From Oscillospiraceae bacterium (GTDB lineage Bacteria; Bacillota; Clostridia; Oscillospirales; Oscillospiraceae): DNA of 42,130 nucleotides. Positions 1 through 42,130 of this stretch are shown piece by piece. The position numbers and the translations under genes are program-made. The notes beneath the pieces are model-generated. The model ran no database searches. It was given only the letters and a program-made list of their open reading frames with translations, and was not told where the DNA came from. How positions within the stretch are numbered: position 1 is the first letter of the stretch; every line of letters begins with the position of its first letter. The stretch covers positions 1 through 42,130 of the forward strand of contig JAFYHU010000082.1 of NCBI GenBank assembly GCA_017538965.1, written 5' to 3'.

Positions 1-56
1 ATTGAGATTTATTATTCTTTTGTTGGCAAGGTGGACTTGCCCGAATAACCGCCCGA

Positions 57-89
57 CCTATCCGACACAATGCGCAAGTGCCGGATAGG
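57..89. repeat. Inverted repeat of unknown role
   Basis: CCTATCCG at 57-64 is repeated as CGGATAGG at 82-89, giving an 8-bp stem around a 17-base loop. No T-run follows directly on either strand, so it is not a clear terminator. It lies downstream of the small peptide ORF at 133-210 and could be a weak end of that transcript. Confidence 0.3.
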
Positions 90-132
90 AACGGCAAAAT
101 TTTTTACACTTCTATTACTTCTTTATCGCACA

Positions 133-210
133 TCAGTAAATACCGCAGGCACGCAGCAGGCGGACACATTCCGTTTCCTGCCATTGGTTTAGTCGGTCTC
201 TGTTAAACAT
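133..210 (-). CDS. Putative 25-residue peptide
   Basis: This short ORF encodes a 25 aa peptide starting MFNRDRLNQWQ and ending ACGIY, with two cysteines and several arginines. It is called because a very good ribosome binding site (GGAGGACA) sits seven bases before the ATG. It lies downstream of the terminator that closes the 1400-316 operon, so it needs read-through or its own promoter, and none was recognised. No known family was recognised. The peptide is hydrophilic with no membrane segment. It may be a genuine small protein or a chance ORF behind a purine-rich stretch. Confidence 0.4.
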   Translation of the reverse strand: MFNRDRLNQWQETECVRLLRACGIY

Positions 211-263
211 GATTGTCCTCCTTCATGCGCCGGGAGCTCTGGGCTAACATGGCCTGCTCCAGT

Positions 264-300
264 CAAAGAAAAGGCCGCGGCATATATCCGTCGCGGCCTT
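264..300 (-). terminator. Intrinsic terminator of the repressor/membrane-protein operon
   Basis: On the minus strand the arms AAGGCCGCG and CGCGGCCTT form a nine-bp stem followed by TTTTCTTT. It lies 16 bases after the stop of the 105 aa membrane protein and closes that leftward operon. Confidence 0.8.
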
Positions 301-315
301 CCGATCGGTTGGTAT

Positions 316-633
316 TTACTTTGCTGCTTTCTTGCGGAGACTGGCCTTGACGACGCCCTTGGGATCCTTGATGAGCAGGATCACGAGCCAGAGGATCAGG
401 CCGAGCGCCACAACGGAGAATCCGAGAAAGGCATCGTTGAGCATATCCTCAGCGGCGGGGGTGAAGTACTCTGCGCCGAGCTCGGCGTACTCAAAGATCG
501 CGTCGCCCAGCCACATGAGGGAGGCGCCCCAGAACAGCACGCAGGGGACGCCCAGCATCATGCTGTCATCCTTGCGCTGATACCACTTGATCGTTGCGAT
601 AATCGCCGCAAATACACAGATAAGAAGTGTCAT
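316..633 (-). CDS. Small membrane protein of the metal regulon (105 aa)
   Basis: The protein is 105 residues. It has a hydrophobic N-terminus (about 1-15), a second segment near residues 25-45 and a strongly hydrophobic helix near 70-90, then a lysine-rich tail ending RKKAAK, as expected for an inner-membrane protein with a cytoplasmic C-terminus. The ATG is preceded by AAGGAGGAAACGAC, a near-perfect ribosome binding site. It is the last gene of a three-gene leftward operon behind a CsoR-family repressor and another small membrane protein, followed at once by a terminator. The context suggests a role in metal transport or metal response under that repressor. I do not recognise the family and no metal-binding motif is obvious. 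Confidence 0.75.
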   Translation of the reverse strand: MTLLICVFAAIIATIKWYQRKDDSMMLGVPCVLFWGASLMWLGDAIFEYAELGAEYFTPAAEDMLNDAFLGFSVVALGLILWLVILLIKDPKGVVKASLRKKAAK

Positions 634-645
634 GTCGTTTCCTCC

Positions 646-1062
646 TTACGCGGCGGCCTTCTGCGGCTTCGTATCCGGGCGTTCCATGATCCTGTCTGCG
701 ACAAACATCATGATTGCCCACGTGACGGTTACAATGATCGCCATGGTGACGCCGATGGTGCTCATCTCGTGCAGCATCTCTGCTGTGTCTCCGGGATCAT
801 TCATCGCCGTCAGGAACGGGAACCATGGGACGACTTCACCGTGCCAGATGTGCTCAAAGCAGAGCAGGAACGCGCCGCCCCACAGAAGCTGTGCGAGGAT
901 CATGAGCTTTTTGCTCCAGGGGAGATGCTTCTCCTGCTTGGTCTCGACAGCGGCTTTCTTCGCCAGCTTTTGAGAATCGGCCTTCATCTCGTTGTTTTTC
1001 ATAATCTGTGCGGCCGCAGTGACCACAACGGCCTCAGCGGCGGAAACCAGAAAACATGCCAT
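646..1062 (-). CDS. Membrane protein of the metal regulon, His-containing loop (138 aa)
   Basis: The start is set at the ATG at 1062 (MACFLVSAAEAVVV) because GGGAGGA precedes it; an upstream in-frame ATG at 1116 has no such site and overlaps the repressor stop. The N-terminus is hydrophobic. A charged linker (about 22-48) leads to a membrane helix near 52-72, then a loop with the motif FEHIWHGEVVPW and the sequence MLHEM, then a second helix near 98-118. The His, Glu and Met residues in the external-type loop could bind a metal, but that is inference. It lies 53 bases after the CsoR-family repressor and 12 bases before the next membrane protein, so it is surely co-transcribed. No established family was recognised. 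Confidence 0.75.
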   Translation of the reverse strand: MACFLVSAAEAVVVTAAAQIMKNNEMKADSQKLAKKAAVETKQEKHLPWSKKLMILAQLLWGGAFLLCFEHIWHGEVVPWFPFLTAMNDPGDTAEMLHEMSTIGVTMAIIVTVTWAIMMFVADRIMERPDTKPQKAAA

Positions 1063-1115
1063 ACTATGTTCCTCCCAAATGGTTTTATTTGCAAACGGCT
1101 GACTGCCGCTATGCA

Positions 1116-1400
1116 CTATTTTCTTATCGCGCGGCTGAGCTCTGCCTTGAAGGCGTCGATCAGTGCCGTATCTCCGGTTTTGCGGTATTCCTCCGCAAAC
1201 TGCTCGGCATACTGAGACATGAAACTGCTGCAGATGCTGTCAAGCTGTCCTCGCACGGAGGCAAGCTGTATCAGGACTTCGGTACAGTCCACACCATCCT
1301 CGACCATGCTGCGCACGAGCTTTATATGGCCGATGGTGCGGGACATACGGTTTGCCATGTAACGGGCGTCATATTGCGCAGACTTTTTCTCATTGTCCAT
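1116..1400 (-). CDS. CsoR/RcnR-family transcriptional repressor, ligand-poor
   Basis: This all-helical repressor of the CsoR/RcnR/FrmR family (94 aa from the ATG at 1400; a TTG three codons upstream is the alternative start) shows the family core: GHIKLVRSMVEDG, then DCTEVLIQLASVRGQLDSIC. Family members are tetramers that bind G/C-tract operators and release DNA on binding Cu(I), Ni/Co, formaldehyde or persulfide. The first-helix Cys is present (C39). Counting forward, the positions of the classical His and the Cys/His ligands are Tyr64 and Phe68, so two of three ligands are lost; an extra Cys lies at residue 57. It heads the leftward operon. A promoter and a large inverted repeat lie directly upstream, consistent with autoregulation. 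The inducer cannot be read from the sequence; HypB in the regulon hints at nickel. Confidence 0.85.
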   Translation of the reverse strand: MDNEKKSAQYDARYMANRMSRTIGHIKLVRSMVEDGVDCTEVLIQLASVRGQLDSICSSFMSQYAEQFAEEYRKTGDTALIDAFKAELSRAIRK

Positions 1401-1432
1401 TTGAGGCAATTCTCACTTTCTATATTAAAGCT

Positions 1433-1461
1433 ATTTTAACCTCATCAGTGCCAATCCACAA
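1433..1461 (-). promoter_or_regulatory. Promoter of the CsoR-family operon
   Basis: On the minus strand TTGTGG (1461-1456), a 17-bp spacer and TAAAAT (1438-1433) make a reasonable sigma-70 promoter about 30 bases before the repressor start. The -35 box touches the operator-like repeat at 1461-1512, so a bound repressor would block it. Confidence 0.6.
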
Positions 1462-1512
1462 CCCGGGTGGGGGGATACAAATTATTGCCCGAGGATATCC
1501 CCCCACCGGGGT
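1461..1512. promoter_or_regulatory. CsoR-type operator pair 1
   Basis: ACCCGGGTGGGGGGATA at 1461-1477 is repeated in inverted orientation at 1496-1512 with 16 of 17 positions matching. Each half reads TATCCCCCCACC(C/G)GGGT, which has the C-tract/G-tract form known for CsoR/RcnR operators. It lies directly upstream of the repressor promoter in the divergent region facing hypB. Confidence 0.65.
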
Positions 1513-1640
1513 TAAAGCAGCAAAGTGACGAAAATGAACGAAGTTTCTCTGCCAAAATGCCGAAGCACAAGAGGCGATATGCAAAATTGCCGGAGTTCAA
1601 GTTGAATATTCATGCCCAAATTCGTCGAAATACCTGAAAT

Positions 1641-1705
1641 AACCCGGGAGGGGGGATGCTGCAGCAGCATCGAAAAAGGCAAATTTGCATCCCCCCGGGG
1701 GGCTT
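1641..1705. promoter_or_regulatory. CsoR-type operator pair 2
   Basis: AACCCGGGAGGGGGGATGC at 1641-1659 faces GCATCCCCCCGGGGGGCTT at 1687-1705. The inner GGGGGGATGC is identical in both arms, and overall 14 of 19 positions match. The right half is nearly identical to the element at 3369-3386 ahead of the permease. It is the hypB-proximal operator of the divergent region. A weak promoter-like pair (TTCCGC, 17 bp, TATGCT at 1727-1732) overlaps its right edge. Confidence 0.6.
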
Positions 1706-1706
1706 C

Positions 1707-1816
1707 CGCGCAGAGCGTTTTTCTGTTATGCTCATACCAGATCAGATGCTATGTGATTGCCGGGGGTTCCCTCATCCCAACGTGCTTTTACACCTCTCTG
1801 CGCGTAACGGCAATCA
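1707..1816 (+). ncRNA. Candidate structured leader with interleaved stems upstream of hypB
   Basis: Two perfect nine-bp complementarities interleave. CGCGCAGAG (1707-1715) pairs with CTCTGCGCG (1796-1804), and TGATTGCCG (1754-1762) pairs with CGGCAATCA (1808-1816). They cannot form a simple nested fold: they make a pseudoknot or two alternative folds, as in some riboswitches. A GC-rich hairpin follows at 1834-1860, then hypB. No known riboswitch consensus was recognised. The main doubt is where transcription starts; a start near 1739 would leave the first strand outside the RNA. Confidence 0.35.
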
Positions 1817-1833
1817 AAGATCTCTCTTGCTAA

Positions 1834-1860
1834 GCCCTCCGTGCTGGTCACACGGAGGGC
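1834..1860 (+). terminator. GC-rich hairpin in the hypB leader
   Basis: GCCCTCCGTG at 1834-1843 and CACGGAGGGC at 1851-1860 form a perfect ten-bp stem with a seven-base loop. The sequence after it is GTTATAAT rather than a T-run, so termination would be weak. Its position between the interleaved stems and hypB would suit an attenuator, but it could also be a processing or stabilising hairpin. Confidence 0.4.
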
Positions 1861-1952
1861 GTTATAATATCATGATAAATAAATGAGAGGTGTCCTTTAC
1901 GGAAATCGTATAATACAGGCCTTTTAGTCCTGTAAAACAATAGAGGTGTACT

Positions 1953-2621
1953 ATGTCAGAATTCAAAATCATCGAAGTCAAGCAGAGCGTGCTTGAAAAC
2001 AACGACCGGGATGCAGAGATGATTCGCTCAGAGCTCCAGGCATGTCACACCTTTTTGCTCAATCTCATGAGCTCGCCCGGTTCCGGCAAGACCACAACGC
2101 TGTGCCGCACGATCGAGGCGCTGAAGGACGATCTCCGCATCGGCGTGATGGAGGCGGACATTGATTCGGACGTGGACGCTGCCACGATTGAAAATACCGG
2201 CGTCAAGGTCATCCAGCTCCATACCGGCGGCATGTGCCATCTGGACGCCAGTATGACGCGGCAGGGGCTGCGGAACCTCGGCGTCGAGGATGTGGATCTT
2301 GCCATCCTGGAGAACATCGGAAACCTCGTGTGTCCTGCGGAGTTTGACACCGGCGCCGTGAAAAACGCCATGATCCTTTCCGTTCCCGAAGGCCATGATA
2401 AGCCCCTCAAGTATCCGCTCATGTTCTCCATCTGCGACGTGCTGCTCATCAACAAGATCGACGTGATGAGTGTCTTCGACTTCGATTTGGAAAAATGCAA
2501 GGAATATGTCTGGCGGCTCAATCCCCACATGAAGATCATCCCCATCTGTGCGAAGACCGGTGAAGGAATCCAGGAGTGGGCTGACTGGCTGCGTGAACAG
2601 ACCCGCGCCTGGATCAAATAA
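1953..2621 (+). CDS. hypB: HypB-type GTPase (nickel/metal insertion)
   Basis: HypB is a SIMIBI-class GTPase that delivers nickel in hydrogenase maturation. This 222 aa copy shows the P-loop SSPGSGKTTT (about 41-50), the switch EADIDSDVDA, HTGGMCHLDA, the segment LENIGNLVCPAEFDTGA, EGHDKPLKYPLMF and the base-recognition motif NKID. The N-terminus lacks the His-rich nickel-storage stretch and the CxxCGC motif of E. coli HypB. AGAGGTG precedes the ATG. The DUF364 gene starts two bases after its stop. No hypA and no hydrogenase genes are in the window. The neighbours are a repressor and an importer, so it may serve a nickel or other metal enzyme elsewhere, or act as a chaperone within this uptake pathway. 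Confidence 0.9.
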   Translation: MSEFKIIEVKQSVLENNDRDAEMIRSELQACHTFLLNLMSSPGSGKTTTLCRTIEALKDDLRIGVMEADIDSDVDAATIENTGVKVIQLHTGGMCHLDASMTRQGLRNLGVEDVDLAILENIGNLVCPAEFDTGAVKNAMILSVPEGHDKPLKYPLMFSICDVLLINKIDVMSVFDFDLEKCKEYVWRLNPHMKIIPICAKTGEGIQEWADWLREQTRAWIK

Positions 2622-2622
2622 C

Positions 2623-3342
2623 ATGGCAGATACAGCCTATTATGATATTCTTCAATCCGCTTTGCCGGACAATGTTTTCGTTAAGCGCCTTGTTCACGGT
2701 ATATCATGGACAGCGGCCGTCCTCAGCGACGGCTCCGTCGGGGTTGCCATGCACACCCCAGGGGAAACTGTTCCACGCATGTACGGCAGCCTCATCGGAC
2801 TTTCGCTGAATCAGGCGGGACATGCCATGCTCTCCTGGAACATGGAGGAGGCCAGCGAAGCCTTTGCTGCGGTCAACGCCTTTTACAACAATCCCGCCTG
2901 CGGCTTTCTCAAGCCGGAGGCCAAAACGCTCGACGGCATTGACCTGCATGACCGCACGGTGGGAATGGTCGGCATGATGCTCGGTCACAGCAACATGACA
3001 GCGGAGGACTTTCTCTGTGCAAAGCACCTCTACATCATGGATCGGGAGGAAAAGACCGGCGCCATGCCGGACAGCGCCAGCGAGTATTATCTGCCGCAGT
3101 GCGATCTGGTGATCATCACGGGCAGCGCCGCCATCAACAAGACCATGCCGCACCTTTTGGAGCTGAGCCGGAATGCCGAGGTCATCCTCACCGGACCGAG
3201 CGTGAGCTGCTGCCCGGCGCTGCGCGATTTAGGGATCCATCGCCTGAGCGGGCGCGTGATCACGGAGAAGGAAGAGATGCTCAAGGCCATTGTGGAAAAG
3301 CGCACGTCGGTCAACCGCTTTTCCGTGGCTTTTCAGTGCTGA
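2623..3342 (+). CDS. DUF364 (putative heavy-metal chelation) protein
   Basis: The start at 2623 is two bases after the hypB stop, which implies translational coupling; 239 aa. The N-terminal half fits the DUF4213 type region (SWTAAVLSDGSVGVAMH). The C-terminal half has the DUF364 pattern: TVGMVGMM, then CDLVIITGSAAINKTMPHLLELS, then VILTGPSVSCCPALRDLGI and LSGRVI. DUF364 is annotated as a putative heavy-metal chelation domain and often travels with FecCD-type transporters. Paired cysteines occur in SVSCCPAL, and there is a C-terminal Cys. No signal peptide, so it is cytoplasmic. It probably receives or processes the imported metal with HypB; its biochemical role is not established. Confidence 0.8.
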   Translation: MADTAYYDILQSALPDNVFVKRLVHGISWTAAVLSDGSVGVAMHTPGETVPRMYGSLIGLSLNQAGHAMLSWNMEEASEAFAAVNAFYNNPACGFLKPEAKTLDGIDLHDRTVGMVGMMLGHSNMTAEDFLCAKHLYIMDREEKTGAMPDSASEYYLPQCDLVIITGSAAINKTMPHLLELSRNAEVILTGPSVSCCPALRDLGIHRLSGRVITEKEEMLKAIVEKRTSVNRFSVAFQC

Positions 3343-3368
3343 ACTGGTCTGAAATTTTCTTCAAAAAA

Positions 3369-3411
3369 TATCCCCCCGGGGGGCTTGTGGAGCCGGTCCC
3401 GAGGGGATATC
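3369..3411. promoter_or_regulatory. CsoR-type operator 3 ahead of the ABC importer
   Basis: TATCCCCCCGGGGGGCTT at 3369-3386 is the same element as the right half of operator pair 2. A weaker divergent half (GGTCCCGAGGGGATATC) follows at 3395-3411. It sits in the 77-base gap between the DUF364 gene and the permease, so the importer probably has its own regulated promoter there. Confidence 0.6.
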
Positions 3412-3419
3412 ATGTTCCT

Positions 3420-4484
3420 ATGAGAGTGCAATCTGATCTGACCAAAAACAGAAGACGAAACCGAACGGCACTGATTTTGCTCACTGTGGCGGTGATCGTG
3501 CTGGCCTTTGTATGCCTGTTCGTGGGTTCTTCTCATATGAGTTTTGCGGAGTGTCTTGCGGCCCTTGCCAAAAAGGGGAGCGCTGCTCAGGTGCGCATTA
3601 TCTGGAACATCCGTATTCCGCGCGTGCTCGCGGCGATCATCGCCGGGGCGGGACTCTCAATCTCCGGCCTCATCATGCAGACCGACCTCAATAACCCCAT
3701 GGCATCGCCCTCAACGCTGGGCGTGTCCAACGCGGCGGTGTTCGGCGCGAATCTATCCATCATCGCCTTTGCAGGCGGCTTTCTGGATACCGGGAACCAT
3801 CTGTCGAGCTATACCGTGGGTGCCAATCCCTATGCAACATCCCTGATGGCATTTCTGTTTTCTACCGTCTCGATCCTGCTGATCCTCGGCCTCTGTCGCC
3901 TGCGGGCCTTTCAGCCGGGGGTGGTGGTACTGGCCGGCATCGCCATCGGATCTGTATGGACGGCGGCGACTACGATCCTCCAATTCTACGCCACCGACGT
4001 GGGACTCTCCGCCGCCGTGATCTGGACTTTCGGCGACCTGGGCCGCGCCACCTACCGCACAGACTGTATCATGGCGGTCGTGGTGCTGGCGGGGCTTGCG
4101 TTCTTCACCGTCATGAGTTGGCAGTTCAACGCCCTCCTGAGCGGGGACGCCGCAGCCAAGAGCATGGGCGTCGCGGTGGACAGGCTTCGCTTCGTGTCCA
4201 TGCTGCTGGCCTCCGTCATCACGGCGGTGTGCGTGTCCTTCCTCGGCATCATCGGCTTTGTGGGCATCATCTGTCCACATGTGACGAAACGCCTCCTGGG
4301 GCAGGATCACCGCGTCTCCGTCCCGGCCTCGGCTTTGAGCGGGAGCGTACTGCTCCTGCTGGCCGACACCCTCTCCCGCAGTATGGGCAATGGCTCGGCT
4401 CTTCCGGTGGGCGCGATCACGTCCCTGCTCGGCGCGCCCTTCTTCCTTGCCATCATCTTTAGCCGGAAGGGGGAGCACGACTGA
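3420..4484 (+). CDS. FecCD-family ABC transporter permease
   Basis: This is the membrane permease of a siderophore/cobalamin/heme-type importer, 354 aa from the ATG at 3420. A long upstream open frame is not coding. It is a multi-helix membrane protein with family signatures RIPRVLAAIIAGAGLSISGLI, NNPMASPSTLGVSNAAVFGA, and GIIGFVGIICPHVTKRLLGQDHR (the loop that contacts the ATPase). It overlaps the ATPase gene by one base (TGATG). The upstream spacing to GAGGGG is long, so translation may be modest. The substrate cannot be read from the permease; the regulon suggests a metal or metal-chelate. Confidence 0.92.
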   Translation: MRVQSDLTKNRRRNRTALILLTVAVIVLAFVCLFVGSSHMSFAECLAALAKKGSAAQVRIIWNIRIPRVLAAIIAGAGLSISGLIMQTDLNNPMASPSTLGVSNAAVFGANLSIIAFAGGFLDTGNHLSSYTVGANPYATSLMAFLFSTVSILLILGLCRLRAFQPGVVVLAGIAIGSVWTAATTILQFYATDVGLSAAVIWTFGDLGRATYRTDCIMAVVVLAGLAFFTVMSWQFNALLSGDAAAKSMGVAVDRLRFVSMLLASVITAVCVSFLGIIGFVGIICPHVTKRLLGQDHRVSVPASALSGSVLLLLADTLSRSMGNGSALPVGAITSLLGAPFFLAIIFSRKGEHD

Positions 4485-5251
4485 TGCTGGATATCCAAAA
4501 CCTGCGCTTTCGCTACTCCCGCCGCTCTCCGATGGTGCTGGACGGGGTGAACCTGACCCTCCGCGACGGGGAGATTGGCATCCTGCTGGGCAAGAACGGC
4601 TCCGGCAAGACGACGCTTTTCAAAAACATCCTCGGCATCCAGAAGCCCGAGAGCGGCAGCATCTGCTTTGACGGGGAGGAGCTTTTGAAACTCAGCCGCC
4701 GCGAGCGAGCGCGGCGCATTGCCTATGTGCCCCAGAGCATCCACTTCGGTGCTTTAAGCGTCTTTGATACGGTGCTCATGGGCAGAGTCTCTTACTTCGG
4801 ATATAAGGCCGGGAAAGAGGACGAGGCAGCGGTCGAAGCCATCCTCCGGGATATGAAGCTGGAGGATTACGCCGCCCGGAATGTGGAACAGCTCTCCGGC
4901 GGCGAGCGGCAGAAGATCGCCATCGCCCGGGCTCTGGCACAGGAGCCGCGCTTACTGGTCTTCGACGAGCCCACCGGAAATCTTGACATTGCCAACGAAC
5001 AGCTCATCATTGACGAAGCCCGCCGCGCGGCAAGGGAGAAGGGCATCGCCATCCTCACGTCCCTGCATGATCTCAATCAGGCGCTTGATCTGGGCGACCG
5101 CTTCTTCTTCATGAAAAACGGGAAGATCGCTCATGCCGGGGGAGCGGAGATCGTCACAGAGGAAGTCATTCGGGAGACCTTTGATGCGGAGGTCCGCATC
5201 GCACAGATAGAAGGCAAAAAAATCATCATAAACGGAGGTCACAAAATATGA
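4484..5251 (+). CDS. FecE-type ABC transporter ATPase
   Basis: This is the ATP-binding subunit for the adjacent permease, 255 aa. Walker A is GKNGSGKTT (about 38-46), the Q-loop region is AYVPQS, the ABC signature is LSGGERQKIAIARAL, Walker B is LLVFDEPTGNLD, and the H-loop is SLHDLNQALDLGD. It begins inside the permease stop codon and its own stop overlaps the binding-protein start (ATGA), so the three genes are tightly coupled. Confidence 0.95.
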   Translation: MLDIQNLRFRYSRRSPMVLDGVNLTLRDGEIGILLGKNGSGKTTLFKNILGIQKPESGSICFDGEELLKLSRRERARRIAYVPQSIHFGALSVFDTVLMGRVSYFGYKAGKEDEAAVEAILRDMKLEDYAARNVEQLSGGERQKIAIARALAQEPRLLVFDEPTGNLDIANEQLIIDEARRAAREKGIAILTSLHDLNQALDLGDRFFFMKNGKIAHAGGAEIVTEEVIRETFDAEVRIAQIEGKKIIINGGHKI

Positions 5252-6393
5252 AAAAAGCAATCACCCTGATCTTGACACTGACCATGCTGCTGGGCCTGTG
5301 CGCTTTTTCCGGCACGGTGTATGCGGCGGATGAAATCACCGTCACGGATATGATCGGCCGCGAGGTCACGGTCACGCCCGGCAGCTATGAGCGCGTGGTC
5401 TGCATCGGCGCGGGCGCCCTGCGCATGTACAGCTATATCGGCGATGTGAGCCTGCTGTGCGGCGTGGAGGACATTGACAACACATCTCTTGCCGAGCGTC
5501 CCAAGATGTTCGACTCCGTGGCCCGCCCCTATATGCTGGCCTACGGCGAGAGCTTCAAGGCGCTGCCCTCCTGCGGTGTCGGCGGTCCCCAGGCCCAGAC
5601 GGCCGAGGCGGAGAAGATCCTCACCTGCAATCCGGACATCGTCATATCCGAGTATGAGGATGTGGAGAAGGAGGACGCCCTGCAGGAGCAGCTCGGCGTG
5701 CCCGTCATCACCCTGAAGGCGGGTCCCGGCGGCGTGTTTGATGAAAACTTCTTCGGCACCATGCGTATGCTCGGCACCATCTTCCAGAACGAGGAGAAGG
5801 CCGAGGCCCTTGTCTCCTTCATCGAAGCCGAGCGCGCGGAGATCTCCCGCCGCACCGCCGATGTTGCCGACGCGGACAAGCCCTCCGTGTACATCTGCGG
5901 CCTCGGCAACTGGGGCACCACCAACCACCTCATGACCGCGCAGAACTACATCTCCTTCAACGTGGCGAATGTGAAGAACGCTGTCACCGATCTGGCGGCC
6001 CCCGGCATCCAGGCCATTGAGGAAGAGAAATTTGTATCGCTCGGTGAGGATATGGATATCATCATCATGGACGCCGCCGCGGTCAAGAACATCAAGCCCC
6101 TCTATGCCGAGACTCCCGACATGTTCGACACCTGCAAGGCCTGGCAGAATGGACAGGTTTACCTGGAGATGGCTTACAACGCCTACTACACCAACTACGA
6201 GATTGCCCTCATCAATACCTGGTTCATCGCCAAAACCGTCTACCCCGAGCTCTTTGCGGACATCGACATGACGGACAAGACCAATGAGGTCACGCAGGCC
6301 TTTTACGGTATGGATCTGGCCGATCAAATCGCGGCAGCCCCTTCCAGCTTCGGCGGCTACCAGCAGATTGACACGGCGACCTTCTTCGGATAA
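5248..6393 (+). CDS. FecB/BtuF-type substrate-binding protein
   Basis: This is the extracytoplasmic binding protein of the importer, 381 aa. The N-terminal signal peptide (MKKAITLILTLTMLLGLC) ends in VYA-ADE, which suits signal peptidase I; the cysteine at LLGLC is a poor lipobox, so lipidation is uncertain. The mature part starts DEITVTDMIGREVTV, the usual opening of this family, and has two lobes joined by a long helix. Met, His and Tyr residues around NWGTTNHLMTAQNY and YNAYYTNYE may shape the ligand site. The sequence does not reveal whether the ligand is free metal, a metallophore or a corrinoid. Confidence 0.92.
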   Translation: MKKAITLILTLTMLLGLCAFSGTVYAADEITVTDMIGREVTVTPGSYERVVCIGAGALRMYSYIGDVSLLCGVEDIDNTSLAERPKMFDSVARPYMLAYGESFKALPSCGVGGPQAQTAEAEKILTCNPDIVISEYEDVEKEDALQEQLGVPVITLKAGPGGVFDENFFGTMRMLGTIFQNEEKAEALVSFIEAERAEISRRTADVADADKPSVYICGLGNWGTTNHLMTAQNYISFNVANVKNAVTDLAAPGIQAIEEEKFVSLGEDMDIIIMDAAAVKNIKPLYAETPDMFDTCKAWQNGQVYLEMAYNAYYTNYEIALINTWFIAKTVYPELFADIDMTDKTNEVTQAFYGMDLADQIAAAPSSFGGYQQIDTATFFG

Positions 6394-6397
6394 GCCC

Positions 6398-6982
6398 ATG
6401 ATCGAGACAAAAGAAGTCATTGAGTTTTTCGACCGCCTGGCCTCCGGCTGGGACGCGGAAACGTTACGCAGTGATGAGATCATCAACACCATTCTGGATA
6501 ATGCCGCAGTCACGGGAGGGAAGGACATCCTGGATGTAGCCTGCGGAACGGGCGTGCTGATTCCGGACTACTTGAAGCGAAACGTAGCGTCTGTCACCGG
6601 TATCGACATTTCCCCGAAGATGGCGGAGATCGCAAAGGAGAAGTTTAAGCAGGAGCGCATCACGATCCTGTGCGGCGATGTGGAGTCTACGGCATTTGAC
6701 AGGCTGTTTGACTGCATTGTGGTCTACAATGCGTTTCCGCATTTCCCCGATCCGGAGCGTTTGATTCGGATACTTTCCGGCCTGCTCAGGCCCGGCGGCA
6801 CCCTGACGGTGGCCCACGGCATGAGCCGTGAGAAGATTGACGCGCACCACCACGGTACGGCAAGCCACGTCTCCAACGGCCTCATGCCGGCGGACGATCT
6901 GGCGGTAATCTTCGGAAAGCATCTTACTGTTACCACGGTGATCTCTGACGAGAGAATGTACCAAGTGGTCGGTAAGAAATAA
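6398..6982 (+). CDS. Class I SAM-dependent methyltransferase
   Basis: The start is the ATG at 6398, four bases after the binding-protein stop; 194 aa. Motif I is ILDVACGTGVLI (about 46-57), then an acidic GIDISPKM, CGDVES, and the post-motif region CIVVYNAFPHFPDPERLI and LLRPGGTLTVAH. A His-rich segment DAHHHG near residue 150 is unusual. Such methyltransferases often end Fe/Co/Ni uptake operons, and this one may modify a chelator or corrinoid, but its substrate is unknown. It is the last gene of the rightward operon. Confidence 0.85.
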   Translation: MIETKEVIEFFDRLASGWDAETLRSDEIINTILDNAAVTGGKDILDVACGTGVLIPDYLKRNVASVTGIDISPKMAEIAKEKFKQERITILCGDVESTAFDRLFDCIVVYNAFPHFPDPERLIRILSGLLRPGGTLTVAHGMSREKIDAHHHGTASHVSNGLMPADDLAVIFGKHLTVTTVISDERMYQVVGKK

Positions 6983-7116
6983 TAAGAAAAAAGATTGGAT
7001 TGTCTGCACGGCTGCAATGCCATCCCGCTTGCGGGAAAAGCACCAACAATCTGAGACAGGATGTGTTTTTTCAACCTGGTCTTCTACGGCGCACCAGTTT
7101 CCTGTCAGCAAAGAAA

Positions 7117-7175
7117 AACCAACTGCATACATCTCAAGCCCCGTGTAGGAAAGAGCTGTATGCAGCTGGTTTTGT
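7117..7175. terminator. Bidirectional terminator
   Basis: AACCAACTGCATACA (7117-7131) and TGTATGCAGCTGGTT (7157-7171) pair at 14 of 15 positions. T-rich sequence follows on both strands (TTTTG on plus, TTTTTCTTT on minus). It ends the metal-import operon from the left and the small membrane-protein gene from the right. Confidence 0.7.
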
Positions 7176-7218
7176 GATGAGTATTTTATCCGGTGAATGC
7201 TATGTGCCGGCTATGGTT

Positions 7219-7467
7219 TCAGGCACCTAAAACATCGAGCGTTCTGAGGTTTTCCCATTCCCGGGAATCAAAGTGCGTGTACTCCCGTGTATTGCGATTG
7301 TTGTCGGTGAGCATAGCAGTGACATGGGGATTTTCATTGGTGTCAGCCTTGGGCGCAAATACCGCCACAACGCACACGACAGCCAGGAGGCCGATCATCA
7401 TAGCAGCTAGCACCACAAAGGTGACGATCTTTTTTACTGCAAAGTATGTAAGAATAGCTCTGAACAT
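7219..7467 (-). CDS. Single-pass membrane protein (82 aa)
   Basis: This is a small protein with one strong transmembrane helix at about residues 11-36 (VTFVVLAAMMIGLLAVVCVV region) and a polar C-terminal tail of about 45 residues rich in Asn, Thr and Asp. AAAGGAGATAATAAAA before the ATG is a strong ribosome binding site. It stands alone between the primase-operon terminator and a bidirectional terminator. The 5' region (7468-7625) holds only weak promoter-like pairs. No family was recognised. Confidence 0.65.
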   Translation of the reverse strand: MFRAILTYFAVKKIVTFVVLAAMMIGLLAVVCVVAVFAPKADTNENPHVTAMLTDNNRNTREYTHFDSREWENLRTLDVLGA

Positions 7468-7625
7468 TTTTATTATCTCCTTTATATGTCAGCTTTTTAT
7501 TTTCTCTTTTCTGTACCTCTCAAGTACGGGCTAAGAGTAGCATAGGAAATGTCACAGAAGACACACAGAGATCAAGACCAAATGTGAGAATCATAATTCT
7601 TGAGTACTGTAGGCTTCCATAATAT

Positions 7626-7661
7626 CAAAAAACAGCGGCAGGAGTTGAACCCCTGCCGCTG
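7626..7661 (-). terminator. Terminator of the DNA-metabolism operon
   Basis: On the minus strand CAGCGGCAGG and CCTGCCGCTG form a ten-bp stem followed by TTTTTTG, just after the primase stop. The loop and inner stem read GGGGTTCAACTCC, which resembles a tRNA T-arm; see the findings. Confidence 0.85.
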
Positions 7662-7665
7662 TCGC

Positions 7666-8715
7666 TTAGTTTGCACGTTGCTTGTGGAGAAGACTCTCCC
7701 AGATGTAGTCGTCGAGACCCTTGTAGCGCGGGTCCCAGAGATAGGTGCTGTATGTGAGATCCAGCTTATCCAGCAGAGCGTACAGTGCCGCGTACCCGGT
7801 CTGCACATGATAGTTCGATGTGTAGTCCATATCGAAGGCGGTCTTGATGCCCTCCAGACCGTGATTACGCTGCAAATCCAAAAGCGCCTCCGAGAGCTGG
7901 CTGAGCCCGTTCACGCCGGGGACAGCCAGCACAGATAGCCCGGTGAGCGCATGAATCACGTCGGCCTTCATGGGGCCTTCCGTGAGGATCAGCGTTTCTG
8001 TGGCAGGCCCGGCCAGATGCGTCCAGCATTCTGCACCGCAGCCGTCCTTCTCTCCCATGCTGGAAACCCAGCGGAACTTACGTTTCACGGAGTTGTCCTT
8101 TCTGAGCTGGAGACCCTGGATCTGCCCGCAGACGTTGCGCACGGGGATCAGGATCCCGCGGGGGAGACCCGTAAGAGCCCAATTCCCGTCTGCCGTGCGA
8201 AAGAAGCCCGGGACCCCGGCCAGGTAGCAGCCCTGATCCAGGAGCTGTTTGGCGATCGCCGTATGCCCCATGACAGGCGTTGTCCTGTACCGAAGCCGCG
8301 TAATCTCTTCCTCGGACAGACCGCGGGACAAGAGATTCTCTTTATGATCCTGTGAGAGCGTCAGAAGATTCAACAGAGCGGAGTAAGTCGTGTGCCGTGT
8401 TGCCACATCGGTGAGGGGACAGTCCTCCGGCTCCGGCAGAACATAGCTGCTGTGAAAGCCAGCACCGAGCTTTTCGACGAGTGCGGCCTTGACCTGCGCT
8501 CTGGGCGTACCGGTATAGAGCGAATACAGATCGAAGATGCCGCCGGCTTCTCCGCAGCGCGGGCAGCGGAACACGTCCTTCTGCAGGTTGATGTTCATGT
8601 GCCGATCCCTGCCGCTGTCACAGCATGGGCAGGGGATATAGTAGGACAGACGCCCGGCCGGCGCCGGAGGCAAGCCAAGCAGACGGATCACGTCCGAAAT
8701 CGAATAGCTTTCCAT
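7666..8715 (-). CDS. Zinc-finger/Toprim primase-like protein
   Basis: The 349 aa protein has an N-terminal zinc finger of the CHC2 type (CPCC near 29-32 and CPRC near 51-54) of the kind that begins DnaG-type primases. A Toprim-like region follows: LILTEGPMKADVIHAL gives the catalytic Glu, and AFDMDYTSN gives an acidic DxD pair. The central segment has GILIPVRNVCGQIQGLQLR, typical of mobile-element primases with DUF3854-type Toprim folds. It is the last gene of the leftward operon with a RecD-like helicase and a YqaJ nuclease. It probably primes replication of an element or supports recombination-dependent replication. It is shorter than chromosomal DnaG and lacks the helicase-binding C-terminus. 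Confidence 0.8.
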   Translation of the reverse strand: MESYSISDVIRLLGLPPAPAGRLSYYIPCPCCDSGRDRHMNINLQKDVFRCPRCGEAGGIFDLYSLYTGTPRAQVKAALVEKLGAGFHSSYVLPEPEDCPLTDVATRHTTYSALLNLLTLSQDHKENLLSRGLSEEEITRLRYRTTPVMGHTAIAKQLLDQGCYLAGVPGFFRTADGNWALTGLPRGILIPVRNVCGQIQGLQLRKDNSVKRKFRWVSSMGEKDGCGAECWTHLAGPATETLILTEGPMKADVIHALTGLSVLAVPGVNGLSQLSEALLDLQRNHGLEGIKTAFDMDYTSNYHVQTGYAALYALLDKLDLTYSTYLWDPRYKGLDDYIWESLLHKQRAN

Positions 8716-8759
8716 GTTTTATCCTTCCCGGGGATGGCAGAGAGCCATCCCCATATTCT

Positions 8760-9485
8760 TTATGCGCATTCGTTCAGGGCGCTTTCACAGATGAGCTTCG
8801 CCGCCGCGGAGATCTCCTCGGAGTGCGTATACTTGTTGGCAAGCCAGACAAGAGACTTCGGATCGAGGGACACCAGATCGCCCAGCGTCTTGCCGCTGAA
8901 CTTCTTAATGGGGCAGGGCAGACGCATGGCGGCTTCCAGCTTTTCCTCCGGCGTCAGCTCGCGGGGAGCGGGAGGGGGAGGTGGTACGACAGGAGCGGCA
9001 GGTCTTGTATGAGCAGATTCCTCAGGCACGGGATCAGTCACCAGATCCATCGTGAACTCGTCCGGGGCGGTGCTGCTGAAGTCCTCACCCGCGGCGGAGA
9101 ACTGGAGGCCGAAGCCCGCGTTGCGCAGCGCAATGCCGACAGCTGCCGTCTGCGCCCACTCACGCGGGGAGACAGAGGGCTTGTCCTGGCAGCGCCCGCG
9201 GGAAGCGGTCGCCTCGGCAAGATAGCACTCCACGGGATCCCTGTAGTTCGGGTACACGCGGGCTTTTGCCACAAAGCAGTCATGGCCTTGCGTCACCTCA
9301 ACGGAGATCTTTCCTTCGGGATAGCGGAGACGAAACCACGCCATCTGGATCATCACGGGCAGCCGCTTGCGGGTCTGGCCGGTGCCGAGATCGGTATAGT
9401 CCACCGCAAAGGGCCTCGGATCGAAGCCCTCGACGGCGTTGATCTGCTCAAGGACGGATGTATCGACAGTCTGATCCTGATTCAT
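8760..9485 (-). CDS. Putative ssDNA-annealing/recombination protein (241 aa)
   Basis: The protein is unrecognised by name. The core AWFRLRYPEGKISVEV, then ARVYPN, then SPREWAQTAAVGIALRNAGFG (about 45-130) resembles the beta-strand plus ETxAxGRALxxxGF pattern of Rad52/DdrA-like annealing proteins. The second half is a Pro-rich linker (APVVPPPPPAP) and a C-terminal region (about 195-241) with KKFSGKTLGDL and VWLANKYTHSEE. The start overlaps the previous stop as ATGA. Operon neighbours are a YqaJ exonuclease and a RecD-like helicase, and exonuclease plus annealase is a common phage pairing. The assignment rests on pattern and context only. Confidence 0.55.
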   Translation of the reverse strand: MNQDQTVDTSVLEQINAVEGFDPRPFAVDYTDLGTGQTRKRLPVMIQMAWFRLRYPEGKISVEVTQGHDCFVAKARVYPNYRDPVECYLAEATASRGRCQDKPSVSPREWAQTAAVGIALRNAGFGLQFSAAGEDFSSTAPDEFTMDLVTDPVPEESAHTRPAAPVVPPPPPAPRELTPEEKLEAAMRLPCPIKKFSGKTLGDLVSLDPKSLVWLANKYTHSEEISAAAKLICESALNECA

Positions 9486-9940
9486 GACAGAACCTCCTCA
9501 ATATTGATGTAGCTTGTACGGTAGCTGACCCAGACAGGGAGCACCGTGTTGATCATTTCCTGGACGGATTTCCGGTAAAGCTCCGGCGTCCCGGCGTTGA
9601 AGCTCTGAAAACGGCGGCACTGATCGTTGAAAACCGCCTCCAGAGATTTGAGCGCAGTCGCGCGCTGCTGCACCTTCTGTTCGTCACCCTTCGGGCCGAA
9701 GCGCCGTTCGACGAGAAGCGCGCGGAAGCTCGCGATGACCAGCTGGTAGTGGTAACCGATGGCGCCGAGCTCCGTGGTGACCGGCGCCGTGCGGCAATAG
9801 GCCTGCATCAGCTCCAGCGTGGCGATGCGGTAGTTGAGCTCCTGAAAGGCCAGAAGCTCCTGCTGCTTCAGTGAGCCGTCGCTGATCTTTTTGAGCAGTC
9901 CTTCCTGATACTGCTTATACTGACCGAGTACAGTTGCCAT
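9482..9940 (-). CDS. Helical protein of the recombination operon (152 aa)
   Basis: The start is the ATG at 9940 (MATVLGQYKQYQEG), preceded by AAGGGAG at proper spacing; an ATG at 9958 overlaps the helicase gene and is less likely. The sequence is mostly amphipathic helix with heptad-like spacing (for example ELLAFQELNYRIATLELMQAY) and no enzymatic motif. Its stop overlaps the next start (ATGA). No family was recognised. It may be a structural or accessory subunit of the recombination genes around it. Confidence 0.7.
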   Translation of the reverse strand: MATVLGQYKQYQEGLLKKISDGSLKQQELLAFQELNYRIATLELMQAYCRTAPVTTELGAIGYHYQLVIASFRALLVERRFGPKGDEQKVQQRATALKSLEAVFNDQCRRFQSFNAGTPELYRKSVQEMINTVLPVWVSYRTSYINIEEVLS

Positions 9941-9954
9941 ATTGGGTACTCCCT

Positions 9955-12132
9955 TCATTCTTTACTGAGGGCCTGCAGCCGGTGGGCAAGGCAGGTGCCT
10001 CGTTTTTCTGTGTCTGTTTTCTTGATCGCAATGCAGAGAGCCTTTCGCTCGCCGACGAGTATGACCCGGTCCTTGCCGCGCGTGATGGCGGTATAGACGA
10101 GCGGCCTTGTCAGCATGAGCGAGTGCGCGCACTGCAGATTGATGATGACAGAGCGGTATTCACTGCCCTGAGATTTGTGTATCGTCGTCGCGTAGCCCAG
10201 ATCCAGCATTTCAAGGTCGGTCGAGTCGTATTCCTTGACCCGCCCGTCCCCAAAGTCCACATGGACGCAGACGTCGTTTGCGGTTTTGGTAATACCGGTA
10301 ATGGTGCCGATATCTCCGTTGCTCACATCGTCGTGGTTTCGGGTCTGCATGACCTTGTCACCCTGGCGGAAGAGCTTCTTGCCGCAAACTGCCTCTACCT
10401 TATAAGAAGCCTTCGGATTCACGGAATCTCGCAAAACTTCGTTTAAGGCATTGACGCCGGTCTCTGTTTTCTGCCGGAAAGGGGAGAGCAGCGCGACGTT
10501 ATCCACGCCGTAACGCTGTACCTCCTGCAGATAGAGCTCCTTGATCCGTTCGGCAGACTCGGTCAGACTTGCTGACTGGTGAAACTGAAAGTCCGGGCCG
10601 TACTCCAGACTGAGTGTGCCGTGGCGGATGAGCTTGGCATTGACGGCGATCCGGCTGCCCGCGTTCTGTCGGAAGACCCGGTCGAGCCGCACAACGGGGA
10701 TGAGGCCGCTTGCCAGCAGTTCGCTCAGTACAGCGCCGGGGCCGACCGAGGGGAGCTGGTCTGCGTCACCGATCAGGATGAGCTGGCTGCTGCCCGGCAC
10801 CGCCTTGAAAAGGTGCAGGGCGAGATGGTTATCCAGCATGGACACCTCGTCGGCAAGGATCAGGTCTGCCTCCAACGCTTCCACACCGCCGAAGTATCCG
10901 CCGTCAAAGGCGAGTAACCCCAATGCCTTGTGGACAGTGGAGGAAGGCTCGCCGGTGGATTGCTCCATGCGCCGGGCGGCGCGTCCGGTGGGGGCGCAGC
11001 AGATAATGTTGTTTCTCGGATGCTTCCGCTTGTAGATGTCGAGTATGGCCCGCTGGATCATGGTTTTGCCGGTACCGGGGCCGCCGGTGATAATGCTGAG
11101 CGTGTGAGTGAGCGCCATCTTGACTGCTTCCCGCTGCTCAGGCGCAAAGCGCACGCGCAGCGCGCGCTCCTCGGCGTCGATCTCCTGATCCAGATCCTCA
11201 TACTCATATTGGCATGCAGACTGGAGCAGGCGATGAATATGAGTTGCGAGAGATGCTTCACTCTGGGCGTTGGACACCCGGTAGACCATCCCCAGGTAGG
11301 AGACAAGATCGCCCTCGGATACAAGACGCGCGGCGCGGTTTGCGAGCATTTCTTCGGTGAGCTCCGGCGTCTCCAGGAGTTTTGAACAGCTCTTGATGAA
11401 GGCGTGCTTTTCCATACAGAGGTGACCGCGGCTTTCGGCTTCGGTCAGGGCATACAGGAGGGCAGCGTCCACCCGTTCCGTGGAGAGAGGTGTGAAGCCG
11501 ACGCTCGATGCGATCCTGTCCGCCGTCTTGAAGCCGATCCCCGCCAGCTCACAGAGCTGGTACGGATGCTCCTTGACGATAGACATGGCCTCCTTGCCGT
11601 ACTCCTTGTAGAGCTTCACAGCGCGGTTTGCTGTGATCCCGTAGGGCGTGAGAAAGGCGACGACATCGCGTGCCGCCCGGTTGGCAAGATACGAGTCACA
11701 GATCTTCGTGAGGCGGGTCTGGCTGATACCCGGGATCCCGAGAAGCTTGTCCGGCTCCTTGTCCAGAACCTCCAGCGCCAGGTTTCCGTAGGCGTCATAG
11801 ATCTTCTCCGCGATCCTTGGGCCGATCCCCTTGATCTGACCGGAGCTGAGGTACCCGATAATGCCTTCCCGGCTGGGGATGATGACCTCGTCATAGCTGT
11901 CCACCTCAAACTGGGTGCCGTGTTTGGTATTGCGGGACCAGTGGCCCTTCATGTTATAGCGCAGGTGATTGGAGACGGGCAGAAAGTAGCCGACGGCCTT
12001 GAACTGGGGGAGGATGCTGCCGCTGCTGTCCCGGACGATCTCACAGGGACGGTAGACCGCCACCATGTAGCTGCCGGCACTGGCGGCGTGAGCATCTTTG
12101 GGATAGAGGAGCTTTTCAAACTGGCAGAGCAT
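9955..12132 (-). CDS. RecD2-like DNA helicase
   Basis: This is a superfamily 1B 5'-3' helicase of the RecD2 type. The start is the ATG at 12132 after AAGGAGG, giving 725 aa; a longer open frame upstream runs through the preceding gene. Helix-hairpin-helix repeats lie at about 100-140 (GQIKGIGPRIAEKI, LLGIPGISQTRL) and again at GIGFKTADRIASS. Walker A is GGPGTGKT (350-357), motif II is ADEVSML, motif III is IGDADQLPSVGPG, and the C-terminal motif is GYATTIHKSQGSEY. The N-terminal 90 residues diverge from standard RecD2. It sits between a zinc-ribbon gene and two unrecognised genes. It probably unwinds DNA for the nuclease and primase partners. A second RecD2 is at 38040. Confidence 0.9.
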   Translation of the reverse strand: MLCQFEKLLYPKDAHAASAGSYMVAVYRPCEIVRDSSGSILPQFKAVGYFLPVSNHLRYNMKGHWSRNTKHGTQFEVDSYDEVIIPSREGIIGYLSSGQIKGIGPRIAEKIYDAYGNLALEVLDKEPDKLLGIPGISQTRLTKICDSYLANRAARDVVAFLTPYGITANRAVKLYKEYGKEAMSIVKEHPYQLCELAGIGFKTADRIASSVGFTPLSTERVDAALLYALTEAESRGHLCMEKHAFIKSCSKLLETPELTEEMLANRAARLVSEGDLVSYLGMVYRVSNAQSEASLATHIHRLLQSACQYEYEDLDQEIDAEERALRVRFAPEQREAVKMALTHTLSIITGGPGTGKTMIQRAILDIYKRKHPRNNIICCAPTGRAARRMEQSTGEPSSTVHKALGLLAFDGGYFGGVEALEADLILADEVSMLDNHLALHLFKAVPGSSQLILIGDADQLPSVGPGAVLSELLASGLIPVVRLDRVFRQNAGSRIAVNAKLIRHGTLSLEYGPDFQFHQSASLTESAERIKELYLQEVQRYGVDNVALLSPFRQKTETGVNALNEVLRDSVNPKASYKVEAVCGKKLFRQGDKVMQTRNHDDVSNGDIGTITGITKTANDVCVHVDFGDGRVKEYDSTDLEMLDLGYATTIHKSQGSEYRSVIINLQCAHSLMLTRPLVYTAITRGKDRVILVGERKALCIAIKKTDTEKRGTCLAHRLQALSKE

Positions 12133-12142
12133 AGGCGCCTCC

Positions 12143-12802
12143 TTATGCGGACGGAACGAGCACCTTGCGCGTCTTCGGCACAAAATACTCTTCGGTTTCC
12201 ACCGTGCAGGTGCGGGCAAGCTCCAGAGCCTCCGCCACCATGGCGTCGGCGAGCTGATCCAGCTCCTGAACCAGTTTGACGCGCTCCCGAAGCTGAACAA
12301 GGCTCCAGTCCTCAAAGTCTTCGCCGTCGTCTGTACCGCGGCCGGGATAAATGCTGATCTCCATGGGCGGTGTGGTGTAATCCACCCGGCTGTGACTGCC
12401 GCAGCGGCCGCACACATCCCCGGATTCGGAGATACTCTTGTAGTTTCGCTGGCCGCATTCCCGGCAGTAGGACTTGTAGCCGGACGGCTTTTGACAGCCC
12501 TGGTATAAGACCAGATATCCGCCGCTGCGTCCGTTCATGCCCACCTGCCAGAGATAGTCATGCTCCATACCGAAACGGGTACGCAGATCCTGCATGGCCT
12601 CCTGAAACTCGAATGTGTCCAGCATATCCAGAAGCTTCTCCACAATCCCGGCGCTCAGACCGAGTCTGTCTACCTTGAGATTGCAGGCATAGCTCGTGGC
12701 CTGGTTCCAGGAATTCATCGTGGGATAGCGGAAATGATTCTCCAGATAGGCGGTCATATCTGCCCGGGAGCGCAGATCCACGGGTGTGTAAAATTTCTTC
12801 AT
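12143..12802 (-). CDS. Zinc-ribbon protein (219 aa)
   Basis: A four-cysteine zinc ribbon (CREC near 114-117 and CGRC near 131-134) sits in the middle of an otherwise unrecognised protein. The N-terminal 100 residues are helical and include MKKFYTPVDLRSRADMTAYLENHF; the C-terminal 50 are helical and acidic. AGAAGGGAATCAGAC precedes the ATG. It lies between the YqaJ nuclease (15-base gap) and the RecD-like helicase (10-base gap). A nucleic-acid-binding adaptor is plausible but not shown. Confidence 0.7.
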   Translation of the reverse strand: MKKFYTPVDLRSRADMTAYLENHFRYPTMNSWNQATSYACNLKVDRLGLSAGIVEKLLDMLDTFEFQEAMQDLRTRFGMEHDYLWQVGMNGRSGGYLVLYQGCQKPSGYKSYCRECGQRNYKSISESGDVCGRCGSHSRVDYTTPPMEISIYPGRGTDDGEDFEDWSLVQLRERVKLVQELDQLADAMVAEALELARTCTVETEEYFVPKTRKVLVPSA

Positions 12803-12817
12803 GTCTGATTCCCTTCT

Positions 12818-13855
12818 TTATTTCGCCTCCGCTGATACACGCAGCTTGCGGCTGTTGGAGGTCGAAACGACCTCGTCATAGATAAGCGGGTACTTTTTCT
12901 TCAGCTCCGTGCTGCTGACCCGCCTGGAGGATTTCGTCACAAAGTCTATGAGGAGCTTGTCTGTTGTGGTCTCAAGGACCCCATGCTCATGCTCCTTCAT
13001 AAGCTCCGCAATGCGTACCGTGTGCGCCTTCATCTGCTCCTCGTAGCGCTTGATCTCCGCCTGACAGGCGTCGATATCCTTCTGCAGGGACAGAATCTTG
13101 CGCAGGGAGGGCTCGCATTTCTTCGGCAGCTCCACCGTCGGCAGCGTCGGATCGCTCGCCTGATAGATCCGGGCGAGGGATTCGAGCGCCAGCTTCGAGG
13201 GGATGCCGGACATGGTGGGCGGCTTGTCATGCTTGAGGCTCCAGATCCACTGATCCAGCTTCTCGAAGATCATGTCCTCCTTTGCCATATCCCGCGTGAT
13301 CTCGGGCGTGGCGATATCGTTGTCGGGGTTGTTGCCCCAGACCGCCGAAAACGCCCCGATATTCACATCGGCAACGGAGAGATAAAAGCGAAGCTGCATC
13401 TCGTAGTAAAGGGGGAAGCCGCCGTCGTCCCAGTCTGAGGCATGGCGGTAGGTGGTGCTTTTGCATTCCAGGATGCCGGGCTCACCGTCGGAGGCACGCT
13501 CGAAGCGCCGGTCGAAGTCTGCCAGTGCGTAGGGGTGATCCGAGTGCTGATACATGTAGGTGTCGTCATAGACACGGTTGCCGGATTTCACCTCATAGAA
13601 GTGAGCGGCGATAGGCTCCAGAAGATGACCCATCTCCAGCTGCAGGGCGTTTGCCTTGACGGCGGGCTTCATACGGCCTTTTTTGATCATCCAGAGCTCC
13701 AGCGGCGTTGTCCAGGGCGAGATACCGAAGATCGTGGCGACATCGCTGCCGCCGACGGTGTACTCGATGTCTCCCTTGGGGCCGTGGGCGCGGCATTCAA
13801 GCCAGCGATCGTTGCTCATGCCCGCGGTATCGCAGAGAATGATAGGGGAGGCCAT
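12818..13855 (-). CDS. YqaJ/lambda-exonuclease-type recombinase nuclease
   Basis: This is a 345 aa PD-(D/E)XK exonuclease of the YqaJ family, which resects dsDNA ends for single-strand annealing. Signatures are GGSDVATIFGISPW (about 36-48), GHLLEP with E80, LADFDRRF with D113, the catalytic ILECKSTT (E130, K132) and EMQLRFYL with Q154. The C-terminal 130 residues form a helical, coiled-coil-like region (LQKDIDACQAEIKRYEEQMK). The start overlaps the upstream gene's stop (TGATGG). The annealing partner may be the 241 aa protein in the same operon. Confidence 0.88.
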   Translation of the reverse strand: MASPIILCDTAGMSNDRWLECRAHGPKGDIEYTVGGSDVATIFGISPWTTPLELWMIKKGRMKPAVKANALQLEMGHLLEPIAAHFYEVKSGNRVYDDTYMYQHSDHPYALADFDRRFERASDGEPGILECKSTTYRHASDWDDGGFPLYYEMQLRFYLSVADVNIGAFSAVWGNNPDNDIATPEITRDMAKEDMIFEKLDQWIWSLKHDKPPTMSGIPSKLALESLARIYQASDPTLPTVELPKKCEPSLRKILSLQKDIDACQAEIKRYEEQMKAHTVRIAELMKEHEHGVLETTTDKLLIDFVTKSSRRVSSTELKKKYPLIYDEVVSTSNSRKLRVSAEAK

Positions 13856-14994
13856 CAGTATTCCACCGCCTTTGCCAGATCGTATTCATTCCAGTTGAGC
13901 GTCAAGGCTCTGGCCATGTTTTCCTCAAGGGCGAGGAGCTTGCTCTCGGGGGCGCCGGAGGTCTTCATGATGAAGGGGATCTCCTGCATGGCGAGAAACA
14001 CATCATGGGCCGTGGCAGCACCGCCGCCGTAGGTCATCTCATACATGGCGATGGCCTCAACAGCAGCCTTCTTCGGCATACTGAGCTTTTTGCAGACGCG
14101 GGTCATGGCGTTGACGGGGTAATCCAGCTCTACCTCCAGCAGGTGCTGGAGTCTGGACATGGACTCCCCAAACTGGGCGAAGAGCTGATCCAGCGCTGCG
14201 TCGAAATCTGCGATGCTGGACTTATGCCGGTGATCCACCGCGACGCAGCTCCCAATATGGATCGGATGCTGACTGCCGATGAGCAGGGCCGAGACCTTGG
14301 CGGACGCGATGCCGGTATCCGAGGTGAGAAACCGGATGCCGGGCGTCAGACGTGAGGCCATGGCGCTTTTGCCCTTGGCGTCCAGGAGCTTCGTATAGGT
14401 GCCGATAAGATCGTCCTTCTGATCCGGCAGCTCCCAGGAGGCGCTTGTGATGGCATGATCGCTGTATCCGGCGTCAAAGACATTGCCGGGAAAGCGTTCA
14501 TCCAGCTTGGCCTGGAGGGTACCGAGAAGCAGGTCGATGGGGAGAATGGCGTAATCTGATTCGTCGCCGGAATGGACTGCGGAGATCTTTTCGTCCCGAA
14601 CCAGGACAAGGGCTTCGGAGCGAAAATGGCTGAGGAAGGTGTTGAGGACCTGGGCAAGCTCGGTTTTTGTGAGCTTGTTGAGACCCGAGCCGCTGACCTT
14701 CGCGCGGTCGAGAAGGCTCTTGTATGCGGTTTCACGTACGGGGTAGAGCTTCTGGTCAAAGCGGATGGCGAGACCGAGATTGTTGAAGCTGTCCTCCACG
14801 GCCTCCGAGCTGACGCCGGGGGCGAACTCCTTGAGCGCGGGGTAGCAGGAGGAATTGTGATTCAGCGGCTCCACATGGAGCTGATTGACTGCGCAATGGC
14901 TCCACTGGCTGCGGGAACTGACCTGCTGCTGATAACCGAAGAGCTCGTTGTAACTGGTGAAGGTGGCGGAGAAGGTGTCCTGACAATTCTGCAT
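13855..14994 (-). CDS. Unrecognised phage/plasmid-type protein, first gene of operon (379 aa)
   Basis: This is the first gene after the attenuator leader, with GAAAGGAGCATTCATC before the ATG. The 379 aa product has alternating beta and helical segments such as EALVLVRDEKISAVHSGD and the acidic ESDYAILPI, a domain with SALLIGSQHPIHIGSCVAVDH, and a helical C-terminus. The layout is reminiscent of DUF932-type phage/plasmid proteins, but I cannot confirm that. No catalytic motif stands out. It is translationally coupled to the YqaJ nuclease, which suggests a role in element replication or recombination. Confidence 0.65.
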   Translation of the reverse strand: MQNCQDTFSATFTSYNELFGYQQQVSSRSQWSHCAVNQLHVEPLNHNSSCYPALKEFAPGVSSEAVEDSFNNLGLAIRFDQKLYPVRETAYKSLLDRAKVSGSGLNKLTKTELAQVLNTFLSHFRSEALVLVRDEKISAVHSGDESDYAILPIDLLLGTLQAKLDERFPGNVFDAGYSDHAITSASWELPDQKDDLIGTYTKLLDAKGKSAMASRLTPGIRFLTSDTGIASAKVSALLIGSQHPIHIGSCVAVDHRHKSSIADFDAALDQLFAQFGESMSRLQHLLEVELDYPVNAMTRVCKKLSMPKKAAVEAIAMYEMTYGGGAATAHDVFLAMQEIPFIMKTSGAPESKLLALEENMARALTLNWNEYDLAKAVEY

Positions 14995-15043
14995 GATGAA
15001 TGCTCCTTTCTGAATTCCGGCGGCTCAGCCGTCTGAGTGTGAA

Positions 15044-15078
15044 TAACAAAAGCCGGCAATCTGAGAGACTGTCGGCTT
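15044..15078 (-). terminator. Second hairpin in the operon 1 leader
   Basis: AAGCCGACA (15078-15070) pairs with TGCCGGCTT (15058-15050) on the minus strand, followed by TTGTTATT. The loop contains CAGTCTCTC again, the core of the conserved leader element upstream. It may be a second attenuator or a binding hairpin for the same regulator. Confidence 0.5.
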
Positions 15079-15100
15079 CATGTCCGGTATGACGGGAAAC

Positions 15101-15137
15101 AAAAAAGTGCCATTTACCCATAAAGGCAAATGACACT
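15101..15137 (-). terminator. Leader attenuator of operon 1
   Basis: On the minus strand AGTGTCATTT (15137-15128) pairs with AAATGGCACT (15115-15106), followed directly by six T. It lies between the promoter at 15219-15191 and the first gene at 14994, so full transcription needs read-through or antitermination. An almost identical hairpin with the same flanking motif precedes the SSB operon at 26711-26748. Confidence 0.75.
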
Positions 15138-15138
15138 A

Positions 15139-15154
15139 TGAGACGAGAGACTGA
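15139..15154 (-). promoter_or_regulatory. Conserved leader element, copy 1
   Basis: TCAGTCTCTCGTCTCA on the minus strand contains a direct repeat of GTCTC with a seven-base period. The same 16 bases occur at 26750-26765, in both cases one base before the attenuator stem. It is a candidate RNA or DNA target for a shared regulator. Confidence 0.6.
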
Positions 15155-15190
15155 TGTTTGCTCACGGCAAACCGGAAACTGTACAGCTTG

Positions 15191-15219
15191 AGTTTACCAG
15201 AAAGGGGCAGGAGAGTCAA
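15191..15219 (-). promoter_or_regulatory. Promoter of operon 1
   Basis: TTGACT (15219-15214), a 17-bp spacer and TAAACT (15196-15191) on the minus strand. The -35 is preceded by TGAAAT, as in the SSB-operon promoter. ACAGTTTCC lies just downstream in both. Confidence 0.75.
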
Positions 15220-15249
15220 ATTTCAGGGGGTTTACCGAAGCAGTAACGC

Positions 15250-15804
15250 CTATCTGATGAACCGCGCGGTTTCGGCCATTATTTCATTTAGGTTTTGGAT
15301 ATCTACCAATGGATCGGCAGTTTCCAAAGAATGATTTGCATTCGGAATCACATGGCAGGGGATACGCGATTCCTTGCACAGCGCAGGAATGGAGCCCGCT
15401 TCAACCCATGGATCTGCCGAGCCGGTAAAGACGATCGCGTCCTGTACCGGAAAAGAGAAGGTTTCTTCAAGCGGCGTATAGTAAATGAACCGTATGCGGT
15501 CTCGGACAGAGGACTTGGACGCAATTTTGGCTGCCACGATTGTTCCGATGCTCTTCCCGACAAACAATATATCGTCGTAATCCTCAAAATCTACATCGGA
15601 GAGCATCTCTTTTGCCTGCTTCAGAGCGAGCTTATACGACTCCTGCATCTTGTCTTTATCGCCCTTGACTTTCTCCGGAAAGCCGCTGTACGGCAGGAGA
15701 CGTATTTCAAAGCCGTGCTTTTCGGCCAATCTCCGACTGTAATGCATCAGCGGCTTATCTACGGTGTATCCGATTCCAGGAAAGAAGACGGCAAGGCGCT
15801 TCAT
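15250..15804 (-). CDS. Small alpha/beta hydrolase
   Basis: The start is the ATG at 15804, with AGAGG nine bases upstream; an ATG three codons earlier is too close to that site. The 184 aa product has the nucleophile elbow VGKSIGT (Ser85), the acid in TGSADPWVE (Asp131) and the His in NANHSLE (His158), so the full triad is present. The short lid-free fold resembles small serine hydrolases that act on esters or thioesters; the substrate is unknown. It is a single-gene transcription unit with its own strong promoter and a structured 5' leader. No signal peptide, so cytoplasmic. Confidence 0.82.
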   Translation of the reverse strand: MKRLAVFFPGIGYTVDKPLMHYSRRLAEKHGFEIRLLPYSGFPEKVKGDKDKMQESYKLALKQAKEMLSDVDFEDYDDILFVGKSIGTIVAAKIASKSSVRDRIRFIYYTPLEETFSFPVQDAIVFTGSADPWVEAGSIPALCKESRIPCHVIPNANHSLETADPLVDIQNLNEIMAETARFIR

Positions 15805-15840
15805 GGTGGTCATCCTCTCAAATGAAACAGAATCTGCAGC

Positions 15841-15935
15841 ATATAGAAACGAGTGCGGCGAATCGCCACACTCGCCTATATAAAAACTGGGCAAAAGCCC
15901 GGAGAAGGAGACTGAGCAATTATGGCTCAGTCCCA
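15841..15935 (-). promoter_or_regulatory. Structured 5' leader of the hydrolase gene
   Basis: Two stems lie between the promoter and the gene. GACTGAGC (15932-15925) pairs with GCTCAGTC (15917-15910). CGAGTGTGGCG (15874-15864) pairs with CGCCGCACTCG (15860-15850), extended by ATATAG/CTATAT outside. The second stem is followed only by TTTC, so it is not a strong terminator. No known riboswitch was recognised. Confidence 0.45.
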
Positions 15936-15943
15936 ACGCGGAC

Positions 15944-15973
15944 ATTATACCGGAGAACAGACAGACCTGTCAA
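15944..15973 (-). promoter_or_regulatory. Promoter of the hydrolase gene
   Basis: TTGACA (15973-15968), an 18-bp spacer and TATAAT (15949-15944) on the minus strand match both consensus boxes perfectly. Confidence 0.8.
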
Positions 15974-16021
15974 TATAAAATGACTTGCCGCTTGTGCTAT
16001 ACGGATGAATACGGGGATACA

Positions 16022-16050
16022 TTGTTTTTGCCCGGAAAATGTGATATGAT
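16022..16050 (+). promoter_or_regulatory. Promoter of the histidine phosphatase gene
   Basis: TTGTTT (16022-16027), a 17-bp spacer and TATGAT (16045-16050) lie 36 bases before the ATG at 16087. Confidence 0.65.
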
Positions 16051-16086
16051 TTGCTAAAATAAACGAGCAGCGACAAGGAGAAAGAG

Positions 16087-16626
16087 ATGAGAGAGCTTTA
16101 TTTTGTGCGGCACGGAGAGTCCCTTTGGAATCTTGAGGATAAGATCTGCGGTGCGACTGATGTGCCGCTGACAAAGAAAGGCCATGAACAGGCGGTCAAA
16201 ACCGGAAAGGTTATTACAGAGGCGGGTATCCGGGCTGATATGATCCTGTATTCACCTTTGCAGCGGGCGGCGGATACCGCGCGGCATATCTCGGAAAAAA
16301 CGGGGATCCCCGCAAGGATGGAGCCCAGATTGATCGAGCAGAATTTCGGCATCTGGGAGGGGACCAGCCCGAGAAAAAGCGAGGCGTTTCAGATGGCAAA
16401 GCAGAACTTTATCTGCTCTTACGGGACCGGCGAGTCCATGTTCCGTGTTGCCCAGCGTATCTATAATCTGCTGGATGAACTGAAAGACGATGAACATACC
16501 TACATTCTGGTCGCCCACAATGGCATAGCCAGGTTTATCAAGTCTTATTTTCAGGACATGGGAAACGAGGAGTTTGCAGCTTTTGGCGTAAACAACTGCG
16601 AAGTATGCCGCTTCTCTTTTGAATGA
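16087..16626 (+). CDS. Histidine phosphatase (phosphoglycerate-mutase-like)
   Basis: The 179 aa protein has the RHGES motif with catalytic His9 after FV, Arg60 in SPLQRAADTA, Glu84 and the second His in LVAHNGIARF (His144), which together make a complete active site. Family members are phosphatases or mutases of sugar phosphates and other small phospho-compounds; this one fits the GpmB/CobC-like phosphatase subgroup by length, but the substrate cannot be assigned. AAGGAGAAAGAG precedes the ATG. It is divergent from the hydrolase gene and is the last ordinary chromosomal-looking gene before the AT-richer insert. Confidence 0.88.
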   Translation: MRELYFVRHGESLWNLEDKICGATDVPLTKKGHEQAVKTGKVITEAGIRADMILYSPLQRAADTARHISEKTGIPARMEPRLIEQNFGIWEGTSPRKSEAFQMAKQNFICSYGTGESMFRVAQRIYNLLDELKDDEHTYILVAHNGIARFIKSYFQDMGNEEFAAFGVNNCEVCRFSFE

Positions 16627-16747
16627 GGCGTATATTTCGCCAGTGCTTGAATCGTTGAAGGAAGCTAAGAGCTATGTACTACAATTCAAAGGTGAATATA
16701 GATATGAGCCGAGCACTGGGAAGCTGGTACCTGAAAAGCAAATTTGA
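16622..16747 (+). pseudogene. 3'-end remnant of an unidentified gene
   Basis: A 41-codon open stretch reading NEAYISPVLESLKEAKSY... and ending GKLVPEKQI followed by TGA begins in another frame exactly where the phosphatase gene stops. It has no start codon or ribosome binding site of its own, but its amino-acid composition is protein-like. It is probably the C-terminal piece of a gene lost when the following AT-rich cargo arrived. It could also be chance. Confidence 0.35.
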
Positions 16748-16790
16748 TTCAAATTGGATAAAGAAGTAACTTGAGAAAGGAATTGTAAGC

Positions 16791-17768
16791 ATGCCCACAT
16801 ATTCTGATATGAAGACATTGCGTGCTGAATACATTTCCTTTATTCAGCAAATGGGTAAAGCAAAGACCACGGCTTTTACGACGGCAAATGAGATTTTCGG
16901 ACTGTGGAATAATTGTGGTGAGCAATTCTTCTGGGATACGATTCATGCTGATGATAATGCCATAGATAGAATCCTGACGGATTATTTGGAAACGTATTAT
17001 CCAAAACAAATACGCTATATTTCGGGCTACAAGACAAGCATACGGTATTTTCGAGAGTTTCTGGCTGCCAGTGTTGGAGATAGTTCTTTTTCTGAAAATG
17101 TCTCTGAAAAGAGAAGCCGTTGGGTGTCGGTTCCTCAAAAGCCAGCACAGTCGGTACTTACACTGACAAATGAGATGCTTGAAGAAGAACATAAAATTGT
17201 CCTTGCAGATTCGGGATATGGGGCTGATTATGCACTGGTGGATTCTGTTTTCAAACGCTTTCCGAGTAATACCGATCCGGAGCTTGTTGCACTAAAAATT
17301 GCGCTGGTTGATATGACCATGTCTACAAATCTCAGCCGACACAGACAAAAAATCGTTGTCACAGAGCTTGCTGAGATCATTACTAGCATAGAAGATTTTG
17401 ATGTACGCATCCGACAGGGTGACCTGTCGTTAGTGCCAATCATTGCAAAGAATACAGGAAATATAAACCTCTTTTCCTTTGCAACAAAATACTGCACGTT
17501 TCATGCGGTAGATGTATATGGAAAGGATGACTATGTGATTTATGACCGCGTAGTAAAAAATGCACTCCCAAAATATGTGCCTGGCTTGCACAAATCAACG
17601 CTGGAAGGATGGAGAAGAGATTTCAACTATACCGCATATAAAAAGTGCATCGATGATCTTCTTGATGCAAACGGTATCAATATTCCTTTTCGGCATAGGA
17701 AACTTGACCATTATTTATGGCATAAGTACAGGAAAGCAGATGAAAGCGATTTTTCGGACGATGAATAA
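16791..17768 (+). CDS. Unrecognised protein paired with a GIY-YIG nuclease (325 aa)
   Basis: The N-terminal 95 residues (from MPTYSDMKTLRAEY to SGYKTSIRYFREFLA) look like the helical core-binding (SAM-like) arm of tyrosine recombinases, but the catalytic Arg, His and Tyr residues of an integrase are absent. The C-terminal 120 residues contain NLFSFATKYCTFHA, then YVIYDRVV, then RKLDHYLWHKYR, a pattern I associate with uncharacterised restriction-neighbour proteins. AAAGGA precedes the ATG. The gene is AT-richer than the backbone and 48 bases ahead of the nuclease gene, so the two probably form one imported unit. Function unknown; DNA recognition for the nuclease is a reasonable guess. Confidence 0.7.
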   Translation: MPTYSDMKTLRAEYISFIQQMGKAKTTAFTTANEIFGLWNNCGEQFFWDTIHADDNAIDRILTDYLETYYPKQIRYISGYKTSIRYFREFLAASVGDSSFSENVSEKRSRWVSVPQKPAQSVLTLTNEMLEEEHKIVLADSGYGADYALVDSVFKRFPSNTDPELVALKIALVDMTMSTNLSRHRQKIVVTELAEIITSIEDFDVRIRQGDLSLVPIIAKNTGNINLFSFATKYCTFHAVDVYGKDDYVIYDRVVKNALPKYVPGLHKSTLEGWRRDFNYTAYKKCIDDLLDANGINIPFRHRKLDHYLWHKYRKADESDFSDDE

Positions 17769-17816
17769 GCATCCTTCGTGCAAGTTTTATTTAGTCTGGT
17801 TTAGAAGGTGAATTAG

Positions 17817-18656
17817 ATGAAACTTCAACAGTTGTTTGCTGAACAAGGATTAGACTGGAAGCGTACGAAACTGCTTCGCCATAACCTGACAAATGAAGTG
17901 GTCGCCAAAAACTTTGAAAAAGGTTTTATCGAGGATTATCAGTCTGTCCAGTCCCCGACAAGATTTCAAAACTGTGATACAATTCTGAGCTTTCTTGGAA
18001 CAGAGGGTACAAATGGCGTATACATAGGCAGTTTCCATGTCGGGAAAAGCGTTCCTTTCGATAAATCAATTCTCCCTGAGGGCTTTGTAACAGATTCAGG
18101 GATGGAGAAGGGCGTTATATATAGCTTAACACCTATGGCTGTCCTGCCTGAGCTGAAGAACCGATTGGTGATAGATTGGGGCCGTGGAACAAATAACTGG
18201 TGTCATAATGGCACAACTGAAAAAGAGATTCTTGAGATAAGACCGCCAAAATCAGAAATTCGTTTTACAAGCTATGAGGATGTGCTGTTGTCCTTTGAAA
18301 CTCTCCGTACCATTGTTTTTAATCAGTCAGCATACAAAGAATGGAAAAACCGCCTATCTGCGGTCGCCGGTGTCTACCTTATTACAGACAAGAAAACAGG
18401 TAAGCTCTATGTCGGCTCTGCCAGTGGAGAGCAGGGCGGTATATGGGGGCGCTGGACCCAATATGCCCACACAAAGCATGGCGGTAACAAGCGGCTTGCT
18501 GAGCTGATCGAAGCTGATCCAGATTATTGTTTTAACTTTCAATACTCAATTCTTGAGGTTTACCCAATAAAAAAGGATAGGCAAGAAGTGCTGAATTGCG
18601 AAAAATTATATAAGAGGAAATTCTTGTCTATTGAATATGGGCTTAATGATAATTAA
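17817..18656 (+). CDS. GIY-YIG endonuclease with novel N-terminal region (279 aa)
   Basis: The C-terminal 95 residues form a GIY-YIG nuclease: GVYLITDKKTGKLYVGSA (185-202), Arg212 in GGIWGRW, and the metal-binding Glu262 in NCEKLYK. The N-terminal 180 residues are not recognised and include LSFLGTEGTNGVYIGSF. This fold is used by homing, repair and type II restriction enzymes. With the 325 aa neighbour and no methyltransferase nearby, it may be a defence module. The gene is intact: an IS element is inserted in its stop codon, but the TAA is preserved in the duplicated TTAA. Confidence 0.82.
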   Translation: MKLQQLFAEQGLDWKRTKLLRHNLTNEVVAKNFEKGFIEDYQSVQSPTRFQNCDTILSFLGTEGTNGVYIGSFHVGKSVPFDKSILPEGFVTDSGMEKGVIYSLTPMAVLPELKNRLVIDWGRGTNNWCHNGTTEKEILEIRPPKSEIRFTSYEDVLLSFETLRTIVFNQSAYKEWKNRLSAVAGVYLITDKKTGKLYVGSASGEQGGIWGRWTQYAHTKHGGNKRLAELIEADPDYCFNFQYSILEVYPIKKDRQEVLNCEKLYKRKFLSIEYGLNDN

Positions 18657-18738
18657 GGAAACACTGATTTAATCCGGCCTATCCATATAGGGACGGATAT
18701 GGTAGAATAAAGGCACCAAGAAAAAGGCGGTGCCGAAG

Positions 18739-19725
18739 ATGAAGCAGCAGACATTCAGCGACATTGAATACAGCAGCCGGAAGCGGAAGACGAAGCGGGA
18801 AGAGTTCCTTGAAATCATGGATGAAATAATTCCGTGGGACGAATGGGTCAGCGTAATTGTACCGTATTACCCCAGCGGGAAGCGCGGTCGTCCACCCAAA
18901 GGGATCGAGAAGATGCTGCGGATGTATCTGCTGCAGGTGTGGTTTAATCTATCCGACGAAGGGACAGAGGACGCGATCTACGACAGCTATGCGATGCGAA
19001 AGTTTGTCGGGATCAACTTTCTGGAGGAAGATGCGCCAGACGCCACCACGCTGCTGAAGTTCCGCCGACTGTTGGAGCAGCACGGGATCAACAAGCTGTT
19101 CTTTGAGGCCATCAACCATGTCATGGTGGAAAGCGGGCACATGCTGAAGGGCGGCACCGTAGTTGATGCAACCATCATCAACGCCTCACCGTCCACCAAA
19201 AATGCGGAAAAGCAACGCGATCCGCAGATGCATCAGACGAAAAAGGGCAACGAATGGCGATTTGGCATGAAGTGCCACATTGGAGTTGATGCTTTCAGCG
19301 GTCTTGTTCATACGATGGAAGTCACATCGGCCAATGTGCATGATGTAAGTGTTGCCGCCAAACTTATCCGAGAAGACGATGAGGTCGTTTACGGCGATTC
19401 TGGATATCTTGGGATTGACAAGCGTGAAGAAGTAGTCTCAGACGAGCATCTTTCATCCATCGACTATCGCATTAACCGTCGCCCCACCAGCCTGCAGAAA
19501 GTAACTGAAAACTCCGTTGATTGGGATCGCATGATCGAACACGCGAAGTCTTCTGTCCGCTGCAAGGTAGAGCACCCATTCCACATAGTCAAATGTCTGT
19601 TCGGCTATAAGAAGGTAGCTTACCGTGGCTTGGTAAAGAATGAGAATCGCTTGTATGCGCTCTTTACCAGCGCTAATCTCTACGCCTTAGCGAGCAGAGG
19701 CCGCAGCCTGGCTGCTGCCTGGTAG
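18739..19725 (+). CDS. IS5-family DDE transposase
   Basis: The start is the ATG at 18739 (MKQQTFSDIEY), as usual for this family, with AAAAAGGCGG upstream; a GTG three codons earlier is possible. The 328 aa product has DDE landmarks: GGTVVDATIINAS (first Asp), VVYGDSGYLG (second Asp) and CKVEHPFHIVK with the Glu, followed by FGYKKVAYRGLVKN. The full length and intact motifs suggest a functional enzyme. It is the only gene of the IS at 18657-19879. Confidence 0.93.
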   Translation: MKQQTFSDIEYSSRKRKTKREEFLEIMDEIIPWDEWVSVIVPYYPSGKRGRPPKGIEKMLRMYLLQVWFNLSDEGTEDAIYDSYAMRKFVGINFLEEDAPDATTLLKFRRLLEQHGINKLFFEAINHVMVESGHMLKGGTVVDATIINASPSTKNAEKQRDPQMHQTKKGNEWRFGMKCHIGVDAFSGLVHTMEVTSANVHDVSVAAKLIREDDEVVYGDSGYLGIDKREEVVSDEHLSSIDYRINRRPTSLQKVTENSVDWDRMIEHAKSSVRCKVEHPFHIVKCLFGYKKVAYRGLVKNENRLYALFTSANLYALASRGRSLAAAW

Positions 19726-19745
19726 GGGCGTATTGCGCCCTTTTT
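19726..19745 (+). terminator. Transposase terminator
   Basis: GGGCG and CGCCC form a short stem followed by five T, directly at the transposase stop and inside the IS. Confidence 0.65.
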
Positions 19746-19896
19746 CGTAAAAACGCATAAGTCTTCCACAACATAACGTCAATTTCGGGGCTTTATACTC
19801 TGCCTCATGGCCTGTTTCCTTTGAAAATTGCTCGACAGTCCCTTTCGCGTGAGCATAGACCGATTTATTCAGCGTTTCCTTAAGGTTTTACCGCAA

Positions 19897-19944
19897 CAAA
19901 AAAAGGCCGCTTTCACGATCTACATGGAACGTGGAAACGGCCTT
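19897..19944 (-). terminator. Leftward terminator beside the IS
   Basis: On the minus strand AAGGCCGTTTCCACG (19944-19930) pairs with CGTGAAAGCGGCCTT (19917-19903), mostly perfectly, and a T-run follows. It backs up the terminator at 20002-20032 behind the 64 aa gene and points toward the cargo region. Confidence 0.6.
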
Positions 19945-20001
19945 CGCAAAAGGGTGTCTTAATTATCCGTCTAATGATTAGATGCAAAGTCAGTCGGGCG
20001 T

Positions 20002-20032
20002 AAAAACGAGAGCATCAGATTCGATGCTCTCG
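20002..20032 (-). terminator. Terminator of the 64 aa gene
   Basis: CGAGAGCATC and GATGCTCTCG form a perfect ten-bp stem with a six-base loop, followed by TTTTTA on the minus strand, eight bases after the stop of the 64 aa gene. Confidence 0.8.
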
Positions 20033-20039
20033 CTGCCGA

Positions 20040-20234
20040 TTAGTCGTCACACCAGCCGTAGCTTTCACCGTCCAAGATTCCCCAGTCGTATCTTACGCCT
20101 TTTCTGCGACGCATATTAGCCTGGTTGTTTTGATCAGCCTTATACGCCTTGTTATTGGGGTTGTGCTGATTCGCGTATGCGTCAAGTTGCTGCTTGGTAT
20201 GAGTCCTGCTTGAAACGCCATGCTTTTTTGCCAT
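20040..20234 (-). CDS. Small hydrophilic protein (64 aa)
   Basis: The product starts MAKKHGVSSRTHTKQQLD and is rich in Asn, Gln and basic residues in its centre (NQHNPNNKAYKADQNNQAN), then turns acidic with a Trp/Asp-rich tail (GESYGWCDD). GAAAGGAGACCGTCG before the ATG is a strong ribosome binding site, and a terminator follows directly, so it is a real single-gene unit. Small proteins with this opening occur in Firmicutes genomes, but I know no function for them. No membrane segment. Confidence 0.7.
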   Translation of the reverse strand: MAKKHGVSSRTHTKQQLDAYANQHNPNNKAYKADQNNQANMRRRKGVRYDWGILDGESYGWCDD

Positions 20235-20740
20235 CGACGGTCTCCTTTCTCCATAGAACGATTTGTGCTTGAACTACAGCAGTTTTAACCATACATGGTA
20301 CTACGTCATCCATTCACGCCAGCAATGCAATACAAATAGCCGACTACTTGAAGCCCTCTTTAAGCTGCGTTTAAACGCCCTTCCTGAATATGGACAAGAC
20401 TCGGAAGAAAAAGATGCATCTACTGTCTTCTATGGGAAAGTAAAGATTTGCTGAATGGCTATGTCCGCTTGCCATAAAGTAAATCTTGAGTTGAATATAA
20501 CACGACTCTTCTTTAAGTTCAAGAGCTTCTGCGATTAGATACGGTGCAAAACAAAATCATAAATGCAGCGGCTTCATCATATTAAGTGAGGACCATCCTT
20601 GCTGTTGTCGTAACATTAGCTATATGGCGTCCATCTCGTTAGTTTCTTTTGGAGCTTTGTTGTATAAAACATGTTTTCTTTTTTACGTAATACCAGATGA
20701 ATAAGCCAAAGGGGCGCCAGCAAAAGCTGACGCCCCCAAA
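20235..20740. other. 506-base stretch without a supported gene
   Basis: The longest open frame here (20263-20454, plus) has no ribosome binding site and a composition unlike the neighbours. The stretch should hold the promoter of the leftward 64 aa gene, but no confident -35/-10 pair was found. A short inverted repeat (ACCAT/ATGGT) lies at about 20290. It is AT-richer than the operons on either side, so it may be a degraded insert. Confidence 0.5.
20708..20736 (-). terminator. Terminator of the SSB-AAA-VWA operon
   Basis: On the minus strand GGGGCGTCAGC (20736-20726) pairs with GCTGGCGCCCC (20721-20711) around a TTTT loop, with one G-T pair; TTTGGCTTATT follows. It lies five bases after the VWA gene. 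Confidence 0.75.
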
Positions 20741-23098
20741 TTATACCCGTATATGCCGCTTGACCAGGGTGGTCAGCTTGACGGGCAGCTGATTCAGATC
20801 GGTGATATCCAGAAAGGAATCACCGTATATGCGTTCGATGCTGGGCTTGTCGTCGCCGATGGCGGCGGCTGCGAAGAGAATCTTTTTACGGGTGTATTCC
20901 TGCTTGATGCCGCGAAGGTCTTCCTCAGCTGCGGTTCCGTAGTACCCGGTGTCCGCGGGTTGGCCGTCGGACACCAGGATCAGGAGCTTTACCGTTTCAG
21001 GACGCCGCGAAAGCTGCTCCGCAACATAACGCAGAGCGGCGCCATCACGGTTGCTGTCGCGGGCGGTGATGTCCATGAGCCGGTATTTATCATCCCGGTC
21101 GATGCTGTCAAATTCAGCATAGGAGTAGAGCTCAACCGTGTTGTCTCCATCCTTGTATCCCGTGGAATGGCCGTAGACCATCACCGGGATGTCCAGACTC
21201 TGACAGAAATCATAGAGGATGATCGCCGCGGCTCTGGCGTAGGTGCAGCGGTCGCGGGACCACATGGAGCCGGATTCATCCAGCAGCAGGCCCACCGCAA
21301 GCTCAGGGATCTCGTTGGGGAGATTGTTCTTGCAGAAGACCTTGCCGTCGGTACGGTGCAGCGCATGGGAATCAAGCCGACGGCCCATAAGCAGGCCAGT
21401 CTGTTTTCCGCCGCGCCGGCTGTCCTTGAGCTGTCGGACAATGCTCTTCTGAAGCTGCCGGGAGATTGCCAGCAGGGGAGCGGAGATCTCATTGTACTGC
21501 TCAACCAGCGTTTCATCCACGCTCGCAATACGATTGACCCGGATCTGAACCCCGCTGTGGATATCCCCATAGGAGATGCTCTGTGCAGCTTCGTTGAGTT
21601 CGGTCAGACGCTCGTTCTCCAGCTCCGCACAGGCCGCACGTTCGGCCATCTTGTCCAGGATACGTTCAATATCACTGGCTGCCTTCTCGTTTTTGAGATG
21701 CTCATAGTCCTCATTGTGCTCTAAAGAGCCGTCGAGCGGGTTGGAGCAGCGATCAGTCTGTTCGAGCGGGATACGCCCGCTTTCCTCCTCACTGGCACCC
21801 TGGCTGGAATCATTGCCGGAAGCACCGCCTCCAGCATAGTTCCCGAAGGGCGACTGTACTGATGCACCGTCCCCGTCGGATTCTCCAGACTGGGATTCGT
21901 CCTCAGACTCAGATTCATCGGAAGTGCATTCACTCTCAGACTCACTTTCTGCAGGGGGCTGGGGAGTCTCATCCTCATCTCCGACCTTCTTTACGCCAGA
22001 CCCGGAATCTTCTTCAGATCCGGGGCTCTCTTCGGCTTCTTGCCTGGTCCTGGCGCGGGAAGCGGAGGTTGCGCTTGCTTCCTCTGCTTCACCTGCTTCT
22101 GGAACCGGGGAGGAGTCGCCGCTTGCAAGGCCGGAGGAACCGGCAATCGCCCCCAGGACCTTGGAGATCATCTCGGGGGCAGAGGCGGAACCGCCGGATG
22201 CGGCGCTGTCCTCCTGCCGCTGCTTGCAGATTTCAAGGAAGTCCTTGATGGTATCCCAGCAGCGGATCAGAATCAGGCTCACGACCTGGCAGCGTTCCTT
22301 CGCGGAGTGTGTGATCAGGGCGTGGTCGATCTGATCCATCAGACCGAAAACAGTCTGCACACGCTCATCGGAAAGAGGCTCATCGCCGTACTTGATTACG
22401 CCAAATTTGGCATAGGAGAGGATGAGCTGCAGGATGCTCTCAAACTTATGGCAGCTCCCGGATTCCTCATACTCGATGAGCTGGGTCACGGAAGCCATAT
22501 CCTTCTGCTGGAGGCTCCGAAGCTCCTCAAGCCCATAGCCCAGTGTACCGGGAAAGGCATTGAGCATACGGTTTTCAATATACCCGTCCTCCAGTACATT
22601 GGAGATATGATGGGCGGCTGTCTGTACCATGTCCAGATTTTTCGGAACAGCCTTGACATAGGCCCAAAAATCTGTCTCCCGGCGCAGATCTGCGGAATTG
22701 AGCGTGGGTCGCACCGGATACCAGCGACCGGCTGCAAGGTTATTGTGGTAGGTCTGGAAAGTGAGGAAATCCGTGAAGAGCACATGACCCAGTTCATGGG
22801 CGAACATCCCGGTCACGATCTGATAGCGGTTTTCGCGCCCGCGCACCTTCGTCACAGTGGGATGCCCGGCGTTTATGAGAATACTGTTGTTGTCCGTACA
22901 GGCAGCGGAGGGATTCTTCGCGTTCCAGAACAGATTGACCCGGATGCGCCTGTTGTAGTGATAGCGTCTTGTCTGCGCCGCGGCAAGATCCTCGTAGTGA
23001 CCGGCGAGGATACGGGAAGTGAAAAACTGCCGGTCGGTGATCTTGCTGCGTTTCTCGTTGAGAAGCTGCTTTACGCGCTTATGATTTACCCTGCTCAA
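20741..23098 (-). CDS. HExxH plus VWA-domain protein, MoxR partner (785 aa)
   Basis: The N-terminal domain carries a zincin-like motif FAHELGHVLF (HELGH at 101-105) with a possible third ligand in NVLEDGYIENR (E170 or E175), as in CobT/NorD-like and DUF2201-like proteins. Residues 293-445 are a low-complexity Ser/Glu/Asp-rich linker. The C-terminal VWA domain (about 598-785) has a complete MIDAS: DESGS (607-611), the loop Asp685 in NRDGAAL and Asp711 in VSDGQP. Such proteins work with a MoxR-type AAA+ ATPase, here encoded 23 bases upstream, in metal insertion or remodelling of a client complex. The client is unknown. The presence in an SSB-led operon is unusual. No signal peptide. Confidence 0.85.
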   Translation of the reverse strand: MSRVNHKRVKQLLNEKRSKITDRQFFTSRILAGHYEDLAAAQTRRYHYNRRIRVNLFWNAKNPSAACTDNNSILINAGHPTVTKVRGRENRYQIVTGMFAHELGHVLFTDFLTFQTYHNNLAAGRWYPVRPTLNSADLRRETDFWAYVKAVPKNLDMVQTAAHHISNVLEDGYIENRMLNAFPGTLGYGLEELRSLQQKDMASVTQLIEYEESGSCHKFESILQLILSYAKFGVIKYGDEPLSDERVQTVFGLMDQIDHALITHSAKERCQVVSLILIRCWDTIKDFLEICKQRQEDSAASGGSASAPEMISKVLGAIAGSSGLASGDSSPVPEAGEAEEASATSASRARTRQEAEESPGSEEDSGSGVKKVGDEDETPQPPAESESESECTSDESESEDESQSGESDGDGASVQSPFGNYAGGGASGNDSSQGASEEESGRIPLEQTDRCSNPLDGSLEHNEDYEHLKNEKAASDIERILDKMAERAACAELENERLTELNEAAQSISYGDIHSGVQIRVNRIASVDETLVEQYNEISAPLLAISRQLQKSIVRQLKDSRRGGKQTGLLMGRRLDSHALHRTDGKVFCKNNLPNEIPELAVGLLLDESGSMWSRDRCTYARAAAIILYDFCQSLDIPVMVYGHSTGYKDGDNTVELYSYAEFDSIDRDDKYRLMDITARDSNRDGAALRYVAEQLSRRPETVKLLILVSDGQPADTGYYGTAAEEDLRGIKQEYTRKKILFAAAAIGDDKPSIERIYGDSFLDITDLNQLPVKLTTLVKRHIRV

Positions 23099-23121
23099 GG
23101 GTCAAACCTCCTTTTATTATC

Positions 23122-24996
23122 TTATGTGGTGGCACGACGGACCTTGGGAGCGAAGATCGGCTCGAGAATACTGCTGATCAGAGCCTCGCGGTCGGCCTCA
23201 TCGGCGGTGGCTTTGCTGATGACGGTGTACAGGGCAGACTGATACGGATCACCCGTGATCTGTGTGCTCACGATCCAATCCAGCAGACTGCGCATGCCGA
23301 CAGCGCCGTCCGTGATGCTGTTCTTGCGGCAGTAGTCGGACATGTCGTTGACGACCTGCACCATCTGAGAGACCTGATATTCGTCGGTAGCGCCGGTGAC
23401 GCTCATTGCGCGCTGCACCATGACCTCGGGTGCGGGTAGCTCAATGTCCTGCACAAGACTCATTCTGTCGATGATCGACTGGTTGAGCCCACGGCAGCCC
23501 TCATAGGAGATGTTCGTCGTGACGATCACCACCGCGTCGGGATGCCGCTCGATGATCTCGCCGGTGGGCAGTGTGATGGAGCCGCCCTGCTCGAGAAGTG
23601 AGTTGAGACCGACCATGACACCGGGCTGGGCAATCGTCGTTGGCTCCTGGAGCTCAATGACATAGCCCTTCTTCAGCGCCTCCAGAAAGTCCGTCTGGGT
23701 ATAGGTGAAGGTCTGACCGCCGGTGACGCGGCTGCTCTCCTCGCGCTTGCTGAGTGCCTGAACCTTTTCGGTCACGCGCTCCAGAATGAGTGCCATGCAG
23801 TCCTGCGCACTGGCGTCTTCCTTTTCCACACCGGTAAGCGCATAGTAAACACCTGCGGGATCGTAGTCCATGTCGTCGAGATCGGGCAGCTTCATGAGCT
23901 TTGCAACATTGGTGTAGTTGATCCCGCCCATGGCCTTGAGCTCCTCGCGCTCCTGATCCAGCTGCTTGTCCCCGGTAGAGGATGCGGCGGAGTCAGGGAA
24001 GAGCTGGCCGATCAGGTCATAGATCTCCGTGTTGGCGTTGCAGGTGTATTTCTTATACGGCAGACCGAGTCCGGCCGCAACCGCCTTGGCGCCCATGGTC
24101 TTGCCAGTACCGGCTGGGCCGCGCAGGAGAAAGTTTCGCATCTGCGTGGGCTGGCCGGTGGTATCTTTGGCGTGGCGGCAGATCTGCACGATCTCCTCCG
24201 GAATGATGTACCAGGAGGGGAGTACCGGTACCTGCATCTGCTCCAAGGGAGTGAGTGTTCTCGGATGCAGCTGATACTTTCCCACAAAGTCTCCGGGATC
24301 GACAAGGGCAGCAGCCTTCTTGTACGTCACGGAACCTGTCTTGGCGAAGATGGTGAACTCACCTGCCACAACACGATTCGGCGTCAGAGCGCCCGAGTCA
24401 AGCTGGGCCTGGCCGACGCGCATGATGTTCCCCGAACGATCGAGCGTTACCTTGATGTGTGCCGGGCAGGCGTCATCCTTGATGCGGCGGTAAGCGTTGT
24501 CGCAAAGAATGGCCATGTACTGGGCGGCAAGATTCACATCCGGGAACCCGGCGATATACTGATCGTGATATTTGCTGCAGGTATCCGAGAACTCTTCATC
24601 CATTGTGAGAACAGGGAAGAGGGCCATCATGATCGCGGCGCCGTCGCGTGCGGTCTTGTGAACCGTATAGGTCTCCAGAACCTCGGTGGCCTTGTCATAG
24701 ACGCTGGCCATCAGGGACCCGGAGTTGCTGTCGTAGACAACCAGGTGATAGGCGTCGGGACCCACGGAGGACTTGTACTCGGCGACCGTGCGGTGGTCGA
24801 TCACGCCGACAGCGCCTTCACCGCCGTCCATGCAGCGGAACACCGCATGGATGCCTTTGATTACCGAGGCACAGAGCGTGGAGGCGGTACCGTCGCCATA
24901 CTTGGAGGAGACGGAGAGCCGTTTGCTCTTCAGTGTGTCAAACGGGGCGGGGAGTGCGCGGTCAAACGCGAAGAGATTGGAGGCATTGGTGCTCAT
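23122..24996 (-). CDS. MoxR-like AAA+ ATPase (624 aa)
   Basis: The N-terminal 250 residues are unrecognised and look like a separate domain. The AAA+ core starts near 285: Walker A LLRGPAGTGKTMGAKA (293-300), followed by CNANTEIYDLIGQLFPD. An insertion of about 100 residues (335-440) precedes a Walker B-like strand that reads GYVIELQEPTTI, with Gln where most members have Asp. Sensor 1 is VIVTTNISYEG (490-500), and NQSIIDR carries a likely arginine finger. It is 23 bases upstream of the VWA partner. The pair should form a MoxR/VWA chaperone module. The client may be one of the DNA-processing proteins of the co-regulated operons. Confidence 0.87.
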   Translation of the reverse strand: MSTNASNLFAFDRALPAPFDTLKSKRLSVSSKYGDGTASTLCASVIKGIHAVFRCMDGGEGAVGVIDHRTVAEYKSSVGPDAYHLVVYDSNSGSLMASVYDKATEVLETYTVHKTARDGAAIMMALFPVLTMDEEFSDTCSKYHDQYIAGFPDVNLAAQYMAILCDNAYRRIKDDACPAHIKVTLDRSGNIMRVGQAQLDSGALTPNRVVAGEFTIFAKTGSVTYKKAAALVDPGDFVGKYQLHPRTLTPLEQMQVPVLPSWYIIPEEIVQICRHAKDTTGQPTQMRNFLLRGPAGTGKTMGAKAVAAGLGLPYKKYTCNANTEIYDLIGQLFPDSAASSTGDKQLDQEREELKAMGGINYTNVAKLMKLPDLDDMDYDPAGVYYALTGVEKEDASAQDCMALILERVTEKVQALSKREESSRVTGGQTFTYTQTDFLEALKKGYVIELQEPTTIAQPGVMVGLNSLLEQGGSITLPTGEIIERHPDAVVIVTTNISYEGCRGLNQSIIDRMSLVQDIELPAPEVMVQRAMSVTGATDEYQVSQMVQVVNDMSDYCRKNSITDGAVGMRSLLDWIVSTQITGDPYQSALYTVISKATADEADREALISSILEPIFAPKVRRATT

Positions 24997-25026
24997 TCTT
25001 TATTCCTTTCCGCAGGGCATGCCTGC

Positions 25027-25749
25027 TTAAAAAAGTACTTTGATGCCGTCGGCATCGATCTTTACATTCTGTAAGCCGTTTCGCTGAAGCTCCTTGCAGA
25101 CGCAGCTCCAGCTTTCCGGTTTGGGGAGGTCGTTGCGGTCAATGTGTAGCCCGGTCTCGCCGGAGCCTATGGAGTCGTTGATCCGCTGATTGAGGGAAAC
25201 CATGTTGGCTTCCACCCACTCAAAGGCCACCAACTCGTAATTCTCCGGCAATGGCTCGGAGGCTGAGGACTGAGAATCTGCATGGGTATCCGAAGACTTG
25301 GGCGGAGATACAGGCGCAGAGAGATAGACGAGGGATTTAAGCCTGCCATGCTCTGCCCGAAGCTCTGCGCGGCGATAACCGCCGGCACGGTTGAGCAGGA
25401 TGATGGCGGGCTTCCCGGCTTCAAGATCCCGGAGAGCTCCGGGACTTTCCCAGATCCAACGGGCGTCCGGATAGGACTGAAAGATGCCGGCGTTGATGTC
25501 CTCAATAAGTGCACAATACGCTGTCTGCGCCTTGATGTCGGTTTTACGCGGCGGCAGCAGCACAGGCGGCTGCGTCGGCGGAACATTCCGGGACGACAGA
25601 AACAGCAGCCGAAGTGTTGCTATAAAGATGCCGAGGATAACCAGCAGAAGGATGGGCCACAGCCTTGTGATAAACAGGAGCAGTGCGAGAAGCAGGAGAA
25701 GAATCAGGGCTTCATACGCCATACGCCGCTGGTATTCTTTTTGATTCAT
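25027..25749 (-). CDS. Membrane-anchored protein of the SSB operon (240 aa)
   Basis: The start is the ATG at 25749 (MNQKEYQRRMAYEALI). Two hydrophobic helices fill about residues 12-50 (ILLLLLALLLFITRLWPILL), followed by a proline-rich stretch and a soluble domain of about 170 residues. That domain has IEDINAGIFQSYPDARWIWE, AIILLNRAGGYRRAEL and a C-terminal YELVAFEWVEANMVSLNQRI. The family was not recognised. It lies between a small helical protein and the AAA+ ATPase and overlaps the former by 38 bases. It may link the AAA+/VWA machine to the membrane. Confidence 0.7.
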   Translation of the reverse strand: MNQKEYQRRMAYEALILLLLLALLLFITRLWPILLLVILGIFIATLRLLFLSSRNVPPTQPPVLLPPRKTDIKAQTAYCALIEDINAGIFQSYPDARWIWESPGALRDLEAGKPAIILLNRAGGYRRAELRAEHGRLKSLVYLSAPVSPPKSSDTHADSQSSASEPLPENYELVAFEWVEANMVSLNQRINDSIGSGETGLHIDRNDLPKPESWSCVCKELQRNGLQNVKIDADGIKVLF

Positions 25750-26095
25750 AGCCTGTATGTCCTTTCTGTGTCCGCGCAGGCGGCACAAAGATATGGAGCT
25801 GACGCGATCCCTTGGGGTCGGCCTTGCTTCGGGTGATGACCGCGGCGGCATCCAGCGGATGTTCCGGGATCAGAACCGGGGTGATGCGGATGGCCCGGTC
25901 CAGGGACAGCACACGCCAGTATTCCGTGTTGCTCTGATAGAGACGGATGGTATACTGCTGCTTTCGGGGAACGGCCTTTGCAATGGTAAGCAGCTCCTTC
26001 GGGAGCAGGAGCCCTTCGGTCTTGCGGTCAAGAGCGCCGAGGATCTTTGTCTCCTTTTCTTCAGCGGAGAGCTTGGAGAATGCTTTGTTCTTCAT
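25712..26095 (-). CDS. Unrecognised protein of the SSB operon (127 aa)
   Basis: The start is the ATG at 26095 (MKNKAFSKLSAEEKETKIL), with AAAGGAGG just upstream; a longer open frame upstream is out of phase with SSB and not real. The product has a helical N-terminus and a beta-rich centre (YTIRLYQSNTEYWRVLSL, RAIRITPVLIPEH), basic overall. No family recognised. Its last 38 bases overlap the start of the membrane protein gene. It follows a hairpin that may lower its expression relative to SSB. Confidence 0.7.
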   Translation of the reverse strand: MKNKAFSKLSAEEKETKILGALDRKTEGLLLPKELLTIAKAVPRKQQYTIRLYQSNTEYWRVLSLDRAIRITPVLIPEHPLDAAAVITRSKADPKGSRQLHIFVPPARTQKGHTGYESKRIPAAYGV

Positions 26096-26120
26096 GGAAA
26101 CCTCCTTTAAAATGCGAAAA

Positions 26121-26154
26121 TGGCGCACATGAGCGGAATGTCCCATGTGCGCCA
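26121..26154 (-). terminator. Intercistronic hairpin after ssb
   Basis: TGGCGCACATG and CATGTGCGCCA form a perfect 11-bp stem; on the minus strand it is followed by TTTTCGCATTTT. It lies between ssb and the 127 aa gene and should act as a partial terminator, giving more SSB than downstream products. Confidence 0.6.
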
Positions 26155-26177
26155 TGCGCGTGAATTCATATGTGTGC

Positions 26178-26639
26178 TCAGCCCTCGTCGAAGAAGGAGC
26201 CGCCGCCGAAGGATTCATATCCGGCGAAGTTCTTCCCGGCAGGGGGCGCGTCACGGCCTGCGGGTGCGGCACTGCCCGGTTCATCGGATTTCTTCTCGGT
26301 CTTGGGCCTGGAGCCGGCAAACTCGATATCGTCAAGGATGATGACCGGCTGGCTTCTCGGCTCGCCGGTACTCTGATCGGTCCAGGTATCCTCGTCATAG
26401 CGGCCGGTGATGTTGATGGCGGAGCCTTCCTTGAGCTGCATCTTCTTAATGCGCTCACAGAGGTTGCCGAAGGCCTTGACGTTGATGTTGACCCAGCGGG
26501 TATTGTTCTCGGCGTTCTTGTCGTAGACGCGTTCGCCGATGCGGAAGCGGACAACATTGCCGTCCTCGGAATACTTGAGGGCTGCGCGGTTGTCGAAGCC
26601 TCGGGAGATCACGGCATTGGTTGCGGTAAAACGTAACAT
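26178..26639 (-). CDS. ssb: Single-stranded DNA-binding protein
   Basis: The 153 aa protein has an OB-fold of about 110 residues: RFTATNAVISRGFDNRA at the start, VVRFRIGERVYD, TRWVNINVKAFGNLCERI, and EGSAINITGRYDEDTW, then PVIILDDIEFAG. The Gly/Pro/Ala-rich tail ends GGSFFDEG. This is acidic but lacks the usual DDDIPF tip that recruits partner proteins, so it may have different partners. It is the first gene of the operon under the attenuated leader. It is probably an element-type SSB beside the chromosomal one. Confidence 0.88.
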   Translation of the reverse strand: MLRFTATNAVISRGFDNRAALKYSEDGNVVRFRIGERVYDKNAENNTRWVNINVKAFGNLCERIKKMQLKEGSAINITGRYDEDTWTDQSTGEPRSQPVIILDDIEFAGSRPKTEKKSDEPGSAAPAGRDAPPAGKNFAGYESFGGGSFFDEG

Positions 26640-26710
26640 GAGAGTACCCCTTTCTGCAGGTTTTTCCTGCTTTGACTATTATATTTCAACCCGTTTGTCG
26701 GGAGAAATCG

Positions 26711-26748
26711 AAAAAAAGAGTGCCATTCGGAAAAATCCAAATGACACT
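26711..26748 (-). terminator. Leader attenuator of the SSB operon
   Basis: On the minus strand AGTGTCATTTGG (26748-26737) pairs with CCGAATGGCACT (26730-26719), followed by C and seven T. It lies between the promoter and ssb and is nearly the same as the attenuator of operon 1 at 15101-15137. Confidence 0.75.
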
Positions 26749-26749
26749 G

Positions 26750-26765
26750 TGAGACGAGAGACTGA
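26750..26765 (-). promoter_or_regulatory. Conserved leader element, copy 2
   Basis: TCAGTCTCTCGTCTCA, identical to the element at 15139-15154, one base before the attenuator stem. GAGAGAC near the expected 5' end of this transcript could pair with GTCTCTC in the element. Confidence 0.6.
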
Positions 26766-26800
26766 GAATCCTGAGCGGATACTGGAAACTGTTGTCTCTC

Positions 26801-26829
26801 ATTATATGCTATTTATTGGACCGCGTCAA
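26801..26829 (-). promoter_or_regulatory. Promoter of the SSB operon
   Basis: TTGACG (26829-26824), 17 bp, TATAAT (26806-26801) on the minus strand, preceded by TGAAAT as at the operon 1 promoter. It lies 18 bases after the stop of the truncated lipoprotein gene. Confidence 0.8.
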
Positions 26830-26846
26830 ATTTCAAGGGCGGCAGA

Positions 26847-27218
26847 TTACTTCGCACTGAGTGTGATGTTTCCGGTAGTCTTCTCCAGCACATTGACAAA
26901 GAGCGTGTATTCGCCCGGCTGAAGCGGATGCTCGGTCGTACCGGCGGAGTTCACCGTCACGTCCAGTGCGGGCGTTTCGTCTGTGTGCAGGATCTCGTCA
27001 AGGGAGGCATCCACGCCAGCAGGCTCATTATCCAGAAAGAGCTTCAGTTGGATGGAGCCTTTGGAGAGGGCCGAGTCGATGACAAGCTGCTGACCATCGG
27101 CGACCGTGATGCCGGCACCGCCGACGCCGCTGATCCCGGCTTTGTCCGCTGTGATGGTGATCGTGTTGTCATCATGCGGCACGACCTCCAGACTGGGTTT
27201 GCGGCTCTTGTTATGGCA
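26847..27218 (-). pseudogene. Truncated lipoprotein gene lacking its signal peptide
   Basis: The open frame encodes about 123 residues from a cysteine (CHNKSRKPSLEV) through a secreted-type, all-beta sequence (NTITITADKAGISGVGG, then QQLVIDSALSKGSIQLKL) to the stop. The Cys followed by polar residues looks like the start of a mature lipoprotein, but upstream there is no signal peptide and no good start before an in-frame stop; a GTG at 27182 is the only internal start. The break lies where the defence island begins, so the 5' end was probably lost on its arrival. A cytoplasmic protein from the GTG cannot be excluded. Confidence 0.55.
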
Positions 27219-27279
27219 CCCGGGATCATTAGAAGCTGAATAAAACCTGTTAGTTCACTTTCAAAGGTATATCATTTCC

Positions 27280-27308
27280 TTGTGTATCATGTCAAAGTAT
27301 GCTATTAT
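27280..27308 (+). promoter_or_regulatory. Promoter of the defence operon
   Basis: TTGTGT (27280-27285), a 17-bp spacer and TATTAT (27303-27308, overlapping TATAAT) lie about 80 bases ahead of the first defence gene. Confidence 0.65.
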
Positions 27309-27387
27309 AATAAGAAATTAAGTTGTAATATTATGTGATAAAGCTTGACGTATTGGTAGAAAATGAAGTAACGGGGTGAGAAAAGAT

Positions 27388-28857
27388 ATGCCCGAACTGA
27401 TCGAATCTATACCGGAAGCGCGTCTGCTACTGATGTCTCTTCGCTCCGTAGGATACACCGAAGAGGCGGCCATTGCAGACATCATTGACAATAGCATCTC
27501 TGCGGATGCAACCAAAATAGATATAACATTTGATTGGGATCGTCGCCGGATCGTCATCTCTGACAATGGTTTTGGCATGGACGCCGACTCCCTTATCAAA
27601 AACATGCGCATTGGTTCAGCCGATCCCGGTGAAATTCGTCCATCCAAGGATCTTGGCCGCTTTGGCATGGGAATGAAGACGGCCGCTTTCTCTCTGGGAA
27701 AACGGCTTACTGTTATCACAAAAACGAGCGAAGGGTTTACAAATGCCACATGGGATCTGGATGAGGTCCTACAAATTGGCTGGCAACTGATCGTTCAGGA
27801 AGATGATGCCCTTTCCGAGTTCTATGGGATGCTCGGTGAACAAGGAACAATTATCATAATAGACAAACTGGATCGCCTTGTTGACAAAAGCGACATAGGA
27901 AAGTCAAAGCAAAAGTTCTTTAGGATTCTTTCAAACACGGAAAAGCATATCAGCCTCATATTTCACCGATTTATTGAGGAAGACGGGCTTGAATTGACGA
28001 TCAACGGGAACATTATTGAAGCTTGGAACCCGTTCATCCCGGAAAACCGCGCTACGCAGGAGCTATCTGAAGAGCCTGTGTACTCTGACGATGGACTCCA
28101 TGAAGTTACAATCCAACCGTACATTCTCCCACACAAGACAAAGTTTGCGAGTCCGGACGATTTTAAGAAGGCTGGTGGGCCTAAGGGGTGGAATTACCAC
28201 CAAGGCGTGTACCTCTATAGAAATAAGCGCCTGATCGTTTACGGGACATGGTTTGATTTTATTCGGAAAGAACCCGCGTACAATCTGGCTCGTATCAAAG
28301 TCGACATTTCATCTGCCGACGATGAGCTTTGGAACATTGATATTAAGAAATCTGCGGCGTCGCTCCCTCTTTTCATGAGGGATACTATGGCGCGCGTCAT
28401 TGATGTAGCAACAGAAAAATCTGCGACAGTCTATAACTCCAGGGGCACGTACTCAAAGAATCCTACAATCCCGAACCTGAGCTATGTATGGGAGCAACGC
28501 AAGACCAACGGAAAATACTCCTTCCATATCAACAAAAAGCACATTCTTCTGAAATCCATCCGAGCACAACTAGATGAGGAGGGCAAGGATTCTCTGTCAG
28601 CATATTTGTCCCTTGTGGAAAATTTTGCTCCATTTATGGTTTCCGGCGTCACGGCATCCTTGCAGACCTCGGATAAAGAAAAACCTGTCGATCTGGAATC
28701 AGTGGAATCTGTAATGGCGATAAACGAGCTGAAGAAATATGTCAGCCTTTTCCGTGTAAGAGGCTTCACAAATGATGAAATCCGGTCAACGCTTCTGGAA
28801 ATGCCAAATTATCGGCATTTGAAGCAGGTCATTATTGAATTGACGGAGGATAACTGA
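27388..28857 (+). CDS. MORC-like GHKL ATPase of a restriction-type system
   Basis: The start is the ATG at 27388, preceded by GGGGTGAG; a GTG four codons upstream lies within that site. The 489 aa protein has a Bergerat ATP-binding fold: AIADIIDNSI (about 28-37), SDNGFGMDADSL (G1, 58-69) and GRFGMGMKTAAFSLG (G2, 90-104). The rest resembles prokaryotic MORC/MutL-like ATPases that sit in restriction-modification operons next to Z1 proteins. It likely acts as a nucleotide-controlled clamp or loop-forming factor. The stop overlaps the Z1 start by one base. Confidence 0.88.
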   Translation: MPELIESIPEARLLLMSLRSVGYTEEAAIADIIDNSISADATKIDITFDWDRRRIVISDNGFGMDADSLIKNMRIGSADPGEIRPSKDLGRFGMGMKTAAFSLGKRLTVITKTSEGFTNATWDLDEVLQIGWQLIVQEDDALSEFYGMLGEQGTIIIIDKLDRLVDKSDIGKSKQKFFRILSNTEKHISLIFHRFIEEDGLELTINGNIIEAWNPFIPENRATQELSEEPVYSDDGLHEVTIQPYILPHKTKFASPDDFKKAGGPKGWNYHQGVYLYRNKRLIVYGTWFDFIRKEPAYNLARIKVDISSADDELWNIDIKKSAASLPLFMRDTMARVIDVATEKSATVYNSRGTYSKNPTIPNLSYVWEQRKTNGKYSFHINKKHILLKSIRAQLDEEGKDSLSAYLSLVENFAPFMVSGVTASLQTSDKEKPVDLESVESVMAINELKKYVSLFRVRGFTNDEIRSTLLEMPNYRHLKQVIIELTEDN

Positions 28858-31676
28858 TGCTGAATATTCCAGCTGGACTCTCAGATGAAGAAAGAGGTAT
28901 ATATAAAGTCTGCTTCACGGCCTGCGAAAAGCTGCTCAACGAAGGAAAGACCATCTCTGAAGCAGTTGATGCTGCAATTGCTAAGTACAGTTTTCTTGTC
29001 AGCGATGTCAATGAGCTACGCAGATTTCTCTATGCAGAGATTACCGTTTATAGTGAACCAACAGTAGCCCTCATCGCAGAAAAGTACAAGAATTCCGATT
29101 GGTGGTCGAAGCGCAAGGCAGACTACTCTTTCCCGAAGGAGTATTCTGAGCGCTATTATGACTATATGTGTAATAAACCGTCATGGGGTATTACAGCCAT
29201 TAATGAAATAGACCGCTCTACAGACAAAACCATGAATGCCATTGTTGATCCTCAGCTTGGCGCCGAGGATGAACGAATCGGAATGATTTTCGGTTATGTC
29301 CAGTCCGGTAAGACAGCGCATTATATCAGCCTGATCAACAAGGCCTATGATGCCGGCTATAAGATTATTATTGTCCTGACGGGCATGCATGACAGCTTGC
29401 GTAGCCAAACACAGTCTCGCATTGATGAGGAAGTACTGGGATACGAAACAAGTATCGATTATTTTCTGAACAGTGCCTTGGAAAAGAATGCGATAGGTGT
29501 CGGCGTTGGATTCCAGAACCAGATTCGCGCCCTGCCTATGCTCCAGTCTCTGACCACACGGGATCAGAAGGGTGATTTCAGCAAAAGCACTCTCGGCGTG
29601 AAGATGACGAATCCCTTCATTATCGTCACAAAGAAAAATGCCGTTGTGCTCCGGAATATTCTGAAATACTTCAACAATTCCCCTTTTGCCGAAACAGAGA
29701 ACGGAAAAAAGTATATCCCTGCTACATACCCGGCTCTCATCATTGATGATGAGGCTGACCAGGCTTCTGTAAACACGAAAGCTGTCCGCGAGAAAGACGG
29801 AAGCTATAAGAAGGATTACGATCCGTCTACGATCAATGGTCTGATCCGTAAGCTCCTCCGCGTGTTCAAAACCAGATCTTACGTTGGCTATACAGCAACG
29901 CCGTATGCCAATATCTTTATTGATCCAAAGACGCCTGATACGGAGTACGGAAGCGACCTTTATCCAAGAGACTTTATTTTCCGTGCCCCACGCTCCAACA
30001 TGTATGTAGGCGCCAGAGAGTTCTTTGGACTGGCTGGGACCGAAGATGCGCCCACAATGCCGTTGTTCCGGCCTATCATAAAAGGGGCAAGCTATCTTGG
30101 AAAAGGCACAAAAGTCGATGATCCTGTAGGTCCTATTCCCGATGAATTGAAGCTAGCTGTTCGATATTTCTATATCTCCACGGCACTGAGAAACCTACGC
30201 GGTCAGATCAACAAGCCGAACAGCATGCTCGTTCATGTTGTCCGTTTTGTTGGTCAGCAGAACATTATCAAGCGCAAAGTCCAGGATTACCGTGATGAGT
30301 TGGAGTCATACATCCGGTATAACGACATGGAAACCTGTGAGGAATTCCAGCGCATATGGAATAGTGACTATCTTCCCACACACTCTGATTTACAGAGTAG
30401 CTTCCACAGGTATATGGATGGTTGCACCATGCCGGAGTGGGCCGATGTGTGGAACGAGATTTGCCGCATTGTACAGGGCAAAGAGATTACCGTTTATGCA
30501 GTCAATGGCAAAAGCCTCGATGCCCTGATATATAAAAACCATCAGGGCAAGCCCTTTAATGTCATAGTCATCGGTGGCGATAAGCTTTCTCGCGGATTGA
30601 CACTTGAAGGGCTGACTGTGAGCTATTTCACACGATCCTCCAGCACATACGACACCCTCATGCAAATGGGCCGCTGGTTCGGGTTCAGACCGGGCTATCT
30701 GGACGCTTGCAGACTTTTCACGACTAAAGATCTTTTTGCCAATTTTTCACACATTTCTATGGCCACGGAGGATCTCGCCAGCCAGTTTGACTTTATGGAT
30801 GAGGTCAGCCAGACGCCGAGAGATTTTGGCCTCCGGGTGGCAACGCACCCGACTCTGCTGATCACAGCACGCAACAAGCTGAGAACTGGCGTCGAGATGA
30901 AGAGTGATTTCAGCTGCAAGCTGAGCCAGACCAGAGTCTTTGATGTTGACGGCGAGACTTATGACCACAACTTTGAAGCTGTTGAGTCATTGCTGAAAGC
31001 AATCGGCAATCCTCTCTCCAAGCAAGGCTTTAAAGATCATTTCCAGAAAAATAACCCCGGTGATCATTACTTTTGGATCAATATTTCCGGTTACCACGTT
31101 GCTTCCTTCTTTGAGGCATATCAGACATCTAAATCTGCAACTCGGGCAAATAGCAAGTATATGGCCGAGTATGTCAGAGAGATGATGAAGGTCGGTGGAG
31201 TCACTGACTGGACCGTATGCTTGATGAATTTCAAGCGTGAGGACAAGCCCACTTTCTCTATTGCAGGCTTCGATGAGATCGGCGCCGGTATTTTCCGTGC
31301 TGAAGGGAAAGGTGTTCAGTCCCAAGGAAGTACCGTGTCCATTCATACCATGACATCTGAAGGGCATGAATTCTACGATTTTACAGATGATCAACTAAAG
31401 AAAAAAGATGCCCGTGAGGCCGAATTAAAGGCACAGAAGAAAAATGATAAGCGTTGCAGTGAAATACTGCGTAGCGAGATTCGTGATCAGAAGCAGGGCT
31501 TCTTGATTCTATACCCGATTGCAGATGCCGGCGACCTCACGAAGATGAAAGGCGATCACAAAACTCCGTTCGGTTTTGCTGCTGTGTTCCCAGACCGCAA
31601 GGGTAAAGGCGACCTGAAAACGTATCGAATGAACGATGTCGCAGTGGAGAATGATAGCGATGAGTTTTACGACTGA
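28857..31676 (+). CDS. Z1-domain ATPase/helicase-like protein (939 aa)
   Basis: This is a large superfamily 2-like protein with the Z1 domain. The P-loop variant is GYVQSGKTAHYISL (146-159), the DEAD-like box is LIIDDEADQASVNT, motif III is VGYTATPYANIF, and the C-terminal helicase-like part has VIGGDKLSRGLTLEGL and QMGRWFGFRPGY. Z1 proteins are found with MORC ATPases, PD-(D/E)XK nucleases and DNA methylases in defence operons and are thought to move or remodel DNA. The N-terminal 110 residues are helical. It overlaps the next gene by 17 bases. Confidence 0.9.
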   Translation: MLNIPAGLSDEERGIYKVCFTACEKLLNEGKTISEAVDAAIAKYSFLVSDVNELRRFLYAEITVYSEPTVALIAEKYKNSDWWSKRKADYSFPKEYSERYYDYMCNKPSWGITAINEIDRSTDKTMNAIVDPQLGAEDERIGMIFGYVQSGKTAHYISLINKAYDAGYKIIIVLTGMHDSLRSQTQSRIDEEVLGYETSIDYFLNSALEKNAIGVGVGFQNQIRALPMLQSLTTRDQKGDFSKSTLGVKMTNPFIIVTKKNAVVLRNILKYFNNSPFAETENGKKYIPATYPALIIDDEADQASVNTKAVREKDGSYKKDYDPSTINGLIRKLLRVFKTRSYVGYTATPYANIFIDPKTPDTEYGSDLYPRDFIFRAPRSNMYVGAREFFGLAGTEDAPTMPLFRPIIKGASYLGKGTKVDDPVGPIPDELKLAVRYFYISTALRNLRGQINKPNSMLVHVVRFVGQQNIIKRKVQDYRDELESYIRYNDMETCEEFQRIWNSDYLPTHSDLQSSFHRYMDGCTMPEWADVWNEICRIVQGKEITVYAVNGKSLDALIYKNHQGKPFNVIVIGGDKLSRGLTLEGLTVSYFTRSSSTYDTLMQMGRWFGFRPGYLDACRLFTTKDLFANFSHISMATEDLASQFDFMDEVSQTPRDFGLRVATHPTLLITARNKLRTGVEMKSDFSCKLSQTRVFDVDGETYDHNFEAVESLLKAIGNPLSKQGFKDHFQKNNPGDHYFWINISGYHVASFFEAYQTSKSATRANSKYMAEYVREMMKVGGVTDWTVCLMNFKREDKPTFSIAGFDEIGAGIFRAEGKGVQSQGSTVSIHTMTSEGHEFYDFTDDQLKKKDAREAELKAQKKNDKRCSEILRSEIRDQKQGFLILYPIADAGDLTKMKGDHKTPFGFAAVFPDRKGKGDLKTYRMNDVAVENDSDEFYD

Positions 31677-32676
31677 TATTTACAAGAAGATACTCGACGA
31701 TATCTCTCAACGGAAGGATTTCCCCGGCTCTCATGCTTCCCGTCTGATTACGTATAAGGGTGGAAACCATATCGTATTCTCCATAAATGTGATTTCCGGG
31801 CTACGAGAGGCCTTTATCGCATTGGATGAACTACCAGACCATATTGATTTTCCCAAGTGGCATGGGATCGCAATTGATGTTGTGCAGCTGCCGGCCTATG
31901 GTGATAAGCATTATATACGATTTGTTCAGCTACCCCAAAGTGCTGACCACATCTTTGAAATCGTCATTGAGGATCTCCGCGTGTCGGTGGAAGCCCTCGG
32001 CTGTATGGAGGCCACACTATCCACAGTGTATGCCATCCTTCTGAAATGGAAGAGATTCTTCCAAGCAGAAAGAGATCCGCTGATGTCCGATGAGCTTCAG
32101 GAAGGCCTTTACGGCGAACTCCTATTTCTGGCCTGGGCCATTACGAATACTGGGACAAGCGCCGTTTCTTGCTGGACAGGCGGAGCCAGAGAAACACACG
32201 ATTTTTATTTTGCCACACATGCCGTTGAAGTAAAAACGACTTCAAAAAAGGAACCATATTACGCGACGATAAGCAGCGAATACCAGCTTGACAACAGCGA
32301 TATCCCGGGTAGACTTTTCTTGTGCTTTTATGCGCTACGTAAAAGCAGCAGTTCCGGAGAACGGCTTCCAGAGATCGTTCAAAGGATCCGGGATATGCTG
32401 GTTGACGATCCCAGTGCAAAAATGCTCTTTGATGACAAGCTGATTCAATATGGCTACTTTGATGCCGCCGCAGAAATGTATACTACCGGCTTCCACCGGC
32501 GTGAGCAGTACTGCTTTGAAATAACTGAGCTCACTCCCCGGATAATACGTTCCATGTATAAGCCTGGCGTGGCCAAAGTCGCATATGAACTGTCAATCGC
32601 ACAATGTCTTCCATGCGCTATTGCCATCGAGAATTTATCTCAAGCCATCACGAGAGGTTGTGATCAGATATGCTGA
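31660..32676 (+). CDS. PD-(D/E)XK nuclease-like protein
   Basis: The start is set at the third in-frame ATG (31660), with GGAGA at suitable distance; starts at 31636 or 31651 are possible. The 338 aa protein has the nuclease core GLYGELLFL (Glu153), HDFYF (Asp181) and the catalytic AVEVKTTS (E190, K192), as in the PD-(D/E)XK motif family found with Z1 and AIPR genes. It is the likely cleavage subunit. It overlaps the next gene by seven bases. Confidence 0.85.
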   Translation: MSFTTDIYKKILDDISQRKDFPGSHASRLITYKGGNHIVFSINVISGLREAFIALDELPDHIDFPKWHGIAIDVVQLPAYGDKHYIRFVQLPQSADHIFEIVIEDLRVSVEALGCMEATLSTVYAILLKWKRFFQAERDPLMSDELQEGLYGELLFLAWAITNTGTSAVSCWTGGARETHDFYFATHAVEVKTTSKKEPYYATISSEYQLDNSDIPGRLFLCFYALRKSSSSGERLPEIVQRIRDMLVDDPSAKMLFDDKLIQYGYFDAAAEMYTTGFHRREQYCFEITELTPRIIRSMYKPGVAKVAYELSIAQCLPCAIAIENLSQAITRGCDQIC

Positions 32677-34454
32677 ACAGTAAAATACTCGAGTTTTACA
32701 CTGACCTGAGAGATGAAGTGATGGAAGGTGTAAAAAATAGAGATTATGAGTCCACAAATGCGGCCTTCAAGAACGTATTCCTGTCGTACTTGCTGGAGAC
32801 AGGAGAAACAGTTCTCTCAGACTGTCAGTTTGTTGATTTCAAGAAGGATGCCGACAAGATCCGCCTTGACGGCTACGCATTCAGCGATTACTTTAACTCC
32901 CTTACTCTGCTCGTCAGCCTATTCGAACCCAAGCCTGTGCCCGGAACCATTCGTAAGACTGAGATAGAAAAGCAGCTGAAGAAAGCACTCAAATTTTATA
33001 AGAGCTGTGCAACGGACTATTTTCAGGAAATCGAAGAGTCCGGAGAGGGTTACCAGGCGTATGAATTTATCGATACACACAAGAAAGATATTGAGTCCGT
33101 CACAATTGTTTTAATCACTAACAATGAGGCAATCCCCTTTGTCCCGGAAGATAACAAAGCCGGTAGAATTCCCATCAAATATGATGTGTGGGATATTGAG
33201 CGCCTGTATAATGCTGTCTTTACCGGAGAAAACGTATACCGCCCCACTACGATCAAACTCAAGAGCAAATACAAATCCCCGTTAACTATGATCCGTGTTC
33301 CTGCCGAGAATGAAATCTACGATTGCTTTGTCGGTATCATTTCTGGTCAGACGCTCGCCTCCGTATATAAAGACGAAGGACAGGATCTGATTCAGAAGAA
33401 CGTACGTTCCTTCCTGCAGGCAACGGGAAAGGTCAATAAAGGCATAAAAAATTCTCTGGCGAAAAACCCAGAGATGTTTATGGCATACAACAACGGTATA
33501 TCGACGATTGCGGACAGTATTACAATTGACGAAGCCCTATCATCTGATTCTGTTGTGACCATTAACGATATTACCGGATGGCAGATCGTTAACGGCGGTC
33601 AGACCACGGCATCTATCTATAATGCCATGCAATCGAAGCTCCCTCTCGGTGATGTCTTCGTCCAAATCAAACTAACCGTTTTGAAGCAACATAGCAATGA
33701 TGAAGAGATCATCCATAACATTTCCCAGTATGCTAACAGTCAAAACAAGATCAACATGTCTGACTTCAACGCAAACGATCCCTATCACGTCAATATGGAG
33801 AGGATCTCCCGAACTACATATATTCCCGTAGAACGCGGAAAAGGCACGGAACAGTGGTTCTATGAGCGTGCCAGGGGCCAGTATCTGGTCGAGGTAAATC
33901 GTCAGCCTACGCCGTCTGCCAAAAAGCAGTTCCAGGCCAGATGTCCGAAGAGTAGGTGCATTTCCAAAACTGTTGCTGCAAAATGCGTTATGGCCTGGAA
34001 GGGCTACCCTAATATTGTCAGCAAAGGCCTTGAAACGAATTTCGTGTTTTTCTCCGAGAAAATACAAAGTGGTGAGATCCCGCCCCCGTCAACAGCAGGC
34101 TATATTGAAATGATTTCTACAGTGATTCTGTTTAATACCTGCGATAAGATCATAAACAACTTGAATTATGGCGGGTTTAAGGCTCAGCAGGATTACTATA
34201 CCGTTGCTCTTCTGGGGAAATACTATAGTGATTTGGTCAATTTCCAACGTATCTGGGAAAAGCAAGCCCTTAATGATGAGCTTGTCACTATCATCCCCAT
34301 TCTTGCAGATTTTGTATGGGATCACTTTCAGAACCCAACCGTTCCTGGTGTGAACATCGGCCAATGGTGTAAAAAAGAAGACTGCTGGGAGTTGCTTCAA
34401 GAGAGATTCGAAGGCAGCGAAATCTATAAGAACAGGAAGATAGAGAATGTATAA
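32670..34454 (+). CDS. AIPR (abortive infection phage resistance) family protein
   Basis: The 594 aa protein has the AIPR signature region FMAYNNGIST (near 270), WQIVNGGQTTASIYNA, VQIKLTVLKQ and NISQYANSQNKINMSDF. AIPR proteins were named from plasmid abortive-infection genes and recur in MORC/Z1 restriction operons; the molecular role is unclear. The N-terminal 200 residues resemble a nuclease-fold region but the catalytic residues could not be fixed. It overlaps the methyltransferase gene by eight bases. Confidence 0.87.
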   Translation: MLNSKILEFYTDLRDEVMEGVKNRDYESTNAAFKNVFLSYLLETGETVLSDCQFVDFKKDADKIRLDGYAFSDYFNSLTLLVSLFEPKPVPGTIRKTEIEKQLKKALKFYKSCATDYFQEIEESGEGYQAYEFIDTHKKDIESVTIVLITNNEAIPFVPEDNKAGRIPIKYDVWDIERLYNAVFTGENVYRPTTIKLKSKYKSPLTMIRVPAENEIYDCFVGIISGQTLASVYKDEGQDLIQKNVRSFLQATGKVNKGIKNSLAKNPEMFMAYNNGISTIADSITIDEALSSDSVVTINDITGWQIVNGGQTTASIYNAMQSKLPLGDVFVQIKLTVLKQHSNDEEIIHNISQYANSQNKINMSDFNANDPYHVNMERISRTTYIPVERGKGTEQWFYERARGQYLVEVNRQPTPSAKKQFQARCPKSRCISKTVAAKCVMAWKGYPNIVSKGLETNFVFFSEKIQSGEIPPPSTAGYIEMISTVILFNTCDKIINNLNYGGFKAQQDYYTVALLGKYYSDLVNFQRIWEKQALNDELVTIIPILADFVWDHFQNPTVPGVNIGQWCKKEDCWELLQERFEGSEIYKNRKIENV

Positions 34455-36042
34455 AACCGTTGACTTGTTCGCCGGTGCAGGCGGTCTAAGCCTCGGTTTC
34501 CAGTTGACTGAGGCATTTGAGATAGTCGCTGCTGCGGAGAACAACCCAAACGCTTTAAAAACATATAAGCGTAATCACCCTAAGACCAAGCTGTATAAAG
34601 ATGTCAGGACAATCAAATACGGGAAGCTGCAAAAGGATCTTGGCCCTATTGATGTTGTAATCGGCGGTCCTCCCTGCCAGGGCTTTTCGAATGCCAACCG
34701 GCAAAAAGCACAGGCGATCAGCCAAAATAACACCCTTGTGAAAGCTTATGTGAAGGCCATACAGAAACTTCAACCCAAAGTGTTCGTCATGGAAAACGTG
34801 AGCATGATCAAGTCGGACACGCATCGTTTTTATTGTGCAGGCGGTGATGAGGCAATGATCAAAGAGTTAGGGCTGGGGCTTATTGAGCACAAAGCTGTAT
34901 TAACAGAAAAATTCCCCGGCTTGGATGAGTTGTCCACGTTGCTTCAGAATGCCTTATCATTGTATTCTCAGTATCTTTGGCCTGAAGCGATATACAACGA
35001 TATCAATGTTCTGTACAAGCGAAAGCACAACATTGAGAAGCTGAAAGCCTCTGCTGACAAGCGAAAAGCACGATTGAGCCGGTTCATAGAAAAAACGCAT
35101 CTTGCTTACCCTCATGATGAGATCACGAATCGTTTCGTCGCGGTTTTCAAGGCAATCAAGCAGTACTATGAAAATGGTGATACAGACGCCATGGTCGAGA
35201 CTTTGGAGCCTGCGGTTTCCTTGCAACGAATGTTTCGTCACTACAAGGAACTACACGACAACGATATTACCATTAACGGCTTTGATTTCACTAATGGCGT
35301 ATGCGCGCTCGTTAAATCCTATTCTGTCATTGATTATATAAAGAAATCCCTTGGCGACGGACATGGGCCATATCATATAGATGAAAAAGTTCTGAATGCT
35401 ATTGATTATGGTGTACCACAATATAGAGAGCGTTTTATATTATTTGGGAGCCGTATCGGTCCTGTTCCTGCTTTTCCAGAAAAGACTGTGCTTTCCGAAC
35501 ACTATCGTACAGTTAAGGATGCCATTGGTGATATTGAGGATATTGAGCCGAGCCAAGATCCTCAAAAAGCCATCTTCCCGTTAAAACCAATAGAGTTTCC
35601 TGAAGGAAGTTTCCTCGCATATGCCCGAGATAGTAAGCAATTATACAATCATTTCAACACAAGCACCAGTAAAGTTGCTCAGGAGAGGTATGATGCACTT
35701 GAAGAAGGTGGTAACTTCCTTTCTCTTCCGGATGAGCTGAAAAGCACATATTCCGATGCAAAACGGACACAGAGCACCATCTATTGGAAGTTGAAATATA
35801 ATCAACCGTCTAACACAGTAGTAAATGTGCGAAAATCTATGTGGGTTCATCCTAAGCACAATCGTGCGCTCAGTGTGCGGGAGGCAGCAAGATTACAGTC
35901 TTTCCCTGATAGCTTTCGGTTCTGCGGCCCAAAAGATTCGCAGTATCAGCAGGTTGGAAACGCCGTTCCCCCGCTGTTTGCAAAGGAGATAGCTAAGAGC
36001 ATTGCTACATATCTTGATGGTTTTAACGATCAGACAAGATAA
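34447..36042 (+). CDS. DNA (cytosine-5) methyltransferase
   Basis: This is a C5 methyltransferase of 531 aa with all main motifs: DLFAGAGGLSLGF (I, 5-17), GGPPCQGFS (IV, about 74-82, catalytic Cys), VMENVSM (VI), PQYRERFILFGSR (VIII), LSVREAARLQSFPD (IX) and QVGNAVPP (X). An insert of about 170 residues between motifs VI and VIII, with a coiled-coil-like Lys-rich stretch, is longer than in simple Dcm-type enzymes. It is the last gene of the five-gene operon and should protect host DNA at the system's target; the site cannot be predicted. Confidence 0.93.
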   Translation: MYKTVDLFAGAGGLSLGFQLTEAFEIVAAAENNPNALKTYKRNHPKTKLYKDVRTIKYGKLQKDLGPIDVVIGGPPCQGFSNANRQKAQAISQNNTLVKAYVKAIQKLQPKVFVMENVSMIKSDTHRFYCAGGDEAMIKELGLGLIEHKAVLTEKFPGLDELSTLLQNALSLYSQYLWPEAIYNDINVLYKRKHNIEKLKASADKRKARLSRFIEKTHLAYPHDEITNRFVAVFKAIKQYYENGDTDAMVETLEPAVSLQRMFRHYKELHDNDITINGFDFTNGVCALVKSYSVIDYIKKSLGDGHGPYHIDEKVLNAIDYGVPQYRERFILFGSRIGPVPAFPEKTVLSEHYRTVKDAIGDIEDIEPSQDPQKAIFPLKPIEFPEGSFLAYARDSKQLYNHFNTSTSKVAQERYDALEEGGNFLSLPDELKSTYSDAKRTQSTIYWKLKYNQPSNTVVNVRKSMWVHPKHNRALSVREAARLQSFPDSFRFCGPKDSQYQQVGNAVPPLFAKEIAKSIATYLDGFNDQTR

Positions 36043-36045
36043 TAC

Positions 36046-36082
36046 GGAGCTCCTCAAATTCTGAATTTGAGGGGCTCCATTT
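36046..36082 (+). terminator. Terminator of the defence operon
   Basis: GGAGCTCCTCAAATT (36046-36060) and AATTTGAGGGGCTCC (36064-36078) form a long stem around CTG, followed by ATTTCTATT. It may also end the leftward operon at 36083. Confidence 0.8.
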
Positions 36083-36289
36083 CTATTCAATGAATTGAAT
36101 TCTGTCGAGGACAGTTTCTTTACCTCCAGAAAAAATGAGAAGAACTATTTCGCAATATAGGTGTGAATCATCATCTCTAAACAATGAAAAATGGTATTCA
36201 GCATCTTCTTTTACAAAGTAATAGTATTCTTCATTTCGTTTAAATCTATCTTTGACGAACCTTACAGTGAAAATATCCACAATATGCAC
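36083..36289 (-). CDS. Small protein, last gene of the leftward operon (68 aa)
   Basis: The product begins at a GTG four bases after the stop of the membrane protein (MHIVDIFTVRFVKDRF) and ends VLDRIQFIE. It is beta-rich with aromatic residues (EEYYYFVKEDAEYHF). AAGG lies directly before the GTG and is too close, so translation would depend on coupling. AT-rich compared with its upstream neighbours, which may place it on the island side of the junction. No family recognised. Confidence 0.5.
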   Translation of the reverse strand: MHIVDIFTVRFVKDRFKRNEEYYYFVKEDAEYHFSLFRDDDSHLYCEIVLLIFSGGKETVLDRIQFIE

Positions 36290-36293
36290 CTTG

Positions 36294-36782
36294 TTACTTG
36301 CTCAAAATGCCGAGCTTACCATTCAAACATTGCATTACACTGATTGCATAGTATCTCGGAATCACTTGTACCCCATCACGCTCATAAACGGGAAAATGCC
36401 GGGAGAGGTAGATTGCAACAGTATCACCGACCTGAACTGAGGGGACGGGAAATGACGGACGAAGCATTATGATCCGGTTCTCGAGCGAGACATATATGGC
36501 TGCCATGCGTCTGCGAAACAGCGTCTTCTCTATCGCAGAGCAGGTTCCCCGCAAACAGATGCAGTTGCCGCTTGCCCAATCGGAAAAAAGAACGCTCCCG
36601 GCAAAGAGACTATATACCATGCTTATAAGAGGTGGGATCGCAAGCCGAATACCGGTAGAAATAATCATACAGACAATAAACAATATCGCGTTGATAAGCG
36701 CGGCAAGCAGCCGAAAGACCAGCACACGCCTAAGAGGCTCTGGCAGAGAGAAAAACTGCTCTCGAAGCGATGAAAGCTTCAT
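36294..36782 (-). CDS. Membrane protein with C-terminal beta domain (162 aa)
   Basis: Two hydrophobic helices lie at about residues 20-42 and 46-66, followed by a soluble region that looks like an all-beta domain (AAIYVSLENRIIMLRPSF, then VQVGDTVAIYLS). The start overlaps the upstream stop (ATGA). No family recognised. The gene sits in a leftward operon headed by a tail-anchored zinc-ribbon protein; both have membrane segments, so they may act together. Confidence 0.7.
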   Translation of the reverse strand: MKLSSLREQFFSLPEPLRRVLVFRLLAALINAILFIVCMIISTGIRLAIPPLISMVYSLFAGSVLFSDWASGNCICLRGTCSAIEKTLFRRRMAAIYVSLENRIIMLRPSFPVPSVQVGDTVAIYLSRHFPVYERDGVQVIPRYYAISVMQCLNGKLGILSK

Positions 36783-37330
36783 ATCAGGACGAGCCTCTTG
36801 CAGCGGAGAAGGTACAGCAACATATTTACCACATGATCCCGGTAAGCTGCGCTCTCCATTTGCTGCTCCAGAAGATTATCCTGGATGCTGTTCGTCATGT
36901 AGATCAGGCTCACAAGCTTATGCCTGTTTTCCACACCCAGCAGGCTTTTTGCCGGAGCGATCCGGTGTTCTGCCAGATAGACCAGCTCAGCGACCGACAG
37001 TCGCAGCCCGGCCTTTTCAAGCCAGGTCAGGGTCGCGGATGCCTGCCAGCGCAGCGGGATGCGGGTGTAGCTCTCCACAGGGCAGCAGATACAGCGGGTG
37101 AATACACGGTAGCGAGAGAGGGGGCAATCATCTTCCTCTGTTTCAATCAAGCCCATTCGACGGAGATGTTCTACCTCACGGGAGTACGGTGTCATAGAAA
37201 AGTCTCTGGAGCCGTCGAGCCAGATGGCAGCCTCCAGTTCGGTCAGGGTAAAAACTCTTCCACAGTGATTGATCAACAGCAATTGTTCCGTGGAGTTCGG
37301 AAGAACAGTACCTTTTGAAATATACAGCAT
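36779..37330 (-). CDS. Winged-helix-like protein (183 aa)
   Basis: The start is the ATG at 37330 (MLYISKGTVLPNS), nine bases after GAGGTG; a GTG three codons upstream is too close. Residues about 28-65 (FTLTELEAAIWLDGSR to HLRRMGLIETEEDD) have the pattern of a winged helix-turn-helix. A pair CICC near residue 80 could bind metal. The rest is helical, with VNMLLYLLRCKRLVLI at the end. It could be a DNA-binding regulator of its own operon. No established family recognised. Confidence 0.65.
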   Translation of the reverse strand: MLYISKGTVLPNSTEQLLLINHCGRVFTLTELEAAIWLDGSRDFSMTPYSREVEHLRRMGLIETEEDDCPLSRYRVFTRCICCPVESYTRIPLRWQASATLTWLEKAGLRLSVAELVYLAEHRIAPAKSLLGVENRHKLVSLIYMTNSIQDNLLEQQMESAAYRDHVVNMLLYLLRCKRLVLI

Positions 37331-37398
37331 TACATTCACCTCATAAAATGATTTTTCACCTCCATTACACGGTCGAAATTTGAAAAGTGCAACATCGC

Positions 37399-37833
37399 TC
37401 AGAGATAAAGCAGCGCAACGACGCAGATTGTCACGATAACAAGCATTGCGGCCAGCAGAATCGCTATTTTTTTCATTGTTCGGGTATCAAGCGCCTGACG
37501 GTATTCGCCGCTGTCGCTCGGCAACACGTCGTCATAGTAGCCGTCGTATAGGGAATCATCACGGGGAGGCCTGCCCGGCATGCGCTTTCGGGGAGAGCTT
37601 GGCAGCCTCTCTGCATTCGTTTTCTCCGGTGCTTTACGTTTGCGGTTCGATTTGTTATCATTCTCGGAACTTATTCGCCGATCAGTGACAATCAACGGCT
37701 TTTTTCCGGACTTGCTTTGAATCTCATGCTTGCCGACGCTGGGTCTGGGAGCAGGCAGGGGAGCGGTACAGGCCGGGCAGCGGACAGCAGAGCGGTTTTT
37801 TATCCTTGCTCCGCATTCAGGGCATCTTTTCAT
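37399..37833 (-). CDS. Tail-anchored zinc-ribbon protein (144 aa)
   Basis: An N-terminal zinc ribbon (CPEC at 4-7, CPAC at 19-22) leads through about 90 residues of basic, Pro/Ser-rich disordered sequence to one C-terminal transmembrane helix (IAILLAAMLVIVTICVVALL). GAAGGAGGATTTCC precedes the ATG. It is a common design in Firmicutes with unknown function. It heads the leftward operon and is transcribed from a promoter set right on a terminator hairpin. Confidence 0.75.
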   Translation of the reverse strand: MKRCPECGARIKNRSAVRCPACTAPLPAPRPSVGKHEIQSKSGKKPLIVTDRRISSENDNKSNRKRKAPEKTNAERLPSSPRKRMPGRPPRDDSLYDGYYDDVLPSDSGEYRQALDTRTMKKIAILLAAMLVIVTICVVALLYL

Positions 37834-37855
37834 GGAAATCCTCCTTCAGACAATA

Positions 37856-37886
37856 AAAATGCAGTGGGATCGAAAGATCCCACTGC
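37856..37886 (-). terminator. Leader hairpin/attenuator before the zinc-ribbon gene
   Basis: GCAGTGGGATC (37886-37876 on minus) pairs perfectly with GATCCCACTGC (37871-37861) around TTTC, followed by ATTTTTATT. It begins about 12 bases after the -10 box, so most transcripts would end almost at once unless read-through occurs. Confidence 0.75.
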
Positions 37887-37897
37887 CGGATAGAAGC

Positions 37898-37926
37898 ATT
37901 ATAGCACGGAAGGATTCCCGTGTCAG
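37898..37926 (-). promoter_or_regulatory. Promoter of the zinc-ribbon operon
   Basis: CTGACA (37926-37921), 17 bp, TATAAT (37903-37898) on the minus strand. The -35 abuts the first of three GTGCCA repeats. Confidence 0.7.
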
Positions 37927-37953
37927 TGCCATGAAGGTGCCAAAAAAGTGCCA
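37926..37953. repeat. Three phased GTGCCA repeats
   Basis: GTGCCA occurs at 37926-37931, 37937-37942 and 37948-37953, exactly 11 bases apart, one helical turn. They lie between the divergent zinc-ribbon and recD2 genes, next to the -35 of one and upstream of the -10 of the other. AGTGCCAT also forms an attenuator arm in both other leftward operons. Confidence 0.6.
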
Positions 37954-37970
37954 TCTTTCACAAAAGCTGG

Positions 37971-37999
37971 TAGAAATCCAAAGCTGTATCGTATATAAT
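37971..37999 (+). promoter_or_regulatory. Likely promoter of the recD2 gene
   Basis: TATAAT at 37994-37999 is clear; the -35 position (TAGAAA, 17 bp upstream) is poor, as for a promoter that needs an activator. The GTGCCA repeats end 17 bases before it. Confidence 0.4.
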
Positions 38000-38039
38000 C
38001 GGCATGTATCATGAAGTCCACGGGGAAGGAGGCGGACAC

Positions 38040-40646
38040 ATGGAACGGCTGCGGTGCGTAGTTGAGAGAATTACATACCAGAATGAGCAAAACGGGTATT
38101 CCGTGATCAAGTGCAGGGCAAAGGGCTATTCAGATCTTGTCACGGTCGTCGGCGCCATGCCGGAGGTCCATGTGGGCGCTGTCCTCTCCCTCACCGGCGA
38201 ATGGAAAATGGATTCCAAATACGGAAGACAGTTCAACATTGAGAGTTTTGAGGAGACCTTGCCCGCCACAGTGCTCGGAATCGAGAAATATCTCGGCTCC
38301 GGACTTGTGAAGGGCATCGGCCCGAAATTTGCCAAGCGGATCGTGCAGGAGTTCGGATCGGATACCCTGCAGGTGATCGAGGACGAGCCGGACAGGCTGC
38401 TGCAGGTGCCCGGCATCGGCAGCGTGCGTGTGGAGAAGATCAAACAGAGCTGGCAGGAGCAGAAGGAGATCAAGAACATCATGCTTTTCCTCCAGAGCCA
38501 CAATGTCAGCACAAGCCACGCCACCAGGATCTATAAGACTTACGGAAATGAGAGCATCAAGGTCGTGCAGGAAAACCCGTACCGTCTGGCGGATGACATC
38601 TGGGGGATCGGCTTTCGCACGGCGGACACCATCGCCGAGAAGATGGGCTTCGGCCATGAGGAGTACCCGAGACTGAGAAGCGGCATCCTGTATACACTCA
38701 ACAAGCTGTCCGAAGAGGGACATTGCTACAGTACCCGGGAGCAGCTGCTGAAAACCGGGCAGGAGCTGCTGGAGGTTGAAGAAAATCTCCTGTCGGACGC
38801 TTTGGAGGAGATGATCCGCAACGAGGATCTGAGGACGGAACCGCTTCTTGATGCGGAAGGCTCGGCGATCTATCTCCCGGTCTTCTATTTCGCCGAGATC
38901 GGCACGGCGAGACGCCTTTCGGAAATCTATCATGCCCCGCGCAGCATCCGGGTAGAAACCGACGGCCTTGCCCAAAGAATCGCGCAGAGCACCGGGATGC
39001 AGTATGACGAGGTGCAGATGCGCGCCATCGAGGCCGCGGCGGACAGCAAGCTCCTGATTCTGACGGGAGGCCCCGGCACAGGCAAAACAACCACGACCCT
39101 CGGCATTATCAAGGCGTTTCAGACGGCGAACGCCAATATCGTCCTCGCGGCACCGACCGGCAGAGCGGCCAAGCGCATGTCGGAGGCTACCGGCATGGAG
39201 GCCAAGACGATTCACCGGCTCCTGGAGGTCAAGCCGCCGGAGGGCTATCAGCGCAATGCGGAGAACCCGCTTGAGGGCGATGTGCTGATCCTGGACGAAT
39301 GCTCCATGATCGACTTGATGCTGATGTACAATCTCCTGAAGGCGGTCCCGGATAAGATGAGCGTGATCTTTGTCGGGGATGTTGACCAGCTTCCCTCTGT
39401 GGGAGCCGGGAATGTCCTGCGGGATCTCATCGAATCGGAGATGTTCCCGGTCGTGCGTTTGACCAAAATCTTTCGCCAGGCACAGACGAGCCGCATTATC
39501 ATGAACGCCCACCGCATCAATCAGGGCAAGTCGCCGGATTTATCAAATGGGCGGGACACAGACTTCTTCTTTGTTGAACAGGAGGATCCCGAAGCGGCGG
39601 CTCAGACCGTTGTGGATCTGGTGCAGCGGCGCCTGCCGAAGCACTACCGCACCAGCCCGGAGAATATCCAGGTGCTGACGCCCATGCAGCGCGGTGTCGT
39701 CGGCGCGACAAATCTGAACCAGATCCTCCAGCAGGCCGTGAACCCCAACGGCTTCGGCCTGCGCCGCGGGGGAGTGGAATACCGCCGGGGCGACAAGGTC
39801 ATGCAGATCCGCAACAACTACGAAAAAGAGGTCTTCAACGGCGACATCGGCGTCGTGCAGGAGGTTAACCCGGAGGATCGGGTGCTGAGCGTCCAGTTTG
39901 ACGACCGTTTGGTTATCTATGATGTGGCGGAGCTTGACGAGCTGGTGCTGGCCTATGCCACGACGATACACAAATCCCAGGGCAGCGAGTACCCGATCGT
40001 TGTGATGCCGGTACTGATGACACATTATGTGATGCTCCAGCGGAACCTGATCTATACCGGGGTCACGCGGGCCAAGAAGGCGCTGGTACTGGTGAGCAGC
40101 AAAAAAGCGCTTGCCTTGGCCATCCGCAATGTGACCGTGGACAAACGCAATACCATGCTGAAAGAGCGCCTGAGAAAAGAGCTTCGGCAGCAGCCCAAAC
40201 AGGTTGAGAAGCCAGAAGAGCCGACGCAGAAGCATCAGGACTGGCTGAAGCTTGACCTCTTTGAGCGCCTTTCCAAATCAAAATTCCGCATGCGCTTTCA
40301 GCTGACGGACGCAGATCGGCGGTATATCTCCGAGAAGGGAATGGATACTATCCGAGAGCACGCGGCGGAGATCGTCAGAAAGCGCCTTGCACCGGCGGAA
40401 CCCGCAAACGATGGGGAACAGACGCCGATGCGCGGCGCCCCGAAGGGCCACCCGGTATTCCTCGCCCAGCACGCGACAGCCACCTGCTGCCGCGGCTGTC
40501 TGGAGAAATGGCACGGGATCGAAAAGGGGAGAGCTCTATCAGAAGATGAACAGCGTTATGTGGTGGATATTATCCTGCGTTGGATTGATGAGAATCAGCA
40601 GGGTCATGATCAAACAGAAAAATATGTAAAGGGGAGTAGCCTGTGA
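38040..40646 (+). CDS. recD2: RecD2 helicase fused to a C-terminal DUF4186 domain
   Basis: The start is the ATG at 38040, seven bases after GGAGG; 868 aa. The first 735 residues are a full RecD2: an N-terminal OB-like domain (ERITYQNEQNGYSVIKC), helix-hairpin-helix repeats (GLVKGIGPKFAKRIV, LLQVPGIGSVRVEKI, DIWGIGFRTADTIAEK), Walker A GGPGTGKTTT, DECSMIDLM, VGDVDQLPSVGAG and YATTIHKSQGSEY. After a charged linker, residues about 740-850 match DUF4186: FERLSKSKFRMRFQL, GMDTIREHAAEIV, APKGHPVFLAQHATATCC, RGCLEKWHGIEKGR. DUF4186 is normally a stand-alone protein of about 110-120 residues with conserved Cys and His. The frame is continuous. RecD2 acts in repair and replication-fork handling; the fusion suggests DUF4186 works on the same DNA. 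Confidence 0.9.
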   Translation: MERLRCVVERITYQNEQNGYSVIKCRAKGYSDLVTVVGAMPEVHVGAVLSLTGEWKMDSKYGRQFNIESFEETLPATVLGIEKYLGSGLVKGIGPKFAKRIVQEFGSDTLQVIEDEPDRLLQVPGIGSVRVEKIKQSWQEQKEIKNIMLFLQSHNVSTSHATRIYKTYGNESIKVVQENPYRLADDIWGIGFRTADTIAEKMGFGHEEYPRLRSGILYTLNKLSEEGHCYSTREQLLKTGQELLEVEENLLSDALEEMIRNEDLRTEPLLDAEGSAIYLPVFYFAEIGTARRLSEIYHAPRSIRVETDGLAQRIAQSTGMQYDEVQMRAIEAAADSKLLILTGGPGTGKTTTTLGIIKAFQTANANIVLAAPTGRAAKRMSEATGMEAKTIHRLLEVKPPEGYQRNAENPLEGDVLILDECSMIDLMLMYNLLKAVPDKMSVIFVGDVDQLPSVGAGNVLRDLIESEMFPVVRLTKIFRQAQTSRIIMNAHRINQGKSPDLSNGRDTDFFFVEQEDPEAAAQTVVDLVQRRLPKHYRTSPENIQVLTPMQRGVVGATNLNQILQQAVNPNGFGLRRGGVEYRRGDKVMQIRNNYEKEVFNGDIGVVQEVNPEDRVLSVQFDDRLVIYDVAELDELVLAYATTIHKSQGSEYPIVVMPVLMTHYVMLQRNLIYTGVTRAKKALVLVSSKKALALAIRNVTVDKRNTMLKERLRKELRQQPKQVEKPEEPTQKHQDWLKLDLFERLSKSKFRMRFQLTDADRRYISEKGMDTIREHAAEIVRKRLAPAEPANDGEQTPMRGAPKGHPVFLAQHATATCCRGCLEKWHGIEKGRALSEDEQRYVVDIILRWIDENQQGHDQTEKYVKGSSL

Positions 40647-41293
40647 AGCTTGGTATCATCTCTGACACCCATAATCTTCTCCGCCCGGAGGTGTTGGCGG
40701 CGCTGTCGGATGTGGACGCCATCCTCCATGCGGGAGACATCAACTGTCAGGGTGTTCTTGACAGACTTCAGGAGATCGCGCCAACCCATGCCATACGAGG
40801 TAATGCGGATAAGGAGTGGGCGGAGCGTCTCCCGCCTTTTCTGGATTTTGAATTGGGTGGGCTTCACATCTATATGACTCATAAAAAGAAGGATCTGCCG
40901 GAGAATGTGACTTGCTATGACCTCGTTGCCGTCGGACACAGCCATCAGTATTCCGAGTTGAAACAAGGAAAAACGATGATTGTCAACCCGGGCAGCTGTG
41001 GGCCGCGTCGCTTTCACCAGCCGATCACACTTGCAATCGCGGAAGTTGAAAGCGGCTCGATCAAGATCAGCAGGATCAACATTGCCCATGCCGCGCCTGC
41101 GCCGAAGATCGATCCGAACGATATAGCCGCACAGATCGAGATTACGATTCGGGAGTTTGAGAAAGGCCGCAGTACAAAGAAGATCGCAGTAAAATACGGA
41201 CTGGACCCGGAGCTGACGGAACACATCATCCGCCTCTATGTGACCCATCCGGGCGTGACCGTGGACGGCATCATGACAAAAATGGGATTGTGA
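40643..41293 (+). CDS. YfcE/MJ0936-type metallophosphoesterase with C-terminal extension
   Basis: The start is a GTG overlapping the recD2 stop (GTGA), so it is coupled to the helicase gene. Metal-binding motifs are in order: SDTHN (7-11), HAGDIN, RGNADK, MTHKKK and GHSHQYS. The family fold is complete by about residue 140; members hydrolyse phosphodiesters. The last 70 residues (EITIREFEKGRSTKKIA to VDGIMTKMGL) form a helical extension with a helix-turn-helix look that is not part of the usual enzyme. Product 216 aa. Substrate unknown. Confidence 0.87.
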   Translation: MKLGIISDTHNLLRPEVLAALSDVDAILHAGDINCQGVLDRLQEIAPTHAIRGNADKEWAERLPPFLDFELGGLHIYMTHKKKDLPENVTCYDLVAVGHSHQYSELKQGKTMIVNPGSCGPRRFHQPITLAIAEVESGSIKISRINIAHAAPAPKIDPNDIAAQIEITIREFEKGRSTKKIAVKYGLDPELTEHIIRLYVTHPGVTVDGIMTKMGL

Positions 41294-41300
41294 GGAACAC

Positions 41301-42101
41301 ATGAACGTGGAGAAAAAAGTTGTGGTCATTACAGGAGGAACCAGCGGTATCGGCCTGCATACGGCGCGCTTACTCACAGAAAAAGGATACTGTGTTTACG
41401 AACTCAGCCGAAAAGAAAATGGGACGGACGCCGCCATTCACATACAGGCGGATGTGACGGATGAAGAGCAGGTACGTCGGGCCATTCAGCAGATCGCGGC
41501 CAGAGAGAAGCATATCGATATTGTCATAAACAACGCAGGGTTTGGCATTTCCGGAGCGATAGAGTATACAGATACCGAGGAGGCCAAACGCCAGTTTGAC
41601 GTGAACTTCTTCGGCATGGTCCGCGTAAACCGCGCTGTTCTTCCGATCATGCACCGGCAGGGGTATGGACGAATCATCAACATGAGTTCGGTCGCCGCCC
41701 CGATCGCGATCCCGTTTCAGGCGTATTACTCCGCCTCCAAAGCGGCGGTGAGGACTTACAGCATGGCGCTGTACAGTGAGGTGAAGCCATACGGGATAGA
41801 GGTCTGCGCCATTATGCCCGGAGATATTGCCACCGGATTTACGGCTGCCCGGAGAAAGAATCCGGACGGTGACAAGGAATACGGCGGGCGCATCTCCCGC
41901 AGCGTCGCGGTCATGGAGCATGACGAGCAGACAGGGATCACAGCGGAAACTGCCGGCAAATATGTAGCAGAGAAAGCCATTCAGCCGAGGGTGCCTGTTC
42001 TCTGTACACTTGGTGGTAAGTACAAGCTCTTTGTATTCCTGACCCGCCTGCTACCGACAAAAGCCCTTGTTGAACTTGTCGGAAAGATTTACGCATCGTA
42101 A
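41301..42101 (+). CDS. Short-chain dehydrogenase/reductase
   Basis: This is a 266 aa Rossmann-fold oxidoreductase with the cofactor motif TGGTSGIG (11-18), NNAGFGISG, the catalytic Ser in NMSSVAAP and the YYSASKAA motif (Tyr and Lys). The Arg after the second strand (ELSRKENG) favours NADP(H). A substrate cannot be named. The start is seven bases after the metallophosphoesterase stop, with GAGGAACAC upstream, so it is in the same transcript as recD2. Confidence 0.9.
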   Translation: MNVEKKVVVITGGTSGIGLHTARLLTEKGYCVYELSRKENGTDAAIHIQADVTDEEQVRRAIQQIAAREKHIDIVINNAGFGISGAIEYTDTEEAKRQFDVNFFGMVRVNRAVLPIMHRQGYGRIINMSSVAAPIAIPFQAYYSASKAAVRTYSMALYSEVKPYGIEVCAIMPGDIATGFTAARRKNPDGDKEYGGRISRSVAVMEHDEQTGITAETAGKYVAEKAIQPRVPVLCTLGGKYKLFVFLTRLLPTKALVELVGKIYAS

Positions 42102-42130
42102 CTGGACAGTACCTGCTGATTTTGAACAGA

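Follow-up and report, generated by a model that had tools for sequence, protein, structure and literature searches.

RNA-based antitermination in mobile elements is already known. In the Gram-positive integrative conjugative element Tn916, the antitermination RNA canT enables RNA polymerase to pass terminators and serves a long transfer operon; the same source lists ConAn1/conAn2, put and EAR together with canT and summarizes HK022 put RNA and EAR as antiterminating without a dedicated protein (PMC11658703). The conAn system of pLS20, composed of the ConAn1 protein and the conAn2 RNA, is one system heading a conjugation operon of >30 kb (PMC8955417). In Bacillus velezensis, the LoaP-controlled dfn and mln leaders carry a promoter, a small RNA hairpin and an intrinsic terminator in the 5′ leader, and more than one long operon per cell is subject to conditional read-through (PMC12691694).

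Here, we describe leaders with the same order of promoter, small RNA hairpin and intrinsic terminator in a 42,130-nucleotide stretch of DNA from an Oscillospiraceae bacterium (contig JAFYHU010000082.1; hereafter the window) and in other genomes. Unlike the single conAn system, they occur in many copies and, unlike canT, each of several copies heads one operon. With moderate confidence, we read them as one putative family of conditional attenuators that would form a regulon in large conjugative elements and be read through by a shared factor.

Architecture of the leader family

Both window leaders lie on the minus strand. Leader A (15097..15181; 67.2 bits with covariance model R2) follows a promoter at 15219-15191 (TTGACT, 17 bp, TAAACT; 9 of 12 consensus matches) and consists of an AGTTTC box (15180-15175), hairpin 1 (15172-15156), a linker with a 16-mer (15154-15139) and an intrinsic terminator (15106..15137) that in RNA folding forms 14 pairs followed by T6. 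Leader B (26710..26791; 56.7 bits with R2) has the same parts, i.e., a promoter at 26829-26801 (TTGACG, 17 bp, TATAAT; 11 of 12 matches), an AGTTTC box (26790-26785), hairpin 1 (about 26783-26766, measured on the copy in L056, which has identical letters in that segment), a 16-mer linker (26765-26750) and a terminator (26719..26748) of 13 pairs followed by a T-rich run. Direct reading of the letters bears out the claim of the sequence-only reading that both leaders have this promoter, ACAGTTTCC and then the 16-mer TCAGTCTCTCGTCTCA, and a AGTGTCATTT..AATGGCACT hairpin (stems 15137-15106 in A and 26748-26719 in B) with a T-run. The common layout that it described also holds; the 19-20 bases that it placed between ACAGTTTCC and the 16-mer are 19 in A and 18 in B, and in both leaders these bases can form a hairpin. 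Between the attenuator of leader A and the first gene, direct reading finds a second terminator-like hairpin (15050..15078, minus strand), with counterparts by eye in the operon A leaders of genomes G475, G373, G216 and G294. By eye, operon B leaders have further small inverted repeats after the terminator (window about 26655-26669, and in relatives); among these, GCAGGNNNNNCCTGC lies right before the ribosome site, and its G475 version is changed but still paired.

The 16-mer has two exact matches in the window compared to 0.00 expected from 100 shuffles. These two are the only exact matches in the whole 3.39-Mb genome, where the 16-mer also fits 16 places with 3 mismatches, compared to 23 places for a reversed-pattern control. 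Terminator-like sites in 9000-28500 are no more frequent than by chance (19 observed, 17.8 expected) and, therefore, only the stem length and the repetition of the A and B terminators count; their stems are the longest among the 19 sites.

The 16-base element does not hold up as the signature that the earlier reading had proposed. Its 15-base core, used as a database probe, matched 91 stretches in genome_contigs, of which by eye only two contain a leader, and the rest look like chance. Both are relics in Ruminococcaceae MAGs, which makes Clostridia the probable class: in RUG13571 (L080:3059-3257), the leader remains while the operon is gone, and in RUG10684 (L056:2632-2880), the leader remains and the first 104 codons of SSB are missing. 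Upstream regions in relatives have the same layout with other linker letters, e.g., GTATCAGAGTTACA. What is conserved is the leader as a whole, of which the 16-mer represents just one local spelling.

A first covariance model, R1, with 15 pairs was replaced by R2, which comprises hairpin 1 and the terminator and was built from 16 leaders. From the R1 search of the order, matches above 37.6 bits were taken up together with G581:C74 (34.1 bits); a match of 38.5 bits in G475 (L137:10126) is a true leader, and one of 41.5 bits in G493 is a false positive, a bare stem that has neither box nor linker nor promoter. The R2 list comprises 35 copies at E ≤ 0.01 (46.3-77.9 bits) from 14 of 51 sources searched, two of them the relics; related carriers among these sources do not count as independent. 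In the large genome searches, which used stricter filters that lose weak matches, R2 matched 6 of 391 genomes of the class at E ≤ 1e-4, all six with element genes behind at least one match, and 1 of 398 genomes of a phylum sample, which is the window's own. The search of the class, which was blind to genes, yielded 12 matches beyond the training set, and operon A, B or D (see below) lies behind 10 of these. The leaders found by the models themselves are those of G581, G660, G997, G879 and G977, the extra leaders of G475 (C21, C63), those on C43 and C53 of G373, and the one on C40 of the window's own genome (G000), which is the third copy in that genome (G000:C40:36836-36917).

In these leaders, a near-consensus promoter is followed by AGTWTC near the RNA 5′ end, hairpin 1 and a conserved linker (consensus about CACAGUUWUCnGAGUUUACA), which together take up the first ~50 nt of the RNA, and then by an intrinsic terminator. 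At least 9 of 12 promoter consensus bases are present in 30 of 33 leaders, compared to 3.5% of shuffles, and the spacer is 17 bp in 29 of 33. In 32 of 33, the distance from the end of the −10 box to the leader is 7-9 nt; therefore, the RNA should start at, or 1-2 bases from, the AGTWTC box. Folding of the segment from this box to the next AGT supports hairpin 1: the mean z is −2.75 with 30 of 31 distinct segments negative, compared to +0.28 with 8 of 31 negative for control stretches upstream, and in 28 of 31 the hairpin takes up the whole segment, compared to 25% of shuffles; the segments of L184, L181:12785 and L221 are shortened by an internal AGT, and one of these gives the only positive z. 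An earlier test on a longer stretch gave a mean z of −1.34 with 32 of 32 negative. The stems of hairpin 1 are unrelated in sequence (GTTTG/CAAAC, GGATTTTCC/GGAGAATCC, CATTGC/GCAATG), and we infer that it is kept by shape. In L181:12785, it is about 16 nt longer than usual, and the distance between the boxes changes with it.

Some results of alignment and whole-leader folding count against hairpin 1. RNAalifold on a first alignment found the terminator alone. Of nine whole leaders folded, six have hairpin 1 in their best fold, but other upstream pairings win over it in window leaders A and B and in G294B. In the 16-leader alignment, 79.7% of cells are paired compared to 38-50% in slid versions, and the covariation score is 0.289 compared to at most 0.171; hairpin 1 itself is only 60.7% paired, partly through misregister. 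Two-sided changes affect 8 of the 13 pairs in the terminator and 4 of the 6 in hairpin 1, a count that is weak evidence on its own (12 pairs, compared to up to 11 in slid versions). The terminator stem and T-run are present in 34 of 34 distinct leaders, partly by selection, and the stem sequence is replaced in the leaders of the ligase and PcfK/J operons. By eye, several leaders have more terminator-like hairpins behind the first.

Operons and probable conjugative elements behind the leaders

Three main operon types follow the leader: the YqaJ/RecD2/primase operon (operon A), the SSB/AAA/VWA operon (operon B) and a DNA-ligase operon that is new here (operon D). By downstream genes, the 35 leaders divide into 10 for operon A, 10 plus one relic for operon B, 6 for operon D, 2 for PcfK/PcfJ, 2 for a DNA methylase (in G294 assigned by position only), 3 with unidentified genes and 1 operon-less relic. 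Thus, 31 of the 35 are directly upstream of identified element genes, and only one is known without an operon. Behind the leader on G475:C63, PcfJ matches at E 1.1e-27 and PcfK at 1.6e-5, just under the cut-off; the assignment on G475 C21 is by resemblance. The ligase-family gene of operon D is present in G475, G581, G660 and G997 (Pfam on the G997 member), and operon D in G000 and G373 was recognized by its other genes. Carriers have one to seven copies, on contigs that are often partial, and G475 has five on one contig and two on another. The sequence-only reading had staked its case on conservation of the leaders upstream of orthologous operons in related genomes, and in other genomes they are conserved there.

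All window genes of operons A and B are on the minus strand. Operon A starts with a gene for a 379-aa protein (13855..14994) without a Pfam or NCBIfam family, whose own family is present in 13 of 15 collected carriers; a profile search found no solved structure for it (best E 0.3), and a single-sequence structure model was unusable (pLDDT 38.6). It is followed by a YqaJ/lambda-exonuclease family nuclease (12818..13855; Pfam 4.6e-28, TIGR03033), a 219-aa protein without a Pfam family (12143..12802), a RecD2 helicase (9955..12417 as the ORF is listed; TIGR01448, 700.9 bits) whose alignment with relatives begins at a Met near 12132, a 158-aa protein of element family F9 (9482..9958), a 241-aa protein of element family F4 (8760..9485) and a protein with DUF3854 (7666..8715; Pfam 1.9e-6). 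We take the latter to be primase-like, in part from a zinc-ribbon-like N terminus seen by eye. Operon B consists of SSB (26178..26639; Pfam 4.2e-10), the small gene F37, a 274-aa protein of element family F8 with a membrane-type N terminus by eye (25027..25851), an AAA_5 ATPase (23122..24996; Pfam 4.4e-9; relatives with 67-71% identity) and a CobT-type VWA protein (20741..23098; Pfam 6.5e-11; PHROG 1576).

Three element genes, F18, F22 and F14 (36294..37833, minus strand), are directly upstream of operon B in G475 and in the window are split from it by a defense island. This Mza-type system (window 27376-36042; MzaB, MzaC, MzaD and MzaE by PADLOC, and a C5 cytosine methylase) sits between operon B and the F18/F22/F14 genes and is absent there in RUG10684 (L056). 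Between operons A and B, window 16791-19725 encodes a 325-aa protein without a Pfam family, a GIY-YIG protein and a DDE transposase, perhaps as an insertion. The AAA gene of G216 contains a reverse transcriptase with HNH of the group II intron type (L141:11420-13294). By eye, the window ends (1-7000 and 38000-42130) look chromosomal, with an iron-type ABC transporter and a second RecD2-like ORF of 880 aa.

The genes occur rarely and in scattered genomes. Among 300 genomes of the family, 6 have the 379-aa gene, one of them being the window's own, and it is absent from all five genomes listed for the same genus; the AAA gene is present in 8 of 394 genomes of the order. This scattered occurrence points to mobility. 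Both genes are found together in 10 of the 15 collected carriers, several of these being partial contigs. Operons A and B are close together in G475, G373, G216 and G294, and 50-75 kb apart on the same contig in G039 and G154. Among viral contigs, a search with the AAA gene gave one further relative, L192, and an alignment-based search gave, among the matches listed, the rest of the L192 contig, near-identical G475 copies and one near-identical G210 copy; a single-protein search of these contigs with the 379-aa gene gave no match.

The contig with the third leader of the window's own genome (G000:C40) carries operon D and conjugation genes, among them a VirB4-like conjugation ATPase (L214:12246-14798) that scores over the cut-off with Pfam P-loop_TraG (79.9 bits) and matches VirB4-type NCBIfam models at E 1.6e-88 and 1e-83, under their cut-offs. 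A conjugation ATPase is thereby linked to a leader-bearing operon in G000; its family, F27, is also present in G020, G039, G154 and G475. The two leader contigs of the own-genome assembly, which is 93.9% complete, are not joined; the A/B module may have become detached from the remainder of the element, or there may be a break in the assembly. An actin-like (ALP_N) protein (L217:6377-7294), whose family is present in eight collected carriers, and its small neighbor (L217:5993-6361) are a possible partition pair. The sequence-only reading had proposed that the recombination genes and an AAA+/VWA machine form one system. The shared leader stands; in place of a separate AAA/VWA machine, the leader-bearing genes look like modules for replication and DNA processing that belong to a large conjugative element.

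Leader dialects and mode of action

Linker spelling follows the genome. Between leaders of different operons in one genome, linker identity is 0.784 (43 pairs) compared to 0.680 between genomes (337 pairs), a difference reached in 0 of 5000 permutations; this test used 31 of the 35 leaders, the two relics and those of MT837680 and G977 being left out, and linker strings cut by eye. The difference persists without G475 (0.751 within compared to 0.657 between; 0 of 5000) and without G475, G216 and G294 (0.749 compared to 0.681; 20 of 5000). Shared base composition and recent duplication could contribute to the likeness within genomes. Spellings differ even between elements in hosts of one family (G000 compared to G216/G294). 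In a second lineage (G039, G154 and G210), whose 379-aa homologue has 33% identity, the leader is spelled in another way, with TTATTAGA, a CTCCC/GGGAG-type hairpin, TAAGCAGTNANCC and a terminator. A profile of the three operon A leaders of this lineage also matches in front of the SSB gene, at E 5.4e-11 in G154 and at E 2e-6 in G039, and therefore the second lineage also places one leader on both operons. All 12 SSB genes of the family table, from 11 carriers, are preceded by a promoter-plus-terminator leader: nine of the type described here (four of which, in G660, G997, G977 and the second G475 copy, came to light by way of their leaders), two of the second type and one, in G020, of a third type judged by eye. 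This third kind of leader is at L146:9706-10300, and the 379-aa gene was not found in carrier G020.

A strong promoter followed by a terminator within about 90 nt suggests that control is placed at termination. We judge this a real, conserved leader family with the behavior of a regulon by sequence, and its mechanism is probably antitermination; the common antitermination signal proposed by the sequence-only reading stands as an inference. Control by DNA damage or phage, which that reading had considered, gains no support here. RNA polymerase would start often and normally halt at about +90, giving a short RNA only. Upon activation of the element, a factor would recognize the RNA formed by box, hairpin and linker and allow polymerase to pass the leader terminator and the hairpins behind it, thereby turning the modules on together. 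Because spelling is shared among the leaders within a genome and changes from one genome to another, this factor is probably element-specific, i.e., encoded by the element or matched to it. That the terminator is only a few bases behind the recognition RNA, leaving little time for factor loading, counts against this mechanism.

Known types of factor were searched for in 10 carrier genomes, with the proviso that the elements may extend onto contigs other than those with leaders. NusG (PF02357) is present in nine genomes (seven with one match and two with two) with no match on leader contigs, and its absence in G000 is probably due to incompleteness. One ANTAR gene is over the cut-off in each of nine genomes, and none is on a leader contig. 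CAT_RBD (PF03123) has no match in the 10 genomes, while the control matches in 4 of 14. The small ligase-operon protein F24, with six members, is a guess for the factor.

Alternatively, the leader RNA might act alone in cis, in the manner of HK022 put, EAR and Tn916 canT, with box, hairpin and linker in direct contact with RNA polymerase, which would then ignore the first terminator and later ones; only transcripts from the leader promoter would be protected, and stray transcription would stop. The position of the −10 box, from which the RNA should begin with the leader, the further terminator-like hairpins seen by eye behind the first, and the lack of a dedicated factor in the NusG, ANTAR and CAT_RBD searches all fit this idea, and canT works without other element genes (PMC11658703). 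However, an RNA that is always active in the way of put would make the adjacent terminator pointless, and the change of spelling between G000 and G216/G294 fits a changing partner better than the conserved RNA polymerase. We regard RNA acting alone as rather unlikely, if still a serious contender. It is clearly less plausible that the conserved boxes are DNA operators for an element repressor at the start site, with the hairpin and terminator merely insulating, even though the first box is at about +1 and the start site and the linker both have AGTNNC-like boxes as repeats: the box distance varies with hairpin 1, hairpin 1 is kept by pairing rather than sequence, and an insulating terminator that faces the operon's own promoter makes little sense.

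Strong promoters and strong terminators also predict an abundant short RNA, and a small RNA of about 90 nt acting in trans could itself be the product, with the operon expressed by leaky read-through. We consider this very improbable, as up to five copies per contig point to cis control, the leaders nearly always stand directly before identified element genes, and the terminator stem sequence is free to change. The layout of promoter, leader and terminator is equally that of ordinary self-contained attenuation by a leader peptide, a T-box, a riboswitch or a mutually exclusive antiterminator. In shuffles that kept base content only, cross pairs with the terminator arm averaged 7.1, compared to 4.9 in the leaders, i.e., there is no excess pairing, and a start codon with a Shine-Dalgarno sequence is present in 1 of 34 leaders. 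The lack of competing pairing and of a leader peptide disfavors self-contained and ribosome-mediated attenuation; moreover, no Rfam family matches at gathering score in the window or in L133, L136 and L128, and a ligand pocket is not expected to drift by element. We give this explanation hardly any credence. Altogether, factor-dependent antitermination appears to rank first on our best reading, with RNA acting alone on RNA polymerase as the runner-up.

We tentatively suggest a bolder form of factor-dependent antitermination, which may well be wrong: the cassettes of about 90 nt would mark replication and DNA-processing operons in a new antitermination code, in which dialects co-change per element and are read by an element-encoded RNA-binding antiterminator, and at least two lineages would use different codes on the same operons. 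Provided that read-through is conditional, a single signal would jointly turn on the operons for nuclease, helicase, primase-like protein, SSB, ligase and AAA/VWA. If true, this would tie the 379-aa family, the AAA/VWA pair and the small ligase-operon proteins to one replication program of mobile elements. The dialects offer a direct route to the missing factor, a protein whose variants track leader spelling, and the leader can serve as a tag in searches for operons of such elements that would otherwise go without annotation.

Relation to described antitermination systems

EAR is among the Rfam families. At gathering score, Rfam gave no match in the window or in L133, L136 and L128; the best sub-threshold match of leader A is TD-1 (19.6 bits compared to 64.5), and L192 and L220 gave one weak match (26.1 bits compared to 38) outside the leaders. 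On 47.6 kb of pCF10, which by annotation carries a Tn916-like element that we take to be Tn925, R2 reached at best 20.7 bits, compared to 46.3-77.9 bits for the leaders. On 50 of the 66 kb of pLS20, R2 scored at best 31.7 bits; this match, which precedes ssb, corresponds to the terminator behind rok, has no box and no linker, and was rejected as a leader. The R2 background thus reaches about 32 bits. We presume that canT and conAn2 are within the stretches searched.

The sequence-only reading knew of no described leader of this form. This holds in that neither Rfam nor the literature searched, which included only a minority of subscription papers, contains a description of such a leader, and within that literature we did not find many copies with element-specific spellings described on replication operons; it is too broad in that RNA-based antitermination in Gram-positive conjugative elements is known from conAn and canT. 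Among known leaders, the LoaP-dependent dfn leader is the closest in layout. The dfn hairpin is of the UNCG type and binds a NusG paralogue (PMC12691694). Here, by contrast, loops vary in length and sequence, with no UNCG tetraloop by eye among 31 hairpin 1 segments, and no NusG paralogue, which in LoaP-type systems accompanies its target element, is on the leader contigs of the 10 carrier genomes. Moreover, the dfn leader region spans 417 nt (PMC12691694), whereas the terminator of the leaders described here ends about 90 nt from the start.
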